From NCBI RefSeq assembly GCF_014204535.1, contig NZ_JACHLR010000004.1:248001-312000 (forward strand): DNA of 64,000 nt. Direction: 5' to 3'. Shown piece after piece: positions 1-64,000 of the stretch (position 1 is its first letter; each line of letters begins with the position of its first letter). The position numbers and the translations under genes were made by a program. The stretch comes from Novosphingobium chloroacetimidivorans (GTDB lineage Bacteria > Pseudomonadota > Alphaproteobacteria > Sphingomonadales > Sphingomonadaceae). Under the pieces are notes generated by a model. The model was not told where the DNA came from and did not search any database. It was given only the letters and a program-made list of their open reading frames with translations.

Positions 1-175
1 ACGGCAGCAGCGAGCCACCGTGCGACTTGAGCGCGCCGATCGTGACGAAGATTTGCAGCGCGGTGTAGACCAGCAGCGCATAGGCGATGTGATCGCTCAT
101 CCGCCGACGCCAGTCGACCTGGGTGTCGGCCTGCTCTTGCGGCAAGGCGGCGCTACGCTGCGTGGCTTTGTTCAT
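1..175 (-). CDS. N-terminal part of a small predicted membrane protein (cut by window edge)
   Basis: An ATG at 175 opens a leftward frame that stays open to the window edge, giving 58 residues. The first 25 or so residues are polar and charged. They are followed by a hydrophobic stretch (YALLVYTALQIFVTIGAL), probably a membrane segment. I do not recognise a named family. It is divergent from lptB, so the 195 bases between them must carry both promoters. The call rests on codon pattern and the membrane segment only. Confidence 0.5.
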   Translation of the reverse strand, partial: MNKATQRSAALPQEQADTQVDWRRRMSDHIAYALLVYTALQIFVTIGALKSHGGSLLP

Positions 176-370
176 CCGGCGTCCTCTTCTCGCTCGGCAG
201 TCTTCATCGCCTACTAGAACATTGTCTTGCAGTTTGAGCAAGCATCTTGGCGCTTCATGCAACTGGGGTTTAAGCGCCCGCCTGCAGCCATGCACGAAAT
301 CTGCCACTTAGACCGGTTCGGGTAAAAGCTGCCTTGCCTGCGTTTCGCGCGTTCCGTAAACCGCAGGCCG

Positions 371-1162
371 ATGACCGATACCGCTTCTCCCACGCGTGAC
401 GTGACGCCCGACGCGATCGACACCGAGGCGCTGGCCCTGCACGGCGGCTTGGAGGTGATCTCGATCGCCAAGAGCTATGACAAGCGGGCGGTGCTCACCG
501 ACATCTCGCTGTCGGTGGCGAAGGGCGAAGTGCTCGGCCTGCTGGGGCCCAACGGCGCGGGCAAGACGACCTGCTTCTACTCGATCATGGGCCTGGTGAA
601 GCCCGATTCGGGCCGCATCCTGATGGATGGCGTCGATGTCACTCGGTTGCCTATGTATCGCCGGGCGATCCTGGGCCTGGGATACCTGCCGCAGGAAACC
701 TCGATCTTCCGAGGCATGACGGTGGAGCAGAACATCAACGCGGTGCTCGAACTCGTCGAGCCCGACAAGGCGGTGCGCGCCTCCGAGCTGGAGCGGCTGC
801 TGAACGAGTTCGGCCTGACGCGCCTGCGCTCCAGCCCGGCGATGGCGTTGTCGGGCGGTGAGCGCCGCCGCTGCGAGATCGCCCGCGCGCTGGCGGCCAA
901 GCCCTCGATCATGCTGCTGGACGAGCCGTTCGCGGGCATCGACCCGCTCTCGATCTCCGACATCCGCGATCTTGTGAAGGACCTCAAGACCCGCGGCATC
1001 GGTGTGCTGATCACCGATCACAACGTGCGCGAGACGCTCGATATCGTCGATCGTGCCTGCATCATCTACGGCGGCCAGGTGCTCTTCGCCGGCAGCCCGG
1101 AGGCCCTGGTGGCCGACGAGAACGTGCGCCGGCTCTACCTGGGCGAGGGCTTCACGCTGTGA
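371..1162 (+). CDS. lptB: LPS export ABC transporter ATP-binding protein LptB
   Basis: The product is the 263-residue ATPase of the LptB2FGC transporter, which pulls lipopolysaccharide from the inner membrane towards the Lpt bridge. Walker A (GPNGAGKT) lies at residues 59-66. The signature LSGGERRRCEIAR, Walker B (IMLLDEPFAGID) and the H-loop (LITDHNV) follow in order. LptB is usually about 240 residues; the extra length is an N-terminal extension of about 25 residues. The gene is followed 25 bases later by rpoN, a common lptB-rpoN arrangement in proteobacteria. The start is the first ATG in frame and the exact initiation point is not certain. Confidence 0.95.
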   Translation: MTDTASPTRDVTPDAIDTEALALHGGLEVISIAKSYDKRAVLTDISLSVAKGEVLGLLGPNGAGKTTCFYSIMGLVKPDSGRILMDGVDVTRLPMYRRAILGLGYLPQETSIFRGMTVEQNINAVLELVEPDKAVRASELERLLNEFGLTRLRSSPAMALSGGERRRCEIARALAAKPSIMLLDEPFAGIDPLSISDIRDLVKDLKTRGIGVLITDHNVRETLDIVDRACIIYGGQVLFAGSPEALVADENVRRLYLGEGFTL

Positions 1163-1187
1163 AGTGCCAGACCCGGTGAGCTGAACG

Positions 1188-2684
1188 ATGGGGCTGGGGC
1201 CACGCCTCGATCTGAGGCAGAGCCAGTCACTGGTGATGACGCCGCAGCTGCAGCAGGCGATCAAGCTGCTGGCGCTGTCCAACCTGGAGATCGAAACCTT
1301 CATTGGCGATGCGCTGGCGGCGAACCCGTTGCTGGACGTGGGCGCGGCGGCTGCCGATCCGGCCATCGGGGAGGCTCTCGATGTGCCGGATACGCGCAGC
1401 ACCAGCCTGGAAAGCTCGCGCGTCGACCAGTTGATCGGCGAAGGGCGCGCATCGGACGACCGGCCGCTCGACCTCGATCCGGTCGCGACGGCACCCGAAC
1501 GCGACACCGGTGACGGTCTGGATGCCTCCTGGAGCAGCGAACTGCGGCTCGGAAGCGGCGAGGACGGTCCCGGGATCGACGAGCGCGGCGCATTGGGCGC
1601 GACTCTGGTCGAGCACCTTGAGGCGCAGATCGGCCTGGTCGCGCCCGATGCGCGCACGGCGGCGATCGCCCGCTACCTGATCGGCTTGCTCGACGATGCG
1701 GGCTACCTGCCCGTGCCGCTGCGCGAGGTCTGCGAAGATCTGGGTGTGCCGCTCGTGGAGGGCGAGGAGGCGCTTGCCGTGGTTCAGGCGCTCGACCCCA
1801 CCGGAGTGGGCGCGCGCAGCCTGTCCGAGTGTGTCGCGCTGCAGGCCCGTGAGGCGGACCGCTACGATCCGTGCATGGCGCGGCTGATCGACAACCTGGA
1901 CCTCGTCGCACGCGGCGAATTCGCGCGCCTGCGCAAGATGTGCGGGGTCGACGAGGAGGACTTCGCCGACATGCTCGCCGAGCTGCGCGGCTACGATCCC
2001 AAGCCGGGCTTGCGCTACGGGGGCGAGAGCGGCGGGGCGGTGACGCCGGACATCCTGATCGAGCCGGCGCGCGATGGCGGGTGGAAGATCGCGCTCAACG
2101 AGGCGACGCTGCCCAAGCTGATCGTCAACCGCAGCTACTACGTCGAGCTGAAAGGCAGTTGCGGCGACAAGACCTCGCGCGGATGGCTGTCGGAGAAGCT
2201 GGCGGATGCGAACTGGCTGATCAAGGCGCTCGACCAGCGGCAGAAGACCATTCTCAAGGTCGCCAGCGAGCTGGTCAAGCAACAGGAAGGCTTCTTCCGC
2301 CACGGCGTTTCGCATCTGAAGCCGCTGACCCTGCGCGCGGTGGCCGAGGCGATCGGCATGCACGAATCCACCGTCAGCCGCGTCACCTCGGCCAAGTACC
2401 TGCACTGCGCGCGCGGCACCTTCGAACTGAAATACTTCTTCACCTCCGGCATTTCGACGCCCGGCGGCGAGGGCGCTTCTGCCGAAGCGGTGAAATCGGC
2501 GATCCGCAAGCTGATCGATGCCGAGGAGCCCAAGGCCATCCTCTCGGACGATGCGCTCGTCGATCTGCTCAAGGCGCAGGGCTACGATCTGGCGCGCCGC
2601 ACGGTCGCCAAGTACCGCGAAGCGATCGGCCTCGGCAGCTCTGTCCAGCGCCGGAGGCAGAAGGCCATTGCTGCAGCGCGGTAA
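1188..2684 (+). CDS. rpoN: RNA polymerase sigma-54 factor RpoN
   Basis: A 498-residue sigma-54 factor, which directs RNA polymerase to -24/-12 promoters and needs an AAA+ activator to open DNA. Region I is the Gln/Leu-rich N-terminus (LRQSQSLVMTPQLQQAIKLL). An acidic linker follows, then the core-binding and HTH domains (residues about 370-400, EAIGMHESTVSRVTSAKYL). The C-terminal RpoN box is ARRTVAKYRE. Length and domain order are complete. It probably serves the flagellar genes further along this window, where both a sigma-54 activator gene and a -24/-12 promoter are present. Confidence 0.96.
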   Translation: MGLGPRLDLRQSQSLVMTPQLQQAIKLLALSNLEIETFIGDALAANPLLDVGAAAADPAIGEALDVPDTRSTSLESSRVDQLIGEGRASDDRPLDLDPVATAPERDTGDGLDASWSSELRLGSGEDGPGIDERGALGATLVEHLEAQIGLVAPDARTAAIARYLIGLLDDAGYLPVPLREVCEDLGVPLVEGEEALAVVQALDPTGVGARSLSECVALQAREADRYDPCMARLIDNLDLVARGEFARLRKMCGVDEEDFADMLAELRGYDPKPGLRYGGESGGAVTPDILIEPARDGGWKIALNEATLPKLIVNRSYYVELKGSCGDKTSRGWLSEKLADANWLIKALDQRQKTILKVASELVKQQEGFFRHGVSHLKPLTLRAVAEAIGMHESTVSRVTSAKYLHCARGTFELKYFFTSGISTPGGEGASAEAVKSAIRKLIDAEEPKAILSDDALVDLLKAQGYDLARRTVAKYREAIGLGSSVQRRRQKAIAAAR

Positions 2685-2842
2685 GTACTCAGCTAGGTGA
2701 AGGTAAGCGCGCCAAGTACATGGTTGTATTGCTTAGTAAAAAGCTGTTTGCCTTTTCCGTAATCGTGATAGCTTCTCCATAGATCGAGGCTCCGCTGCGA
2801 CGAACCGCAAGTCGAGAAGCCCCGACATGGAGAGGGTGTCCT

Positions 2843-3520
2843 ATGGCTTATGCTGGAAGGATGCCGGACAGGAACAAGACGCTGGCGGTGATTGCCGTCG
2901 CGGGCCTGCACGGCATGGCGCTTTACGGTCTGGTGACGGGCTTGGGCGTCGAATACATCGACAGGATCGCGACCGTGCTGCGGGCCGAGAACATCCCGAT
3001 GGAACAGGCGCCGCCGCCGCCGCCCCCGCCGGAAGTGACGCCGGTCGAACAGGCGACGACCACGCCGCTGACGCCTCGGGCCGCACCGCCGCCGCCGATG
3101 GACGCCCGGCGCAATCCCTATTCCGCAAACGAGTTCGTCATCGACGTGCCGATCAGGCCGGTCGAACCGATCACCTTCGATCCACCGGGGCCAAGCCCGA
3201 CTCCGTCTTTCGAGAAGCCGGCGTTCACGCCCAAGTCCGTGCGGCCGCGCAACGATCCCGGACTTTGGGTCACCACCAGCGACTACCCGGCCGCATCGCT
3301 GCGCCGGGGTGAGCAGGGCGTCGCGCGCTTCGAGGTTGCCGTCGGCAGCGACGGCAAGGTCACCGACTGCCGCGTAACGAGCACCAGCGGCGCGGCCGAA
3401 CTCGATGCGGCGACCTGCAAGTATGTCGCCAGGCGTGCGCGCTTCGATCCCGCCACCGATGGCAGCGGCGCCCGCGTGAGCGGCAGCTATTCCGGCTCGA
3501 TCCACTGGGTCATCCCCTAG
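2843..3520 (+). CDS. TonB family energy-transducing protein
   Basis: This 225-residue protein has TonB architecture. A short N-terminus leads into one membrane anchor (about residues 14-40), then a proline-rich periplasmic spacer containing a run of seven prolines. The C-terminal TonB domain (about 140-225) includes YPAASLRRGEQGVARFEVAVG and the pattern RRARFDPATD. It would couple the proton-motive force to outer-membrane receptors through ExbB/ExbD. The start at 2843 has a GGAGAGGG site upstream; an ATG at 2861 is an alternative. No exbB, exbD or receptor gene is adjacent, so it may be one of several TonB paralogues. Confidence 0.85.
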   Translation: MAYAGRMPDRNKTLAVIAVAGLHGMALYGLVTGLGVEYIDRIATVLRAENIPMEQAPPPPPPPEVTPVEQATTTPLTPRAAPPPPMDARRNPYSANEFVIDVPIRPVEPITFDPPGPSPTPSFEKPAFTPKSVRPRNDPGLWVTTSDYPAASLRRGEQGVARFEVAVGSDGKVTDCRVTSTSGAAELDAATCKYVARRARFDPATDGSGARVSGSYSGSIHWVIP

Positions 3521-3745
3521 GACTGAAGTCGCGAGCACACGATTGGCGAGATAAGGGCGATCCGGACTGAGAAAGTCGGACGCACCTTTTCCGGGGCGGC
3601 GCCTTTTTCCGCGCCTCGCGAGGCGTCGTCCCGGATACCATTACGCAAGATCGATCTCTCAAGAGCGCGGCGCGTCACTCCCCGCCGATCCACGGGAACC
3701 CTCCCGACCCTCGCGAGCTATGGACTCCGCGAAGAGGAGCGGCAC

Positions 3746-4699
3746 ATGGCGGCACGGGCGTATTGGCAGGGGCAGATCCGGCTGGCGCTGGTCTCGATTC
3801 CGGTCGAGATCTATCCCGCGACGAAGTCCGGCGCGGCGATCAGCTTTCGCCAGATCCACGAGCCCTCCGGCAAGCCGATCAACTATGAGAAGGTGGTGCA
3901 GGGCATCGGCCCGGTCGACCACGACGACATCGTCAAGGGCTACGAGGTGTCCAAGGGCAACTTCGTGCTGCTGGAGGACGACGAGATCGAAGCGGTGAAG
4001 ATCGAGAGCCGCAAGACGCTGGAACTCGTCCAGTTCGTCGACCAGCACGAGATCGACGTGTTCTATTTCGAGAAGCCCTATTACGTGGTGCCGGCAGACG
4101 ACTTGGCCGACGAGGCCTTCGTCGTCCTGCGCGAAGCGCTGCGCAAGACCAGGAAGATCGCGCTCGGCCAGCTTTCGGTCCGTGGGCGCGAGCAATTGGT
4201 CAGCCTGCGGCCCTGCGGCAAGGGCATCGTCTTGGAGACGCTGCGCTACGCCGACGAGGTGAAGAAGGCGCAGAGCTACTTCGACGAAATCCCGGACGAG
4301 AAGCCCAGCGAGGACCTGCTCGATCTTGCGACCACGCTGATCGACAAGAAGAGCGCACCGTTCGAACCCGCCGAGTTCCACGATCGCTATATCGATGCTC
4401 TCAAGGGCCTGATCGAGAAGAAGACCAGGGCCAAGGGCAAGAAGATCCTGGAGGATGTGGAGGAGCCGACCAGCCGGGGCTCGAACGTGATCGATCTGAT
4501 GGCCGCGCTCAAGCGCTCGGTCGGCAGTGGCGGCGGCGCTGCCAGCGAGAACCCGGCGGCAAAGAAGGCGCCGGCGAAGAAAGCCGCGGCCAAGAAGGAC
4601 GCGCCCGCGAAGGAGCCTGCCAAGAAGGCTCCGGCCAAGAAGCCCGCTGCCAAGAAGACCGCAGAAGCGCCCCCGGCTCGTTCGCGTAAACGGGCATGA
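3746..4699 (+). CDS. ku: Non-homologous end-joining protein Ku
   Basis: A 317-residue bacterial Ku, the homodimeric ring that binds double-strand DNA ends and recruits LigD. The beta-barrel core begins at YWQGQIRLALVSIPVEIYPA and runs to about residue 255. The tail, about 50 residues, is Lys/Ala/Pro-rich (repeated AKKAPAKK-type units). Such basic tails in bacterial Ku bind DNA. The start follows a GGAGCGGCAC leader. ligD lies downstream on the same strand, separated by a REP doublet, so the two genes form the usual end-joining pair. Confidence 0.95.
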   Translation: MAARAYWQGQIRLALVSIPVEIYPATKSGAAISFRQIHEPSGKPINYEKVVQGIGPVDHDDIVKGYEVSKGNFVLLEDDEIEAVKIESRKTLELVQFVDQHEIDVFYFEKPYYVVPADDLADEAFVVLREALRKTRKIALGQLSVRGREQLVSLRPCGKGIVLETLRYADEVKKAQSYFDEIPDEKPSEDLLDLATTLIDKKSAPFEPAEFHDRYIDALKGLIEKKTRAKGKKILEDVEEPTSRGSNVIDLMAALKRSVGSGGGAASENPAAKKAPAKKAAAKKDAPAKEPAKKAPAKKPAAKKTAEAPPARSRKRA

Positions 4700-4729
4700 G
4701 CCGCGCACCTCGCCAGCCCCATTCACGTC

Positions 4730-4863
4730 GTCACCCTGAACTCGTTTCAGGGTCCATCTGGCGATGCAGGCCGATGGCCTTGATTGCCGACCGCCGGTGC
4801 GGTTTGCTGCCCCAAAGCACAGGGCATGCGGCACGATGGACCCTGAAACGAGTTCAGGGTGAC
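4730..4863. repeat. REP-like doublet (28-bp inverted arms) between ku and ligD
   Basis: Two 28-bp arms at 4730-4757 and 4836-4863 are perfect inverted copies of each other. Each arm is itself a small palindrome (CCCTGAA, five bases, TTCAGGG). This two-level symmetry is typical of REP doublets, which are moved by RAYT-type transposases. None is seen in the window. The doublet separates ku from ligD and could form a large hairpin in a read-through transcript. Confidence 0.9.
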
Positions 4864-4908
4864 GAGCCCCAGGTTCGTCGGCAGCGGGCGCAGGCAAGAG
4901 GCTGACCG

Positions 4909-7467
4909 ATGGCGACACGGACCAAGAAACCCGACCCTCTCGCCGCATACAACGCCAAGCGTGACTTCAAGAAGACCGCCGAGCCCGCCGGCAACGCAGC
5001 CAGCAGCCAGGGCGGCAACCTCTTCATCGTCCAGAAGCATGCGGCGACGCGGCTGCACTGGGACTTCCGCATCGAAGTGGACGGCGTGATGAAGTCCTGG
5101 GCCGTCACCAAGGGCCCGAGCCCGGATCCCGATGACAAGCGCCTCGCCGTGCGAACCGAGGATCACCCGCTCAGCTATGCCGAGTTCGAGGGCATGATCC
5201 CCAAGGGCGAGTACGGCGGCGGTACCGTCATGCTCTGGGACCGGGGCACCTGGGCGCCGATCGCCGGCAAGAGCGCCAAGGATCTGGAAGACGGCCACTT
5301 GCACTTCACCCTTCACGGCGAGCGGATGAAGGGTGAGTGGATGCTCATCCGCCTCAAGCCGCGCCCGGGCGAAAAGCGCGAGAACTGGCTGCTGCGCAAG
5401 GTCAAGGACCAGTACGCGCAAGACGGCGACCAGCTCGTCGAACATGCCCTTACCAGCGTGCTGACCGGCCGCTCGATGGCCGAGATCGAGGCGGACAAAG
5501 GCGGCGAGTTCGCGTTGGCCGGCAAGAAGGGCAAGGCCTTTAGCGCACAGATGGACGCGGCGGCCGAGCACAATGCCGCCAAGGCCAAGGCGAAGGCGAA
5601 GCCCGCGCGCAAGCGCCGTACCGCGAGCAAGCCACCGGCCTTTCGCGCTCCGCAGCTGGCGACGCTGGTCGATGCGGTGCCAGCGGGCAACCAGTGGATG
5701 CACGAGATCAAGTTCGACGGCTACCGCGCGCTGATCGCGGCGGCGGGCGAGCAGGTTTCGGTCTACACTCGCAACGGCCATGACTGGAGCGAGAAGTTCA
5801 CGCCCCTGGTGCGCGCGATCGCCAGGCTCGACTTGCCGCCTTGCCTTATCGACGGAGAGATCATCGCCTATGGCAAGGACGGCAATCCCGATTTCTCGTC
5901 GCTCCAGGCCGTGCTCAAACGCGGTCACGGCTCGCAGACCGACAAGGATCTGTTGCAGCTGTTCACCTTCGATCTGCTCGAACTGAATGGCGAGGACTTG
6001 ACGAGCCTGCCCAACATCGAGCGCAAGGAAAGGCTCGAGGCGCTGCTGGCCAAGGCGCAGCCGCCGATCCACGTCGCCGACCATGTGATCGGGGCGGGCG
6101 AGAAGCTGTTCGGGGCGATGTGCGCGGCCGGGCAGGAAGGGATCATCGCCAAGAAGATCGACGCGCCCTATCTCGGCAAGCGTACGCAGAGCTGGGTCAA
6201 GGTCAAGTGCATCAGCCGACAGGAATTCGTGGTCGTCGGCTGGACCAAGTCCAGCACCAAGCTGCGGCCCTTCGCCTCGCTGCTGCTGGCCCAGCATGAA
6301 GGTGCTCAGCTGGTCTACAAGGGCAAGGTCGGCACCGGCTTCAACGCAGACACGCTGGCGGACTTGCGGAGCAAGCTGGAGCCGCTTGGCGTCGACAAGG
6401 CGCCGGTGAACGTGCCGCGGGTGGAGGCGCGCGGGGCCACGTGGGTAAAGCCCGAACTCGTCGCCGAGATCGCCTTTGCCGAGTTCACCGGGGAAGGCCG
6501 GGTACGGCACGCAAGCTTCCTGGGTCTGCGGGGCGACAAACCGGCGGCCGAGGTCAAGCCGGAGAAGGCGGTCAAGGCCCCGCCGCCGCCGCCGGTCGTA
6601 GTCATTAGCAACCCCGACCGGGTGATCTTCCCCGAAAGCGGCCAGACCAAGGGCGAACTGGCCGCTTATTACCAGCAGGTCGCGCCGATCATGCTGCCGT
6701 TCGCCGGCAATCGCCCGATCAGCCTGGTGCGCTGTCCGCAAGGGCGCGCCAAGAAGTGCTTTTTCCAGAAGCACGACAGCGGCACGTTCGGCGAGCACGT
6801 TCACCAGGTCCCGATCCACGAAAAGGACGGGGGCAGCGAGGACTATCTCTTCGTCGAGACCGCCGACGGGCTGCTGCAGTGCGTGCAGATGGGCACGATC
6901 GAGTTCCACGGCTGGGGTGCGCGCGCCAACGCGGTGGAACTGCCCGACCGGATGATCATCGATCTCGACCCGGATGAAGGGCTCGACTTCGGCGACGTGA
7001 AAAGCGCGGCCAAGGACATCCGCGACCGTCTGGCGGATCTCGGCCTCGCCACGTTCGCGATGCTATCGGGCGGCAAGGGGGTCCACGTCATCGCCCCGCT
7101 CACGCCCTCGAAGGATCATGGCGGCCACGCCTGGGAGGTGCACAAGGACTTCGCCCGGCGCTTCGCCGAGGCGCTGGCATTGGCCGAGCCCGACCGCTTC
7201 GTCGCGACGATGAGCAAGGCCAAGCGCAAGGGCAAGATCTTCATCGACTGGCTGCGCAACCAGCGCGGCGCGACGGCGGTGGTGCCTTACTCGGCACGTG
7301 CGCGGGCCGATGCGCCCGTCGCCGTGCCGATCGCCTGGGATGAGCTGGACGGCTTCGATCGCGCCAACGGCTTCACCATCGCCGATGGCGCCAAGCTACT
7401 GAAGCGCGCGCAGGGCAAGCCGCTGAAGGGCTGGGGCTTCGCCGAACAGGTCCTGCCGGGATTGTAG
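4909..7467 (+). CDS. ligD: Multifunctional ATP-dependent DNA ligase LigD (phosphoesterase-ligase-polymerase)
   Basis: An 852-residue end-joining ligase with three modules. The N-terminal 3'-phosphoesterase (about 1-175) carries HWDFRIE. An Ala/Lys-rich linker follows (about 215-245). The adenylating ligase domain (about 250-545) has the nucleotidyl motif KFDG with lysine 268. The C-terminal polymerase/primase module (about 560-852) has the metal-binding pair D685 and D687 in IIDLDPDEG. It works with Ku to trim, fill and seal double-strand breaks. The order phosphoesterase-ligase-polymerase is the one common in proteobacteria; mycobacteria place the polymerase first. Confidence 0.96.
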   Translation: MATRTKKPDPLAAYNAKRDFKKTAEPAGNAASSQGGNLFIVQKHAATRLHWDFRIEVDGVMKSWAVTKGPSPDPDDKRLAVRTEDHPLSYAEFEGMIPKGEYGGGTVMLWDRGTWAPIAGKSAKDLEDGHLHFTLHGERMKGEWMLIRLKPRPGEKRENWLLRKVKDQYAQDGDQLVEHALTSVLTGRSMAEIEADKGGEFALAGKKGKAFSAQMDAAAEHNAAKAKAKAKPARKRRTASKPPAFRAPQLATLVDAVPAGNQWMHEIKFDGYRALIAAAGEQVSVYTRNGHDWSEKFTPLVRAIARLDLPPCLIDGEIIAYGKDGNPDFSSLQAVLKRGHGSQTDKDLLQLFTFDLLELNGEDLTSLPNIERKERLEALLAKAQPPIHVADHVIGAGEKLFGAMCAAGQEGIIAKKIDAPYLGKRTQSWVKVKCISRQEFVVVGWTKSSTKLRPFASLLLAQHEGAQLVYKGKVGTGFNADTLADLRSKLEPLGVDKAPVNVPRVEARGATWVKPELVAEIAFAEFTGEGRVRHASFLGLRGDKPAAEVKPEKAVKAPPPPPVVVISNPDRVIFPESGQTKGELAAYYQQVAPIMLPFAGNRPISLVRCPQGRAKKCFFQKHDSGTFGEHVHQVPIHEKDGGSEDYLFVETADGLLQCVQMGTIEFHGWGARANAVELPDRMIIDLDPDEGLDFGDVKSAAKDIRDRLADLGLATFAMLSGGKGVHVIAPLTPSKDHGGHAWEVHKDFARRFAEALALAEPDRFVATMSKAKRKGKIFIDWLRNQRGATAVVPYSARARADAPVAVPIAWDELDGFDRANGFTIADGAKLLKRAQGKPLKGWGFAEQVLPGL

Positions 7468-7528
7468 GAAGGTTGGCACTGCTCAGGCCGGGCTCAGGAC
7501 AGCTTTGCAGGGGAGAGCCTCGGAGGGT

Positions 7529-8305
7529 TCAAGGCTCGCGCAAGTCCTCGCTCATGAACAGCGATCCTTCGCCGTACAGATAGTCCGGCTTGAACCGCGA
7601 GAATGCCTCCAGGGCGGGCCGGTCGGGCATGGTCACCCGGCCGCGGTTGATCTCCAGCAGGCCACGCTGGCGCACGGCCTTGATCACGCGGTTGATGTGC
7701 ACCGCGGTCGTGCCGCAGGCATTGGCCAGGTGGGTTTGCAGCAGGGGCATGTTGAAGCCATGCGCATCGGCGAGACCAACGAAGTTCAGCCGGTGCCACA
7801 GCTCGCACATGATGTGACCGAGCCGTTCCTCGGCCTTGAGCTGCTCCAGCTTGAGGATCCACTCGCGATGGATGGCGGCATCGAGCAGCGTGGAGAACCA
7901 CAGCACCCGCGTCAGGTGCGGCTCGTCGCGGACGATCTGCGCCAGCCTCTCGTGCGAGACGCTGCCCAGCAGGGCCGGTCCCATGGTGACCACGTCATGG
8001 TCGAGCCGCTTGAGAGCGAAGGCGTGGAGATCGACGAAGTCGCCGGGCACTTGCAGGCCGACGATGTTGCGCGTGCCTGCATCGTCGATCACGCGGGCAA
8101 TGAACCCGTCCAGCAGCAGCGTGCTGTGCGTCGCCCTGACCGAGCGTGCCTGCACGACATGCCCATCGGGCACACGCACGCCTTCGTCGACGACGGAGTC
8201 CAGCAAAGCCGCTTCATGATCACTGAGGGCGTGACGAAGGCGTCCCTTGAGGAAAAGGCGTGCTTTACCCAAAGGATTGTTCACCAGGCACTCCAATTTC
8301 AACAT
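7529..8305 (-). CDS. Crp/Fnr family transcriptional regulator
   Basis: This 258-residue protein has a cyclic-nucleotide-binding-like beta-barrel (about 30-145, including LLLDGFIARVIDDAG and VPGDFVDLHAF). A long helix follows, then a Crp-type HTH (about 170-235; LLQTHLANACGTTAVHINRVIKAVRQRGLLEINRG). No N-terminal cysteine cluster for an Fnr iron-sulfur centre is visible, so it is unlikely to be an oxygen-sensing Fnr. It is divergent from msrB across 217 bases and convergent with ligD. The effector is unknown. Confidence 0.85.
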   Translation of the reverse strand: MLKLECLVNNPLGKARLFLKGRLRHALSDHEAALLDSVVDEGVRVPDGHVVQARSVRATHSTLLLDGFIARVIDDAGTRNIVGLQVPGDFVDLHAFALKRLDHDVVTMGPALLGSVSHERLAQIVRDEPHLTRVLWFSTLLDAAIHREWILKLEQLKAEERLGHIMCELWHRLNFVGLADAHGFNMPLLQTHLANACGTTAVHINRVIKAVRQRGLLEINRGRVTMPDRPALEAFSRFKPDYLYGEGSLFMSEDLREP

Positions 8306-8522
8306 TTGTTAATTCAATAGGGACGTGTGGCGCCCCAAGGCAAGCTCGCTTCTGCGAGTCAAACGCAACATTGGATAATTGGTTCACGATGGACCAAGCT
8401 TTGCGGGTGCGATCGATCGTCCCGGCAAGTCGGCCCCCACGATTTGCCGATGTCGGCCTCACCTCCTTGCGCTGGAAATGACCGGAGACCATCGCCATCT
8501 TGCCGCCAAGGAGATCACATCC

Positions 8523-8942
8523 ATGACCGACAAAGTCGAACTGACCGATGCCCAATGGCGCGAGAAGCTGAGCCCGGAGCAATACCAGGTGCTGCGCCAG
8601 GCCGGAACCGAGCGTGCCTTCACCGGCAAGTACGAGAAGAACAAGCAGGCCGGACTCTACACGTGCGCCGGTTGCGGGGCGCCGCTGTTCTCGTCCGACA
8701 CGAAATACAATTCGGGCTCGGGTTGGCCGAGCTATACCGCGCCGATCGAAGGGGGGGCGGTGGACGAGCATCGCGACGCCAGCCATGGCATGATCCGCAC
8801 CGAAGTGCGTTGCGCCGCGTGCGAAGGTCATCTTGGCCACGTCTTCCCCGATGGTCCCGGGCCGACGGGCCTGCGCTATTGCATCAACTCCGCCGCGCTC
8901 GATTTCGAGCCCAAGAGCGATGAGCAAGGCAGCCAGGCCTGA
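8523..8942 (+). CDS. msrB: Peptide-methionine (R)-S-oxide reductase MsrB
   Basis: A 139-residue MsrB, which reduces the R epimer of methionine sulfoxide in oxidised proteins. Two CxxC pairs (CAGC and CAAC) make the structural zinc site. The catalytic cysteine is C120 in [11 protein letters not shown]. The [16 protein letters not shown] block is typical. The ATG at 8523 is preceded by AAGGAG about 11 bases upstream and gives the normal family length; a longer in-frame reading from 8379 has no family support. Confidence 0.95.
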
Positions 8943-9038
8943 TCTCGCCCGCGTGTTAAGCCCGGGTTACAAAAGGGTGTCGCAGGGTGTAGGCGATCCA
9001 GGCTCATGATCGATCGTCACGGGGGTTCGTAACCGGGA

Positions 9039-11270
9039 ATGCCGAAAGATACCGGCCGGCGCCGTGAGGGCCCGGGCCGCCGCTCCGTCGAAGCAGCGCC
9101 TGGACCTGCGCCCAGGCCGCTGTGGCGGCGGATCGTGCGTGGCATTCTGATCTGGGGATCGGCGCTGGCGTTGCTCGGCGCGATCTTCCTGGGCACCGCG
9201 GTCTTCATGACGGCGCGGGAGCTGCCCTCGTTCTCCTCGCTCCAGAGCAGCCAGAACGGCCAGATGATCGTGGTGCGCGCGCGTGACGGCACGGAGCTCG
9301 TCTCGATCGGGCCGAGCTATGGGCAGTGGCTGCCTTACGAGCGCATTCCCCAAGTCATGAAGGACGCGATCGTTTCGGTCGAGGACCGGCGTTTCCGCGA
9401 GCACCCCGGCGTCGACCCGATCGGCGTCGCGCGCTCGGTCATGGTCCGGGTGGAGAAGGGACGCTGGCGGCAGGGCGGATCGACGATCACCCAGCAGCTG
9501 GCACGCACGATCTTCCTCAACAACAGCCGCACCTTCGGCCGCAAGATCCGCGAAGGCGTCCTCGCCTTGGCGCTGGAGCGCAAGTTCGACAAGAACGAGG
9601 TGCTCGAGCTGTACCTCAACAAAGTCTATTTCGGCGGCGGCGCCTATGGGATCGATGCCGCCAGCCGCAAGTTCTTCGGCCATCCGGCGACCGAGCTGTC
9701 GACGGCCGAGGCGGCGATCATCGCCGGCCTGGTCAAGGCGCCGTCCAACTATTCGCCCACCGCCGATGTCGAGGCCGCGAAGAATCGCGGCAAGGTGGTG
9801 CTGAGCCAGATGGCGAAGGCCGGCGTGATTTCCTACACCGACGCCGACACGATCGATCTCGACGCGGTGCGTATCGCCAAGGAGAAGGGCCAGAACTCGG
9901 TCCGCTACTTCACCGACTGGGCGCTGCCGCAGCTGGACCTTCTGCTCCCCGACACCGATGAGCCGATCGAGGTCTGGACCACACTCGATCCCGGCATGCA
10001 GCGCGCGGCCACGCAGGCGATCGACAGCAACGTGCCCAAGGGCGCACAGGGCGCTCTCGTCAGCTTGGACGGCGACGGCGCGGTGCGCGCGATGGTCGGC
10101 GGGACCGACTATGTGAACTCGAACTACAACCGCGCCACCCAGGCCATGCGCCAGCCGGGCTCGGCGTGGAAGCTGTTCGTCTACCTCGCCGCACTAGAAG
10201 CCGGCTATACGCCGGACGATCGTGTCGTCGACGAGCCGGTGACCATCGGCGGCTGGAGCCCCCAGAATTCGGGCCGCACGTTCGCGGGCGAGATCAACGT
10301 TCGTACCGCGTTCGCATACTCCAAGAACACCGTGGCCGCCTCGCTCGGCAACGAAGTCGGGTTCGGCACGGTCGCCTCGATGGCGCGGCGTTTCGGCATC
10401 ACCACGCCGGTCGCCACCAATCCGTCGATGGTGCTGGGCACTTCGGAAGTGCGGGTGATCGACATGACCCGCGCATTCGCGGCGATCTCGGCCGGAGGCA
10501 CGTCGATCGAGCCCTATGGCATCGTCAAGGTCACGACCACCAAGGGCGAGCTGCTCTACCAGCACAAGGTCGAGGCCGGACAAGTGCTGGTGCCGCCGCA
10601 CGTCGCCGCCGGCATCACCGACCTGCTGCAATCCGCCGTCGCCACCGGCACCGGCCGCGCTGCGCAGATCGGCCGTCCGGTGGCCGGCAAGACCGGCACT
10701 ACCAGCTCCAACAAGGACGGCTGGTTCCTCGGCTTCTCCAGCGGGATCACCACCGGCGTGTGGATGGGCCGCGACGATGCGCGCCCCGTTCCCGGTCTGC
10801 AGGGCGGCCATGCGCCTGCTTCGGCCTTCGCGGCGTTCATGCGCACGGCGGTCAAGGGGCGTCCGGTCAAGCCGTTCGACACCGAACTCAAGCTTCCCGA
10901 GTGGCAGCTGGAACCCGACGACGAGCAGATGAGCGGCAGTCCGGACGACTACTACTACACCGATGAGAACGGAAACCTGATCCAGCCGGGCGGTGCTGGT
11001 CGACGCGGCCCGAACGATGGCCAGCCGCGCTACGAGGATGGCACGGTCGGCCCCGGCACGCCACCGGGCGGTGACGACCAGGGCGGCGCGCCGGCGGCTG
11101 CAGGTGACGATTTCCTGGAGCAGGCCACCGGCCGCCAGCGTCAGGACGATCCGGCGCTGCGCCGGGCGCCGCCGATGCCGGGGACTTATCGTCCCAACCC
11201 GAACTCGCAGCAGCCTGTCAGGATCGTGCCACAGCTGCGGCCAACGCCGCCTCCTCCCTACGGGCAGTAG
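9039..11270 (+). CDS. Class A penicillin-binding protein (PBP1-type transglycosylase/transpeptidase)
   Basis: A 743-residue bifunctional peptidoglycan synthase. A basic cytoplasmic N-terminus and one membrane anchor (about 33-58) lead into the GT51 glycosyltransferase. Its catalytic glutamate is E115 in VEDRRFREHPG, and GGSTITQQLARTIFLNN is conserved. The transpeptidase domain has SxxK at S375/K378, an SKN motif and KTG at 551-553. A Gly/Pro-rich tail of about 100 residues follows. The shortness before the transpeptidase resembles PBP1C/2A-like forms more than classical PBP1A, so no symbol is given. Confidence 0.92.
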   Translation: MPKDTGRRREGPGRRSVEAAPGPAPRPLWRRIVRGILIWGSALALLGAIFLGTAVFMTARELPSFSSLQSSQNGQMIVVRARDGTELVSIGPSYGQWLPYERIPQVMKDAIVSVEDRRFREHPGVDPIGVARSVMVRVEKGRWRQGGSTITQQLARTIFLNNSRTFGRKIREGVLALALERKFDKNEVLELYLNKVYFGGGAYGIDAASRKFFGHPATELSTAEAAIIAGLVKAPSNYSPTADVEAAKNRGKVVLSQMAKAGVISYTDADTIDLDAVRIAKEKGQNSVRYFTDWALPQLDLLLPDTDEPIEVWTTLDPGMQRAATQAIDSNVPKGAQGALVSLDGDGAVRAMVGGTDYVNSNYNRATQAMRQPGSAWKLFVYLAALEAGYTPDDRVVDEPVTIGGWSPQNSGRTFAGEINVRTAFAYSKNTVAASLGNEVGFGTVASMARRFGITTPVATNPSMVLGTSEVRVIDMTRAFAAISAGGTSIEPYGIVKVTTTKGELLYQHKVEAGQVLVPPHVAAGITDLLQSAVATGTGRAAQIGRPVAGKTGTTSSNKDGWFLGFSSGITTGVWMGRDDARPVPGLQGGHAPASAFAAFMRTAVKGRPVKPFDTELKLPEWQLEPDDEQMSGSPDDYYYTDENGNLIQPGGAGRRGPNDGQPRYEDGTVGPGTPPGGDDQGGAPAAAGDDFLEQATGRQRQDDPALRRAPPMPGTYRPNPNSQQPVRIVPQLRPTPPPPYGQ

Positions 11271-11412
11271 CGCCGCCTCGCTGATTCCGCTTAGTGCAAA
11301 CGCCTGCATGGGACGGGCGAGGTGCGCCCAAGGCAGGACGATGCGCGGTTGGCGGCGCGTCTACCGCAGATGGACCTTGATCGGCACCGGCCCGACCCAT
11401 TATTGATCCTTG

Positions 11413-12615
11413 ATGGACAGCGAAGGTCAGGACCGGAAAGCGCAGCCTCATGCTGTCAAGGTCATTGGCCGGATAGAAGCCGTGCCAACCATTCTCGACA
11501 CCGTGTGCAGGGTGACGGGCATGGGCTTCGCGGCCGTGGCGCGCGTCACGGAGACGGAGTGGGTCGCCTGCGCCGTTCGCGACGACATCGACTTCGGCTT
11601 GAAGCCGGGCGGCAACCTGAAGCTCGATACGACGATCTGCAACGAGATACGTCATTCGCGCCAGTCGGTGATCATCAGCGATACCCGGGGGGATCCGGTC
11701 TACCACGATCACGGCACGCCTCGCATGTACGGCTTCCGGAGCTACATCTCCGTGCCCATCGTCGTTGGGGACGGAAGCATGTGGGGAACGCTGTGCGCCA
11801 TCGACCCACAGCCGCGGGATCTGGAGCGTCCCGAGGTCCGCAACATCTTCCAGATGTTCGCCGAGCTGATCGGTTTCCACTTGAACATGGCCGATCGGCT
11901 CGATCTGTCGGAAGCCGATCTCGATGCCGAGCGTACGTCCGGAATCCAGCGTGAGCAATTCATGGCGATGCTCGGCCACGACTTGCGCAATCCGCTGGCG
12001 GCCGTGCAGGCGGGTGTCGGCATGCTGCGCAGGAAGCCGGACGAGCAGCGCGAGGCGCTGATCCTCGATCGGATGCAGGCAAGTGTCGATCGCATGGCCT
12101 TGCTGATCGACGACATTCTCGACTTCGCACGCGGCAGGCTGGGCGACGGGATCGCACTGGATTTCGCCGATTGCGACATTGTCGCGTTGGTCGAGCAAGT
12201 CGTGGATGAGCTGGCAGCGCATCACCCGGATCGCAAGCTGGTCATGGACGGCGATGCTCAAGCTACCGTGAGCTGCGATCCGAAGCGTGTTGCCCAGCTG
12301 GTGTCCAATCTGGTCGGCAACGCGCTGACGCATGGCTCTTCGGACGAACCGGTCATCGTGCGCTGTCGCGCGGACGAGGGCGTGCTGGAAATCTGCGTCA
12401 CCAACGCAGGCGACGAGATCCCGGCTGAGGAACAGGCGCGGCTCTTCCAGCCATTCGAGCAAGGTGGGCGGAGCGACGCCCGTCAGGGATTGGGCTTGGG
12501 TCTTTTCATTGCCTCGACCATCGCCAAGGCGCACCACGGGGCGCTGACGGTCAACTCAAGTCCCCAGGAAACCTGCTTTACGTTCACGATGCCGACGCGC
12601 CTGCCTGGCGCATAG
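11413..12615 (+). CDS. GAF-domain sensor histidine kinase
   Basis: A 400-residue soluble kinase. An N-terminal GAF domain (about 15-165; TICNEIRHSRQSVIISD, GTLCAIDPQPRDL) precedes a HisKA domain with the phosphorylated histidine H189 in LGHDLRNPLAAV. The HATPase domain ends the protein (NLVGNALTHG as N-box, GLGLGLFIASTIAKAHHG as G-box). There is no membrane segment, so it should sense a cytoplasmic signal. No response regulator is adjacent. The ATG at 11413 is chosen over a TTG one codon earlier. Confidence 0.9.
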   Translation: MDSEGQDRKAQPHAVKVIGRIEAVPTILDTVCRVTGMGFAAVARVTETEWVACAVRDDIDFGLKPGGNLKLDTTICNEIRHSRQSVIISDTRGDPVYHDHGTPRMYGFRSYISVPIVVGDGSMWGTLCAIDPQPRDLERPEVRNIFQMFAELIGFHLNMADRLDLSEADLDAERTSGIQREQFMAMLGHDLRNPLAAVQAGVGMLRRKPDEQREALILDRMQASVDRMALLIDDILDFARGRLGDGIALDFADCDIVALVEQVVDELAAHHPDRKLVMDGDAQATVSCDPKRVAQLVSNLVGNALTHGSSDEPVIVRCRADEGVLEICVTNAGDEIPAEEQARLFQPFEQGGRSDARQGLGLGLFIASTIAKAHHGALTVNSSPQETCFTFTMPTRLPGA

Positions 12616-12627
12616 CCTCGGTTTGCT

Positions 12628-12661
12628 CGAGCCGCCGGTCGCTTGGGGAACCGGCGGCTCG
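12628..12661. terminator. Hairpin between the convergent kinase and degP genes
   Basis: A 12-bp perfect stem (CGAGCCGCCGGT paired with its complement, 10-base loop) lies in the 53 bases between the two convergent stop codons. There is no T-run on either side, so it is not a classical intrinsic terminator. Its place suggests a bidirectional transcript-end or RNA-stability structure. Confidence 0.5.
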
Positions 12662-12668
12662 GGCGTGA

Positions 12669-14213
12669 TCAGCGGATGCGGATCGGCAGGTAGGCGGCAG
12701 GCTGGCCGCGGCGCTGGACGCGCAAGAGCACGGCATCGCGGTTGGTGCTCTTGGCCGTGCGTGCCGCCGCATCCAGGTCCTGCGGGCCGGTCACATCCTG
12801 GTAGTTGACCGAGAGGATGATGTCGCCGCGGCGCAGGCCCTTCTGGCCGGCATCGGAGCTGGGATCGACAGCGGTGACGACCGCGCCGCGGGTGCCATCG
12901 GCAGCGCCGAGCTGGCGCGCGATCGTGGCGGTCAGCGGGATGGACGCGAAGCCGAGCGACTGGTTGCTCAGCGCCGGGTTGGGATCCTGCTGCGGCTGGG
13001 TCAGGTCATCGTCCTGGCCCTGTCCCGGAGGCGCGCCGAAGTCCTCTTGCGCCAGCTGCTCCTGCGTGGGTCGCTTGCCGACGGTAGCGTTGAGCGTCAC
13101 GCGCTTGCCGTTGCGGATCACTTCGATCGGAATGCGCGTGCCCGGCCGCTCGTTGGCGACGATGAAGCTGAGCGTCTGCTCGCGGGTGACTTCCTTGCCG
13201 TCGATCCGCACCACCACGTCGCCCGCCTGCAGCCCGGCCGCCGCCGCGGCGCCGCCCGGGGTGACGGCCTGGACGAACTCGCCACGGTTGCGCGCGATGC
13301 CCAGCGAGGCGGCGAGATCCTCGGTAACCGGCTGGATCTGGATGCCGAGGTAGCCGCGCTCGATCGCGACGCCCTTGATCAGCTTCTGCACGATCGGCGC
13401 GGCGGTTTCGGCGGGGATGGCAAAGCCGATGCCGACGCTGCCGCCGGTGGGCGAGAAGATCGCGTTGTTGATGCCCACGACCTGCCCGTTCATGTCGAAC
13501 AGCGGACCGCCCGAGTTGCCCCGGTTGATCGAGGCGTCGGTCTGGATGTAGCGATCGTAAGCGCCGCCGCCGGTGTTGCGATACACGGCCGAGATGATGC
13601 CGGCGGTGACCGTGCCGCCCAGCGCGAAGGGGTTGCCGATCGCGACAACCCAATCGCCTACGCGCGCCTTGCTGGAATCGCCGAACTTGACGAAGGGCAG
13701 CGACTTGGACGCGCTGATCTTTAGGACCGCAAGATCCGAATCCGGGTCCTTGCCGACCAGCTTGGCGGGGTAATCGGTCCCGTCGGGCATGGTGACGGTG
13801 ATCGATTCGACCTGCGCGCCTCGGGCATCGGGCGAAATCACGTGGTTGTTGGTGACGATGTAGCCATCGGCCGAGATGATGAAGCCCGAGCCCAGAGACT
13901 GCGCCTCGCGCGTCTGGCCACCGCCGCCGCCCTGGCCACCGAACAGGCCCTCGAACGGGGTGCCGGCGAACGGGTTCTGCGTCTGCACCTGCACGCGCTG
14001 GCGAGTGGAGATGTTGACGACGGCAGGCGCCAGTTGCGCGGTAAGGTCGGCGAAGCTGCCCGGGGCGCCGGCCCGGGGCACGACGTTGGTCATCTGGCTG
14101 GCTTCGTTCTGCGCGACTTGCGCGCCGGCAGGCAGGCCGGTGACGAGCGTGGCGGTCGCGCCGCCGACCAGCAGGGCGGTGGTCAATCCATAAGCATAGC
14201 GCACGGGCTTCAC
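12669..14213 (-). CDS. degP: DegP/Do-family periplasmic serine protease (HtrA)
   Basis: A 514-residue trypsin-like HtrA protease that degrades or refolds damaged envelope proteins. A signal peptide (YAYGLTTALLVGG...) precedes the protease domain, with the triad H124 (NNHVISP), D160 (DPDSDLAVLKI) and S234 (NRGNSGGPLF). Two PDZ domains follow (about 290-375 and 415-510). The GTG at 14213 is chosen because GGAGG lies 11 bases upstream; a TTG at 14252 would add 13 residues. It follows hflK and hflC on the same strand, a common alphaproteobacterial quality-control set. Confidence 0.93.
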   Translation of the reverse strand: MKPVRYAYGLTTALLVGGATATLVTGLPAGAQVAQNEASQMTNVVPRAGAPGSFADLTAQLAPAVVNISTRQRVQVQTQNPFAGTPFEGLFGGQGGGGGQTREAQSLGSGFIISADGYIVTNNHVISPDARGAQVESITVTMPDGTDYPAKLVGKDPDSDLAVLKISASKSLPFVKFGDSSKARVGDWVVAIGNPFALGGTVTAGIISAVYRNTGGGAYDRYIQTDASINRGNSGGPLFDMNGQVVGINNAIFSPTGGSVGIGFAIPAETAAPIVQKLIKGVAIERGYLGIQIQPVTEDLAASLGIARNRGEFVQAVTPGGAAAAAGLQAGDVVVRIDGKEVTREQTLSFIVANERPGTRIPIEVIRNGKRVTLNATVGKRPTQEQLAQEDFGAPPGQGQDDDLTQPQQDPNPALSNQSLGFASIPLTATIARQLGAADGTRGAVVTAVDPSSDAGQKGLRRGDIILSVNYQDVTGPQDLDAAARTAKSTNRDAVLLRVQRRGQPAAYLPIRIR

Positions 14214-14386
14214 GTCCTTTGTTTCCTCCAATGCGGTGGCCCCCACATCCAAGGGCCTCCGTCGTATCCGGCTCGCCGCCGAGTTGCCTGTCGAGATTCA
14301 GGCGTTGGCGGCTTAACCGGTATTGAATGGCCAGCGTTCCCGCGCCTTCCGGCAAGTACGGGAATAAACGCGTCGCAAGGCTAGCC

Positions 14387-15226
14387 TCAGGGGCCCTTGA
14401 ACTCCTTCAGGTAGGAGTTGTCGGGGGAGAGCACGATCGTCGTGCCCGCTTCACCCTCCGCGAACGCATAGTCGTAGCTCTGCATCGCGCGGTAGAAGTC
14501 GTAGAATTGCGGGTCCTTGCCGAAGCTGTCGGCATAGGTCTTCGCGGCCTGCGCCTCGGCGTCGGCGCGCGTGATCTGCGCCTGCTTTTGTCCTTGCGCG
14601 CGGATCGTGGTCGATTCCTGCTCACGCGCGGCCTGCATGCGCGAGAACGCGCTTTCCAACGCACCTTCGGGCAAGTCGGCACGCTTGATCCGCACGTCGA
14701 CGATCTGCGCGCCGTATTCACGCGCTTCGTTGTCGAGCCCGCGGCGGATGTTCTCCATGGCCTGCCCGCGCTCGGCGGTGAGCAGCGAGCGGAAGGTGCG
14801 CTTGCCCAGTTCCTGTCGCAGCACCGAGGTGAGGATCGGTTCCAGCTGTTCCTGCACGCGCTCGGGCGAGCCGGCGGTGCGAACCATCTTGACCGGATCG
14901 ATCACCCGGAAGCGCGCATAGGCATCGACGTTCAGCCGCAACTGGTCGGTGGAGAGGACCTGCTGGGGCTGCATGTCGAGCGAGAGCAGCCGCTTGTCGA
15001 TGCGCATCACCCGCTCGGCGAACGGAATGCGCAAGGACAGGCCCGCGCCGGTGCTGCCATAGGCGACGTTGGGCCGATAGCGGTTGATGACGCGCACCGG
15101 CTCGCCGAAGCGCAGCACCACGGCCTGCTCTTCCTCGGGGACCATGATCACGCTGGAGAGCAGCACGATCAGCAGCGCGACGGCGGCGACGATGGGCGCC
15201 TTGTAGTTCTGCCAGAGGGTGTTCAC
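14387..15226 (-). CDS. hflC: FtsH-modulating membrane protein HflC
   Basis: A 279-residue SPFH/band-7 protein with one N-terminal membrane anchor (IVAAVALLIVLLSSVIMV) and the bulk in the periplasm. With HflK it forms the large cage around the FtsH protease and limits its access to membrane substrates. Its ATG overlaps the hflK stop by four bases, which fits equal expression of the two partners. The C-terminal region is helix-rich (REQESTTIRAQGQKQ), as in the family. Confidence 0.93.
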   Translation of the reverse strand: MNTLWQNYKAPIVAAVALLIVLLSSVIMVPEEEQAVVLRFGEPVRVINRYRPNVAYGSTGAGLSLRIPFAERVMRIDKRLLSLDMQPQQVLSTDQLRLNVDAYARFRVIDPVKMVRTAGSPERVQEQLEPILTSVLRQELGKRTFRSLLTAERGQAMENIRRGLDNEAREYGAQIVDVRIKRADLPEGALESAFSRMQAAREQESTTIRAQGQKQAQITRADAEAQAAKTYADSFGKDPQFYDFYRAMQSYDYAFAEGEAGTTIVLSPDNSYLKEFKGP

Positions 15227-16467
15227 TGTGCGGCACCCCCCGTGGTCGCGCCAGGCGAAGGCGCCGCGGGCGTCGCCGATGGCGAGGGGCTGGCCGCCTG
15301 GGCACGCCGGCGGACTTCAGGCAGCGGCAGGTAAGGCGTCACGCCATTGGCCTCGACGATCACCTTGTCGTTGTTGCTCAGCACGCGCTCCATCGTCTCG
15401 TAGTACATGCGCCGCTTGGTGACCTCGGGCGAGAGCCTGTACTGCTCGTACACCTTGTCGAAGGCGGCGGCATCGCCCTGTGCGCGGGCGAGCAGCTGTT
15501 GCGCCCAGGCACGCGCATTCGAGCGATCGCGCTCAGCGTCCTGCTGCGCGGCGGTGACTTGCTGGAACGCGCCGATGACCTTGGCCGGCGGATCGGCCTT
15601 CTTCACCTCGACGCCCTGCACGATCACGCCGGCGCGATAGAAGTCCAGTACGCGCTGCATGCGTTCGCGCACGGCCTGCTCCACTTGCGCGCGGCCGGCA
15701 CCCGAAAGCGCGCCATCCAGCGTCACTTCCGCGATGGCCGAGCGCATGGCGGCCTCGGCCACTTCGCGCACGGTGTCCTCCGGATCGGAGAGGCGGAAGC
15801 GGTAGTCCATCAGGTTCTTGATGTTCCAGCGGACCAGGTAGGAGATATCGACCAGGTTCTGGTCGCTGGTGAGCATCAGCTTCTCACCCTCGCCCTCCGG
15901 AATGGTGTAGCGCTGGATCGAGGTGACGTCCGCCACTTCGACCTGCTGGATCGGCCAGGGCAGCGTCACCGAGACGCCGGGACCGATCGTGCGCGCGTAC
16001 TTGCCGAAGGTCATGACGATGCCTTCTTCCTTCGGCCCGACCATGTGCACGCTGGTGACGCCGAGCCAGACCAACGCGACACCGGCCACGATCAGCGGCA
16101 GCCAGCTCTTGCCGTCGGGGCGCACCGGCATGCGCGGCATGCCGCCGGGGCGACCGCCGCCCCCGCCGCCCCCGCCACCGGGCTTGCGCGGCGACTTGAA
16201 GATATCCTCGATGCTGGCTGAGCGGCGTGGACGCTCGGTCGGTGCCCCGCTGCTGGGCGGCAGCCAGGGATTGCGCGGGCCACGCTCAGGCCCGCCACGC
16301 TCAGGGGGAGACGCCGGCTCGGAAGGGCCATCGCCCTTCTCGCCGTCCACGCCCTTGCCAGGCTCATCCCCCGGCTCTCCGTCCTTGCCGTCGCCACCGC
16401 CCCAGGGGCTGCGACGTCCCGACATGGCGAGCGCCCCGCGTGCCAGTGCACCACCGATCCTTTTCAT
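15223..16467 (-). CDS. hflK: FtsH-modulating membrane protein HflK
   Basis: A 414-residue partner of HflC. It has a long Gly/Pro-rich cytoplasmic N-terminus, including a run of nine glycines, a membrane segment (about 123-143) and the band-7 domain (VRWNIKNLMDYRFRLSDPEDTVREVAE). The C-terminus is Ala/Pro/Ser-rich. The start is uncertain: 16467 is the first ATG, but 16425 gives MSGRRSPWGGG, which is closer to the usual HflK beginning. It is the first gene of hflK-hflC-degP. Confidence 0.92.
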   Translation of the reverse strand: MKRIGGALARGALAMSGRRSPWGGGDGKDGEPGDEPGKGVDGEKGDGPSEPASPPERGGPERGPRNPWLPPSSGAPTERPRRSASIEDIFKSPRKPGGGGGGGGGRPGGMPRMPVRPDGKSWLPLIVAGVALVWLGVTSVHMVGPKEEGIVMTFGKYARTIGPGVSVTLPWPIQQVEVADVTSIQRYTIPEGEGEKLMLTSDQNLVDISYLVRWNIKNLMDYRFRLSDPEDTVREVAEAAMRSAIAEVTLDGALSGAGRAQVEQAVRERMQRVLDFYRAGVIVQGVEVKKADPPAKVIGAFQQVTAAQQDAERDRSNARAWAQQLLARAQGDAAAFDKVYEQYRLSPEVTKRRMYYETMERVLSNNDKVIVEANGVTPYLPLPEVRRRAQAASPSPSATPAAPSPGATTGGAAQ

Positions 16468-16559
16468 GGCTGTCGTTATAGGAACGGCTGGCCGCTAAAA
16501 ACAGTGTCCTTCTCGCGCTTTTTCCTTGCTAGGGATCGCGCGAACCATCCGGAGAGGAC

Positions 16560-17543
16560 ATGTCGAGCGATCCCGTCGAAGCGCTGAAGGCGCGCTTGCC
16601 TGCGCAAGTGCTTGAGCGGGTTGCCTCGCTGCGGCTGAACGAGGCGCGCGCGATCCTGGTTCTGGATGCCTCCGGACTGGATGCAGCCGCTCGCTCTAAG
16701 TTGGAAGAGCAGGCGCGCGCTGCCCTCCAGGACACGCCCGGCGTGACCGAGCTGCACGTGGCCATGACGGCGGAGCGTGGGAGCGACGCGCCCCGCAAGC
16801 CGCGCATCATCGCGGTGGGGTCGGGCAAGGGCGGCGTGGGCAAGTCCACCGTCTCGACCAACCTGGCGGTCGCGCTGCAGCGGGCCGGGCACCGGGTCGG
16901 CGTGGTCGATGCGGACATCTACGGCCCCTCGCAATCGCGCCTGCTCGGCACCGAGGGGCAGCGCCCGATCGCGCGCGACAAGCAGTTGATCCCGGTGCAG
17001 AGCCGCTGGGGCGTGCCGGTGCTCTCCATGGCGCACCTCGCCGAACCCGGGCAGGCGATCGCCTGGCGCGGGCCGATGGCAGGCAATGCGCTGGTGCAGA
17101 TGCTGGAGGGCGACTGGACCGATGTCGACGTGTTGATCGTCGACTTGCCACCCGGCACCGGCGACATCCAGCTGACCATGCTGCAACGCTTCAAGCCCGA
17201 TGGTGCAGTGATCGTCTCCACGCCGCAGGACCTGGCGCTGATCGACGCAACCCGCGCGATCGGCCTGTTCGACAAGGGCGGCGTGCCGGTGATCGGTCTG
17301 ATCGAGAACATGGCCGGCTATGCCTGTCCGCACTGCGGCGAGGTGAGCGATCCATTTGGCCACGGCGGCGCCGAGGCAACGGCACTGAGCGGCGATCACC
17401 CGTTCCTCGGCCGCATTCCACTCGACATCGTGATCCGGCAAGAGAGCGACGCGGGCACGCCTCCCGCAGCCGGCGATGGCCCGCAGGCGGAGGCGTTTGT
17501 GCGGATCGCGCAACGCGTTGCTGCATGGCTTGAGAAGCGGTGA
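16560..17543 (+). CDS. mrp: Mrp/NBP35-type iron-sulfur carrier P-loop ATPase
   Basis: A 327-residue Mrp (ApbC) protein, a scaffold that delivers Fe-S clusters to apoproteins. A short N-terminal MIP18-like domain (about 1-75) precedes the deviant Walker A motif GKGGVGKST and the P-loop fold. The C-terminal CxxC (YACPHCGEVSDPFG) is the bridging cluster site. GGAGAGGAC lies just before the ATG. It is transcribed towards the molybdo-enzyme subunit gene, 32 bases away. Confidence 0.93.
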   Translation: MSSDPVEALKARLPAQVLERVASLRLNEARAILVLDASGLDAAARSKLEEQARAALQDTPGVTELHVAMTAERGSDAPRKPRIIAVGSGKGGVGKSTVSTNLAVALQRAGHRVGVVDADIYGPSQSRLLGTEGQRPIARDKQLIPVQSRWGVPVLSMAHLAEPGQAIAWRGPMAGNALVQMLEGDWTDVDVLIVDLPPGTGDIQLTMLQRFKPDGAVIVSTPQDLALIDATRAIGLFDKGGVPVIGLIENMAGYACPHCGEVSDPFGHGGAEATALSGDHPFLGRIPLDIVIRQESDAGTPPAAGDGPQAEAFVRIAQRVAAWLEKR

Positions 17544-17575
17544 CGATGCACGGCTTCGTGGAGCGCTGCTGAGCC

Positions 17576-19831
17576 GTGGCGTCGCGCCGCGGCGTCCTGA
17601 TCGGCGGACTTGCGGGCGGTGCGCTCGCGGTCGGCTACATGCTGCGCCCTCGTCGCTACGCGCTGCCGCTGACGCCGGGCAAGGACGAAGTCGCCTTTGA
17701 TGCCTGGATCAAGCTTGCGGCCGATGGCGTGGTCACCGTCGCGGTGCCACAGGTCGAGATGGGGCAGGGCGTCACCACTCTGATCCCGCAAGTCGCGGCG
17801 CAGGAGTTGGGTGCCGACTGGCGCCAGGTCGCGGTGGAGCCGGCGCCGATCAGCCCGCTTTACGCCAACGTCCCGCTTGCCGCGCAGTGGGCGGAGCTGA
17901 CCATGCCCGCCACCCCCGACTGGCTCATCGGCGAGGATGGAGCGTGGGTCCGTCGCTGGGCGCAGGATCATGCTTTCACGATCACCGCCGATGGCACCGC
18001 ACTCGCCGCGTACGAGGCGCAGGTGCGCAACGCCGCGGCCTCGTTGCGGGCGCTGCTGTGCATGGCCGCCGCGAGCCGGTGGGGCGTCGCCTGGCAGGAA
18101 TGCGGCACTGCCAAGGGCTTCGTGGTGCATGAAGCCAAGCGCCTGCCCTTCGGTCCGCTCGCCAGCCTGGCCGCTCGGTTCGACCCGCCGGGCACGCCGC
18201 CGTTGCGTGCCGAACCGCCGGGTGAGAACCCGGACGACTTGCCTGCCGGCTCGCCGCTGAACTTCCCCCGCCTGGACCTGCCCGCCAAAGTCGACGGCAG
18301 CTTCGTCTTCGCCGGCGACGTGCGCCTGCCCGGCATGGTCTATGCCTCGATCCGCCACGGTCCGATCGGCGCGTCCACCCTGGCCGGCTACGACAAGGAC
18401 GCCGCGAACAGCGTGCGCGGCCTCGTCACCTTGGTGCGCAACCCCGGCTGGATTGCTGCCGTCGCCACCAACTGGTGGGCCGCCGACACCGCATTGACCC
18501 GCATGGACGCGCGCTTCGCTGCCACGAACCGCGCCGACAGCAGCGCGATCGACGCGGCGATGGACAAGGCCATGCAGAGCGGTACGGCCACCCGCATCCA
18601 CAGCCTTGGCGATCCCGACAGCTACTTGTCCGGCCGCCTGCCGCTGCAACTGCGCTACGAAGTCGCGCCTGCGCTCCACGCGACGGTCGAGACCGCAAGC
18701 GCCACGGCCCACTTCCACGACGGACGGCTCGAGCTTTGGGTCGGCACCCAGGCGCCGCAAGCCGCGCGCGAGGCCGCGGCGCGCGCGTTGGGCATCGATC
18801 CGCTGGCGGTGACGCTCTACCCCATGCCGCTCGGCGGCAGCTTCGACCGGCGTCTCGAGAACGACCACGCGGTCGAGGCAGCGCTGATCGCCAGGGCCTG
18901 CGGGCGCCCGGTCCAGCTGATGTGGTCGCGCAAGCAGGAGCATATGGCCGCACGCCCGCGCCCGCCGGTGGTGGCGGTGCTCGGCGCCAACGTGGATCCC
19001 GCCGGGCGCATAGGGGGCTTGCGCGCCCGGATCGCCGCGCCACCTGCAGCCAGGGAGTTCGGCCGCCGTCTGCTCCACGGCGATGCGCCGTTTGCCGCCA
19101 TCGCGGCAGTGGCGGGGGAAACCGACGCCATGGTCCTCGCCGGCGCCGTGCCGCCTTATGCGATCGAGCACGTCGCGATCGATCACGTGCCCGCGCAAGT
19201 GCCGCTCCCCAGCGGACGCATGCGTGGCAATGCCGATGGCTACACCGCCTTCTTCACCGAATCGTTCGTGGACGAACTGGCGCATCGTGCCGGGCGAGAG
19301 CCGCTCGGATACCGCATGGCCATGCTGGGCAACGATCCACGCCTTGCCGAATGCCTCCAGCGCGTGGCTGCGCTCTCAGGTTGGGGCGGCGGGGGAGACA
19401 ACAGCGGCCAGGGCATCGCCTGCCATGTGATCGGCGCTGGCCGCATCGCCGTCGTCGCAAGCGCCCGGCGCGATGCCGATGGCGTGCGCGTCGACAAGCT
19501 GAGCGCGGTCGCCGACATCGGCCGCATCGTCAATGTCGACATCGCGCGCCAGCAGATCGAGGGCGGGCTGGTGTTCGGCCTCGGCCTCGCGCTGGGCTGC
19601 AGCACGGCCTATGAAGACGGCTTGCCGGTGACCGGACGGCTGGCATCCATGAGCCTGCCGGTGCTGGCGGACTGTCCCACTATCGAGGTCGCCTTCGTCA
19701 AGAGTGCTGCCGAACCGGCCGATCCTGGCGAGCTTGGAGTGGCCGCAGTCGCGCCGGCGGTGGCCAATGCGCTGTTCTCGGCAACCGGGTTGCGGCTGAG
19801 GCAGTTACCCCTTCTTTCGGAGGATGTGTGA
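17576..19831 (+). CDS. Xanthine dehydrogenase-family molybdopterin-binding subunit (IorB-like)
   Basis: A 751-residue molybdenum-cofactor subunit of the aldehyde oxidase/isoquinoline 1-oxidoreductase type. A GTG start gives a twin-arginine signal (SRRGVLIGGLAGGALAVGYM), so the folded protein is probably exported. VEMGQGVTTLIPQ is a conserved cofactor-binding segment. The C-terminal GELGVAAVAPAVANAL carries the likely catalytic glutamate E719. The usual 2Fe-2S partner subunit is not adjacent. The gene overlaps hemH by four bases. The substrate cannot be inferred. Confidence 0.82.
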   Translation: MASRRGVLIGGLAGGALAVGYMLRPRRYALPLTPGKDEVAFDAWIKLAADGVVTVAVPQVEMGQGVTTLIPQVAAQELGADWRQVAVEPAPISPLYANVPLAAQWAELTMPATPDWLIGEDGAWVRRWAQDHAFTITADGTALAAYEAQVRNAAASLRALLCMAAASRWGVAWQECGTAKGFVVHEAKRLPFGPLASLAARFDPPGTPPLRAEPPGENPDDLPAGSPLNFPRLDLPAKVDGSFVFAGDVRLPGMVYASIRHGPIGASTLAGYDKDAANSVRGLVTLVRNPGWIAAVATNWWAADTALTRMDARFAATNRADSSAIDAAMDKAMQSGTATRIHSLGDPDSYLSGRLPLQLRYEVAPALHATVETASATAHFHDGRLELWVGTQAPQAAREAAARALGIDPLAVTLYPMPLGGSFDRRLENDHAVEAALIARACGRPVQLMWSRKQEHMAARPRPPVVAVLGANVDPAGRIGGLRARIAAPPAAREFGRRLLHGDAPFAAIAAVAGETDAMVLAGAVPPYAIEHVAIDHVPAQVPLPSGRMRGNADGYTAFFTESFVDELAHRAGREPLGYRMAMLGNDPRLAECLQRVAALSGWGGGGDNSGQGIACHVIGAGRIAVVASARRDADGVRVDKLSAVADIGRIVNVDIARQQIEGGLVFGLGLALGCSTAYEDGLPVTGRLASMSLPVLADCPTIEVAFVKSAAEPADPGELGVAAVAPAVANALFSATGLRLRQLPLLSEDV

Positions 19832-20841
19832 CAAGGCCCCCTGATCACCCTCGCGTCGCTTATGGACGCGTCGGCGTGCTGCTCGTGAACTTGGGCACGC
19901 CTGACGATGCGAGCCCTGCTGCCGTTCGCCGCTACCTCGCCGAGTTCCTCAGCGACCCGCGCGTCGTCGAGATCCCGCGAGCCTTGTGGCGACCGATCCT
20001 GCATGGCGTGATTCTGCGCACCCGTCCGCGCAAGTCCGCCCATGCCTACTCCCAGGTCTGGGGCGAGGACGGATCGCCACTGGCCGCGATCACCGCGCGC
20101 CAGGCGCGTGCCCTGCGCGAGCGCATCGGCGATGGGGTGATCGTCGACTGGGCCATGCGCTACGGCAAGCCGGCTTTCGGCGATCGCTTCGCCGCGCTTC
20201 AGGCGCAAGGTTGCGACCGCATCCTGGTGGCGCCGCTCTACCCGCAGTATTCGGCCGCCACCAATGCGTCGGTGATGGATGCCTTGTGCAAGGCGCTGGG
20301 CAAGATGCGCTGGCAACCCGCGTTGCGGACGCTGCCGCCCTACTACGACGATCCGGGCTACATCGCGGCACTGTCGGACGATCTCGGCGCCCAGATCGAG
20401 GCGCTGGCCTTCCAGCCCGAGACGCTGCTGCTGTCCTTCCACGGCATGCCCGAGCGTACTCTGCATTTGGGCGACCCGTACTACTGCCATTGCCAGAAGA
20501 CGGCTCGGTTGCTGGCCGCGTCGCTTGGCGGCCGGTTTCCAGATTTGCGCATCGTCACCACCTTCCAGTCGCGCTTCGGCCGTGCCAAGTGGCTGGAGCC
20601 GGCGACCGACACGGTCTTGGAGAGCGAGGCGCGGGGCGGAACCCGCCGCCTCGTCGTGGCCGCGCCCGGGTTCTCGGCCGATTGCCTCGAGACGCTGGAG
20701 GAACTGGCGATCCGTGGGCGGGACAGCTTTCTGGGCGCCGGTGGCAGCGAGTATGCGACGCTCACCTGCCTCAACGACGGCGAGCACGGCATGGCGATGA
20801 TCGAGCAGCTGATTCGCCGGGAGCTTTCCGGCTGGGCGTGA
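19828..20841 (+). CDS. hemH: Ferrochelatase HemH
   Basis: A 337-residue ferrochelatase, which inserts iron into protoporphyrin IX in the last step of haem synthesis. Family blocks include VGVLLVNLGTPDDASPAAVR near the N-terminus, the catalytic-histidine region LLSFHGMPERTLHLGDPYYC and PGFSADCLETLEEL near the end. The GTG start overlaps the preceding stop codon by four bases, which indicates translational coupling with the molybdo-enzyme gene. Confidence 0.94.
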   Translation: MTRPPDHPRVAYGRVGVLLVNLGTPDDASPAAVRRYLAEFLSDPRVVEIPRALWRPILHGVILRTRPRKSAHAYSQVWGEDGSPLAAITARQARALRERIGDGVIVDWAMRYGKPAFGDRFAALQAQGCDRILVAPLYPQYSAATNASVMDALCKALGKMRWQPALRTLPPYYDDPGYIAALSDDLGAQIEALAFQPETLLLSFHGMPERTLHLGDPYYCHCQKTARLLAASLGGRFPDLRIVTTFQSRFGRAKWLEPATDTVLESEARGGTRRLVVAAPGFSADCLETLEELAIRGRDSFLGAGGSEYATLTCLNDGEHGMAMIEQLIRRELSGWA

Positions 20842-20938
20842 CGGCACGGTGCGTGGCCGCCAAGCGATAGAACATTGGCTTTGCGTGCAAGCACTTGATC
20901 CATGCGGACGTATGTCTCGCTTTGGTTCACATCCATTC

Positions 20939-20976
20939 TTGACATATACTCTGTTCGTTCCGTAATTGTTCTTACG
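20939..20976 (+). promoter_or_regulatory. Possible promoter and operator for the downstream winged-helix regulator
   Basis: A consensus -35 box TTGACA (20939-20944) stands ahead of a weak -10 region near 20962. It overlaps an inverted repeat CGTAA-N6-TTACG at 20961-20976, about 27 bases before the start of the regulator gene. An inverted repeat in that place fits autoregulation by a dimeric winged-helix protein. The -10 match is poor, so only the arrangement supports the call. Confidence 0.35.
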
Positions 20977-21002
20977 TAATCCCACTAGGATGAGAACACG
21001 CG

Positions 21003-21989
21003 ATGACCAGAGCCGATTGTTCGCTAGCCCAGGATTGGACCTACGGAGCCACTGAGGACGAAGTCAGCGGGCTGGCTCCGACACTGTCGATCTATGCCGA
21101 TCGCTCTCGCATTCGCGGCATGCTGAGCGAAGACGCCGCCGCGGCCGGCCTGCGGGTCAGCGTCGTGGGCGATCTGGCGGCGCTGATCACGGGCGAGGCC
21201 CGACCGCTCGGCGATGTGGTGATGGTCGATTGCCCTGTGGCCGATGGCCAGACCCTTGCTGCGCTCAGCCGGCTGGACGTGCGCGCCGGCCGGACCGGCA
21301 CCCGGCTGATCGTCTCCACCGTGGTCGACGCGCTGGAAGATGTTTTCGGCTGCCTGGATCAGAGCGGGGCGCAGATTCTGGTCGATCCCGACCGTGCCGA
21401 TCGGGTGATCGCGCTGGGCCATGTCCTGGCGCAGTTCCCCTCTTCGCGCCTGCGCGAACTGTCCGAGGACGAGCGCCACCTCCTGATGCGCCTGACCGAG
21501 CAGGTCGGCCAGATCGCCGGCCGGATCGAGCGCCTGGCGCCCACCGACCAGGCTGCCGCCCAGGCGCTTGCGGCCGTGCCCGGATCGGCGGCCCGCTCGG
21601 TCGAGGCGGAGGAGGGCCGCGCCACGCGCGCGCTGCGCCCGCCGCTACCCGATCCGCGGCTTGTGCGCCGGATCATCCGCCACCGCCAGCTGCGCGCGCG
21701 GCACTTCGATGCGCAGCTGTTCGCCGATCCGGCCTGGGACATGCTGCTCGATCTCACCGCCGCCCGGGCCGAGCACCGCCGCGTGTCGGTCACGTCGCTG
21801 TGTATCGCTTCGGGCGTGCCGCCGACGACGGCGCTGCGCTGGATCGGTCAGATGGTGGAGCAGGGTCTGTTCGCCCGTGTCGGCGATCAGACGGACCGCC
21901 GCCGTGCCTTCATCGAGCTGAGCGACCGCTGTGCCGACGCCATGGCCCGCTATTTCGCGGAGATCGGCACCACCACGGCCTTGGTCTGA
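21003..21989 (+). CDS. Two-part regulator: divergent receiver-like N-terminus plus MarR-type winged helix
   Basis: A 328-residue protein I cannot assign to a named gene. The first 150 residues alternate strands and helices like a response-regulator receiver (PTLSIYADRSRIRGMLSEDA, DVVMVDCPVADGQTL), but the acidic pocket and the terminal lysine are not clear. A helical linker with a heptad-like pattern follows (about 155-190). The C-terminal 110 residues are a MarR-like winged helix (VTSLCIASGVPPTTALRWIGQMVEQGLFARVGDQTDRRR). The context gives no target; an inverted repeat in its own upstream region may be its operator. Confidence 0.7.
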   Translation: MTRADCSLAQDWTYGATEDEVSGLAPTLSIYADRSRIRGMLSEDAAAAGLRVSVVGDLAALITGEARPLGDVVMVDCPVADGQTLAALSRLDVRAGRTGTRLIVSTVVDALEDVFGCLDQSGAQILVDPDRADRVIALGHVLAQFPSSRLRELSEDERHLLMRLTEQVGQIAGRIERLAPTDQAAAQALAAVPGSAARSVEAEEGRATRALRPPLPDPRLVRRIIRHRQLRARHFDAQLFADPAWDMLLDLTAARAEHRRVSVTSLCIASGVPPTTALRWIGQMVEQGLFARVGDQTDRRRAFIELSDRCADAMARYFAEIGTTTALV

Positions 21990-22112
21990 TCCAGTCCATC
22001 GGTCTCGACCGATCCGGTCGACAAGCTTGATGCCGGCGCGAGCGGACGGTTGACCCCAAGTTGCTCCATCGCCATAGCGCCTTTCACAGGCGCAACACTG
22101 CGGTGGCGGCGC

Positions 22113-22188
22113 GGGCGGTTAGCTCAGTTGGTAGAGCATCTCGTTTACACCGAGAGGGTCGGGGGTTCGAGCCCCTCACCGCCCACCA
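22113..22188 (+). tRNA. tRNA-Val (anticodon UAC)
   Basis: A 76-base cloverleaf. The 7-bp acceptor stem GGGCGGT pairs with ACCGCCC, followed by an encoded ACCA end. The D-loop has AGCTCAGTTGGTAGAGC, the anticodon loop has TTTACAC with anticodon TAC, and the T-loop is GGTTCGAGCCCC. All stems pair fully. Confidence 0.97.
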
Positions 22189-22588
22189 TTCTACCTTTGC
22201 TGGCAACTGGCTTGGCCGAGGTGCATCTTGGCAATCCGCGCATGTATAGCCATGGCCGTTGGTTGACATCTGGTGCAGTCAACCCGCGTCAAGGCGGGTC
22301 GGACGAAACATCGACATACGCCGGTCGAAGACGCCCAGGCGAGACATGATGCATATCTGTTCGTTGAAAGTTCGGTTCGCGTCCATGGATTGAGAGGCGG
22401 CATAGCCACGCCCGATCGCACCTCTTGTTCCTGATCGTCACTCGGTTCGGGATCTGGCTTTATCTCGCGTGATCCGGAGACGCTGCCAGGCAATTCCGGC
22501 GCGGTCTGGCGGCTGATATGGCGATCAGCTTGGCCAGTGCCGTGCACTGCATTACGGTTGGCGCCGCATTCTTACTGGAACAAGCATC
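22189..22588. other. 400-base stretch without a supported gene
   Basis: Between tRNA-Val and the small lipoprotein gene I see no convincing coding frame. The longest minus-strand frame (22191-22547) has no recognisable domain and no good start. There is a short inverted repeat CCCGCGTCAAGGCGGG at about 22286. The promoter of the lipoprotein gene must lie here, but I cannot pick it out. Confidence 0.5.
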
Positions 22589-22714
22589 ATGGCCCGTCAT
22601 CTTTTCGCCCTCGCACTTGTCGCGGGAAGTCTCGCCTTGGCAGGCTGCAACACCGTTCGTGGCTTCGGCAAAGACCTTGGTTCAGCTGGAGCAGCGCTGG
22701 AGACCGTCGATTAG
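22589..22714 (+). CDS. Entericidin-like small lipoprotein
   Basis: A 41-residue frame from an ATG at 22589. It encodes a signal sequence and lipobox (LFALALVAGSLALAGC, cysteine 20), then NTVRGFGKDLGSAGAALETVD. This short Gly-rich tail after a lipidated cysteine matches the entericidin A/B family of membrane-associated lipoproteins, linked to stress or stationary phase. Its stop codon overlaps the stop of the convergent gene. Confidence 0.75.
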   Translation: MARHLFALALVAGSLALAGCNTVRGFGKDLGSAGAALETVD

Positions 22715-23001
22715 CCCGACAAGGCGGTGTCGATCATGAAGCGCCATGTATCTGCCGCGTCACTGGCGAATGCGGCTTCCGACTCTTCGACGTGCACGTT
22801 CCTGACGATTTCGGCGCCGGCCTCCTTCATCTCGCTACTCGGCTCGCGAACCGCCTGAAGAACGGCACGCACATGGGGGAGAAATCGCTCCCAATCCGCT
22901 TCCTCCCGCGAAGCGTCGCTGCTCGACATGATATCTTTGGTTCTCATCGCTTGGTCTGAAATGTCCCAGAGTGCCCGCGCTGCCCGTTCGAGTGGTGTCA
23001 T
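22711..23001 (-). CDS. Small hypothetical protein of a type common in alphaproteobacterial prophages
   Basis: A 96-residue protein from ATG 23001, with AAGGA seven bases upstream. It starts MTPLERAARALWDISD and includes WERFLPHVRAVLQAVREPS. The pattern of an ERAARAL start, then LPxVRAVLxAxREPS, resembles small uncharacterised proteins often seen in sphingomonad prophage regions. No function is known. It ends in the stop codon of the convergent lipoprotein gene. No integrase or other phage gene is nearby. Confidence 0.65.
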   Translation of the reverse strand: MTPLERAARALWDISDQAMRTKDIMSSSDASREEADWERFLPHVRAVLQAVREPSSEMKEAGAEIVRNVHVEESEAAFASDAADTWRFMIDTALSG

Positions 23002-23446
23002 CCGAGATCCTTTCGCATGTCGATGTGCGACTGCCGGCATGAGCCGCAGCAAGCGCGCTGTCGAGAAGGATGCTTGCGGGAGGCCTTCGAGCCGGGGGAT
23101 CGAGCCAGGAGGATCGAGCCATCCACCGGCTCACCGCTCGGCCTGCAGACCGAAGGATAATTGAGCCCGTTGTCCATCGCCGGTAGCCAAAGCCGGGGGC
23201 GGTATCTTGAGGCCATCTGCCTTGCGGTGAGGCATTCGACGTGGCGAGCTGCATCCAGACCTCAGCGGCTCGCAGACCGGATTTCGAATGCGGCCACCAC
23301 CTCAAGGAGGCGAGCACCGCTTGGAACAGACTGGCCCGGATCGGCCGAACTGGGAGCGAGCGTTCAATCCGGCGCCGGCATCTCTGCTCCCGACCAAGCG
23401 GCGACCGCACCCCGCCCTATCGCGCGCCGAAGCATGCCGGGTCGGC
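23002..23446. other. 445-base stretch without a supported gene
   Basis: Several overlapping open frames exist on both strands, but none has a plausible start, family resemblance or consistent codon use. I see only short degenerate GA-rich repeats near 23090-23120. It separates the small phage-type gene from the flagellar-linked regulator. Confidence 0.5.
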
Positions 23447-24049
23447 TCAATTCACCAGCGCGGCTTCGATCGCGATGCGGATTGCCTCGGAGGTGTGGTT
23501 GGCGCCCAGCTTGTTGAGCATGTTGGCCCGGTGAATCTCCACCGTGCGCGGGCTGATGGAGAGCTTTTCTCCGATCAGGCGGTTGGAGAGGCCGCTGGCG
23601 ACGCCGTCCAGCACCTCGCGCTCGCGCTTGGTGAGACGGTCGAGGCGCGAGCGGGCCATGACCTCGCGCACCTTGGTGTTGCCGGCGCCCTCCGATTTTT
23701 CGATCGCCCGGGCGAGCGCGTCGTTCAGGTCCTCGGCGCCGATCGGCCAGGCCACATAGTCCACCGCTCCGTCCAGCACGGCCTGGACGATCTGGCGCGG
23801 CGAGGGCTCTTCGCAGAAGGCGATGATCGGATACCATTCGCCATCGATGGCCATCTTCTCGATCAGGTCGGGGATGGTGCCGGCTTCGTCATGGATCATG
23901 ATCACGCCCGAGCGGGGCCAGGCCATGGCCAATTCGTCGATGTTCTCGAAAGGCTCGACGTGGATACTGCTGGCCGCCAATGCGTGACTGATCGAGGCGC
24001 GGCGGCGCGTGTCGCGGTCGATCAGGATGAGATTGGAAACGTGTTCCAC
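23447..24049 (-). CDS. FixJ-like response regulator with atypical receiver
   Basis: A 200-residue protein with an N-terminal receiver fold (about 5-120) and a C-terminal LuxR/FixJ HTH (about 137-200; LTKREREVLDGVASGLSN and SPRTVEIHRANMLNKLG). Asp54 (IMIHDEAG) is at the usual phosphorylation position. The near-invariant lysine before proline in strand 5 is replaced by tryptophan (VAWPIG, residue 101), so phosphorylation may not switch it normally. The start is a GTG with AGGGG nine bases upstream. It lies downstream of fliS and probably regulates flagellar or related genes. Confidence 0.82.
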   Translation of the reverse strand: MEHVSNLILIDRDTRRRASISHALAASSIHVEPFENIDELAMAWPRSGVIMIHDEAGTIPDLIEKMAIDGEWYPIIAFCEEPSPRQIVQAVLDGAVDYVAWPIGAEDLNDALARAIEKSEGAGNTKVREVMARSRLDRLTKREREVLDGVASGLSNRLIGEKLSISPRTVEIHRANMLNKLGANHTSEAIRIAIEAALVN

Positions 24050-24057
24050 CAGCAGTG

Positions 24058-24080
24058 CCCCTAAAGGATTGTCCTAGGGG
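24058..24080 (-). promoter_or_regulatory. Hairpin that buries the ribosome-binding site of the FixJ-like gene
   Basis: Read on the transcript strand, CCCCTA (24080-24075 region) pairs with TAGGGG, and an inner GGA pairs with TCC around a CAA loop, with a two-base bulge. The right arm contains AGGGG, the Shine-Dalgarno sequence of the GTG start at 24049. The hairpin could block translation or serve as a DNA operator. Confidence 0.45.
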
Positions 24081-24207
24081 ATTATTCCGGACTTTTGCCG
24101 GCAGTGGGTGGATGATCCGATCCGTTTCCGAGGTAGGCTGGGCACGGCGCGGCGAACGCCGTTGAAATCGGGGGGCTGCGTAGAAACCGAAACGGGAGAT
24201 TAACGGC

Positions 24208-24579
24208 TCAGCCGCCCCGCAGCGCACGCCCGATATCGACGAAATCGGCCCGCAATGTGGCGATCCGAGCCGAGTCGAAGTCGGTCGCGCAATCCAGGAT
24301 CGTGCGCCGTGCCGCTTCATACATGTGGCGCAGGGCCGCGGCGACGCCGTCCTCGCCGCTAACGCCCAGCTGCAAGGCCGTGACCGCGGTGAGCGCGCGC
24401 GTCAGCGAACGGCTCTTGAGGTGGTTGTCGCCGGCCTCGGCCGCGTGGATCGCGGTGCCGAGCGCGCCGATCAGATGCTCGATGCACAAGTGCACGAGGT
24501 CGGCGGGCCGCGACGCGGCGACGCGGGCGTCGAAGTCGACGCGGCGATAGGCCTCTTGGGGGGAACGCATCGCCAGCAT
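24208..24579 (-). CDS. fliS: Flagellar export chaperone FliS
   Basis: A 123-residue, mainly helical FliS-like protein (YRRVDFDARVAASRPADLVHLCIEHLIGAL). FliS binds the C-terminus of flagellin in the cytoplasm and keeps it unpolymerised until export. It starts just inside the end of the fliD transcript unit, the normal fliD-fliS order. A second ATG three codons in is also possible. Confidence 0.85.
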   Translation of the reverse strand: MLAMRSPQEAYRRVDFDARVAASRPADLVHLCIEHLIGALGTAIHAAEAGDNHLKSRSLTRALTAVTALQLGVSGEDGVAAALRHMYEAARRTILDCATDFDSARIATLRADFVDIGRALRGG

Positions 24580-24580
24580 G

Positions 24581-26038
24581 TCAGCTATCCGACTTGTTCC
24601 ACGCCGCGATCTGGTTCTGGATGAACGAGAGCGTCGACTGGGAAGCGGAGATGCGGCTGTCGGATACGGCGAAGCGCGCAGTCAGGTTCGCGCGCAGCGT
24701 TTCCTGCTTTTCGGCGACCGTGGTCTGGTCTTCCTTCACCTGGCTCAGCTGCTTGGTGAAGCGCGTGATCGAGCCGCCGAGCGAGCCGGGATCGCTGGCG
24801 GCCGTGGCATTGCGGTAGAGCTTGTCGACCGTCGCGTAGACGCCATAGAGCCCGGTCGTGAACATCGACGCGACCCCGTCCGGGTCCTTCGCCAGCGTTG
24901 CCTTGAGGCGATTGGTGTCGAGCACGAACGTACCGTCGCGCTGGGTCGAAAGGCCGAGATCGGCCAGGGTCTTCGCCGCACCCGTGGCGTTGGGCATCAC
25001 GGTCGAGCCCGCCAGCTGGCCGAACGCCTTCTTCAGCGCGCGTGCGCCGCTGTCCGCGCGCAGATCGCCGGAGGTCGGGTCGGTGGCGGCATTGAGGGCG
25101 GATGCGATCTCGTTCAGCGCGCCGGTGAGGTCGTTCATGGTCGTGCTGAGCGCGGCAGAGGTGTCGGTGAAGGTCACGGTGGTCGGCACAGGCGGTGTGC
25201 CGGTGCTCACCGCCGTCAGCTTCAGCGTGACGCCGGGGATGGCTTCGGACACGGTGTTGGAGGTGGACGTGCGGACAAGCCCATCGACCTTGAAGCTCGC
25301 GTCGCCGGCGTTGGCGATCAGTCGGTCAGTGGTTGGCGAGGTCGCCGGGTCCCAGGCCAATTTGCCCAAGCCACTGGTGTCGGCTTCGATCTTGAAGCCG
25401 TTGGCAGCTCCTTCCGCGCCCTTGAACACCAGCTGCGCGCCGGCGCTGGTCTGCGCGACATAGGCAGTGACGCCGGTCTTCTGCGCGTTGACGGCGTTGG
25501 CGACATCGTTGAGCGTGGCGTTCGCGGCAATCGGGATCGCGATACCGACGCGCTTGGGATCGGCATCGGGGGCGAAGTTCGTCCCGCTGATCGTTCCAAA
25601 GCTGAGCTTCAGGGTTCCGGGGCCGACGACGTCGGTCGTCGCGGTCGGGCTGGTGTAGGCTGCGCTTGCGAGCGTCTGGCTCTTGGCCAGCGTGGTCACT
25701 TCGAGCGAGTAGGAGCCGGACGGCGTGCGCGTGCCCGAGAGGGCGCCGCTGGCGACACTCGCGCCGCTGAACTGCGGCTGGGGCGACAGGCCGCCGGTGC
25801 GGACCAGATCGCCGACCGAGGTCGAGAAGTTGAGCAGCATCGCCTTCATGTTCGATGCGGCCGAGATCTGCGCGGTCAGCGTCTCCGACTTGGCGGTGAG
25901 CCGATCGACCTTGCTGGCGAACTGCGCGTTGGCGAGGTTGGTCGCCAGTGCCGCCATGTCGATGCCGCTGCCGGCGCCGAGCTGGCTGACGAGCGATTGC
26001 GTGGCGCTCGTCGATGTCGTCGAGGTGGTCGTCGTCAT
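24581..26038 (-). CDS. fliD: Flagellar filament capping protein FliD
   Basis: A 485-residue HAP2 cap protein, which sits on the filament tip and helps flagellin fold in. The N-terminal domain (SLVSQLGAGSGIDMAALATNLANAQFASKVDRL) and the C-terminal coiled coil (ITRFTKQLSQVKEDQTTVAEKQ) are typical. The middle is Thr/Ala-rich. It follows flhB by 30 bases and precedes fliS. Confidence 0.94.
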   Translation of the reverse strand: MTTTTSTTSTSATQSLVSQLGAGSGIDMAALATNLANAQFASKVDRLTAKSETLTAQISAASNMKAMLLNFSTSVGDLVRTGGLSPQPQFSGASVASGALSGTRTPSGSYSLEVTTLAKSQTLASAAYTSPTATTDVVGPGTLKLSFGTISGTNFAPDADPKRVGIAIPIAANATLNDVANAVNAQKTGVTAYVAQTSAGAQLVFKGAEGAANGFKIEADTSGLGKLAWDPATSPTTDRLIANAGDASFKVDGLVRTSTSNTVSEAIPGVTLKLTAVSTGTPPVPTTVTFTDTSAALSTTMNDLTGALNEIASALNAATDPTSGDLRADSGARALKKAFGQLAGSTVMPNATGAAKTLADLGLSTQRDGTFVLDTNRLKATLAKDPDGVASMFTTGLYGVYATVDKLYRNATAASDPGSLGGSITRFTKQLSQVKEDQTTVAEKQETLRANLTARFAVSDSRISASQSTLSFIQNQIAAWNKSDS

Positions 26039-26068
26039 GACGTTAAGAACGGCCGCGGGGCACGGGCG

Positions 26069-27211
26069 TTAAGCTACGATCGAGGGATCGAGGCGGCCTT
26101 CGGTATCGAAGCGCAGCGTCAGCGGCACGTTCACGTCGGGGCGGGGCGGATGCTCGCCGCGCTTCAACGCGAAAACGAAGGCGAGGATCGCGGCGATGGC
26201 GACGTACAGCTCCTCGCGGATCACCTGCCGCTCGCGCGTGGTGTAGTAGACCGAGCGGGCGAGGGCGGGGTACTCCAGTACCGGCACCTGGTATTCGGCG
26301 GCGAGCTCCCGCATCGCCAGCGCCTTGTCGCCGCGGCCCTTGGCCAGCACGATCGGCGCGCCGGCCTTCTCCGGATCGTAGGCGAGCGCCACGGAGAAGT
26401 GCGTCGGGTTGGTGAGGATGAACTGCGCATCCTTCACCGCCGGGATCAGGCCGCCCATGGCGATCTTGCGCTGGCGTTCGCGCTGCGCCTGCTTCTTCTC
26501 GGGCGCGCCTTCGGCTTCCTTGTGCTCGTCGCGCATCTCCTGCATCGACATCTTGAGCCGCTGGTGGCGCCGGAACCACTGTACCGGAAAGTCGATGAAG
26601 GCGATCAGCACCAACCCGCCGGCGAGCACGAAGAGCAGCATGACGATCTGGTGCCAGCCATAGGCGAGCTGCTCGAACACGTCGCCGCGTCCCAGACGGC
26701 TGAGCTGGGGCACGTTGTTGCGGCCCCAGGTCCAGGCCATGGTGCCCAGCAATGCGACCTTGGCGAGACCCTTGACCATCTCGATCCAGCCGTTCGCGCC
26801 AAACATGCGCTTCAGGCCCGACATCGGGTTCAGCCGCGAGCCCTTGGGCGCCAGATTGCTGCCGAGCCAGCGCCCCTCGCCGCCGAAACCCAGTTGCGAG
26901 GCCAGGCTGACGATGATCACGGCCACGCCCAGCACCGCGATCGGGGGTAGTACTGCCAATGTCGTCTGGAGCAGCATCGCGCCCGGCGCGAAGTTCTCCA
27001 GAGAGGTGCGGTCCCAGGTGAAGCTGGTGCGCAAGGTTTCGGCCAGCAGGCCCAGGACCCAGGGCCCGGCTATCAGCAGCCAGGCGGCGGCGACCAGAGT
27101 CGCGCCGGCGGTCGCCAGCTCGCGCGAGCGCAGGACGTCGCCCTTCTTGGCGGCATCGCGCAGGCGCTTGGCGGATGGCGCGAAGGTCTTTTCGCCGCTG
27201 TCCTCGCTCAT
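26069..27211 (-). CDS. flhB: Flagellar export apparatus switch protein FlhB
   Basis: A 380-residue FlhB, which changes the export substrate from rod/hook to filament. Four membrane segments lie in the first 215 residues. The cytoplasmic domain has the autocleavage motif NPTH at 268-271. The C-terminus is extended by about 25 residues (RPDVNVPLTLRF). A REP doublet separates it from fliR. Confidence 0.95.
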   Translation of the reverse strand: MSEDSGEKTFAPSAKRLRDAAKKGDVLRSRELATAGATLVAAAWLLIAGPWVLGLLAETLRTSFTWDRTSLENFAPGAMLLQTTLAVLPPIAVLGVAVIIVSLASQLGFGGEGRWLGSNLAPKGSRLNPMSGLKRMFGANGWIEMVKGLAKVALLGTMAWTWGRNNVPQLSRLGRGDVFEQLAYGWHQIVMLLFVLAGGLVLIAFIDFPVQWFRRHQRLKMSMQEMRDEHKEAEGAPEKKQAQRERQRKIAMGGLIPAVKDAQFILTNPTHFSVALAYDPEKAGAPIVLAKGRGDKALAMRELAAEYQVPVLEYPALARSVYYTTRERQVIREELYVAIAAILAFVFALKRGEHPPRPDVNVPLTLRFDTEGRLDPSIVA

Positions 27212-27255
27212 GGGGTTGTAGCCCGCGACACTGCGAGGAGTGCAACCTCATCCGT

Positions 27256-27342
27256 CGTCCCCGCGCAGGCGGGGACCCCGCTTGTTCTTCTATCGCCGCG
27301 TTGGAGTGCTAGAAGCGGGGCCCCCGCCTGCGCGGGGGCGAC
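27256..27342. repeat. REP-like doublet between fliR and flhB
   Basis: Two arms of about 28 bases (CCCCGCGCAGGCGGGG-type palindromes at 27259-27274 and 27320-27338) face each other across about 30 bases. The same family occurs at 29235-29327, 60119-60208 and 63764-63920. It sits inside the flagellar operon and would form a strong hairpin in the mRNA between fliR and flhB. Confidence 0.88.
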
Positions 27343-27368
27343 AGGGAGGGGGTGGGCGCACGCGGTGC

Positions 27369-28151
27369 TCACTTGCTCAGCACCTCGGCCGTGGCCGCAA
27401 GCGCTTCCTGGGTGAGCAGGCTGGCCTGGTCGGTCAGCACCGGCGCCGCGACGATCAGTCCGGCGATGCCCGCGAGAACACCGGCAGGCAGGCCCAGCGA
27501 GAACAGGTTCAGCGCAGGGGCAGAGCGGCTGAGCATGCCGGTCACCACTTGCACAACCAGCATGATCAGAGAGACGGGCAGGGCGATCGCAACCGCAGTG
27601 ATGAACATCGTGCCGGCAAACCCGGCGATCTCGGCGAAGCGCTCTGCACCTAGCCAGGTCTCGCCAGGCGGGAACACTCGGTAGCTGTCGATCACCAGCG
27701 CGATCCACTGCAGGTGTCCGCCCAGCGCCAGGAAGATCAGGGTGACGACGACGGTGAAGTATTGACCGAGCGCGGGCGACTGGCTTCCCGAATTCGGGTC
27801 CACTGCCGTCGCCATGCTCATGCCCATGGCGCCGCCGATCATCTCGGCCGCGATCACCGGCGCGGCAAAGGCGAACTGCAGCACGAAGCCCAGCGCCACT
27901 CCCACCAGGACCTCGCCGGCCACGCTGACCATGCCGGCGACCGACAGCAGGTTCGCCGGTGCCGCGGCCGGCGACCAGGCGCAGATCAGCACCGCGACCG
28001 CTCCGGCCATCATTACGCGCGCCTGTGCGGGCACTCCGGCCATGCCGAACAGCGGCGCGGCGACGAGGGCGGCGCCGACGCGCGTCATCACGAAGACCAG
28101 GCGCCAGAACTCCGCTTCCAGCGGGCCGAAGCCGAAGTCGAGCTGGAGCAC
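27369..28151 (-). CDS. fliR: Flagellar export apparatus protein FliR
   Basis: A 260-residue membrane protein with about six hydrophobic segments, part of the FliP5-FliQ4-FliR1 export gate. Family features include FVMTRVGAALVAAPLFG and ALGQYFTVVVTLIFLALGGHLQ. It follows fliQ by 14 bases. Confidence 0.93.
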   Translation of the reverse strand: MLQLDFGFGPLEAEFWRLVFVMTRVGAALVAAPLFGMAGVPAQARVMMAGAVAVLICAWSPAAAPANLLSVAGMVSVAGEVLVGVALGFVLQFAFAAPVIAAEMIGGAMGMSMATAVDPNSGSQSPALGQYFTVVVTLIFLALGGHLQWIALVIDSYRVFPPGETWLGAERFAEIAGFAGTMFITAVAIALPVSLIMLVVQVVTGMLSRSAPALNLFSLGLPAGVLAGIAGLIVAAPVLTDQASLLTQEALAATAEVLSK

Positions 28152-28165
28152 GCGGGGCCTCGCCT

Positions 28166-28438
28166 CTACTTCGAGATGGTCGCGATCTGGGTGAACACGT
28201 CCTGGGTGAAGTCGCCCACCAGCGCCATCATCGATCCGCCCATGATCACCAGCACCAGCGCGGTGACGGCAAGCTTGGGCACGAAGGTGAGCGTCTGCTC
28301 GTTCACCGAGGTCGCCGCCTGGATCACGCCGACCACCAGGCCGACCGCCAGCGAGGCGAGCAGGATCGGCGCGGCGACGAGCGCAGTGGTCCAGAGCATC
28401 TGGTCCGCCAATGCGAGCGGAGCGGTGATATCGTCCAT
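28166..28438 (-). CDS. fliQ: Flagellar export apparatus protein FliQ
   Basis: A 90-residue protein with two membrane segments, of the expected family length. LIVGVIQAATSVNEQTLTF-type residues (VGLVVGVIQAATSVNEQTL) are highly conserved. It forms part of the export gate with FliP and FliR. Confidence 0.94.
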   Translation of the reverse strand: MDDITAPLALADQMLWTTALVAAPILLASLAVGLVVGVIQAATSVNEQTLTFVPKLAVTALVLVIMGGSMMALVGDFTQDVFTQIATISK

Positions 28439-28460
28439 AAGGCTCTCTCGCCGAAAATGG

Positions 28461-29375
28461 TTAACCGAAGCTTGAGGCGAGCGATCCCATCAGCAGCGCC
28501 CACCCGTCCACAAGGACGAACAGCAGCAGCTTGAAGGGTAGTGAAACCACCATCGGGCTCATCATCATCATGCCGAGACTCATGAGCACCGAGGAGACGA
28601 CGAGGTCGATCACCAGGAACGGCAGGAACAGCATGAAGCCGATCTGGAACGCGGTCTTGAGCTCGCTGGTGACGAAGGCGGGCAGCAGGATCGAGAACGG
28701 CACGTCGTTGGACGTCTGGAACTTGGGCGCCTTGGCCATCTCCGCGAACATCGCCAGGTCGCGCTGGCGAGTCTGGCGGATCATGAAGTGGTGGAACTCC
28801 TGCCCCGCGTTCTGGATCGCCTGCTCGGCGTTGATGGTGCCGGCCGAGTAGGGCTGGATCGCGCGGTTGCTCACTTGCTCCAGCGTCGGGGCCATGACGA
28901 ACAGCGAGAGGAACAGCGAAAGCCCGATCAGCACCTGGTTGGGCGGAGACTGTTGCAGGCCGAGCGCCTGGCGCAGGATCGACAGCACGATCAGCACGCG
29001 CGTGAAGCTGGTCATCATCAGGATCAGGCTGGGCAGGATCGTCAGCAGCCCCATGATCATGAGGAGCTGCAGCGACAGGGTCATGCCTTGGCCACCGGTG
29101 CCGCCCATCGACCCGAATGCGCGGTCGAGCGCGCCGGGGATGGCGGAGGGGGCTGCGGCTTGCGCCTGGGCGAAGGCTTGGGTGGGGAGCAGGAGGAGGG
29201 TGGTGACTGCGAGCCCCGCTAGCAACCCTTTCTTCGTCGCCCCCGCGAAGGCGGGGGCCCCGCTGCCTTGCGCAATCGCACCGATGTCGAAAGAAGAAGC
29301 GGGGTCCCCGCCTGCGCGGGGACGACGGTCGTCGGTGTGGCGGGTTGCAGTCAGATGCGAGAACGGGGGCTTCAC
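28461..29375 (-). CDS. fliP: Flagellar export apparatus protein FliP with a REP-encoded N-terminal extension
   Basis: A FliP export-gate subunit. The core (SFTRVLIVLSILRQALGLQQ, then FVTSELKTAFQIGFMLFLPF) is complete. A GTG at 29375 overlaps the fliO stop and has GGAG eight bases upstream, giving 304 residues. That is about 50 more than usual, because a REP doublet (29235-29327) lies in frame and encodes RPRAGGDP...GAPAFAGATKK ahead of the signal peptide. A TTG at 29225 would give a normal 254-residue protein (LLAGLAVTTLLLLPTQAFA). Which start is used cannot be decided here. Confidence 0.93.
   Translation of the reverse strand: MKPPFSHLTATRHTDDRRPRAGGDPASSFDIGAIAQGSGAPAFAGATKKGLLAGLAVTTLLLLPTQAFAQAQAAAPSAIPGALDRAFGSMGGTGGQGMTLSLQLLMIMGLLTILPSLILMMTSFTRVLIVLSILRQALGLQQSPPNQVLIGLSLFLSLFVMAPTLEQVSNRAIQPYSAGTINAEQAIQNAGQEFHHFMIRQTRQRDLAMFAEMAKAPKFQTSNDVPFSILLPAFVTSELKTAFQIGFMLFLPFLVIDLVVSSVLMSLGMMMMSPMVVSLPFKLLLFVLVDGWALLMGSLASSFG
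29235..29327. repeat. REP-like doublet inside the 5' end of fliP
   Basis: Same family as the doublet at 27256. The inverted arms are CCCCGCGAAGGCGGGG-type and CCCCGCCTGCGCGGGG-type, about 90 bases end to end. It lies within the open frame of fliP and preserves the reading frame. Confidence 0.88.
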
Positions 29376-29659
29376 TCCACGATCTCCGTCGTCACCGGCC
29401 GCGCACGCGCCGGCGCCTCGGCCAGGCGCGTCAGGCCATTGCGGCCGGCAGAGACCAGGATCTCACGCCCATGAAATTCGATTACCGCCAGCTTCAGCGT
29501 GGGCGAGAGCATGGTGGTCTCGATCACCCGCACCGACTTGCCGGCACCGCCGCCGATGCCGGCCTTGGCCTGGACCTTCTGGGCCAGCTTCAGGCAGCCC
29601 CAGATCGCCAGGCCGATCAGCGGCAGCATGATCAGCAGCTTGAGAATGTACCAAAGCAT
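29372..29659 (-). CDS. fliO: Flagellar biosynthesis protein FliO
   Basis: A 95-residue protein with one N-terminal membrane segment (LLIMLPLIGLAIWGCL) and a small basic cytoplasmic domain (SVRVIETTMLSPTLKLAVIEFHGREILV). FliO is needed for assembling the FliP ring. Its ATG overlaps the fliN stop, and its stop overlaps the fliP GTG. Confidence 0.88.
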   Translation of the reverse strand: MLWYILKLLIMLPLIGLAIWGCLKLAQKVQAKAGIGGGAGKSVRVIETTMLSPTLKLAVIEFHGREILVSAGRNGLTRLAEAPARARPVTTEIVE

Positions 29660-29994
29660 CAGCCCCCGGCCCCGCCAGGATAGGAGCTCCCGGCACCCAA
29701 TGCTGCGAAGTCGACAGGGGCGATCTCGGGCACGGGGGCGCTTTGCTGCTCGCCGGCGAGTTCGACGATGCGCAGGCCGAAGCGGCCGTTCTGCGCCACG
29801 ATCTCGCCCTTGGCGATCGGCTTGCCGTTGACCATGACGTCGAGCAGCTCATCGGTCAGGCGGTCGAGGATGACGACGCTTTCCTGGCCCAGCGAGAGCA
29901 CGTCCTTGAGCTTCATGTCGGTGCGGCCGAGTTCGACCGAGAGGCGGACGTCGACATCCTTGAGGAAGTCGAAGCCGCGCGGATGGATGGACAT
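29659..29994 (-). CDS. fliN: Flagellar motor switch protein FliN
   Basis: A 111-residue FliN with the SpoA fold (DVDVRLSVELGRTDMKLKDVLSLGQESVVILDRL, then GEIVAQNGRFGLRIVEL). It forms the lower C-ring. The ATG at 29994 has GGGGAG eight bases upstream; a longer frame to 30099 has no family resemblance. Confidence 0.94.
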   Translation of the reverse strand: MSIHPRGFDFLKDVDVRLSVELGRTDMKLKDVLSLGQESVVILDRLTDELLDVMVNGKPIAKGEIVAQNGRFGLRIVELAGEQQSAPVPEIAPVDFAALGAGSSYPGGAGG

Positions 29995-30052
29995 AGTGAA
30001 CTCCCCAGTTCGATGAACGTCTGGTAAATCGGGACGGTAAAGAATTGGTGAA

Positions 30053-30946
30053 TCAGAACGCGGTGGTGATCTGTACCGCGACGCGATCCTCGAACTCACC
30101 GATCATCCCGGTTGCGACGGTCCGCTCGCCAGCCTTGAGGGGCACGTTGCGCGCGACCGCGACCGGGATCACGTCGCCCGGGCGCAGCGCGGCGAGGCGG
30201 GTGAACGGCACCATCATGTCGACCAGCACCGCCGTCAGCGTGATCGGCAGCGAGGCGAAAGGCTCGCTCATCGGATCGGGCGCGTGCGGCGTCGAGGGCT
30301 TGGGCAGCTTGCGCTCGCGGCCGGCGAACAGCGCGGCGAGCGTCGCCTGCGGGAACGTCAGCGACAGCATCCACGGCTCGCAGCCCGGCTCCTCGATCGC
30401 CATCGCCAGTTCGAACACGGTCTGATCGGGCGTGAACGGCGCGATCTGCGACAGGCGTGTGTCGCGTTGCAGCGGCACGGCCGGCAATGCGCCGCCCAGG
30501 GCTTCCTGCAGCGCGGCGGCGAGCGTCTGCTCCAGCCGGCCGATCAGCAACTCTGCCGAAAGCGGGAAGGCGGTCGGAAGAGGGTTGGGCACGGTGCCGC
30601 GGCCACCGAACGCGCGGTCGACCAGGCGGAACACCGGGTCGGCGGCGCACGTCAGCAGAACCTGGTGACGCTCCGGCCCGATGCCGAGCACGGCGTAGCT
30701 GGCAAGGCTGGTCGCCTCTTCGCCGAGCTGGCCGGCGGACAGTGCGCGTGGAGCATCGAGGCGGACGGTGGGAGCCTCGCTGCCGGACAGCCGCGCGAGC
30801 CCGTTCGCCAGCGTCAGCGCCAGGCGGCCGGCCAGCAGCGCCAGCGAGGGCAGCAGGTCGGCATCGGCGGGCGCCGTCGGCCCGAGCAGCTCGGGGCAAT
30901 GCTGCGCCGCCATGCGGTCGGCGATGAAGGAGCGTTCGGGCCGCAC
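30053..30946 (-). CDS. fliM: Flagellar motor switch protein FliM (short N-terminus)
   Basis: A 297-residue FliM, shorter than the usual 330. The middle domain (VLLTCAADPVFRLVDRAFGGRG) and the C-terminal SpoA domain (ITLTAVLVDMMVPFTRLAALRPGDVIPV) are present. The N-terminal EIDALL-type motif that binds phosphorylated CheY is not visible: the protein starts MRPERSFIADRMAAQH. This suggests motor switching is controlled differently, or that this motor does not use CheY through FliM. Confidence 0.88.
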   Translation of the reverse strand: MRPERSFIADRMAAQHCPELLGPTAPADADLLPSLALLAGRLALTLANGLARLSGSEAPTVRLDAPRALSAGQLGEEATSLASYAVLGIGPERHQVLLTCAADPVFRLVDRAFGGRGTVPNPLPTAFPLSAELLIGRLEQTLAAALQEALGGALPAVPLQRDTRLSQIAPFTPDQTVFELAMAIEEPGCEPWMLSLTFPQATLAALFAGRERKLPKPSTPHAPDPMSEPFASLPITLTAVLVDMMVPFTRLAALRPGDVIPVAVARNVPLKAGERTVATGMIGEFEDRVAVQITTAF

Positions 30947-30954
30947 GGGTTGCC

Positions 30955-31536
30955 TTACTGGATGATGAAGCTGCGGAAGAAGACGTCGTCGATGCCGCCG
31001 AACCCCTCTTCCTCGGTGAGGACGTGGTTGATCGCAGCCGTTAGCCGCTTTTGCAGCAGTTCCTTGCCCTCGATCGAAGTGACCTGCTCTTCCGAGGTAT
31101 CGGCGAGCACGTTGAGGATGGCCGAGCGGATCGCCAGCTCATGCTCCTTCTGCCACATCAGCACGCGGCCATCGCGGCGGGTGGAGGCGGCCAGGCTCAC
31201 CTGGATCAGTGAGTCGGTACCTTTGAGGTTAGAGGTGAAATCGCCGTCGTAGGTGTAGTAGGCGGTGCGGTACTCACTGCCGCCTTGGCCGTAGACCGCC
31301 TCGGCACCGCCCTCTTCCTCGCCTTCCTTCTTGGGTGCGTAGGGATCTTCCTCGCCCTTGCGGATCAGCTTGGGATTGTTGTCTTCCTTGGCCTCGGCAT
31401 GGCTGCCGATCAGGCCTGCCTGCATCAGGCCGAACACGCCGCCCCCGCCGACGCCGAGCAGGACCACGCCGCCGATCGCCTTTATCAGGATGCCCTTGCC
31501 CTTCTTCTTGGGCGTCTTCTCGGTATCGTCGCTCAT
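30955..31536 (-). CDS. fliL: Flagellar basal-body-associated protein FliL
   Basis: A 193-residue single-pass membrane protein. A Lys-rich cytoplasmic N-terminus (EKTPKKKGKG) and a Gly/Val-rich membrane segment (IGGVVLLGVGGGGVFGLMQ) come first. An acidic linker follows, then the periplasmic FliL domain (SLIQVSLAASTRRDGRVLMW). FliL stabilises stators around the rotor. Confidence 0.92.
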   Translation of the reverse strand: MSDDTEKTPKKKGKGILIKAIGGVVLLGVGGGGVFGLMQAGLIGSHAEAKEDNNPKLIRKGEEDPYAPKKEGEEEGGAEAVYGQGGSEYRTAYYTYDGDFTSNLKGTDSLIQVSLAASTRRDGRVLMWQKEHELAIRSAILNVLADTSEEQVTSIEGKELLQKRLTAAINHVLTEEEGFGGIDDVFFRSFIIQ

Positions 31537-31567
31537 CGTGCTACCTTGGGGACCTCAATCACGGGGT

Positions 31568-33343
31568 TCAGGCGTAAATGCCGCTGCGTCGCGGTGACGC
31601 CGGAGTGGATGGGCCGCGTTCATCGTCTTTGCCCCGGTGATGGTTAACAGACTGCTCACGTGGCTGGCTGCGCTCACCCGGAGCCGCACGATCGCGCGAC
31701 GCCTGCTGGTTCGCCGCCTGCTGCTGCGTGGTCTGGGCGTTGGTGGCGCCGGCCGTGTCCTGCTGCTGCTGGTTCTGAGCGTCGCGGCGGGCGCTCTCGT
31801 TCGATGGATCGCCGACAGCGCTGGAGAGCGACGCGGCCGCTGCGGCGTGAACCGCGGGAGCAAAGGCGGGGTCGGCACTGCCCAGGGTGACGTGGATATG
31901 TGAATCCGCGGCACGCAGGTTCAGCGAGATCGCGCCGAAGTCCTCGTGCACCAGCGCGGCGCGGACTGTCTGGGGCGCGGCGGCGGCGCGCGCCTCGGTG
32001 ATGCGATCGACCAGCGCGGCGATGTCCTGCGTGGGTGTTGTCGGCGCATTCGGGGTAACGATCGGCGCTGCCGGTGCGGCGCGCAGTTCGGAGGCGATCG
32101 GCGCGGCAGCGTCGCTGCGCACGGGTTGTACCATGCCATCGTTGCTCACGGCTGCGATGGCGCTCGACTCGACCGGCTTGTGCTCGGCGACTTGCAGCTG
32201 GACTGGGGTGATCGTCGCCGTGCGCGCCAGGGACAGGTCGCTGGCAGTGCGAGGCTCAGCCGCTTGCGCAAGCCTGGCAGCAGGCTCCTGCGGCATGGCG
32301 ATCGTCGGCTCGGCCGCCGGCGCTCGGTCAGCGATTGCCGGAGGCGCGGGACGGACGCTTTTGCTTGCCGGAGCAACGGGTGCGTTCAGCACCGCGGCGA
32401 TGGCGACCGTGCTCGCGGTCTGTTCGACGATCGATGACGGCGTGGTGGTCTGAGCGGGCGCTTGCGCTTGCGGAACGATCACGGGGGACGGGGTCGTGCT
32501 CGCCGGTGTGCGCACCAGCATGTTGGCCGGGACGATGTCGGCTGCGTGTACCGGTGCAGGGCTTGCCGGCAGCGCGACCATGGTTGCAACTGGGGCATCG
32601 GCGGCGGGAAGGGTGGCGTCCGGGGTCACACTTGCCGTAACCGCTTGCGCTTGCCCCGAACCGTTGCTGCGCTGCGTTATAGCGCCAAGGCCGGATGCTG
32701 CAGGCAGCGCGCTTGCTTGCGCGGTCTGCGCCTGCCTCGATGCGTTGCTGCGCGCAGTGGTCATAGCGGCGGATGTGGTTGCCGCCGGAGCGGCGCTTGC
32801 CTGCACGGCTTGCGCCTGCCGTGGTGCTCTGCTGCGCGTGGTCGCTGGTGCGGCATCCCTGGCGGGTAGCAGCGGGGCGGTGCGCTGTTCCTGCGATGCC
32901 ATCGCCAGCGAAGTGGCCTGAACCACGGCAGCTTCGGGAGCGGCACTGTCTACAGGTTGACGCGAAGGCGGCAGGTCAACCGGGATCTCGGCCCCGGTCT
33001 CGACCGCGGCGGGCTCGATCTTGTCTGCCGGGCTGTCGGCCGCGGCAAGGTCATGGGGAGCCGGTAGCTTGCCGTCCGGCAAGATCTTGCCGCTGGGCTT
33101 GCCGGCAAGGCCGGTCTTGCCGGTGACGACGGGCTGCGCGACGGTCGGCTTTGTTGGCACATCGATGGGCATCGGCTGAGCTGCCGGAGTAGCGGGCGCC
33201 TCGATCGCCAGCACGGAGCCGGTGAGTACCGCCGAAAAATCCACGATCTGCGTGCTTTCGCCGCTTGGCCCTGCAGAGGCGGCCGGCAGGACCGCGCCCG
33301 GCAGAGCCAAGGCTGGAGCAGCAGTTGCGGAGACTTCGATCAT
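31568..33343 (-). CDS. fliK: Flagellar hook-length control protein FliK
   Basis: A 591-residue Ala/Pro/Gln-rich protein. The long N-terminal part is low-complexity, as expected for a molecular ruler. The C-terminal region (about 470-540; AALVHEDFGAISLNLRAADS) matches the conserved hook-length domain that contacts FlhB. The tail is Gln/Arg-rich. The ATG at 33343 is chosen over a GTG at 33355; neither has a strong ribosome site. The identification rests on composition, the C-terminal domain and position. Confidence 0.82.
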   Translation of the reverse strand: MIEVSATAAPALALPGAVLPAASAGPSGESTQIVDFSAVLTGSVLAIEAPATPAAQPMPIDVPTKPTVAQPVVTGKTGLAGKPSGKILPDGKLPAPHDLAAADSPADKIEPAAVETGAEIPVDLPPSRQPVDSAAPEAAVVQATSLAMASQEQRTAPLLPARDAAPATTRSRAPRQAQAVQASAAPAATTSAAMTTARSNASRQAQTAQASALPAASGLGAITQRSNGSGQAQAVTASVTPDATLPAADAPVATMVALPASPAPVHAADIVPANMLVRTPASTTPSPVIVPQAQAPAQTTTPSSIVEQTASTVAIAAVLNAPVAPASKSVRPAPPAIADRAPAAEPTIAMPQEPAARLAQAAEPRTASDLSLARTATITPVQLQVAEHKPVESSAIAAVSNDGMVQPVRSDAAAPIASELRAAPAAPIVTPNAPTTPTQDIAALVDRITEARAAAAPQTVRAALVHEDFGAISLNLRAADSHIHVTLGSADPAFAPAVHAAAAASLSSAVGDPSNESARRDAQNQQQQDTAGATNAQTTQQQAANQQASRDRAAPGERSQPREQSVNHHRGKDDERGPSTPASPRRSGIYA

Positions 33344-33376
33344 GAACCGGCACACTCGCTTTAGAGACGCAGTTAA

Positions 33377-33820
33377 CTATACAAGGTCCGTGCCAGTTTG
33401 CTTGCGGCTGCCCAGAGCGGGTGTTTCAGCACCGCGGGCGATTAGCTTTTCCTGCAACCGGAAGCGCTCTTCGACCGCCGAGCGGCGGCGTTCGGCTTCC
33501 GCCAGCGTGCGCAGCTTGGCGTCGGCGATCGCTTCGGCGCGCTGGGCGTCGGCGCGGGTGTTGCGCGTCAGCATGCCCAGGCCATCGACGAAGCCCGCGA
33601 GCTGGCGCAGCGAGGCGCCGTCCTGCGAACCGCGCCGGGCGCCGTAATCGGCGGCCAGCTTGCCGGTGCGGTCGGTGAGCGTGCGCAATTGCGAGAGCGT
33701 ACTCTCCGCCTCGGCGGCCTCGCGCGCGGCCGTCTGCTTGGCGATGGCGCGGATCTTCTCGAGCCGCTTGAGGCGCAGCAGGCGGGCGCGTTCCTCAGCG
33801 TTCATTGGCGATGCTTCCAT
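33377..33820 (-). CDS. fliJ: Flagellar export protein FliJ
   Basis: A 147-residue, almost entirely helical protein rich in Arg, Ala and Glu (RARLLRLKRLEKIRAIAKQTAAREAAEAES). It matches FliJ, which binds the FliI ring and helps cargo export. Starts at 33820 or 33805 are both possible. The open frame continues upstream only into a REP doublet. It sits between fliI and fliK, as usual. Confidence 0.82.
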   Translation of the reverse strand: MEASPMNAEERARLLRLKRLEKIRAIAKQTAAREAAEAESTLSQLRTLTDRTGKLAADYGARRGSQDGASLRQLAGFVDGLGMLTRNTRADAQRAEAIADAKLRTLAEAERRRSAVEERFRLQEKLIARGAETPALGSRKQTGTDLV

Positions 33821-33838
33821 GACCCGCACCCCGTCCCC

Positions 33839-33907
33839 GTTCGTGTCGAGCGAAGTCGAGACACGCACACGCGGAGCCAGCGTGTCTCGACTTCGCTTGA
33901 CACGAAC
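33839..33907. repeat. REP-like doublet (second family) between fliI and fliJ
   Basis: A 27-bp arm at 33839-33865 is repeated inverted at 33881-33907 with one mismatch, separated by 15 bases. Each arm contains TCGA-centred symmetry (GTCGAGCGAAGTCGAGAC). It differs from the C/G-run family found elsewhere in this window. Confidence 0.9.
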
Positions 33908-33929
33908 GGAGGTTGGGAAGGCACCAAGA

Positions 33930-35255
33930 CTACGAACTCAGCAGCGCTGCCAGTTGAGCGGCGCTGGTATCCAGGTCGATCACCTCGCCGCCGATCTGGC
34001 AAAGGAAGGCCGTCAGCAGCTCGTTCATCGCGATGGCCCTGTCGAGCTGCGGGTCGGCGCCCGGGCGGTAGGCGCCCATCAGGACTAGGTCGCGGTTGGC
34101 CTCGTAGCTGGCGGTCAGCGCGCGGAACTCTCGGGCGAGCTTCTGGTGCTGGGGCGAGACGATGTCGTTCATCACGCGGCTGAGCGAGGCGGCGATGTCG
34201 ACCGCCGGATACTGCCCGCGCTGGGCCAGTGCACGGTTGAGAACGATATGGCCGTCGAGGATGGCGCGCGCGGTGTCCACCACCGGGTCGTCCTGGTTGT
34301 CGCCATCGGCAAGCACGGTGTAGAGGCCGGTGATCGAGCCGCCGCTCGCCGCCGAGTTGCCGGCGCGCTCGACCAGCTTGGTGATCGTGGCGAGCGCCGA
34401 AGGCGGATACCCGCGCGCTGCACCTGGTTCGCCCAGCAACAGGCCGATCTCGCGCGCGGCGTGGGCGACGCGGGTCAGGCTGTCCAGGATCAGCAGCACC
34501 TTCTTGCCCTGCGCGCGGAAGTGCTCGGCCATCGAGGTTGCCAGCATGGCGCCGCGCAGGCGCAAGTTGGGCGCATGGTCGGCGGGCACGGCAACGACGA
34601 CCGTGCGGTGCCGCTTCTCGTCGTGCATGTGCCGCTCGACGAAGTCGGAAACTTCGCGCGCGCGCTCGCCGATGAGGCCGACGACGATCACTTCGGCTTG
34701 CGCGCCGCGCGCGATCATGTCGATCAGCACCGACTTGCCGACGCCCGAGCCGGCCATGACGCCGACGCGCTGGCCGACGCCGAAGGTGGTGAGTGCGTTC
34801 AAGGAGCGCACGCCGGTGTCGAAGCTTTCGCGGACCGGGCTGCGGTCGAGCGCCGAAGTGCGCAGGCCCCCCGAGGGCCATTCGCTGCGCACCTGGATCG
34901 GCGGCCCGCCGTCGATCGGCAGACCCTCGCCATCGACCGCACGGCCGAGGAACGCGGCGCCCACAGGCAGCATGCCGGGGCGGCCTTCGGGATAGACGCG
35001 CGCGCCGGGGCGCAGCAGGACCGAATCGCCCAGCATCATCATCAGCGTGCGGCCATTGCGAAAGCCGATCACTTCGGCGGAAAGCGTCGAGTTGCGGCCG
35101 TTCACCACCCGGCACATCGCCCCGACCGGGATCGAGAGGCCGCTTACTTCCAGCAGCCCGTTGTCGCACGCGGCGACCAGGCCGTAGCGACGCGGGGCCA
35201 GGTCGATCGGCTCGGCGGACAGCTCGCGCAGGATCGGATCGAAGAGGTTCAGCAC
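33930..35255 (-). CDS. fliI: Flagellum-specific export ATPase FliI
   Basis: A 441-residue F1-type ATPase that powers flagellar export. Walker A (GSGVGKSV), VIVVGLIGERAREVSDFV and LLILDSLTRVAHAAREI (Walker B region) are all present. It overlaps the end of fliH by seven bases. A REP doublet follows its stop. Confidence 0.95.
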   Translation of the reverse strand: MLNLFDPILRELSAEPIDLAPRRYGLVAACDNGLLEVSGLSIPVGAMCRVVNGRNSTLSAEVIGFRNGRTLMMMLGDSVLLRPGARVYPEGRPGMLPVGAAFLGRAVDGEGLPIDGGPPIQVRSEWPSGGLRTSALDRSPVRESFDTGVRSLNALTTFGVGQRVGVMAGSGVGKSVLIDMIARGAQAEVIVVGLIGERAREVSDFVERHMHDEKRHRTVVVAVPADHAPNLRLRGAMLATSMAEHFRAQGKKVLLILDSLTRVAHAAREIGLLLGEPGAARGYPPSALATITKLVERAGNSAASGGSITGLYTVLADGDNQDDPVVDTARAILDGHIVLNRALAQRGQYPAVDIAASLSRVMNDIVSPQHQKLAREFRALTASYEANRDLVLMGAYRPGADPQLDRAIAMNELLTAFLCQIGGEVIDLDTSAAQLAALLSS

Positions 35256-35860
35256 TGGTGCAGCGCCTCGGCGATGGCGCGCCGCCAGGTCGCCGGGCCG
35301 TCCTCTACGCCGCCGTTAACACCCTCGACGCGGATCGAGCCGCGTTCCAGTGTGGCATCGGGCTGCACGTCCCAGTCGGCGCGCATGCGCGGCGCGATCA
35401 ACGCGAGATCCTGGGGATGGACGCGGATCACGCGATCGTCGTCGGCGCGCGCCAGCATCGCGGCGGCTGTCGTCACGCGACGGACCAGCAAGTCCTCGTC
35501 GAGCGTCAGCGGCGTGATCGCGGCTTCGCACAAGGCGGCGACGGTGTCGCGCAGGCGCTGGCGCAACTGCTCTTCAAGCGCCGCATCGAGGCGAGCGAAG
35601 GAAAGTGCCAGGCCTTCCGCTGCCTCGGAGTCGTCCAGCGCGATCGCCTCGGCTTCGGCACGGGCGTCTTCGTAGCCCTTGGTGTAGCCTTGTGCGAACG
35701 CCTCGCCGACCGGGTCGGACTCGGGTTCGATCCGGACGGCCTGGATCGGCTCCGGTTCGAGCACGGTCACGCCGGGCTGGTCGCCATAGCGGCTGCTGGC
35801 GCGAAAGCCCGACGACGCCGGCAAGGCGTTCAGCGACAGGCGTGCATAGCCTTCAGACAT
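35249..35860 (-). CDS. fliH: Flagellar assembly protein FliH
   Basis: A 203-residue FliH, the negative regulator and stalk partner of FliI. The N-terminus (MSEGYARLSLNALP) and a GxxxG-like helix (FAQGYTKGYEDARAEAEA) fit the family, as does the C-terminal domain (RVIRVHPQDLALIAPRM). The ATG at 35860 overlaps the fliG end by eight bases, and longer frames upstream are non-homologous. Confidence 0.88.
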   Translation of the reverse strand: MSEGYARLSLNALPASSGFRASSRYGDQPGVTVLEPEPIQAVRIEPESDPVGEAFAQGYTKGYEDARAEAEAIALDDSEAAEGLALSFARLDAALEEQLRQRLRDTVAALCEAAITPLTLDEDLLVRRVTTAAAMLARADDDRVIRVHPQDLALIAPRMRADWDVQPDATLERGSIRVEGVNGGVEDGPATWRRAIAEALHQC

Positions 35861-36869
35861 ATTCGCCGTCGCCCGAGCCGAACGCGATCGTCCCGTCGGC
35901 CGCCAGCTTGCGCGCGACCGCGACGATCGCCTTCTGCGCCTCGACCACTTCGGCGAGCCTGGTGCGGCCGCGCGCGGCGATCTCGTCCTTGACGCCATCG
36001 GCGGCGCGGCTCGACATCGCGCGGAAGAAGACTTCGCGCTCGCTTTCCGGGATGCCCTTCAGCGCGCCGATCAGCACGTCGCTTTCGATCTCGCGCAGCA
36101 GCGCGCCCATCGATTGCGGATCGAGCACGAACAAGTGCTCGAACTTGAACATCTCTTCCTCGATCTTGCGCGCCAGGACTTTGTCCATCTTGGCGATCTG
36201 CGGCATGACGCGGGCTTCCACCGCCTTGCCGGCGCCGTTGATGATGTCGGCGGCTTCCTTGATGCCGCCGATCGAAAGCGGGGCCTGGCCATGGCGCTCG
36301 CCGATGCGGCGGGTCAGCAGTTCTTCCAGGATGGTGATCGCCTCGGGCGCGACGGGGCCGAGCGTGGCGATGCGGTGGACGATCTCGCTCTGGTCGGCGG
36401 CAGGCAGGGCGTGGAGCACGGCCGCCGCGACTTCGGGATCGAGCTGCACAAGCAGCACCGCGATCATCTGCGGGTGCTCGCCCTTGATCAGCGGCGTCAG
36501 TGCCTCGGGCACCAGCCAGCGCGCGAGCTCGATGGTCGAGGCCTTCGCCGCAGGGGCGATGCGGCGCATCAGGTTGTCGGCCTTCACCTCGCCGACCGCG
36601 CGGCCCATCATGTTGCGCACCTGGCCGACACGATCGTGCGCGACGAGGCCGAGCGATTCGGTCTTCTCGACGAAACCGGCGATGGCGCCGGCGATCACTT
36701 CGGGGCCGATCTCGCCGAGCTCGACCATCTTCTGGCCGAGCAGGCGCAGCTCCTCGGGCTCCAGCTCGGACAGGATGCGGGCAGCCTGGTCCTCCTGCAG
36801 CAGCATGACCATGACCGCGGCGTTACCCGCGGGATCGAGGTTCGCCAGAACACTTTTGGGCATGCTCAT
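35853..36869 (-). CDS. fliG: Flagellar motor switch protein FliG
   Basis: A 338-residue FliG, the C-ring protein touched by the stator. Middle-domain residues (EHPQMIAVLLVQLDPEVAAAVLHALP) and the C-terminal torque helix region (IEEEMFKFEHLFVLDPQSMGALLREIESD) with its charged residues are present. It overlaps fliF by one base. Confidence 0.96.
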   Translation of the reverse strand: MSMPKSVLANLDPAGNAAVMVMLLQEDQAARILSELEPEELRLLGQKMVELGEIGPEVIAGAIAGFVEKTESLGLVAHDRVGQVRNMMGRAVGEVKADNLMRRIAPAAKASTIELARWLVPEALTPLIKGEHPQMIAVLLVQLDPEVAAAVLHALPAADQSEIVHRIATLGPVAPEAITILEELLTRRIGERHGQAPLSIGGIKEAADIINGAGKAVEARVMPQIAKMDKVLARKIEEEMFKFEHLFVLDPQSMGALLREIESDVLIGALKGIPESEREVFFRAMSSRAADGVKDEIAARGRTRLAEVVEAQKAIVAVARKLAADGTIAFGSGDGEYV

Positions 36870-38587
36870 CAGGCCGCCTCCGCCTGCGGGCCGGGCTGGC
36901 CGGGCGTTTCGTTCAGCATCTGGCGCAAGGCCTGGACCGAGCTGCCGTGCTTCTCGGCAACGATGCGCTGCGCCAGTTCGACCTGGCGGGCGAGCAGTTC
37001 GGAGCGCGAGATGTCGACATCGACACCGTTCTCGTCCCGCTTGGTCATGGCGATCTGCGCGACCGATCCTGCCGGACCGATCCGGGCGACGTCATCGTCA
37101 TCCTCGTCGTTGGCGGCGGCGCCCTTCTTGCCCTTCTTCGGCTTGGCCGCCTTGTCGCCGCCGATCTTGGCGATGAGCGGACGCACGGCGAGCAAGAGCA
37201 CCAGCAGGACCGCGATCACCGCCGCGCCATAGCGCACCAGCGTGGCGAACCACGGCGTCTCGTAGAAGGCGGGAGGCGTATCGTCGACCGCCTCGAAGCT
37301 ACGCGACACGACCTTCACCTGGTCGCCGCGCTGCGGGTTCGCGCCGACGGCAGCGGCCACCAGCGCCTCGATATCGGCGAGGTCCTTGGCCTTGGCCCCT
37401 TTCATCGCCTCCTTGCTGAGCACCACCGCGACCGACAGGCGCTTGATGCCGCCGGGCCGCTGGTTGGAAACCGAGACTTCGCGGCCCAGCTCGTAGGTCC
37501 GCGTGGAGCTCGATTCACCGTTGGCCGGCGGCTGGCCGTTGGCGGGTGCTTGCGTGCCCTGCGGCGGACCGTTCTGCGCCTGCGTGGCGGGCGGCGGCGT
37601 GTTCGACAGCACGCCGGGGATGCCGACGGCCGGGGCGGAGCCGGTCGACTGCGACTGCTCCTGCGTTTCAGAGCGGACCACGCCGTCCTTGTCGTAGCTT
37701 TCGCGCGCGGACGTGACGTCGTCCATGTTGAGCTCGACCTGCACTTCGCTCGAGAAGCTGCCTTCGCCCAGCATCGGGCGCAGGATCTGCGAAACTTGCG
37801 CGCGCAGCTTGTCTTCCATGCGCGCCTGCATGTCGAGGCGGTCGGAATCGCCGCTGCGCGCTGCGGAGAGCAGCGAACCATGCTGGTCCACCACGCGCAC
37901 CGCGTCGGGCGAAAGCCCCGGCACCGAGGCGGCGACGAGGTTGACGATCGCCGAGACTTGTCCGTCGCTCAGCTGGCGGCCGGACTTCAGCCGCACCATG
38001 ACCGAGGCGGTAGGGGCCAGGTTCTCGCGCACGAAGACCGACTTCTCGGCTTCAGCGAGATGGACGCGGACCGATTCGACGCCGTCGATCTCCATGATCG
38101 AGAGCTGCAGGTCGCGCTCGCGGGCCGAGCGCAGGCGCTGGCCTTCCAGGTTGCGGCTGGCGCCCATCGGCAGCTTGTCGAGCATCTGGTCGCCGGTCTC
38201 GGGCGTCGCCAGCGCGCCGTCCGAGGCGACGAGCATGCGCGCCTTGTAGAAGTCGCTCTCATCGACAGTGAGCGCGCCGGTCTCGTTGTCGATGTGATAG
38301 CCGATGTTGGCGGTGTCGAGCGCGGCGACGACACCGGCCCGCTCGCCGTCCTCGAGCTGGCTGTAGAGCACGCGCTGCGGCGAGGGTGCGACGGCGGCCC
38401 AGGTAAGCGCCGCGCCGCCAAGCGCGGCAACGCCCAGGAACCACGGCAACATGCGCTTCACCGCCGGCTGGGCGGTGAAAGCGCTCATGCGTGTCAGCAC
38501 GGAGCCGCCCGCCGGATCGGTCAGCGGGGTGAGTATGGAAGTACCGGGAGGAACGCCTCCGGGAGCGGCAGGCACGAGGTCAGCCAT
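36869..38587 (-). CDS. fliF: Flagellar MS-ring protein FliF
   Basis: A 572-residue FliF that forms the MS ring. Two membrane segments are visible, at about residues 45-65 (MLPWFLGVAALGGAALTWA) and about 455-475 (YGAAVIAVLLVLLLAV). The ring-building motifs lie between them (SVRVHLAEAEKSVFVRENLAPTASVMV). The C-terminal tail that binds FliG ends the protein. Confidence 0.96.
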   Translation of the reverse strand: MADLVPAAPGGVPPGTSILTPLTDPAGGSVLTRMSAFTAQPAVKRMLPWFLGVAALGGAALTWAAVAPSPQRVLYSQLEDGERAGVVAALDTANIGYHIDNETGALTVDESDFYKARMLVASDGALATPETGDQMLDKLPMGASRNLEGQRLRSARERDLQLSIMEIDGVESVRVHLAEAEKSVFVRENLAPTASVMVRLKSGRQLSDGQVSAIVNLVAASVPGLSPDAVRVVDQHGSLLSAARSGDSDRLDMQARMEDKLRAQVSQILRPMLGEGSFSSEVQVELNMDDVTSARESYDKDGVVRSETQEQSQSTGSAPAVGIPGVLSNTPPPATQAQNGPPQGTQAPANGQPPANGESSSTRTYELGREVSVSNQRPGGIKRLSVAVVLSKEAMKGAKAKDLADIEALVAAAVGANPQRGDQVKVVSRSFEAVDDTPPAFYETPWFATLVRYGAAVIAVLLVLLLAVRPLIAKIGGDKAAKPKKGKKGAAANDEDDDDVARIGPAGSVAQIAMTKRDENGVDVDISRSELLARQVELAQRIVAEKHGSSVQALRQMLNETPGQPGPQAEAA

Positions 38588-38590
38588 CTA

Positions 38591-38962
38591 TCACACTCCC
38601 ATCCGCATGATGTCTTGGTAGGCGCTGAGCAGCTTGTTGCGCACCTGCAGGGTCGCTTCGAAGGCGACGCCGGCCTCCTGGCGCGCCAGCATGACCTTGG
38701 CGACGTCGGTCACCTCGCCGCGCTGGTAGGCTTCGGAGATGCCTTCCGCCTTCATCTGCGTCGCGTTGACGCCGTCGAGCGCGGTCTTGAACGCGTCGGC
38801 GAAGTTCTGGGCCGGGGCTGCCTGCGTGCCTGCAACCGGAGCGCTGGCCTGCGGCGTGTGGAGCTGCTGCAGGACCTGGTTGCGATCCATGATCTGGGCC
38901 CGCAGCGCCATGATCTGCTGGACGCCGGCGGCGCCCCCACCGATGCCGTTGATCGCGCTCAT
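38591..38962 (-). CDS. fliE: Flagellar hook-basal body protein FliE
   Basis: A 123-residue FliE, which links the MS ring to the rod. The conserved C-terminal block (EVTDVAKVMLARQEAGVAFEATLQVRNKLLSAYQDIMRMGV region) is present. The ATG overlaps the stop of the activator gene by four bases. Confidence 0.93.
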   Translation of the reverse strand: MSAINGIGGGAAGVQQIMALRAQIMDRNQVLQQLHTPQASAPVAGTQAAPAQNFADAFKTALDGVNATQMKAEGISEAYQRGEVTDVAKVMLARQEAGVAFEATLQVRNKLLSAYQDIMRMGV

Positions 38963-40230
38963 CGACGGCCACCTGCCGCAGCGCGGCTGATCTCGATGCC
39001 GGCGTCACGGAACGACGCGAGGCGGTAACGCAAGGTGCGCTCGGAAATGCCGAGTTCGCGGGCGGCCTGGAGGCGGTTGCCGCCGCAGGCTTCCAGCGTG
39101 TCGATGATGGCGCGCGCCTCGGAAAGCTGCACGACGCTCGACAGCTTGCGCGCGGGCGTCTCGATGTCGACCGGCTCGGAGACGCTCGGTACGGCGACGA
39201 GGCGGGCAGGCATGTCGAACACGATGTGATCGGGGGTGATGGTTGCGGCCTCACCGGCGAGCAGCAGTGCGCGGCGCACGACGTTCTCGAGTTCGCGCAC
39301 GTTGCCGGGCCAGGCGTGGATCTTGAGCATGGCGAGCGCGGCCTCGTTGAAGCAGGGCACTCGTGCCGGGTTGTGGGCGTGGCGCAGCGCCATGCCGAAG
39401 GCGAGCGGGGCGATGTCGTCCGCGCGCTCGCGCAAGGGACGCAAGCTGAGCGGGAAGACGTTGAGGCGATAGTAGAGGTCGGCGCGGAAACGGCCTTCGG
39501 CGACTTCGGTGGGAAGGTCGCGGTTGGCGCAGGCGATGACGCGGATGTCGACCGGGATCGGCTTGGTCGCGCCGATCGGCACCACTTCCTGCTCCTGCAG
39601 CGCGCGCAGCAGCTTGGCCTGGAGCGAGAGGGGCAGTTCGGCGATCTCGTCCAGCAGCAGCGTGCCGCCGTCGGCAGCGCGCATGAAGCCCTCGCTGGCG
39701 CCAGTCGCGCCGGTGAACGCGCCCTTCTGGTGGCCGAACAGCATGGCCTCCAGCATGTGCTCGGGCATCGCGGCACAGTTAACGGCGATGAAAGGTCCGG
39801 CGGCGCGCTTGGAGCGCGCATGGATGAAGCGGCTGAGCACTTCCTTCCCGGTTCCGGTCGGCCCGTTAATCAAGACGGGAATGTCGCTGACGGCCAGACG
39901 ATCGGCGAGAGCGAAGACGGAGAGGCTTTCCGGATCGGCGGCGATCGGCTCGCCCGGGCCGGCCATCGCTGCCAGCGTCATGGCAAGGGCCGATTCGCTG
40001 GCTGGGTCGGCATAGCTCACCACCGTGCGTCCGGGACCCTGGCGGGAAATCGCGGTGAGCCCGCGGGTTAGGGCGATGCGGCGCAGACCGGCGGCGGGAA
40101 CGCTGGCGTCTTCCACGTCGAGCAAGGCGACCTGGCCCGCCCCCACGAGCGTCGCTGCCACTGCACTGGCGCGCTGGGCGAGCAGCCCGTGCTTGCGCGC
40201 AACATTTTCGCCGATCCCCAGAACGGTCAT
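38959..40230 (-). CDS. Sigma-54-dependent transcriptional activator (FlbD-like)
   Basis: A 423-residue AAA+ activator. The N-terminal 110 residues are not an obvious receiver: no phosphorylatable Asp pocket is seen. The AAA+ domain (about 120-340) has Walker A GPTGTGKE and the sigma-54 contact loop GAFTGA, with WPGNVRELENVVRRALLL near its end. A Fis-type HTH closes the protein (GNRLQAARELGISERTLRYRL). It heads the long fli operon and overlaps fliE. By analogy with Caulobacter FlbD it probably drives RpoN-dependent flagellar promoters such as the one before flgB. The start at 40230 is preferred over an upstream extension. Confidence 0.9.
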   Translation of the reverse strand: MTVLGIGENVARKHGLLAQRASAVAATLVGAGQVALLDVEDASVPAAGLRRIALTRGLTAISRQGPGRTVVSYADPASESALAMTLAAMAGPGEPIAADPESLSVFALADRLAVSDIPVLINGPTGTGKEVLSRFIHARSKRAAGPFIAVNCAAMPEHMLEAMLFGHQKGAFTGATGASEGFMRAADGGTLLLDEIAELPLSLQAKLLRALQEQEVVPIGATKPIPVDIRVIACANRDLPTEVAEGRFRADLYYRLNVFPLSLRPLRERADDIAPLAFGMALRHAHNPARVPCFNEAALAMLKIHAWPGNVRELENVVRRALLLAGEAATITPDHIVFDMPARLVAVPSVSEPVDIETPARKLSSVVQLSEARAIIDTLEACGGNRLQAARELGISERTLRYRLASFRDAGIEISRAAAGGRR

Positions 40231-40384
40231 TTCTTCGCAACCCCCAGTGGAAATTAACCACGCTTCGTTGGCCTCTCTCTGCGGCCGAAACGTCAAAGGC
40301 ATCGGTAATTTAAGGCCTAGGGAAATTACGTAGTTTAGGGGGCGGCCTGAGTGTCCCGAGGGGCAAGGCGAAAATTTTTCCGCT

Positions 40385-40411
40385 TAAAGTTTGAAGGCTC
40401 CCACCCGTTCT
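40385..40411 (+). promoter_or_regulatory. Possible sigma-28-type promoter of the flagellin gene
   Basis: TAAAGTTT at 40385-40392 equals the enterobacterial sigma-28 -35 consensus. Eleven bases later CCCGTTCT (40404-40411) matches the -10 consensus GCCGATAA at four of eight positions, including the CCG core. The predicted start would give a leader of about 60 bases. No fliA gene lies in the window, and sphingomonad sigma-28 preferences are not certain. Confidence 0.35.
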
Positions 40412-40480
40412 GGTGGCTGGCAGCTGCGCCGGATGGGCTGGCAGGCTGACGGTTTTCGGGACCACACGGGAGTACACACC

Positions 40481-41320
40481 ATGTCCGTCATCAACACCAA
40501 CATCTCCGCCATGAAGGCTTCCAACGCTTCGATCAGCGCCAACAAGGCTCTGGGCACCTCGATGGAGCGCCTCTCGACCGGCAAGCGCATCAACTCCGCC
40601 AAGGACGACGCCGCCGGCCTCGCGATCGCCACTTCGATGACCTCGTCGATCAAGGGCATGAGCCAGGGCATCCGCAACGCCAACGACGGCATCGCCATGG
40701 CGCAGACCGCTGAAGGCGCACTGGGCGAAGTCACCAATATGCTGCAGCGCGTCCGCGAGCTGACCGTGCAGTCGAAGAGCGGCACGTATTCCGACGATGA
40801 CCGCGCGCTGATGCAGAAGGAAGTTACCCAGCTGCAGGGCCAGATCACCAGCACCTTGTCGAATACCGAATTCAACGGCACCAAGCTGTTTGACGGATCG
40901 GCCGGTGCGGATGCCGATGGCACCGTGAAGATTCAGGTCGGCGCCAATGCCGACGACACCATCGATCTGGCGTTCGGCACCGATCTCGCGGCCGGCGATG
41001 GCATGACTGCTGCTCTTGCCGTCGACATCAGCGCGCTCGACGCCGATGGTACCGAGTTGGAAGACCTGGATACCGCGATTGGTGAGGTTTCCAGCCTTCG
41101 CGCAGACTTGGGCGCCGCGCAGAACCGTCTCGAATCGTCGGTCAACACGATGACCACCAACGTCACCAACCTTTCAGATGCACGTTCGCGCATCGAGGAC
41201 ACCGACTACTCGGCCGAGACGACTGCGCTCGCCAAGTCGCAGATCCTGTCGCAGGCTTCGACCGCGATGATCTCGCAGGCCAACCAGAGCCAGCAGAACG
41301 TCCTCTCGCTGCTGCGCTAA
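40481..41320 (+). CDS. fliC: Flagellin
   Basis: A 279-residue flagellin. The N-terminal D0/D1 ([18 protein letters not shown], then [20 protein letters not shown]) and C-terminal D1/D0 ([20 protein letters not shown], ending QQNVLSLLR) are fully conserved. The central region is very short, so the surface-exposed D2/D3 domains are missing. It is transcribed alone, divergent from the fli operon, and ends in a strong terminator, which fits a highly expressed filament gene. Confidence 0.96.
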
Positions 41321-41364
41321 TCGCGGCAGCCTAGACGGCTAGCCTGCCCCCAGCGGCAGGTACG

Positions 41365-41400
41365 GGCCCGGCGGTGTTCCCCAGACCGCCGGGCCTTTTT
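41365..41400 (+). terminator. Rho-independent terminator of flagellin
   Basis: An 11-bp perfect stem (GGCCCGGCGGT at 41365-41375 paired with 41385-41395), a nine-base loop and a run of five T. It lies 45 bases after the flagellin stop and is the best intrinsic terminator in the window. Confidence 0.93.
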
Positions 41401-41721
41401 GCGTCTGCGATCCCTGCCTATGCCTGGGCACACTTTCGCTCGCCGGGATTACGACGGACCGGCGCGAGGCACTGCTTCGGCGTCGGATGGTACGCGCGTG
41501 CCTCCCGGCGAGGGACGCACTTACAGAATTGTAAATTGTGCGAATCGGCTGAACATGGTTGCTAAAAGATGAAGATCGCGGGCGCTGGTCGCTCGCGAAG
41601 TTCATGGGGCATTGAAGATCGAAGTCTGAAGCAGCGCTCGGGCCAGTGGCTCGGAGCGCTGAGTAAATCTGACCAAGCATGGCTTATCGCAAGGCGCGAA
41701 ATCGTGATCCAAGGAGGATTC
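41401..41721. other. 321-base region upstream of gmd without a supported gene
   Basis: The gmd frame stays open upstream to 41569, but the AAGGAGG site and family homology place the start at 41722. An AT-rich patch near 41525-41565 is the likeliest promoter area for the polysaccharide locus; I cannot define boxes. Confidence 0.5.
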
Positions 41722-42786
41722 ATGAGCAGGAAAGTTGCACTCATCACCGGCGTGACTGGGCAGGACGGTGCGTATCTTGCCGAACTACTCCTGGATAAGG
41801 GCTACGAAGTTCACGGCATCAAGCGCCGTTCGAGTTCCTTCAACACCGGCCGCATCGAAGCGATGTACCAGGACCCGCATGTCGAGGGTGCACGCTTCCA
41901 CTTGCACCACGGCGACCTCACCGATTCGTCCAACCTCATTCGCATCGTACAGCAGGTGCAGCCGACCGAGATCTATAACCTGGCGGCCCAGAGCCATGTG
42001 CAGGTCAGCTTCGACACGCCGGAATATACCGCCAACGCCGACGGGATCGGCACCCTGCGCCTTCTGGAAGCCATCCGCATCCTCAAGCTCGAGGACCGGA
42101 CCCGCTTCTACCAGGCATCCACGTCCGAGCTCTACGGCATGGTGCAGGAAGTGCCGCAGCGCGAATCGACGCCGTTCTACCCGCGCTCGCCGTATGGCGT
42201 CGCCAAGCTCTACGGCTTCTGGACGACGGTGAACTATCGCGAGGCTTACGGGCTGCACGCGTCCAACGGCATCCTGTTCAACCACGAGAGCCCGCTGCGC
42301 GGAGAAACCTTCGTCACGCGCAAGATCACTCGCGGCGTCGCGGCGATCAAGCTGGGGCGCCAGGACAAGCTCTGGCTCGGCAACCTCGATGCCAAGCGCG
42401 ACTGGGGTCACGCGCGTGACTACGTGCGCGGCATGTGGATGATCCTCCAGCAGGACGATCCCGATGACTACGTGCTCGCCACCGGTGAAACCACGCAAGT
42501 GCGCCGCTTCGTTGAGTGGGCGTTCGAGGATGTCGACATCGCGCTCGAATGGGACGGGCGCGAGGCGGACGAGAAGGGCTATTGCCGCCGCACCGGCAAG
42601 TGCCTGGTCGAAGTCGATCCGCGCTACTTCCGTCCCACCGAAGTCGACCTGCTGATCGGCGATCCGAGCAAGGCCAAGCAGCGGCTCGGCTGGAGCCACG
42701 AGACACCGGTGCGCGACCTGGTGCGCGAGATGGTGACGGCTGACTTGGCGTTGATGCGCCACGCGCCGCTCGCCCAGGCGCTCTGA
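41722..42786 (+). CDS. gmd: GDP-mannose 4,6-dehydratase
   Basis: A 354-residue short-chain dehydrogenase that makes GDP-4-keto-6-deoxymannose. The NADP motif is [14 protein letters not shown] near residue 10. The catalytic Tyr/Lys pair is Y158/K162 ([12 protein letters not shown]). [19 protein letters not shown] is a GMD hallmark. AAGGAGG stands just before the ATG. The product is the substrate of the next gene, so the locus should make GDP-L-fucose. Confidence 0.96.
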
Positions 42787-42792
42787 CGGGCG

Positions 42793-43752
42793 ATGGACAC
42801 GCCTCGGTTCGACCTGAAGGGCAAGCGCGTCTTCGTCGCCGGTCATCGTGGCATGGTCGGCTTGGCGCTGGTCCGGCGGCTGGCGCGCGAGGACTGCGAG
42901 CTGCTGACAGCGGATCGCGCGCAGCTCGACTTGCGCGACCAGGCTGACGTGCGCGCCTGGTTCGCCGAGCAGCGCCCGGCCGCGGTGTTCCTGGCGGCGG
43001 CCAAAGTCGGCGGCATCCTTGCGAACGACAGCTATCCGGCCGATTTCCTTCTCGAAAATCTGCAGATCGCCACCAACGTGATCGAAGCGGCGCATCACTA
43101 CCGCACCGCCAAGCTGCTATTCCTGGGCTCCAGCTGCATCTACCCGCGCGACGCTGCGCAGCCGATCCGGGAAGGCGCCTTGCTTACCGGCGCACTGGAA
43201 CCGACCAACGCATGGTATGCGGTCGCCAAGATTGCCGGGATCAAGCTGTGCGCGGCCTACCGCCGCCAGCACGGCTGCGACTTCATCTCGGCCATGCCCA
43301 CCAATCTCTACGGACCGGGCGACAACTTCGACCTTTCCGCCAGCCATGTGCTGCCAGCGCTGATCCGCAAGGCGCACGAGGCGAAACTGAGCGGCGCGGC
43401 GTCCATGACCATCTGGGGCAGCGGCACCCCGCGTCGCGAGTTCCTGCACGTCGACGATCTCGCCGATGCCTGCGTCTTCCTGATGGAGCGCTACTCGGGC
43501 GACGAGCATGTCAACGTCGGCTCGGGGTGGGACATCCCCATCGCCGAACTCGCCGCCCTGGTGTGCGACGTGGTGGGGTTCGGCGGTGAGATCCGCACCG
43601 ATCCGTCCAGACCGGACGGCACCCCCCGCAAGCTGATGGCCGGCGACAAGCTGGCCGCGCTCGGCTGGCAACCGCGCATCGCCCTGCGCGAGGGAATTAC
43701 GGCTGTCTACCGGGCCTATCGCCAGGCAAGCGAGCTGGAGCAGGCGGCGTGA
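42793..43752 (+). CDS. fcl: GDP-L-fucose synthase
   Basis: A 319-residue epimerase/reductase that converts the Gmd product to GDP-L-fucose. The nucleotide motif GHRGMVGLALVRRL, then FLGSSCIYPRDAAQPI and the active-site pair in YAVAKIAGIKLC are present. It starts six bases after gmd and overlaps the next transferase gene by four bases. Confidence 0.95.
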   Translation: MDTPRFDLKGKRVFVAGHRGMVGLALVRRLAREDCELLTADRAQLDLRDQADVRAWFAEQRPAAVFLAAAKVGGILANDSYPADFLLENLQIATNVIEAAHHYRTAKLLFLGSSCIYPRDAAQPIREGALLTGALEPTNAWYAVAKIAGIKLCAAYRRQHGCDFISAMPTNLYGPGDNFDLSASHVLPALIRKAHEAKLSGAASMTIWGSGTPRREFLHVDDLADACVFLMERYSGDEHVNVGSGWDIPIAELAALVCDVVGFGGEIRTDPSRPDGTPRKLMAGDKLAALGWQPRIALREGITAVYRAYRQASELEQAA

Positions 43753-44963
43753 ACGTCCTGATCGTCGGGCTGAACTACGCGCCCGAGCCGGTGGGGATCG
43801 GTCCCTACACCGCCGGCATGGCCGCTTCGCTGGTCAGGGCGGGGCACGAGGTCACCGTTATCTGTGCCAAGCCCTACTATCCGCAGTGGCAGGTCGCGGC
43901 GACGGACCGCGGCCTGCGCGCACGGCGCAGCGAGGAGGCCGGTGTGCGCATCGTGCGCGTGCCGATCTATGTCCCTGCCGTCCCCAGCGGCGCGCGGCGC
44001 GTGCTGCATCATCTGAGCTTTGCGCTCTCGGCTCTGCCTGCGGTGCTCGCGGCCGCGACCCGCCGGCGGCCCGACGTCGTCATCGCGATCGCGCCATCGC
44101 TGATCTCGACCGCCATCGCGCGGATCGCCGCGCGGCTGACCGGCGCCAAGCTGTGGCTCCATGTGCAGGATTTCGAGGTCGCCGCCGCAGGGGCGGTCGG
44201 CTTGCTGCGCAAGCCCTGGCTGATGCGCCTGGCGCGTGCGTTCGAGGGGTGGTCGCTGCGGGCCGACCGGGTGAGCACGATCTCGCCGCAGATGTGCGAC
44301 GGCCTGGCGAAGCGCGGCATCGCGCCACGCCGGATCGTCGAGTTCCGCAACTGGGCAACGCTCGACCGATCTGCCTCGTCCGAAGTTCACGATTATCGCC
44401 TTGAGTGGGGGATCGATCGCCCGCATGTCGCGATCTACTCCGGCAGCATCGCCAACAAGCAGGGCCTCGATCTCATCCTCGAGGCAGCGCGGCGCCTCAG
44501 CCATCGGCGCGACCTGGTCTTCGTGGTGTGCGGCAACGGTCCGCAGCGAGAGCGGCTGATCACCGCCGCGGCGGGGCTCGACAACATCCAGTTCCGCGAC
44601 CTGCAGCCCGCGGCGCGGCTGGGCGAATTGCTCGCGCTCGCCAGCGTGCACCTGCTGCCGCAAGTCGCCGATGCGGCCGACTTGCTGCTGCCGTCCAAGC
44701 TGACCAACATGCTCCAGTCTGGGCGACCCGTGGTGGCGACGGCAGTGCACGGCACGGCACTCGCCCACGAGGTCGAGGGGTGCGGCATGGTCGTGCCGCC
44801 GGGTGACGGACACGCCTTTGCCGCCGCGATCGAGCGATTGATCGACCACCCGGAACTGGCGGCGACGCTGGGTGCGCAAGGCCGCCAGCGGGCGCAGGAG
44901 CGCTGGAGCGCACCGCAGATCCTCGGCCGTTTCGAACGGCAGCTATGCGAACTCGCCGCATGA
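43749..44963 (+). CDS. WcaI-type GT4 glycosyltransferase
   Basis: A 404-residue GT-B glycosyltransferase. The start MNVLIVGLNYAPEPVGIGPYT closely matches colanic acid WcaI. The C-terminal nucleotide-sugar domain includes AIYSGSIANKQGLDLILEAA and LLLPSKLTNMLQSGRPVVATA. The order gmd-fcl-wcaI is the same as in the colanic acid locus without gmm, so it may transfer fucose or an adjacent sugar in the repeat unit. The GTG start overlaps fcl. Confidence 0.88.
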   Translation: MNVLIVGLNYAPEPVGIGPYTAGMAASLVRAGHEVTVICAKPYYPQWQVAATDRGLRARRSEEAGVRIVRVPIYVPAVPSGARRVLHHLSFALSALPAVLAAATRRRPDVVIAIAPSLISTAIARIAARLTGAKLWLHVQDFEVAAAGAVGLLRKPWLMRLARAFEGWSLRADRVSTISPQMCDGLAKRGIAPRRIVEFRNWATLDRSASSEVHDYRLEWGIDRPHVAIYSGSIANKQGLDLILEAARRLSHRRDLVFVVCGNGPQRERLITAAAGLDNIQFRDLQPAARLGELLALASVHLLPQVADAADLLLPSKLTNMLQSGRPVVATAVHGTALAHEVEGCGMVVPPGDGHAFAAAIERLIDHPELAATLGAQGRQRAQERWSAPQILGRFERQLCELAA

Positions 44964-45054
44964 GTTCGCATTTTGTTCTTTCCTACAGCATGCCGATGCG
45001 CATAGTCATCCGGCTCCTCACGCCGCGGGTCGTCCCCGCCATCAGGAGCTGCCC

Positions 45055-45393
45055 ATGACCTTCCAGATCACCGCACCGGCCGCCTATGTGCCGCAGACCG
45101 CCATCGCCTTTGCCGCGCCCGAAGGTGCCGCGCTCGTCTCCGACAACTCGCCGCTGCCGATCAGCGAGCCGTCCTATCGCGGCGCGCGGCCGATCGCCCT
45201 CGACACGCCCTTCGCGTCCGCTCGCGCGATTGCGGTGATCGCGCAAGGACCTGGCAACGTCGCCTTCCGCTTCGGCGATGCGAGCACGATCGCGGTGCCG
45301 GTCGCAGTGGGGCTGACCGTCCTGCCGTTTGCCGCGACCCAGATCGTCGCTGCGGGCACCACGGCCCCCGCCACCTTCCACGCACTGGTCTGA
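45055..45393 (+). CDS. Small protein resembling phage/GTA head-spike base proteins
   Basis: A 112-residue, strand-rich protein with no membrane segment. The C-terminal half (FRFGDASTIAVPVAVGLTVL, then PFAATQIVAAGTTAPATFHALV) resembles, from memory, the Rcc01079-type spike base family of gene transfer agents and phages, which shows a similar LP...I.A.GTTA ending. The ATG has AGGAG seven bases upstream. It begins a new translational unit 91 bases after the transferase gene and directly precedes an SGNH hydrolase of phage-spike type. The assignment needs a profile search. Confidence 0.6.
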   Translation: MTFQITAPAAYVPQTAIAFAAPEGAALVSDNSPLPISEPSYRGARPIALDTPFASARAIAVIAQGPGNVAFRFGDASTIAVPVAVGLTVLPFAATQIVAAGTTAPATFHALV

Positions 45394-45408
45394 GGGAGGA
45401 CGCCGCAG

Positions 45409-46806
45409 ATGCTTGCCGTCATGTCCCCCGCCGCCAGCCCGCGCGAAGTCGCCAACCAGCGCCTGCTCTCCCGCCTGCGCCGCGCCGCTTCGCGCGCGAG
45501 CCTTTCCAACCCGCGCAATGCGGGGCTGCATGTCACCCCGCCGACGATCACCGACAACGGCGCGACCAGCCCGCCGATCACCGCCGCCAATCCCTACGCC
45601 TGCAATGCCGTGAGCCAGGGCGTGTGGCACGTCGTCGGTGGCCGCTATGGCAGCGCCGGCCGCATCGCTGCCGGCGTGCAGGACGCGCTCGGCAACGAGC
45701 TCAACACGTACGCCCGCTGGGAAGTCATGGCGGACAGCCGGTACTTCACCGCGCGGGTCGGGCCGACCACCATGCCCTACCGCTTCATCGTCGATGGTCG
45801 CTACGTGTCGCTGACCGGAACGGTGCTGGCGACCACGTCGGGTAATACCGACCAGTATCTGACCCTCGATTTCGGCTCCCGCAGCGTGCGGCGCATCGTC
45901 GTCGAGGCGATGCGCACCGGGCGACTGAACGGCGGTTACGTCGAGGATGGCGCCTCGCTCTGGCCGGTCGATGCCAGCGAGACGCCGCATGGCGTGTTCC
46001 TGGGTGACAGCTACGTCTTCGGCTCGGGGCCGGACTTTACCGCCGATGGCGTCGCCGTGCAGATGGCCGATCGCATGGGCGTGGCGTTGCAGGCGAGCGG
46101 ATCGGGCGGCACCGGCTGGAACCAGACCGCGACCGGCATCCACCGCTTCGACCAGCGGATCGCGGGCGGTGACCTGACGGTGGGTTATCGCGCGCCGGAG
46201 GTCGTGTTCCTGCACGCCTCGGTCAACGACGCCTACATCGGCCAGAACGCGGCGACCTTGCAGGCCCATGCTCTGGCCGGCCTGCGCGCGGCGCGTGCGC
46301 AGTTGCCCGGCGTGCCGATCGTCGTGTTCGGCTGCATCGCCGCGCCCAATCGCACGGCCGCCACGGTCACGGTGGCCGAGAGCGCGGTGGCCGCAGCGGT
46401 CACCGCCTTCGCCGATCCGCTGTGCCGCTTCGTTCCGGTCGACAGCGATCCAGGCGGCAAGTGGGTCAGCGGTCTGGGCTCGGAGCTGCGCTTCACCGCT
46501 CCGCTGACCGCCGCCATCAGCGCCACGCTGGCGACGGCCTGGCCGGCGGGCAGTTCGGCATCGACTTACACGATCCTGTTCTCCGACGGTTCCACTCGCC
46601 TGGCGACGCTGACGCAGAACGCCACGAGCGTCAGCTGGACCGGCGCAGTCACCGCCGGGGCTACCGCCATGGTGCGCCAGACCGAGGGCAACCCGCGCTT
46701 TACCATGCACGCCGACTGGATCCACCCGAGCAACTACGGCGCGGCGTACCTTGGCGAACGCTACGCCCGTGGCGCCCTCGCGGCATTGGAGGCGATGCTG
46801 GGATGA
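45409..46806 (+). CDS. SGNH/GDSL hydrolase of phage-spike type within the polysaccharide operon
   Basis: A 465-residue protein. The first 185 residues form a strand-rich region. The SGNH esterase domain follows, with the nucleophile S201 in FLGDSYVFGSG, the Asn block HASVNDAYIG and the D436/H439 pair in DWIHPSNYG. Between the third block and the catalytic His, residues about 385-428 hold an inserted strand-rich segment (YTILFSDGSTRLATLTQ) of a kind I associate with phage tail proteins. It may deacetylate the polysaccharide. Its stop overlaps the start of the next glycosyltransferase gene. There is no signal peptide. Confidence 0.82.
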   Translation: MLAVMSPAASPREVANQRLLSRLRRAASRASLSNPRNAGLHVTPPTITDNGATSPPITAANPYACNAVSQGVWHVVGGRYGSAGRIAAGVQDALGNELNTYARWEVMADSRYFTARVGPTTMPYRFIVDGRYVSLTGTVLATTSGNTDQYLTLDFGSRSVRRIVVEAMRTGRLNGGYVEDGASLWPVDASETPHGVFLGDSYVFGSGPDFTADGVAVQMADRMGVALQASGSGGTGWNQTATGIHRFDQRIAGGDLTVGYRAPEVVFLHASVNDAYIGQNAATLQAHALAGLRAARAQLPGVPIVVFGCIAAPNRTAATVTVAESAVAAAVTAFADPLCRFVPVDSDPGGKWVSGLGSELRFTAPLTAAISATLATAWPAGSSASTYTILFSDGSTRLATLTQNATSVSWTGAVTAGATAMVRQTEGNPRFTMHADWIHPSNYGAAYLGERYARGALAALEAMLG

Positions 46807-47975
46807 CCGATGCGTGCGGCCATGGCGAGGCTCTGACGACGGCGACGCACATGCGCGTCGCCGTCGTCTACCATGCCTGGCCGCACTATCGTGAGCCGGT
46901 GATGCGGGCGATGGATTGCAGCCGGTCCATTGCCTACGACTTCTACGGCAGCGGCGAGGCGCTGGAGGGCGTGCTGCACGCCGACCCGCATGCCGTCAGC
47001 CGCTTCGTACCCGCGCCGTTCCGTCGCTGGCGCAATCTGGTCTGGCAACCCGGCGCGGTGCGCGCGGCGATGACCGGGCGTTATCAGGCGCTGATCCTGT
47101 TCGCCGATCCCAACTTCGCCTCAACCTGGGTCGCGGCGGCGATCGCCCGCCTGCGTGGTCGGCCGGTGTTGTTCTGGGGACACGGCTGGCTGAAGCCGGA
47201 GGGCAGGGCCAAGCGGGCGATGCGCAGCGCCTACTTCGCGCTCTCGCATCGGCTCCTCGTCTACGCCGAGCGCGGACGCCGGCTCGGTGTCGCCGCCGGC
47301 TTCGCGCCAGAGCGGATCACGGTGGTCTACAACAGCCTCGACGTCGAGCGTGCCGATGCGTTGGTCGCTGCGATCGAGGACGGGTCCCTGGCGGCTTGCC
47401 CGCAGGCGCTGTTCCCGGACACTTCGCACCCGCTGCTGATCTGCACGGCACGGCTGACCGCGAAGTGCCGGTTCGACTTGCTTCTGCAGGCCGCCGCCCG
47501 CCTCTCGGCGCAAGACCGGCCGGTGAACGTGTTGCTCATCGGGGATGGGCCAGAGCGCGGACGCCTCGAAGCTCTTGCGCAGGCGCTCGGCGTAAGCGCG
47601 CACTTCCTGGGCGCCTGTCATGACGAAGCGATCGTCGGTCCGATGATCTACCATGCCGACCTGACCGTCTCGCCGGGCAAGATCGGTCTCACCGCGATGC
47701 ACAGCCTGATGTACGGCACGCCCGCCATCACTCACGGCGACTTCGACGCGCAGATGCCCGAGGTCGAAGCGATCGAAGCGGGCGTGACCGGCGCTTTCTT
47801 CTGCCGCGACGATGCCGACGATCTTGCCGCCACGATCGCGCAGTGGCTCGCCCAGGCGCCGCCGCGCGCGCAGGTTCGCGCCGCCGCGCGCGCTGCGATC
47901 CACGCCAAGTGGACGCCGCAGGTGCAGGCGCGGATCATCGAACAAGCCGTACTGGAGGTTGCCGGCCATGCCTGA
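46803..47975 (+). CDS. GT4-family glycosyltransferase
   Basis: A 390-residue GT-B glycosyltransferase. The N-terminal domain begins MRVAVVYHAWPHYREPVMRA (after a short leader). The donor domain includes LLICTARLTAKCRFDLLLQA and VLLIGDGPERGRLEALAQALG. The ATG at 46803 overlaps the hydrolase stop by four bases; an ATG at 46851 is an alternative. Substrate unknown. Confidence 0.85.
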   Translation: MTDACGHGEALTTATHMRVAVVYHAWPHYREPVMRAMDCSRSIAYDFYGSGEALEGVLHADPHAVSRFVPAPFRRWRNLVWQPGAVRAAMTGRYQALILFADPNFASTWVAAAIARLRGRPVLFWGHGWLKPEGRAKRAMRSAYFALSHRLLVYAERGRRLGVAAGFAPERITVVYNSLDVERADALVAAIEDGSLAACPQALFPDTSHPLLICTARLTAKCRFDLLLQAAARLSAQDRPVNVLLIGDGPERGRLEALAQALGVSAHFLGACHDEAIVGPMIYHADLTVSPGKIGLTAMHSLMYGTPAITHGDFDAQMPEVEAIEAGVTGAFFCRDDADDLAATIAQWLAQAPPRAQVRAAARAAIHAKWTPQVQARIIEQAVLEVAGHA

Positions 47976-48579
47976 GCGCGCGCTTCTCACGCAAGTGCCC
48001 GAACCGCAGCGCGTGACGGACGCCATGATCGTCCGCTGCCGCGCCGAGGTCGAGGGCAGCGCCAAGGCGGCGGTGCGCCGGCTGCTGCTGCCCTGGCTGC
48101 GCCGGCGGTTCCGGTTCGCGGAACTGGGCGAGGGATTTCAGTGGGGCGCGGAACTGATCGTTGGCGCGGGCAGCCGGGTCGGCCGCTTCGCCTACCTCGG
48201 CCCCGGCTTCGCCTCGCACGGACCTGTCGTGGTGGGAGACTTGTGCATGGTGGCGGCGGGGTGCCGGATCGTCGGCGCGGACCATGTGTTCGATCGAGCG
48301 GGTACGCCGACGCGGCTCGCCCGTCCGGACACGCCGCGCCAGGTGACGACCTTCGGGGCCGATGCCTGGATCGGCGAGCGGGTGACGATCCGCGAAGGCG
48401 TCACCATCGGTGCGGGCGCGGTGGTCGGCTCCGCCGCCACCGTCGTCCGCGACGTGCCGGCCTACGCTGTCGTGGCGGGCACCCCGGCCCGTCTTGTCCG
48501 CGAGCGTTTCGGACCGCGCGAGCGCATGCTGCACGAACAGGTTGTGACCGGGCGTTCGGCCCTGGAGGTGGCCGCGTGA
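47968..48579 (+). CDS. Left-handed beta-helix acyltransferase
   Basis: A 203-residue protein with hexapeptide repeats (IVGAGSRVGRFAYLGPG, then VTIREGVTIGAGAVVGSAATV) and the typical ending VPAYAVVAGTPARLVRERF. It is likely an O-acetyltransferase acting on the repeat unit. It overlaps the previous gene by eight bases and the next by four. The presence of acetyltransferases fits with a possible esterase in the same locus. Confidence 0.85.
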   Translation: MPERALLTQVPEPQRVTDAMIVRCRAEVEGSAKAAVRRLLLPWLRRRFRFAELGEGFQWGAELIVGAGSRVGRFAYLGPGFASHGPVVVGDLCMVAAGCRIVGADHVFDRAGTPTRLARPDTPRQVTTFGADAWIGERVTIREGVTIGAGAVVGSAATVVRDVPAYAVVAGTPARLVRERFGPRERMLHEQVVTGRSALEVAA

Positions 48580-49559
48580 TCCGCGCTCTGGTGCCGGGGA
48601 AGGCGGCTGTGGTGCCCGCCAGCGGAGGCTCGGTCCGCGATGGCTTCCTGCCGGGTGTGACCACAGTCATCCTCACCTTCGACGAGGAGCCGCACATCGC
48701 CCGCGCTATCGAGAGCGCGCGCAGGTTCTCGCGCGAGGTGCTGGTGGTCGACTCGTTCTCGCGCGACCGCACCGTCGAGATCGCGCGGTCGCTGGGTGCG
48801 CGGGTCGTGCAGAACGCCTGGGTCAACTACGCGCGCCAGTTCCGCTTCGCGCTGGAGGAGTGCGGCATCCGCACCGAGTGGATCCTGCGGCTCGATGCGG
48901 ATGAGCTGATCGGCGAGGATCTCGCCGTGCGCCTTGGCGAGACATTGCCGCGCTTGCACCCGGACGTGACCGGCGTGGTGCTCAGCCGGCGGCATCATTT
49001 CATGGGCCGATGGGTGCGGCATGGCGGACGCTATCCGCTCCGGCTGCTGCGGCTCTGGCGCAACGGCCTGGGCGAAGTCGAGGACCGCTGGATGGACGAG
49101 CATGTGCGGGTGCGCAGCGGCCGCACCATCGCCCTGCGGGGGCTGTTTGCCGATGCCTGCGAGCGCGACGTCGCCTTCTTCGTCGCCAAGCACAACGGCT
49201 ATGCGGCGCGCGAGGCGATCGACGTGCTCGATCGCAGGTACGGCCTGTTCGGCCCGCGCCCCACCCTGACCTGCGCCGCGAGTGGCTGGCAGGCGCGTCT
49301 CAAGCGGCTGGCGAAGGAGGGCATCTACAACCGCTTGCCTTTCGGCGTCGGGCCGATCGCCTACTTCCTGTACCGCTACGTCCTGCAGCTGGGCTTCCTC
49401 GATGGCCGGGCGGGACTGGTCTACCATGTGCTGCAAGGCTTCTGGTACCGCTTCCTGGTCGACGTGCGCGTGCTCGAACTGGAACGGGCGATGCGCGGAT
49501 GCGGGACTCGCGACGAGCGGCTCGCCGCGTTGCGCCAGGCGACGGGGTTGAAGCTGTGA
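48576..49559 (+). CDS. GT2-family glycosyltransferase
   Basis: A 327-residue inverting glycosyltransferase with a GT-A fold. Key segments are VTTVILTFDEEPHIARAIES near residue 30, VDSFSRDRTVEIA and the metal motif LRLDADE. The C-terminal part (LPFGVGPIAYFLYRYVLQLGF) is partly hydrophobic and may touch the membrane, as in WaaE/KdtX-like enzymes. The GTG start overlaps the preceding stop (GTGA). Confidence 0.88.
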   Translation: MIRALVPGKAAVVPASGGSVRDGFLPGVTTVILTFDEEPHIARAIESARRFSREVLVVDSFSRDRTVEIARSLGARVVQNAWVNYARQFRFALEECGIRTEWILRLDADELIGEDLAVRLGETLPRLHPDVTGVVLSRRHHFMGRWVRHGGRYPLRLLRLWRNGLGEVEDRWMDEHVRVRSGRTIALRGLFADACERDVAFFVAKHNGYAAREAIDVLDRRYGLFGPRPTLTCAASGWQARLKRLAKEGIYNRLPFGVGPIAYFLYRYVLQLGFLDGRAGLVYHVLQGFWYRFLVDVRVLELERAMRGCGTRDERLAALRQATGLKL

Positions 49560-50170
49560 CCCTGGCGGCACGCGCGTCCGCTCCCAACCCGGTGCTGGAT
49601 GCTCGCGAAACCAGCCCGCGCACCGGTGGTGCCAGCTTCACCCTGCGGCTGCGGATCGCGCGCGTGATGTTCGGCCTGTGCTGGCTGCTGCTGGCCGCCT
49701 GGACGCCGCCGGCCTTGCGCGGCTGGCGCCGGCTGCTGCTGCGCGCGTTCGGGGCGAAGCTGGGCCGCGGCGCGAACGTCTATGCCAGCGCGCGCATCTG
49801 GCACCCGGCCCACCTCGTCATGGGCGACTATGCGACGATCGGCCGAAGGGTGAACTGCTACAACCAGGCCATGGTGAGCCTGGGTGACTACGCCGTGGTC
49901 TCGCAGGACGCGACGCTGTGCGCCGGCACCCACGACTACGACGATCCCGAGTTCCAGCTGCACACCCGCCCGATCGCTCTGGGTCCACATAGCTGGGTCG
50001 CGGCGGAGGCCTTCGTCGGTCCGGGAGTGGTGGTCGGCGACTATGCCGTGCTGGGCGCGCGCGGTGTCGCCATGCGCGATCTTGCCGCCGGCATGGTCCA
50101 TGCCGGCCATCCCGCCGTGCCGATCAAGCGCCGCGCGCTCGCGCCGGACAGGCCCAAGTCCGTCGCATGA
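49556..50170 (+). CDS. WcaF-type acetyltransferase
   Basis: A 204-residue hexapeptide acyltransferase. A hydrophobic segment (FGLCWLLLAAWTPPALRGW) precedes the beta-helix (ANVYASARIWHPAHLVMGDY, then VVSQDATLCAGTHDYDDPEF), as in colanic acid WcaF. It would O-acetylate a sugar. GTG start overlapping the GT2 stop. Confidence 0.87.
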   Translation: MTLAARASAPNPVLDARETSPRTGGASFTLRLRIARVMFGLCWLLLAAWTPPALRGWRRLLLRAFGAKLGRGANVYASARIWHPAHLVMGDYATIGRRVNCYNQAMVSLGDYAVVSQDATLCAGTHDYDDPEFQLHTRPIALGPHSWVAAEAFVGPGVVVGDYAVLGARGVAMRDLAAGMVHAGHPAVPIKRRALAPDRPKSVA

Positions 50171-51516
50171 TGCATCTCATCCTCTGGACGCTGTACCTGG
50201 GCGGAGTCGCGATCAACCTGCACATGTTCGCACGCATCGACCTGTCGCGGCTCGACTTCCTGGACGGTATCCTGATCGGCCAAGGCTATTACGTCATCGT
50301 GCCGCTGGGCGTCTTCCTGGCGACCGGGCAGGCGGAGGTTCCCGACCTGCACCTTGTCTACCGGCCCTATGGCGACCTTGCGACTACCGGCATGCTGATC
50401 GGCGGCATGTACCTGTTCCCGGCACTGCGGACCGCCTTCGGCCGCGTCCATCCCGAACGTCCCGATCGCAGCGACCCGCGCATGGTCTCCACCGTGGTCA
50501 TGCTGTTCATCGTGACCGGCGCGGTGTCGTTCATGCTCACCGGTCTTGCGAGCGGCGGCCACTGGCAGGAGAACGTCGACGGCGCCTTCGCCAACCCGGC
50601 TTTCCTGCCGATCAAATACGCCGCCAACGTGGCGCGCAACGCGGTCTTCGCGGTGCTGCTGTACCGTGTGACGCGCGGGGAGATGACGATCGGCCTGGCG
50701 CTCCTGGCCGGCCTCATGCTGGCGCTGATCGACCTGTTCACCACCTTCAACCGCATCACTGCTGTCTACCTGCTGATCATGGCCATGCTGTTGATGAAGC
50801 GGATGCCGGTGCGCCTGATTCTGGTGGCCGCAGGAAGCCTGGTCGGCCTGTCCGCCTTCAGCACGGTGTGGCCTGCGTTCCGCGGTCTTGCCACCACGCA
50901 GGGCTATTCGGCGGCCTCGTTCGCTGAGGCCTGGAACACGGCGCGCCGGGCGCAGGAAATGTCTTCGGCAAGCCTGGACGCCTCGCTGAACGGCGTGTTC
51001 GAATCCTCCAACATCGTCGTGCTCAACTGGATCGTGCAGCACTATGGCGCTGTCGAACGGCCGTTCCTGTCGTTCGCCATGTTTGCGCGTCCGGTGACTC
51101 TGCTGCTGCCGGGGGCGGTGTGGCCGGGCCGGCCGGAAAACTTCGGTCTGTCGTTGGGCGAGGGGATCGCGCACATGCCCTCGCTCGCGCTGAACTCTAC
51201 GCTTTATGGGGAGAGCTTTGCCAACTTCGGCTGGTTCTGGCCGCTTGGGCTCTGCGCCTTCGTGCTGCTGTGGCACGGTGTCTACCGCGCCATCGCCCCC
51301 AACGCGCGCGTGGTGCAGACGATGGGCGCCTTCGCGGCAATCGCGATGTGGCGGTTCGATGCGTCTTTCGTCGGCTGCGCGGCGCTGCTGACCGGCGCGC
51401 TGGTCTGTGCCTTGTGGCTCATCCGGGTCAGCCGGCTCAAGTCGGTGGGCCACTTCTACTTCCTCAGCGCCGCGAGCGTCGTCTCCGCAGGGTTCCTGGC
51501 GGGTCAGATTCGGTGA
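50167..51516 (+). CDS. Polytopic membrane protein, probable polysaccharide polymerase (Wzy-like)
   Basis: A 449-residue protein with about ten hydrophobic segments and a large loop near residues 255-330. Wzy polymerases are poorly conserved, so the call rests on topology, a position just before the flippase and the lack of any other polymerase candidate. An ATG at 50167 overlaps the acetyltransferase stop. Confidence 0.65.
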   Translation: MMHLILWTLYLGGVAINLHMFARIDLSRLDFLDGILIGQGYYVIVPLGVFLATGQAEVPDLHLVYRPYGDLATTGMLIGGMYLFPALRTAFGRVHPERPDRSDPRMVSTVVMLFIVTGAVSFMLTGLASGGHWQENVDGAFANPAFLPIKYAANVARNAVFAVLLYRVTRGEMTIGLALLAGLMLALIDLFTTFNRITAVYLLIMAMLLMKRMPVRLILVAAGSLVGLSAFSTVWPAFRGLATTQGYSAASFAEAWNTARRAQEMSSASLDASLNGVFESSNIVVLNWIVQHYGAVERPFLSFAMFARPVTLLLPGAVWPGRPENFGLSLGEGIAHMPSLALNSTLYGESFANFGWFWPLGLCAFVLLWHGVYRAIAPNARVVQTMGAFAAIAMWRFDASFVGCAALLTGALVCALWLIRVSRLKSVGHFYFLSAASVVSAGFLAGQIR

Positions 51517-52865
51517 TCCGGCGCGTGGCGGCCGGCATCGGCATGACGGCGTTCGACAAGCTGGTGGTCGCCGGTACGCAACTGCTGCTGGTGCCGATCC
51601 TTGCGGGTCATTGGGGGCTGGAACTCTACGGCCAGTGGCTGATCCTGGCGACGCTGCCTCAGTTCCTCAGCATCAGCGACTTCGGCTTCGCGACGGCGGC
51701 CGGCACGCGCATGACCATGGCAGCGGCACAAGGCGACCGCCAGGAAGCGATGCGGATCTTCCAGAGCGCGTGGCGCGCGATCCTCCTCACCTCTACCGGC
51801 ATGATCGTGCTCGTCCTGCTGCTGGCATTGTGCCTGCCGAGCGCGCTGTTCGGAGCGCACCCTGTGGCACCGGTCGAGGACTTGCGCCTGACCATGGCGG
51901 TGCTGGGGCTCTATGGCGTCGTGGCGGTGCAGGGCGGCATCTTCTTCGCAGGCTTTCGCGCCGCGCAGCTCTTCCCCATCGGCGCGTTCTGGAACGCGAT
52001 CGTCCTGCTGATCGAGAATGCGGCGCTGATAATCACCGTGGCGTCGGGCGGCGGGCCGCTCGCGGCGGCATGGGCGTGGCTGGTCGGGCGACTGATCGGG
52101 CTCGCCGGGCAGAACTGGCTGCTGCGGCGCAAGGTGCCGTGGCTGACGATCGGCCTGGCGCGGGGTAGCTGGAAGGAGGCCCGGGCCCTGCTGGCGCCGG
52201 CCGGCGCCATCATGCTCATGCCGGTCGCGCAGGCGGTGGTGCTGCAGGGCACCGCGTTGGTCGTCGGCGCCGTGGCCGGGCAGGGGGCGGTTCCCGTGTT
52301 CGCCGCGGCGCGCACGCTGTCGCGGGTCGGCATGCAGCTGTGCTGGATCGTCAGCACACCCTTGATGCCCGAGTTCTCCGCCGCGGCTGCGCGCGAGGAC
52401 CGGCAGGCGATGGCGGCGATGGTGCTGGCACTGATGCTGGTCTCGGCGGCGCTGGTGCTGCCTTATGCGCTGGGGTTCGCGCTTCTCGGCGGCCCGGCGA
52501 TCGCGCTGTGGACCCACGGTGCGATCCAGGCCCCTGCGGCGCTGGTCGCGGCGATGGGCCTGGCGATCGCGGCGGGAGGACTATGGTATCCGCTTTCCAC
52601 CCTGATGCTCGCGCGCGATCGGCAGGCGCGGTACACCGGCTGGTACCTCGCCTTGTCGCTGGCGAGTCTGTCGCTAGCGGGGGGGCTGGTCGCCATGCTG
52701 GGAGTAAGCGGCGGCGGCATCGGCCTTGCCGTGCTCGATCTGGCCATGCTGGTCGTGGTCGCGCGGCTCGCCTGCCGTCATCTCGCCACGCCAGCCGAAC
52801 TGCGCCAGGCATGCCGGGCAGTGTGGCGGACCATCCAAGCACGCAGGGCAAGGCTCGCCAGATAG
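51513..52865 (+). CDS. Polysaccharide flippase (Wzx/MATE-like)
   Basis: A 450-residue membrane protein with about twelve hydrophobic segments. The start MTAFDKLVVAGTQLLLVPILAGHWGLELYG region resembles oligosaccharide flippases, which move lipid-linked repeat units across the inner membrane. The GTG overlaps the previous stop (GTGA). It is the last gene of the locus. Confidence 0.8.
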   Translation: MIRRVAAGIGMTAFDKLVVAGTQLLLVPILAGHWGLELYGQWLILATLPQFLSISDFGFATAAGTRMTMAAAQGDRQEAMRIFQSAWRAILLTSTGMIVLVLLLALCLPSALFGAHPVAPVEDLRLTMAVLGLYGVVAVQGGIFFAGFRAAQLFPIGAFWNAIVLLIENAALIITVASGGGPLAAAWAWLVGRLIGLAGQNWLLRRKVPWLTIGLARGSWKEARALLAPAGAIMLMPVAQAVVLQGTALVVGAVAGQGAVPVFAAARTLSRVGMQLCWIVSTPLMPEFSAAAAREDRQAMAAMVLALMLVSAALVLPYALGFALLGGPAIALWTHGAIQAPAALVAAMGLAIAAGGLWYPLSTLMLARDRQARYTGWYLALSLASLSLAGGLVAMLGVSGGGIGLAVLDLAMLVVVARLACRHLATPAELRQACRAVWRTIQARRARLAR

Positions 52866-52985
52866 CCTGGAGCATTTTCAAGTTGACCGTTCACGGTCAA
52901 CGTCTCGGAAAATGCGGCATCGAGAGCCTGGAGCATTTTCAAGTTGACCGTTCACGGTCGATGGCTCGGAAAATGCGGCATCGAC
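52864..52985. repeat. Two tandem 61-bp nested palindromic repeats
   Basis: Two head-to-tail copies (52864-52924, 52925-52985) differ at a few positions. Each has an inner palindrome TTGACCGT-TC-ACGGTCAA (52883-52900 in copy 1; one mismatch in copy 2), flanked by GCATTTTC and GAAAATGC. They begin at the flippase stop codon and could act as transcript-end or stability structures. Confidence 0.92.
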
Positions 52986-53140
52986 AAACCTAAATCGTCT
53001 TCGCCCATAGTGCATCCGCTTTAGCGGCATTTCCAAGTATGTTTAAGGGTTGTTCATCTTATTACGCTTTAATACGTAGGCGCCGTAGAAGAGCGTGGAA
53101 ATACTGGTCGCATCCGAAACTATCCCCAAAGGAGTGTCGT

Positions 53141-53314
53141 ATGCAATTTCTCAAGAGCCTTCGTTCGGACAAGAAGGGCGCAACCGCCATCGAGTACGGC
53201 CTTATCGCAGCCCTGATCGCCGTCGCTGCGATCACTGCCATGGCCGGACTGGGCAGCTCGTTGACCTCGACGTTCACCAAGACGTCTTCGACCTTGCAGA
53301 ACAACAACGGCTGA
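53141..53314 (+). CDS. Flp/Fap-type IVb pilin
   Basis: A 57-residue pilin with the Flp pattern: a short basic leader (MQFLKSLRSDKKG), then ATAIEYGLIAALIAVAAITAM, with a glycine before the cleavage site and Glu5/Tyr6 of the mature form. A Thr/Ser-rich tail follows. AAAGGAG stands upstream. No tad/cpa assembly or prepilin peptidase genes are in the window, so it would depend on a distant Tad system. Confidence 0.92.
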   Translation: MQFLKSLRSDKKGATAIEYGLIAALIAVAAITAMAGLGSSLTSTFTKTSSTLQNNNG

Positions 53315-53329
53315 TAACAAGCCGTCATA

Positions 53330-53372
53330 GCCGATGCAGGAGGAGGGCCATGGGTCCTCCTCCTGCATCGGC
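53330..53372. terminator. Long hairpin between pilin and SnoaL-like pseudogene
   Basis: A 17-bp perfect stem with a nine-base loop lies directly between the convergent pilin gene and the pseudogene. No T-run follows on either side. It is probably a bidirectional terminator or mRNA 3' stabiliser. Confidence 0.6.
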
Positions 53373-53373
53373 C

Positions 53374-53851
53374 TCAGGCGTCGAACAGTCCTGGCAACAC
53401 TTCGTCGATCATCAGCGTGTACGCACGCAGGCTGAACCGCCGCATACCATCAGGCTTCACCGGAGCGTCGTCGTAGCGGCCCGCCAGCTTGAAGGTGGCG
53501 CCCGATTTCAGGCGCATGATTTCCCATGCGTAGGAGCGGCACCGCGCCGCCTCGCCGGCGATCTCCATCGCTCTCCATCGATCCGATCTCGCCCAGGAAG
53601 GCGACCGACTGCCAATCCTGCCACAAGCCGTCCCATGTCGCGCGCAGCGCTGCGTGGCCGCTGGCGTCGAACAGGTGGCTGGTCCAGCGCCCGTCCGGGG
53701 TGAAGCAGCCGAGCCACTGCTCGCCATCGCCACGCCTCGCCATCGCCACGCCTCGCCATCGCCACGCCTCGCCTCGCCAGCTCGCGTCGGCATAGGTGCC
53801 GTACAACTCGCGGATGGCGAACCAATCCTCGATCCTCCCGGTGAACGTCAT
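53374..53851 (-). pseudogene. SnoaL/NTF2-like protein, frameshifted by a 10-bp tandem duplication
   Basis: The frame from ATG 53851 reads IEDWFAIRELYGTYADASW and CFTPDGRWTSHLF up to FLGEIGSMES. The matching continuation (ARCRSYAWEIMRLKSGATF, LRAYTLMIDEVLP) is in another frame. The switch coincides with a tandem duplication of 10 bases (53562-53571 and 53572-53581), which shifts the frame. The gene also contains three copies of a 16-bp repeat (53722-53769) that adds about 14 residues in frame. The intact family would be a small NTF2-like enzyme or binding protein of about 140 residues. Confidence 0.8.
53722..53769. repeat. Three tandem copies of a 16-bp repeat
   Basis: Three identical copies of CGCCATCGCCACGCCT at 53722, 53738 and 53754 lie inside the SnoaL-like pseudogene. 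Changes in copy number would shift the reading frame, as 16 is not a multiple of three. Confidence 0.93.
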
Positions 53852-53917
53852 GTCCTATCCTCCCGCTTCTTGCGCCGATGGCGCGGCGTCGAGGTGGAGA
53901 GCACAAGGCGGGTGGCG

Positions 53918-54769
53918 TCAGTCCAGCAGCAGTATCGAGATCCGGCGGTTGCGCGGATCGGCCGGGTTGCCGGGGATCAGCAGTTCGCGATCGGCAACGC
54001 CTTCGATGCGGTTGAAGCGCATCTCGCCGATGCCGTCGCGCAGCAGCGCCTGGCGTGTCGCCTCCGCGCGGCCGGCCGAGAGCGACCAGTTGTTGCCCGG
54101 CACGCCATCGCGCCACGGCGTCGCGTCGGTGTGGCCGCGGATCGTCAGCGAGCCCTGGTCGGGCCCCACCGCCTGGGCGATCGCCACCAGCAATGTGCTG
54201 GCGTCGGGTGTCAGCACCGTGGTGCCGAGGCGGAACATCGAGAAGTCGGCATCGTCGACCAGGTCGATCCGCACGCCCTCGGTGGTGTCGACCATGCGCA
54301 CCTGGCGGGCGAGCTTGCGTAGCGCCTCGGTGGACTTGAGCTTCTGCTCCAGCGCCTGCTTGGCACGGGCGGTGCGCTTGATCTTGGTGCCGCCCTCCTT
54401 GGGGCCGCCGGTCGCATCGCGCGGGATCGTGATCGACTTGGTGCCCGTCTGCCCGGCGCGATGCGGATACTTGTCGGCATCCGTCAGCGATGAGCCGCCG
54501 AGCAGGCCCGCGGCCGAGCCGGCGCTGCCGTTCTGGGTCTTCACCAGCGTGGGCGAGAAGTAGTCGGCGATGCCCTTGCGCTGCTTCTCGGTGGTGGCGC
54601 CCAGGATCCACAACAGCAGGAAGAACGCCATCATCGCGGTCACGAAGTCGGCATAGGCGACTTTCCACGCGCCGCCATGGTGCCCGCCGGCAACGATCGT
54701 CACCTTCTTGACGATGATCGGCGCGGGCAGTTCGTTCTTGCCGCGCTTGCTGGCGGGCGCGCTGGCCAT
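53918..54769 (-). CDS. motB: Flagellar stator protein MotB
   Basis: A 283-residue MotB. After a basic N-terminus (VKKVTIV) comes the membrane segment with the proton-carrying aspartate D41 (AYADFVTAMMAFFLLLWI). A plug region follows, then the OmpA-like peptidoglycan-binding domain (LTIRGHTDATPW, NRRISILLL). The ATG at 54769 lies next to the motA stop. Confidence 0.94.
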   Translation of the reverse strand: MASAPASKRGKNELPAPIIVKKVTIVAGGHHGGAWKVAYADFVTAMMAFFLLLWILGATTEKQRKGIADYFSPTLVKTQNGSAGSAAGLLGGSSLTDADKYPHRAGQTGTKSITIPRDATGGPKEGGTKIKRTARAKQALEQKLKSTEALRKLARQVRMVDTTEGVRIDLVDDADFSMFRLGTTVLTPDASTLLVAIAQAVGPDQGSLTIRGHTDATPWRDGVPGNNWSLSAGRAEATRQALLRDGIGEMRFNRIEGVADRELLIPGNPADPRNRRISILLLD

Positions 54770-54770
54770 C

Positions 54771-55634
54771 TTAGCGGGCCCGCATCGCGTCGAGCAGTTC
54801 GGACAGGCCGGGGCGGAACGCATGGCCCAGGCCCGAGCGCGCGCTTTCCACGACCAGCGGCTGCGGCCAGCCGTGCAGGCTTGCGATCACCACTTGCTTC
54901 ACGGCGTGGAAGATCATCTCGTCCTGCTCGACGATCTGCTTCAGGCGGCCGGCCATCGGCGCAACGATCCCGTAAGCCAGCAGCACGCCCATGAAGGTGC
55001 CGACCAGCGCCGAGCCGATCATGCCGCCCAGGATCGAGGGCGGCTTGTCGATCGAGCCCATCGTCTTCACCACGCCGAGCACGGCGGCGACGATGCCCAG
55101 CGCGGGAAGCGCGTCGGCCAGGGTCTGCAGCGCGTGCTGCGGCTCGTGCATCTCGTGGAAGGTGGTCTTCATCGCATTGTCCATCACCTCTTCGACCGCA
55201 TGGGTCTCGAGCGTGCCGGAGGAGACGACGATCAGGGTCAGGGTGTCGCAGATCAGCGCGATCAGCGGCTTGTTGGCCAGCAGGCGCGGGAACTCGGCGA
55301 AGAGGGAGGAGGACTGCGGATCGGTGACGTGCGATTCCAGCGCGACCGGGCCTTCGGCGCGCAGCAGCTTCATCAGCCGGCTGACCAGCACGATCGCGTC
55401 GATGTGGTCCTGCTTGTTGTGCTTGGGGCCCTTGAAGATCTTGGCGAACGAGCCGCCCAGGCCCTTCAGCTCATGCATCGAGTTGCCGGTGACGATGGCG
55501 CCCAGCGCGGCGCCGCCGATGATCAGCATCTCGTGCGGGATGGCGTGCATGACCGGGCCAAGCGCACCGCCGGTGAGGGCGAAGCCGCCGAACACCATCA
55601 CCAGCAGGATGACTACACCAACTGCAGCAAACAT
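54771..55634 (-). CDS. motA: Flagellar stator protein MotA
   Basis: A 287-residue MotA with four membrane segments, two near the N-terminus and two at about 170-225 (PALGIVAAVLGVVKTMGSID, LVGTFMGVLLAYGIVAPMAG). The cytoplasmic loop that contacts FliG lies between. It forms the stator with MotB, encoded next. Confidence 0.95.
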   Translation of the reverse strand: MFAAVGVVILLVMVFGGFALTGGALGPVMHAIPHEMLIIGGAALGAIVTGNSMHELKGLGGSFAKIFKGPKHNKQDHIDAIVLVSRLMKLLRAEGPVALESHVTDPQSSSLFAEFPRLLANKPLIALICDTLTLIVVSSGTLETHAVEEVMDNAMKTTFHEMHEPQHALQTLADALPALGIVAAVLGVVKTMGSIDKPPSILGGMIGSALVGTFMGVLLAYGIVAPMAGRLKQIVEQDEMIFHAVKQVVIASLHGWPQPLVVESARSGLGHAFRPGLSELLDAMRAR

Positions 55635-55658
55635 GGCTTCGTTACCTTAGAAAGTGCG

Positions 55659-56582
55659 TCAGTTGAGCTGGTTGAACAGGCTGAGTTGCGAAAGCTTGGT
55701 GAAGCTGGCCTGGCTGGCCTGGAGCACCACCAACATCTCCTGCAGCCTTGCAATCGAGCTTGCGGGATCGATGCCCCCGATGTCGGCTTCTTCGCCGGCG
55801 CGCAGTTCGGCAAGGTTGCTGCGCCGATCGCTGGTGAGCTCGATCCAGGCGAGGCGAGAGCCGACCACGGTCTGGCCGGTGCTCACCGTGTCGAGGCCGG
55901 TCGATAGCGCGTCGAGCGTCTTGTTGGCCACGGCCGCGGCGTCGGCGCCGCCGGCCTGGAGCGTGTCGGACAGCGACTTGACCACCGCCATCAGGTCGGT
56001 GTCCACGCCACCGACCTTGAAGTTCAGGAACTCGGGCCCCGTCATCGAGCGGGTGACGGTCTGCCCATCGCCCAGCGGCAGGTCGCCGCTGCTGCTGGTG
56101 CCGGCATAGACCGCGTTGCCCGAAGCATCGAGCGTGTAGGCCATCGTGGCGTTCTCGCCGCCGAACAGCGCGTTGCCGTTGGAATCGCGCGTATTGGCAA
56201 GTCCCACGAGCGTGCCGTGGATCGCCGCCAGTTCCTTGCCGATGCTGGCGCGCTGGTCGGCGCTGAGCGTGCCGTTCGCCGCCTGCGTCGCCAGTTCCTT
56301 GGCGCGTGCGATCGCGGTGGTGATGTCCGACATCGTCGAGTCGGCGATGGTGAGGTCCGATGTCGCGCGGTTGGCGTTGGTGGTGTCGATCTTGGCCAGG
56401 GCGTCCGAGCGGGCCAGCGTGCGCAGGCGCGAGGCGGCGACCGGATCGTCCGAGGAGCGCGCCAGGCGCGATTGGCTGCCGATCTGCGACTGGATCTTCT
56501 CGGTCTGCTTGCGCAGCGCCGTCATGTCGCTGCGGGCGCGGTCGAAGAAGGCGCTGGTGCTGTTGGTTGTCAGGATGGTCAT
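55659..56582 (-). CDS. flgL: Flagellar hook-filament junction protein FlgL
   Basis: A 307-residue HAP3 with flagellin-like ends (LRKQTEKIQSQIGSQSRLARSSDDPVAASR; LQEMLVVLQASQASFTKLSQ). It sits between FlgK and the filament. It follows flgK by seven bases. Confidence 0.92.
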   Translation of the reverse strand: MTILTTNSTSAFFDRARSDMTALRKQTEKIQSQIGSQSRLARSSDDPVAASRLRTLARSDALAKIDTTNANRATSDLTIADSTMSDITTAIARAKELATQAANGTLSADQRASIGKELAAIHGTLVGLANTRDSNGNALFGGENATMAYTLDASGNAVYAGTSSSGDLPLGDGQTVTRSMTGPEFLNFKVGGVDTDLMAVVKSLSDTLQAGGADAAAVANKTLDALSTGLDTVSTGQTVVGSRLAWIELTSDRRSNLAELRAGEEADIGGIDPASSIARLQEMLVVLQASQASFTKLSQLSLFNQLN

Positions 56583-56589
56583 GATGGCC

Positions 56590-57927
56590 TCAGCGGATGC
56601 CCAGGAGCGTGTCGAACAGATCGTTGGCGACTTGCATGATGCGGCCCGAGGCCTGGAACGCCTGCTGGTAGCGCACCAGGTTCACCGCTTCCTGGTCGAG
56701 ATCGACGCCGGCCTGCGTCTGCAGCGCGATGCTGGCGCTATCGGCGATGGAGATCAGGGCGTCGCGGGTCACGGTCCGGCCGGCAACGGCGCTGGAGATG
56801 TCGAACAAGGCGGCGTCGAGCCCGCCCGAAGGATTGGCGGCGCTGAGTGCCGTGCGCAAGGCGTTCAGGTTGCCGACGTCGCGGCTACCGGCGGCGGCGC
56901 CGGCCGGGGCGGTGGCAATCTGGCTGCCGCTGGTGGCGACCACTGCGATGTCGGCGGCCTTGGTGCCCGAGAAGATCGGCTGGCCGGCCGCACCGGCAAG
57001 GTCCACGCCCGAAGCCTGCGCGGCATTGACGGTGGCGATGATGCCGGCGGCGACCGCATCGACCTTGCCGCGTGTCTCGGCGACCTGGACGAGCGCTTGC
57101 GCCTTGCCGGCGAGCGCTCCCGAAGCGGGAGCGACGGCGGTGCCGGCCAGGGTGAAGCCGACCGTGCCATCTGCCGCGGTCTGCATCGCCAGCGCGCCGA
57201 CCGCTTGGCCCGAGACCAGCTGCGGGCCGGTGCTGCCGCCCAGGCGCACTTCGACGGTCTTGTCGGACGAGAACACGGTGGTGACGTCGACTTGCGAGCT
57301 CAGCTTCTGCAGCAGCGAGTCGCGCTGGTCGAGCAAGGTGGACTGGTCGCTGGAGGCATCCGCCGCGCGGCTGAGGCGGGCGTTGACCCGCGCGAGCTCG
57401 CCGGCGAGCAGGTTCACCTGGTCGACGCCGTCCTGCGCTTCGAAGCGAAGTCCTTCGCCGGCTGCGTCCAGGCTCTTGGAAGTGACGTTGAAGGTGCTCG
57501 CCAGGGTGCGCGCGCTTTCCAGCGCGGACGCGCGCAGCGAGCCATCGGTCGGGTCGGAAACCAGCTGCTGCAGCGAGCCTTCGAACGCCACCGACGCTTC
57601 GTACAGGCCGCTTTGCTCCACGGCCGATTCGATGTTCTCCAGGCCCTGGACCTCGGCGCTGGCGCGAGCCGCGTCCGAGCCGGTACGGCGCACTTCGGCC
57701 TGGCGGAACAAGTCCGCATTGCGCGCGATGCCGGCGACACGCACGCCCGACAGGCTGATGCTGGCCGTGCCGCTGAGCGTGCTCGTCGCCGAAACCTCGG
57801 ACAGCGACACCGACCGGCGCACATAGCCTTCGGACGAGGCGTTGGCGATGTTCTGCGCGGTGACGTCGAGCGCGGCGCGGGCAGCGCGGGTGCCGCTGCG
57901 GGCAATGGCAAGGAGATCGCTAGCCAT
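56590..57927 (-). CDS. flgK: Flagellar hook-filament junction protein FlgK
   Basis: A 445-residue HAP1. The rod-type start (RAALDVTAQNIANASSEGYVRR) and end (INLVRYQQAFQASGRIMQVAND region, VNLVRYQQAFQASGRIMQV) are conserved. The central region is shorter than in E. coli (547 residues). Confidence 0.93.
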   Translation of the reverse strand: MASDLLAIARSGTRAARAALDVTAQNIANASSEGYVRRSVSLSEVSATSTLSGTASISLSGVRVAGIARNADLFRQAEVRRTGSDAARASAEVQGLENIESAVEQSGLYEASVAFEGSLQQLVSDPTDGSLRASALESARTLASTFNVTSKSLDAAGEGLRFEAQDGVDQVNLLAGELARVNARLSRAADASSDQSTLLDQRDSLLQKLSSQVDVTTVFSSDKTVEVRLGGSTGPQLVSGQAVGALAMQTAADGTVGFTLAGTAVAPASGALAGKAQALVQVAETRGKVDAVAAGIIATVNAAQASGVDLAGAAGQPIFSGTKAADIAVVATSGSQIATAPAGAAAGSRDVGNLNALRTALSAANPSGGLDAALFDISSAVAGRTVTRDALISIADSASIALQTQAGVDLDQEAVNLVRYQQAFQASGRIMQVANDLFDTLLGIR

Positions 57928-57930
57928 GGC

Positions 57931-58269
57931 TTACTTCGCCTTCGCGCCAGTCGGCTGCTGCTGAAGCGCGGCTTGGGTGGAGGGCAACAGCCTTGCCACT
58001 TGCGCCTCGATCTTGGCCGCAAAGCCGAGCGCGCCGGTCTGCGCGGTAATGTCGGCGAACTGGTTGTCCTGCATCTCGCGGAAGGTATCGAGCGCCTGGC
58101 CGCCGAACAGGTCCTCGCCGCCGAAGTCGGCCTTGCGCGCGGCGCTGAGCATCTGGCGCACGAACACCGCTTCGAACTGCTTGGCCGCCGCCGACAGCTT
58201 CTCGCGATCGGTCGCGTTCCCGGCGATGAGCTTCGTCGAAGCGAGGTTGGTAGTGGAAACGCTCGTCAT
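57931..58269 (-). CDS. flgJ: FlgJ-type rod-binding protein without muramidase domain
   Basis: A 112-residue protein equal to the N-terminal rod-binding half of FlgJ (AAKQFEAVFVRQMLSAARK, LFGGQALDTFREMQDNQFA). The C-terminal glucosaminidase half of E. coli FlgJ is absent, as in many alphaproteobacteria. The ATG overlaps the flgI stop by four bases. Confidence 0.88.
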   Translation of the reverse strand: MTSVSTTNLASTKLIAGNATDREKLSAAAKQFEAVFVRQMLSAARKADFGGEDLFGGQALDTFREMQDNQFADITAQTGALGFAAKIEAQVARLLPSTQAALQQQPTGAKAK

Positions 58270-59369
58270 ATCACCACCATCTCCGCCTTGAGCGCGCCCG
58301 CCTGCTTCAGCGCTTCCAGGATCGCGACGAGGTCGGACGGGGTCACGCCCAGCATGTTGAGCGCGTCGACGATCTTGCTGAGCGAAGCGCCCGGCTGGAA
58401 CATCATGACCTTGCGGTCTTCTTCCTCGACGCTGATCTTGGAATTCTGCTCCACCGCCGTGCGGCCGCGGCTGAACGGGGCGGGTTGGACCACCGTGGGC
58501 TTCTCGTCGATGCGCACCACCAGCTTGCCGTGGCTGATCGCCGCCGGCGCGACGCGCACCGCGTTGTTGATGACGACGGTGCCGGTGCGGCTGTTGACGA
58601 TGACGCGGGCAGGGGTCTCGGCCGGGCTGACGTCGATCATCTCGATCGCGGCCATCAGGCTGGCGCGGGTGTCTGCGTCGGGCGGCAGGCGCAGCGCCAG
58701 GCTGACACCGTCGGTGATCGTCGCAGTGCCCGGCAGCTTGCGGTTGATCGCGTCGCGCACGCGGCTGGCGGTGAGGAAATCGGCGGTGAACAGGTTCCAG
58801 CTGAGATCGGCGCCGTTGTCGAACCCGGTCGCGACCGCGCGTTCTACCGAGGCGCCGTCCGAGATGCGGCCCACGGTCGGGATGTTGATGGTGACGTTGG
58901 AGCCGTCCTTGCCGCCCACGTCCAGGCCGCCCACGGCGAGGTTGCCCTGCGCCATGGCGTAGATCTGGCCGTCGGCACCATAGAGCGGCGTCATGATGAG
59001 CGCGCCGCCGCGCAGGGACTTGGCCTTGCCGATCGTGGACACGGTCACGTCGATGCGCTGGCCGGGCTTGGCGAAGGCCGGCAGGTCGGCGGTGATCATC
59101 ACCGCGGCGGCGTTCTTGAGCCCGGGCTGCACGCCGGGGGGGAGTGTCAGGCCCATGCGGCCGGAAACGCCCTTCATCGCCTGCGTGACGTAGGCGAGGT
59201 TGTCGTCGCCGGTGCCGGGCAGGCCGACGACGATGCCGTAGCCGGTCAGCTGGTTGGAGCGCACGCCCTGGAACTGGCCCAGGTCGCGGACGCGCTCGGC
59301 ATGAGCGGGCACGATGGCCAGCATCGAGCTGAGAAGCACGCCGGCGAGAATGTGGAAGAGCGTGCGCAT
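58266..59369 (-). CDS. flgI: Flagellar P-ring protein FlgI
   Basis: A 367-residue periplasmic P-ring protein. The signal peptide (MRTLFHILAGVLLSSMLAIV, then PAHA) is followed by the strongly conserved NQLTGYGIVVGLPGTGDD. The ATG at 59369 gives the expected length. Confidence 0.95.
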   Translation of the reverse strand: MRTLFHILAGVLLSSMLAIVPAHAERVRDLGQFQGVRSNQLTGYGIVVGLPGTGDDNLAYVTQAMKGVSGRMGLTLPPGVQPGLKNAAAVMITADLPAFAKPGQRIDVTVSTIGKAKSLRGGALIMTPLYGADGQIYAMAQGNLAVGGLDVGGKDGSNVTINIPTVGRISDGASVERAVATGFDNGADLSWNLFTADFLTASRVRDAINRKLPGTATITDGVSLALRLPPDADTRASLMAAIEMIDVSPAETPARVIVNSRTGTVVINNAVRVAPAAISHGKLVVRIDEKPTVVQPAPFSRGRTAVEQNSKISVEEEDRKVMMFQPGASLSKIVDALNMLGVTPSDLVAILEALKQAGALKAEMVVI

Positions 59370-59371
59370 CG

Positions 59372-60043
59372 TCAGAACGGCGAAATGATGTTGAAGAACC
59401 GGCCCAGCCAGCCCTGCTTGCTTGCGCGCTGCAGGGCGCCCTTGCCCGAGTATTCCATGCGGGCATCGGCGATGCGCGTGGAGAGCACGATGTTGTCCGC
59501 GTCGATGTCGACGAGGCGCACGATGCCGGAGAACCGCACCCATTCGTCGCCTTGACTGAGCATCATCTGCTTTTCACCTCTGACCAGTGCAGTGCCGTTC
59601 GGCCGGACTTCGGCGATGGTCACTGCGAGCGTCGACGAAAGGCTGCTCGTCTGCCCCGCATTGCCCTGACCATTGAACGTCGAGGACGAGGACGCATTAA
59701 GGGCATTAGGGTTAAGAAACGATAACGGTCCCTTTGAGGGCGGCGTGATCGAGGCGTCTCCGCCCTTGTTACTTTTGGAATTTACCGACTTCGACGCGGT
59801 GGTGCTCTCGACCAGGCGGATCGTCACCGGATCGCCGATGCGGCGCGCGCGATTGCCCTCGTAGAGGGCGGCATAGCCATAGCTCGCCTGGAAGATCGAG
59901 CCGTTCGCCGGCAGCGGCGCGGCTTCGACGGGAAGGGTCGGCTCGAAGCCCGAAGGCCTGGGCGCCTTCCTGGCGGCCGCGGGGTCGGGCAGGGCAGCGC
60001 TGATCGCGGCGGCGGCAGCGATGGCGCCGGCTGCGCGCAACAT
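59372..60043 (-). CDS. flgH: Flagellar L-ring protein FlgH lacking a lipobox cysteine
   Basis: A 223-residue FlgH from ATG 60043, which has GAGG five bases upstream, the normal length and a signal peptide (LRAAGAIAAAAAISAALP). The L-ring region (GDPVTIRLVESTTASKSVNS, FSGIVRLVDIDADNIVLSTR) is clear. The whole protein has no cysteine, so it cannot be lipidated as FlgH usually is. The frame remains open to a GTG at 60241 that overlaps the flgG stop; that reading would add 66 residues, mostly REP-encoded. Confidence 0.87.
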   Translation of the reverse strand: MLRAAGAIAAAAAISAALPDPAAARKAPRPSGFEPTLPVEAAPLPANGSIFQASYGYAALYEGNRARRIGDPVTIRLVESTTASKSVNSKSNKGGDASITPPSKGPLSFLNPNALNASSSSTFNGQGNAGQTSSLSSTLAVTIAEVRPNGTALVRGEKQMMLSQGDEWVRFSGIVRLVDIDADNIVLSTRIADARMEYSGKGALQRASKQGWLGRFFNIISPF

Positions 60044-60118
60044 CTGCCTCAAGCCGGCTACACCCGGCCCCCTCGTCGTCACTCCCGAGCCCCTCATCGT
60101 CGTCCCCGAGCCCTTCTT

Positions 60119-60208
60119 CGTCATCCCCGCGTAAGCGGGGATCCCGCTTTTCTTCTCGCCCATATGCGGAGCGAAGAGCAGCGGGGCCCCCGTCTTCGCG
60201 GGGGCGAC
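60119..60208. repeat. REP-like doublet between flgG and flgH
   Basis: Arms of the ATCCCCGCGTAAGCGGGGAT and CCCCCGTCTTCGCGGGGG type face each other, about 90 bases overall. It is the same family as in fliP. It lies in the open leader frame of flgH and reads through as VAPAKTGAP...SGIPAYAGMTKK. Confidence 0.88.
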
Positions 60209-60237
60209 GGGGTGTTGGGGGTTTGCTTGCATCACCG

Positions 60238-61026
60238 TCACAGCGTCTGGTTCGCGTTGCGCAGCATCTCGTCGACCGAGGAGATCATCTTGGAGTTGAT
60301 CTCGTAGGCGCGCTGGGTCTCGATCATGTCCACCATCTCCTCGACGATGTTGACGTTCGAGCCTTCGAGCATGCCCTGGCGGATGTGGCCGCGGCCTTCC
60401 TCGCCGGCGATGCCGATCTGCGCGGGGCCGGACGCGCTGGTTTCCATCAGGAAGTTGTCCGAAGCGGCCTGAAGGCCCGCCGGATTGGTGAAGCTGGCGA
60501 TGGTGATCTGGCCCAGGTCCTGCGACTCGGTCTGGCCGGTGACGGTGGCCGAGACGGTGCCGTCCTGGCTGATCGTGATCGAAGTGGTGCCCTGCGGCAC
60601 GTTGATCGGCGGCTGCAGCGGATAGCCCTGCGTGGTCACCACCTGGCCATCCTGCGTCAGCGAGAAGTTGCCGGCGCGCGTGTAGCCGAGCTGGCCGCCG
60701 GGCAGCTGCACCTGGAAGTAGCCGTCGCCGTCGAGCGCCATGTCGTAGGAGCGGTCGGTCGTCTCCAGCGTGCCTTGCGTCTCGATCCGCGTGGTCGACT
60801 GGATGCCGACGCCGGTGCCCAGGTTCAGGCCGTTGGCATAGGCGGTCTCGGTCGAGGACTGCGCGCCGGCGACGCGGGCGTTCTGGTAGGCCAGCGTCGC
60901 GAAGTTGGCGCGGTCGCGCTTGAAGCCGGTGGTGGAGACGTTCGCCAGGTTGTTGGCGATGACCCGCATGCGCTGGTCCTGGGCTTCCAGGCCGGTGCGG
61001 GCGACGTGCAGGGCGGAGGTAGGCAT
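60238..61026 (-). CDS. flgG: Flagellar distal rod protein FlgG
   Basis: A 262-residue rod protein, the usual length. N-terminal LEAQDQRMRVIANNLANVSTTGFKR-type motif and the C-terminal NIVEEMVDMIETQRAYEINS are conserved. It follows flgF by 18 bases. Confidence 0.96.
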   Translation of the reverse strand: MPTSALHVARTGLEAQDQRMRVIANNLANVSTTGFKRDRANFATLAYQNARVAGAQSSTETAYANGLNLGTGVGIQSTTRIETQGTLETTDRSYDMALDGDGYFQVQLPGGQLGYTRAGNFSLTQDGQVVTTQGYPLQPPINVPQGTTSITISQDGTVSATVTGQTESQDLGQITIASFTNPAGLQAASDNFLMETSASGPAQIGIAGEEGRGHIRQGMLEGSNVNIVEEMVDMIETQRAYEINSKMISSVDEMLRNANQTL

Positions 61027-61044
61027 GAGTCGTGCTTCCTTGCG

Positions 61045-61785
61045 TTAATCGAGGCGCATCAGGCGCGAGGAGCCTTCGTCGAGCTCCTTGGCGGTCGAGA
61101 CGAGCTTGGTGCGCATGTCGAACAGACGCTGCGCCTCGATCATGTCGACCAGGACTTGGGATGAATTGACGTTCGACTGCTCGACCGACTCTGGGATGAC
61201 CTTCGCGTTGTCGTCCACCGGCAGCACGCCGCCGCCGGGGACGCGGAATACGCCGGCGAGATCCTTCTCCAGCGGCGAGCCCTTGGTGCTCACCAGCTTG
61301 AGCCGGTCGATGCGCTGCGGTTCCTGCTCGGGTTGCGCCGGGTCGGTGATCAGCACCGAGCCGTCCTGTGCGATCGAGACCATGGAGCCGGGTGGCACCA
61401 TCAGCGGCCCGTTCTCGCCCAGCACCGGCAGGCCCTCGCCGTTCTCGACCACGCCGGTGATCGAGACGGTGAGGTCGCCGCGGCGGGTGTAGCCCTCGTT
61501 GCCACCGACCGACTGGACCGCCAGCATCGTGTCGCCGGTCATGGCGACGTCGAGCGGGCGACCGGTCTGGACGATCGCGCCTTCCTTCATGGAGGCGCCC
61601 TTGACCTCGGACCGGTTCATCGCCCGTACGTCCAGTTGCGGACCGTCGAGCGTGACGGTCTCGGCGCGCAGCACTTCGGCCTTGAAGCCGATGGTCTGCG
61701 AATTGGCCATGTTGCTGGCGATCATGCGTTCCCGCACCATCGACGCGTTCATGCCCGAGACGGCGGTGTAGACGAGCCGGTCCAT
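61045..61785 (-). CDS. flgF: Flagellar proximal rod protein FlgF
   Basis: A 246-residue rod protein (SGMNASMVRERMIASNMANS at the start; VLVDMIEAQRLFDMRTKLV at the end). It lies between flgE and flgG, as usual. Confidence 0.93.
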   Translation of the reverse strand: MDRLVYTAVSGMNASMVRERMIASNMANSQTIGFKAEVLRAETVTLDGPQLDVRAMNRSEVKGASMKEGAIVQTGRPLDVAMTGDTMLAVQSVGGNEGYTRRGDLTVSITGVVENGEGLPVLGENGPLMVPPGSMVSIAQDGSVLITDPAQPEQEPQRIDRLKLVSTKGSPLEKDLAGVFRVPGGGVLPVDDNAKVIPESVEQSNVNSSQVLVDMIEAQRLFDMRTKLVSTAKELDEGSSRLMRLD

Positions 61786-61799
61786 CGGTCAGTCAGCTC

Positions 61800-62594
61800 T
61801 TAAGACCGCAGGCCGATGATGGTCTGCGAGATCTGCGTGGCGGTGTCGATTGCCTTGGCGTTCGCCTGGAAGTAGCGCTGCGCGGTGATCAGGTTCACCA
61901 GCTCCTCGGCGATGTCGACGTTGGAGTGCTCGATCGAGCCCGAGAGCAGCGCACCGTTGGCCCCGGTGTCGGGAGCGCCGAAAGTGGGCGCGCCGGAGAG
62001 GCCCGTCTGCGTCCAGTTCGAGCTGCCGACTTGCTTCAACCCGGTGGGCGCGATGAAGGTGGCGAGAGCGATGGTGCCGACCTGGGTGTTGGTACCGTCC
62101 GAGTAGGACGCGGTGATCGCACCCTTGGGGCTGATCGTCACGCCGGTGAAGGTCGCGGTGCCCGCGGTTGCCGGGATCTGCACGTCGCCCGGCTCGCCCG
62201 TGGTGGCGGTTCCGGCGAAGGCCTGCAGGCGGTTGCCCGCGCCATCATGGATGAAGCCGCTCTCGTCCACCGCGAACGCCCCGTTGCGGGTGAACATGGT
62301 CTGGCCGCCGGGCGCGCGGATCTCGAAGAAACCATCGCCGGTGATGGCGACGTCGAGCGCCGAGCCGGTCTGCTCGACCGGGCCGATCGAGAAGTTCTGG
62401 GTGATCGAGTCCACCGCCGAACCGATGCCCTGGATCTGCTTGGGATTGGTGAACGAGGAACCCGCAACGATGTCGGCGAACTCGGCGCGTGACTTCTTGA
62501 AGCCGTTGGTCTCGGCGTTGGCGATGTTGTGGCTGATGACGTTGAGGTCGGTCTGGGCGTTCTTCAGCCCGCTGATCGAAGTGTAATAGGACAT
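61800..62594 (-). CDS. flgE: Flagellar hook protein FlgE, short form
   Basis: A 264-residue FlgE. The start (GLKNAQTDLNVISHNIANAE) and end (DIAEELVNLITAQRYFQANA) are typical of hook proteins, with VAITGDGFFEIR in the middle. Usual FlgE proteins have about 400 residues; this one has room for D0 and D1 and only a small outer domain. Position after flgD supports FlgE rather than another rod protein. Confidence 0.88.
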   Translation of the reverse strand: MSYYTSISGLKNAQTDLNVISHNIANAETNGFKKSRAEFADIVAGSSFTNPKQIQGIGSAVDSITQNFSIGPVEQTGSALDVAITGDGFFEIRAPGGQTMFTRNGAFAVDESGFIHDGAGNRLQAFAGTATTGEPGDVQIPATAGTATFTGVTISPKGAITASYSDGTNTQVGTIALATFIAPTGLKQVGSSNWTQTGLSGAPTFGAPDTGANGALLSGSIEHSNVDIAEELVNLITAQRYFQANAKAIDTATQISQTIIGLRS

Positions 62595-62606
62595 GAAGGT
62601 GGCTCC

Positions 62607-62909
62607 TTAGGAAGCGGTCGGAGTGGTGGTGGCGGTCTTGGAGATCAGGACGTCGAGCTTGCCGGCGATGGCGCTCAGGGTGCTGCCCATCTCGGTGCTG
62701 TTGGCGAGCGTGGAGAACTGCGCCATCTGAGAGAGCATCTGCTTCTGATCGACCGGGTCGGTGGGATCCTGTTGCTTCATCTGCGCCGTCATCAGCTTGA
62801 TGAAATCGTTGGCGCCGAGCGAGGCGAGGCCGCCCTTGTTGGACGAGGACGTGTCCGCCTTTGTCGTCGACGTGGTCGAGTAGTTCGAGAATACGGAGCT
62901 GACGGTCAT
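62607..62909 (-). CDS. flgD: Flagellar hook cap protein FlgD, N-terminal domain only
   Basis: A 100-residue FlgD. The conserved scaffold region is present (LGANDFIKLMTAQMKQQDPT, then QMLSQMAQFSTLANS). The C-terminal Tudor/FnIII cap domain of the usual 230-residue protein is absent. The stop is clean, with flgE 12 bases on, so this is not a frameshift. It overlaps flgC by four bases. Confidence 0.88.
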   Translation of the reverse strand: MTVSSVFSNYSTTSTTKADTSSSNKGGLASLGANDFIKLMTAQMKQQDPTDPVDQKQMLSQMAQFSTLANSTEMGSTLSAIAGKLDVLISKTATTTPTAS

Positions 62910-63304
62910 TTGAGCCTCATCGTTTCGAGCATGAGTTGCTTGGCGGTGGAGAGGGCCTCCACCATGTTCTGGTACTGGCGCGAGCTTTCGAGCATCTCGA
63001 CCATCTCGGCGTTCTCATCGACCGGCGCAGTCCAGACATCGCCGTTGGCGTCGGCCAGCGGGTGGTTCGGATCGTGCTGGCGGATCGCGGCGGCATTCTC
63101 GCGCACCACGCCCTGGACCTTGACGGATGCCATGCCGGTGGCGCGATCGAGGTCCTCGGCGAAGACGGCGCGGATGGGGCGATAGGCTTCTGCCTCGCTG
63201 CCCGTCACCGTGCCCGCGTTGGCGAGGTTGGAGGCCGCCGCGTTCATGCGGACGAGCTGCGCCGACATGCCGCGCTGGGCGACGTCGAAGATGGTGCCGG
63301 GCAT
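62906..63304 (-). CDS. flgC: Flagellar proximal rod protein FlgC
   Basis: A 132-residue FlgC (MSAQLVRMNAAASNLANAGT near the start; VEMLESSRQYQNMVEALST near the end). It follows flgB by three bases. Confidence 0.94.
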   Translation of the reverse strand: MPGTIFDVAQRGMSAQLVRMNAAASNLANAGTVTGSEAEAYRPIRAVFAEDLDRATGMASVKVQGVVRENAAAIRQHDPNHPLADANGDVWTAPVDENAEMVEMLESSRQYQNMVEALSTAKQLMLETMRLK

Positions 63305-63307
63305 CTA

Positions 63308-63658
63308 TCAGTCGCCCTTCATCGCGCGCGTGATCGTATCGACGCGGCTGCGGATGAATTCGAGCGTGGTGGAATAGCCGACCGCGTTCTCGGAGAAGGC
63401 GAGCTGTTCGTTCTGCAGCTCGACGGTATTGCCGTCCATCGAGGGCATTACCGGCGTGCGATACAGCACCGCGCCCTTGGCGGCCTGATCGGCATCGCCC
63501 TGACCATGCTGGCTGGCGGCGAGCGCGGCCTTGAAGTCGATGTCCTTCGCCTTGTAGCCGGGGGTGGCGGCATTGGCGATGTTGCCGGCGATCATGCCCA
63601 TGCGCTGCGAGCGCAGTTCGAGAGCGGCGGCATGGATGCCGAACAGGCTCTGGCTCAT
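63308..63658 (-). CDS. flgB: Flagellar proximal rod protein FlgB
   Basis: A 116-residue FlgB (LRSQRMGMIAGNIANAATPG; VELQNEQLAFSENAVGYSTT). It is the first gene of the flgB-motB operon and lies 50 bases after a sigma-54 promoter. Confidence 0.94.
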   Translation of the reverse strand: MSQSLFGIHAAALELRSQRMGMIAGNIANAATPGYKAKDIDFKAALAASQHGQGDADQAAKGAVLYRTPVMPSMDGNTVELQNEQLAFSENAVGYSTTLEFIRSRVDTITRAMKGD

Positions 63659-63708
63659 CGCTGTGGTTCCTCGGGTTTGGTCCTTGCGGACGGGTTCGCG
63701 AGGTATTC

Positions 63709-63724
63709 TGCAAGGGGCGTGCCA
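63709..63724 (-). promoter_or_regulatory. Sigma-54 (-24/-12) promoter of the flg operon
   Basis: Read on the minus strand, TGGCACGCCCCTTGCA matches the consensus TGGCAC-N5-TTGCA at every defined base with exact spacing. Transcription should begin near 63698, about 40 bases before the flgB start. rpoN and a GAFTGA-type activator are both encoded in the window. Confidence 0.92.
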
Positions 63725-63763
63725 GATGGAGTTCGATGGGCTTGATTCCCCCCAGTCTCAATT

Positions 63764-63920
63764 CGTCACCCCCGCGCAGGCGGGGGTCCATCTCCTGCTC
63801 CATCGTTTGCCGCAGGGAGGCAATCGGCCGCTGAGAGTGCCGCCAGGACGTGGCTGACTTTCGCTCTTCAACCAAACGCGCGCGAAGGAGATGGATTCCC
63901 GCTTTCGCGGGAATGACGAA
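63764..63920. repeat. REP-like elements upstream of the flg promoter
   Basis: A palindrome CCCCCGCGCAGGCGGGGG at 63768-63785 and a facing, more diverged arm (TTCCCGCTTTCGCGGGAA near 63896-63913) share GGAGATGG-type flanks in opposite orientation. They are of the same family as the fliP and flgH elements. They occupy the zone where an enhancer site for the sigma-54 activator would be expected. The remaining bases to 64000 show no gene. Confidence 0.8.
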
Positions 63921-64000
63921 GGTAGGGGCGTGCAGGTCTGCAAGAGCCCGGCAAACCTTTGCCGCTTTCCGGCAAATGCACGCCGCGGACGAAAACCCTG

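Follow-up and report, generated by a model that had tools for sequence, protein, structure and literature searches.

The closest described counterpart of the locus analysed here is the head spike of RcGTA in Rhodobacter capsulatus, in which the small jelly-roll base Rcc01079 is followed by the gene for the fibre, Rcc01080 (ghsA/ghsB). According to PMC7296036, PMC10218006, and PMC9638019, this spike locus lies outside the head-tail cluster, adjoins capsule genes, and belongs to the late GTA genes. RcGTA also has a tailspike, TspA, a baseplate-associated beta-helix protein which, in PMC13420450, is reported to be lacking outside Rhodobacterales. Finally, some phage virion proteins carry an SGNH domain (PHROG 9703, PHROG 15641, and Cronobacter phage S13).

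In the window, by which we mean the whole 64,000-nucleotide stretch of DNA analysed, a small jelly-roll protein is likewise followed by a gene for a candidate fibre. In contrast to the RcGTA spike, the pair stands inside an exopolysaccharide (EPS) operon, between glycosyltransferase genes. The base has 112 residues, compared with 84 in Rcc01079, and bears a family-specific arm; the proposed fibre is an SGNH hydrolase; and the promoter carries a LexA-type box. The N-terminal Ile-Ala-Leu-(Gly-Leu)3 of the RcGTA fibre is absent, and the peptide found in its place, MLAVMSPAASPR, resembles it only in the hydrophobic residues after Met. The idea would be the same as with TspA (PMC13420450), a GTA-associated enzyme directed at polysaccharide outside the cell, although TspA is a beta-helix tailspike and the window protein an SGNH hydrolase. 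The SGNH virion proteins of phages are encoded in phage genomes, whereas the window gene is chromosomal and part of an EPS locus. What would be new, then, is an arrangement of the R. capsulatus type that is inside an EPS operon, recurs in a family, and includes an enzyme; among the matches listed from the open-access literature, no title dealt with sphingomonad GTA spikes in EPS loci. The pair probably constitutes a head-spike operon, ectopic and lying within the EPS operon, that serves the RcGTA-like gene transfer agent (GTA) of the same genome.

The two open reading frames, their glycosyltransferase neighbors, and the overlap of the hydrolase stop with the next start, all given in a preliminary description of this DNA, were borne out. 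The features are as follows.

41722-42786, + strand, GDP-mannose 4,6-dehydratase (PF16363, E 2e-155)
42793-43752, + strand, GDP-L-fucose synthase (NF047922, E 3.7e-153)
43749-44963, + strand, WcaI-family GT4 glycosyltransferase, upstream neighbor (NF007640, E 1.5e-142)
44964-44978, + strand, putative LexA (SOS)-type box GTTC-N7-GTTC, an exact match directly after the glycosyltransferase stop codon
44979-44987, + strand, promoter element TTTCCTACA of the pair (from the TCCTACA count)
45055-45393, + strand, spike-base-like protein P0001, type I, an open reading frame of 112 aa (NF048002, fold, PHROG 12296)
45064-45168, + strand, N-terminal arm, about residues 4-38, proposed particle-docking segment (alignment A2)
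45172-45390, + strand, jelly-roll domain, about residues 40-112 (AlphaFold2 block means 76-91 from residue 41)
45409-46806, + strand, SGNH hydrolase P0002, 465 aa, proposed spike fibre and enzyme (Lipase_GDSL_2, PHROG 9703)
45409-45444, + strand, N-terminal peptide of P0002, proposed plug into the base (Pro7 common to type I partners)
46003-46011, + strand, block I G-D-S, residues 199-201, with Ser201 as the proposed nucleophile (read from the sequence)
46714-46725, + strand, block V D-W-I-H, residues 436-439, with Asp436 and His439 (read from the sequence)
46803-47975, + strand, GT4 glycosyltransferase, downstream neighbor (PF00534, E 1.2e-17)
47968-52865, + strand, remaining EPS cluster

The cluster thus runs from the dehydratase through the fucose synthase, the WcaI-type glycosyltransferase, the pair, and the GT4 gene to a hexapeptide acyltransferase-like gene, a GT2 gene, a second hexapeptide gene, and Wzy-like and Wzx-like genes. 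A gap of 91 nt precedes the spike-base gene, and the hydrolase stop overlaps the start of the downstream GT4 gene by 4 nt. Both hexapeptide genes match PF00132 (E 2.1e-11 for the first, 1.4e-6 for the second) and the GT2 gene matches PF00535 (E 8.8e-14); the Wzx-like gene matches NF041503 below the cut-off (E 0.0017), and the Wzy-like gene (50167-51516) was named by eye, without a family match. The earlier remark that no other phage gene lies nearby also held for the neighbors scanned against Pfam or NCBIfam, a part of the window genes, which are EPS and flagellar genes.

The preliminary description had noted a likeness of the small protein to spike-base proteins, and both profile search (below the cut-off for P0001) and fold comparison uphold it. 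P0001 matches NF048002, the NCBIfam model for the spike base protein of the RCAP_Rcc01079 family, at E 1.5e-5 and 25.2 bits, under the cut-off of 28; of 17 aligned relatives, P0001 included, 11 match the same model at E<=0.01, the best at 2e-8. P0001 also matches PHROG 12296 (tail fibre) at E 4e-4. A profile of the 17 relatives reached 6tb9, the structure of Rcc01079, at E 0.65 only, ranked below an unrelated FtsI chain at 0.01. The AlphaFold2 model of P0001, built from 13 sequences, has a mean pLDDT of 71.7, with residues 1-5 and 11-37 below 50, so that the arm is disordered in the monomer model. Spike bases of the Rcc01079 type sit as pentamers on the capsid vertex, to which their N-termini attach them. 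When compared by VIA, this model ranked 6tb9 first (6tb9_A1, Z 8.8, 76 aligned, rmsd 6.3), ahead of 8cjz_h, a capsid protein of phage Carin1 (Z 7.5), and two entries for the STIV turret protein A223 (Z 7.4). A VIA Z under 8 may reflect merely a common arrangement, 6tb9 alone exceeds 8, and a family absent from the list is not thereby excluded; each of the top four entries is a virion protein, which adds weight to the spike-base reading. In Foldseek the order was 8cjz (E 2.0e-3), then 6tb9 (E 6.4e-3, with an rmsd of 2.0 over 73 columns), no match falling below E 0.001. The predicted jelly-roll of P0001 is therefore like that of Rcc01079. P0001 gave no plasmid match, and its weak matches elsewhere in its own genome (L002, L003) were discarded, no arm being visible in them by eye.

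The second protein, P0002, matches Lipase_GDSL_2 (PF13472) at E 2.4e-10 and 41.6 bits, above the cut-off of 32.9. Besides the two blocks listed above, V-N-D can be read at residues 272-274, and we take GDS, VND, and DWIH to be SGNH blocks I, III, and V. By the Pfam match and these catalytic blocks, P0002 is an SGNH/GDSL hydrolase, with its activity predicted from sequence. The phage kinship that had been claimed for it is present, though distant: P0002 matches PHROG 9703 ("head decoration") at E 2.5e-16 and, at E<=0.01, has matches in 15 phage records (best 3e-7), each spanning less than 80% of the protein. When P0002 was the lone query, the viral-contig scan returned no relative. The two findings on which the preliminary description hinged, a spike-base profile match for the small protein and phage relatives of the hydrolase, were thus both obtained. 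Relatives of P0002 occur in 6 of 397 Sphingomonadaceae genomes at E<=1e-5, its own included. In another scan, the sole relative returned was the 81% identical hydrolase of Novosphingobium fluoreni (L006), which points to Novosphingobium as the genus of the window DNA. A model of P0002 from two sequences had a mean pLDDT of 40, too poor for use of its fold.

A survey of other sphingomonad loci showed the pair to be a recurrent cassette, found mostly in EPS surroundings. At E<=0.001, 24 of the 397 genomes have a relative of P0001 (its own included; a few of the weakest look spurious), and some matches have only the first residues in common. A profile of the 37-residue arm (alignment A2) had matches at E<=0.01 in 57 of the 249 genomes searched, many of them weak. 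In the neighborhoods, the gene directly after the base is in most cases enzyme-like. From the base and arm matches, 50 neighborhoods, a part of the total, were picked by hand, and 45 arm-match loci were counted, the window and L006 among them; counts over these loci are not independent, since close relatives are included. Left out were three loci that look prophage-like by eye (L123, L145, L150) and two weak arm matches judged spurious (L140, E 0.0019; L151, E 0.0013).

The arm occurs on two types of base: type I, with an Rcc01079-like domain (19 loci), and type II, with another conserved domain of about 105 residues (alignment A3; 22 loci). L126, L127, L132, and L144 are fused or ambiguous and fall outside both types. 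Five type II bases were searched against PHROGs and NCBIfam, and none had a match. A partner open reading frame follows the base in 19/19 clear type I loci, and each of the 19 partners can be read from a start (18 ATG and one TTG, in L045) at which the seventh residue of a short, hydrophobic N-terminus is Pro (MLAVMSP, MLALHVP, MLQTIQP, etc.). Among type II partners, Pro7 stands at the likely start in 3 of 22 (L125, L137, L139), and 19 of 22 have AR[GA] no farther in than residue 14, with L042, L124, and L138 of these read from GTG starts; it is missing in L137 and L139 and lies farther in, after a signal-peptide-like stretch, in L131. No type I partner has AR[GA] in its first 14 residues at the Pro7 start (0/19), although some have one farther in. 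Base type and fibre N-terminus go together, a linkage that rests on starts picked to fit best. Most partners exceed 370 aa, and in some loci they reach 650-760 aa; one of three tested had a weak, sub-cut-off match of pectate-lyase-like type. A scan of ten partners gave Lipase_GDSL_2 matches at E<=0.01 for six (over the cut-off in four), a weak pectate-lyase-like match for one, and nothing for three; PHROG 9703 also matches the partner in L056, and PHROG 15641 that in L049. The whole has the appearance that a docking arm, a base, and an exchangeable fibre would be expected to have.

The pair loci also share promoter sequences. TCCTACA lies upstream of 39/45 pair loci and 3/323 control upstream regions (from the same loci, with 70 overlapping regions excluded); the corresponding counts are 23/45 and 0/323 for AACC-N5-GGTT, which is absent before the pair in the window and in L006, and 9/45 and 4/323 for the LexA-type box. 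Both of the first two motifs recur before GTA holin genes, as judged in 29 of 32 hand-picked genomes in which PF11351 was found: within 250 nt of the match start, TCCTACA precedes 22 of the 29 and AACC-N5-GGTT 18. Three of the holin matches are partial, and what lies ahead of these is hence no true promoter. For the GTA head-tail promoters, we used 20 terminase regions, our own and 19 of 20 hand-picked regions fetched (L196 being without terminase). Here the relaxed form TAACC-N5-GG occurs in 14/20, compared with 7/323 controls, the strict form in 4/20, and TCCTACA in 0/20. The composite TTTCCTACA-N2-TAACC-N5-GGTTA, allowing up to 2 mismatches, was found in 14 of 20 arm-positive genomes, at 15 sites, all exact; 14 of the 15 are at the pair and one (G259, L215) precedes an HTH-like gene, while the reversed pattern gave no site in the same 20 genomes. 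The composite was drawn from pair promoters, and its fixed 3-nt spacer misses holin promoters, in which the spacer is mostly 2 nt. Two further genes of the window genome, both away from the GTA cluster, have TTTCCTACA upstream: one for a GTA_holin_3TM protein (PF11351, E 1.6e-10) and one for a muramidase (PF11860, E 4.7e-63). As a GTA-only signal, TTTCCTACA was rejected: it has 16 sites in the genome, against 10 for the reversed control, with several within genes and some before ParB-like or HTH-like genes.

A LexA-type box upstream of the base is present in L006, L038, L039, and L045 as well. It stands directly before TTTCCTACA in the window, L006, and L045, before TTTCCAACA in L038, and after TCCTACA in L039. 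The genome's own lexA gene carries GTTCGCCAATTGTTC some 30 nt upstream of the ATG, and the window box has the same GTTC-N7-GTTC operator form, making it a predicted LexA site. In R. capsulatus, according to PMC6363796, LexA probably influences RcGTA by way of CckA and CtrA.

The window genome has an RcGTA-like head-tail cluster (G000:C16, loci L089 and L090) with genes for the large terminase, portal, prohead protease, major capsid protein, an Rcc01695-family distal tail protein, and the hub; its megatron-like protein is short (723 aa), with a partial match to NF048004 below the cut-off. This cluster lies on another contig than the pair. PF13547 (GTA_TIM) was rejected as a GTA marker, having matched 1/397 genomes at E<=0.001 and none over the cut-off; PF09343, found in 252/397, was used instead. 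Taking the 249 genomes as G000-G248, PF09343 is present in 22/30 genomes with a strong arm match and 144/219 others (P 0.27), and, with the arm threshold at E<=0.01, in 44/57 and 122/192 (P 0.037), so that co-occurrence of pair and GTA is weak. Seventeen arm- or base-positive genomes, 16 of them without PF09343, were rechecked with the GTA capsid protein of the window genome as the query (arm-positive G086 was outside this set). Thirteen had no match at E<=1e-5, including G002, G015, G078, G235, G326, and G232, which are estimated to be 100% complete; the capsid protein is present in the other 4/17, with an internal stop in G154. Some GTA-less genomes with the pair retain the holin as well (G002, G015, G138, G326). 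In such lineages, either the GTA clusters were lost recently or the late genes are useful without them.

The case for a GTA head spike rests on the R. capsulatus precedent, the fold, and the sharing of promoter elements. If it is correct, P0001 would be the spike base, its N-terminal arm docking on the particle and its jelly-roll carrying the fibre, and P0002 would be the fibre, held by its N-terminal peptide. P0002 may act as an esterase or a lectin on the exopolysaccharide made by the flanking genes, plausibly on its O-acyl groups, as the cluster has two hexapeptide acyltransferase-like genes. The pair would have its own promoter within the 91-nt gap, of the GTA-holin type with the LexA-type box ahead, and would thus be made as the cell nears particle release. 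Several observations count against a GTA spike: the weak co-occurrence, the pair in GTA-less genomes, a window promoter without AACC-N5-GGTT, the nonspecificity of TTTCCTACA, the lack of TCCTACA in head-tail promoters, the absence of the RcGTA fibre N-terminus, and, by eye, the place of the viral-contig jelly-roll outside the head module. The signal-peptide-like start of the L131 fibre is a poor fit to cytoplasmic assembly as well. The preliminary description had suggested a domesticated device that binds or modifies polysaccharide. This was correct in its general sense and can be narrowed to a head-spike operon of the GTA type, because the promoter element also precedes GTA holin genes and an RcGTA-like cluster is present.

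Alternatively, the pair may be a host device of phage origin that tailors the cell's own EPS, for example, by trimming O-acyl groups, with any link to a particle gone. The EPS surroundings would suit such a role: tblastn found at least two EPS genes at 32/45 pair loci and at 0/28 control loci, and a stricter count with ten Pfam-confirmed references found at least two at 28/45 and at least one at 34/45, compared with any at 0/32 controls (the reference set, taken from the same loci, is biased toward pair loci, and control loci are on average shorter). The acyltransferase-like genes of the cluster, the purifying selection on the pair, and its retention by GTA-less genomes point the same way. Yet Wzy-type polymerization is periplasmic, whereas no signal peptide was seen by eye on P0001 or P0002. 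Moreover, the promoter element is common to GTA holins, and L044, L046, L047, and L049, four relatives in one genus, retain the pair with no EPS gene found nearby. On balance, we consider EPS tailoring unlikely.

Still less probable is a receptor-binding cassette left or borrowed by prophages, with a spike taken from a host EPS locus to match the coat. The same jelly-roll does occur in viral contigs, as the C-terminal part of proteins whose surroundings resemble, by eye, a tail-fibre region, and the arm is borne by proteins in the prophage-like loci L123 and L145 and, weakly, in L150. In addition, a 2026 preprint examined whether phages harness a host-encoded GTA component (PMC13420450). Against this, none of 23 viral loci has a convincing arm (two marginal whole-sequence matches had best single stretches at E 0.12 and 0.47). 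When phage records were searched with single queries, two bases matched nothing, and P0001 had one weak match outside the arm. The scans returned no viral relatives of the L049 partner or the L050 base, and no phage genes were recognized beside the pair in EPS loci. The conserved promoter and wide spread argue for a function kept by the host. The earlier suggestion of a passenger that matches a virus to this capsule is accordingly less likely, the viral contigs speaking against it and L123 and L145 in its favor. Decaying remnants of lost GTAs or prophages, retained by chance, are very improbable: shortened fibres at a leuS-lptE-holA site without EPS genes (L141, L147), the interrupted capsid gene of G154, and GTA-less genomes retaining pair and holin would fit, but reading frames are intact, TCCTACA is conserved in 39/45 loci, most partners are of substantial length, and NG86 dN/dS between the window pair and its N. 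fluoreni copy is 0.24 for the base and 0.14 for the hydrolase.

If the pair is a GTA head-spike operon, a wider and more tentative proposal follows, namely, that Sphingomonadaceae EPS loci may form one heritable block, comprising the coat genes and an enzymatic spike that recognizes that coat, in a greenbeard-like form of kin recognition. Exchange of the block would change coat and spike together, so that DNA transfer by particles stays aimed at cells with the same coat, and fibre enzymes would swap on conserved docking arms. Why GTAs persist despite their cost is a standing question; PMC10883770 makes the case that the benefit is kept among close relatives by receptor polysaccharides, and a locus holding both coat and spike would allow this to be tested directly in sphingomonads. 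With the arm and promoter motifs there is also a route to candidate GTA receptor-binding genes, such as the type II bases. The gene order of the window EPS cluster is largely repeated in N. fluoreni (L006) and in L038.

The arm, the 37-aa N-terminal segment through which bases are proposed to dock on a particle, is also included in larger proteins at two loci, L144 (7286-8011) and L127 (6309-7466). Continuing the reading frame of the arm in L144 leads to a GDS-type motif; arm and SGNH hydrolase possibly form a single protein there. The arm-bearing proteins of prophage-like loci L123, L145, and L150 start, by eye, with an apparent signal peptide. At L131, a signal-peptide-like stretch precedes the ARG motif at the start of the fibre gene (7508-7774, incomplete because the contig end cuts it), and the base has no such stretch.

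In viral contigs L159, L161, L162, and L173, the jelly-roll of the spike base forms the C-terminus of an encoded protein, and the protein that follows, of 726-862 aa, has by eye a signal-peptide-like start; in some of them an endolysin-like gene lies, again by eye, close by.

Genomes G002, G015, G138, and G326 retain the spike pair and a GTA holin gene and have no GTA capsid match. In the GTA cluster of the window genome, the distal tail protein (L089 15360-17690; 776 aa, PHROG 6040) carries a large fused N-terminal region.

The promoter element of the pair, TTTCCTACA, also precedes HTH-like genes and one ParB-like gene (L218, L225, L230, and L215), accompanied by LexA-type or AACC-N5-GGTT elements.

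At L141 and L147, the base is intact and the adjoining fibre is shortened. Both lie at the leuS-lptE-holA site, which is the position of the EPS locus in related genomes. In the window, the EPS cluster is an insertion among flagellar genes (40481-57927):

within 40481-57927, immediately upstream of the EPS cluster: flagellin
within 40481-57927, downstream of the EPS cluster: motB, motA, and flgK-like genes
53141-53314: small Flp/Fap pilin ORF
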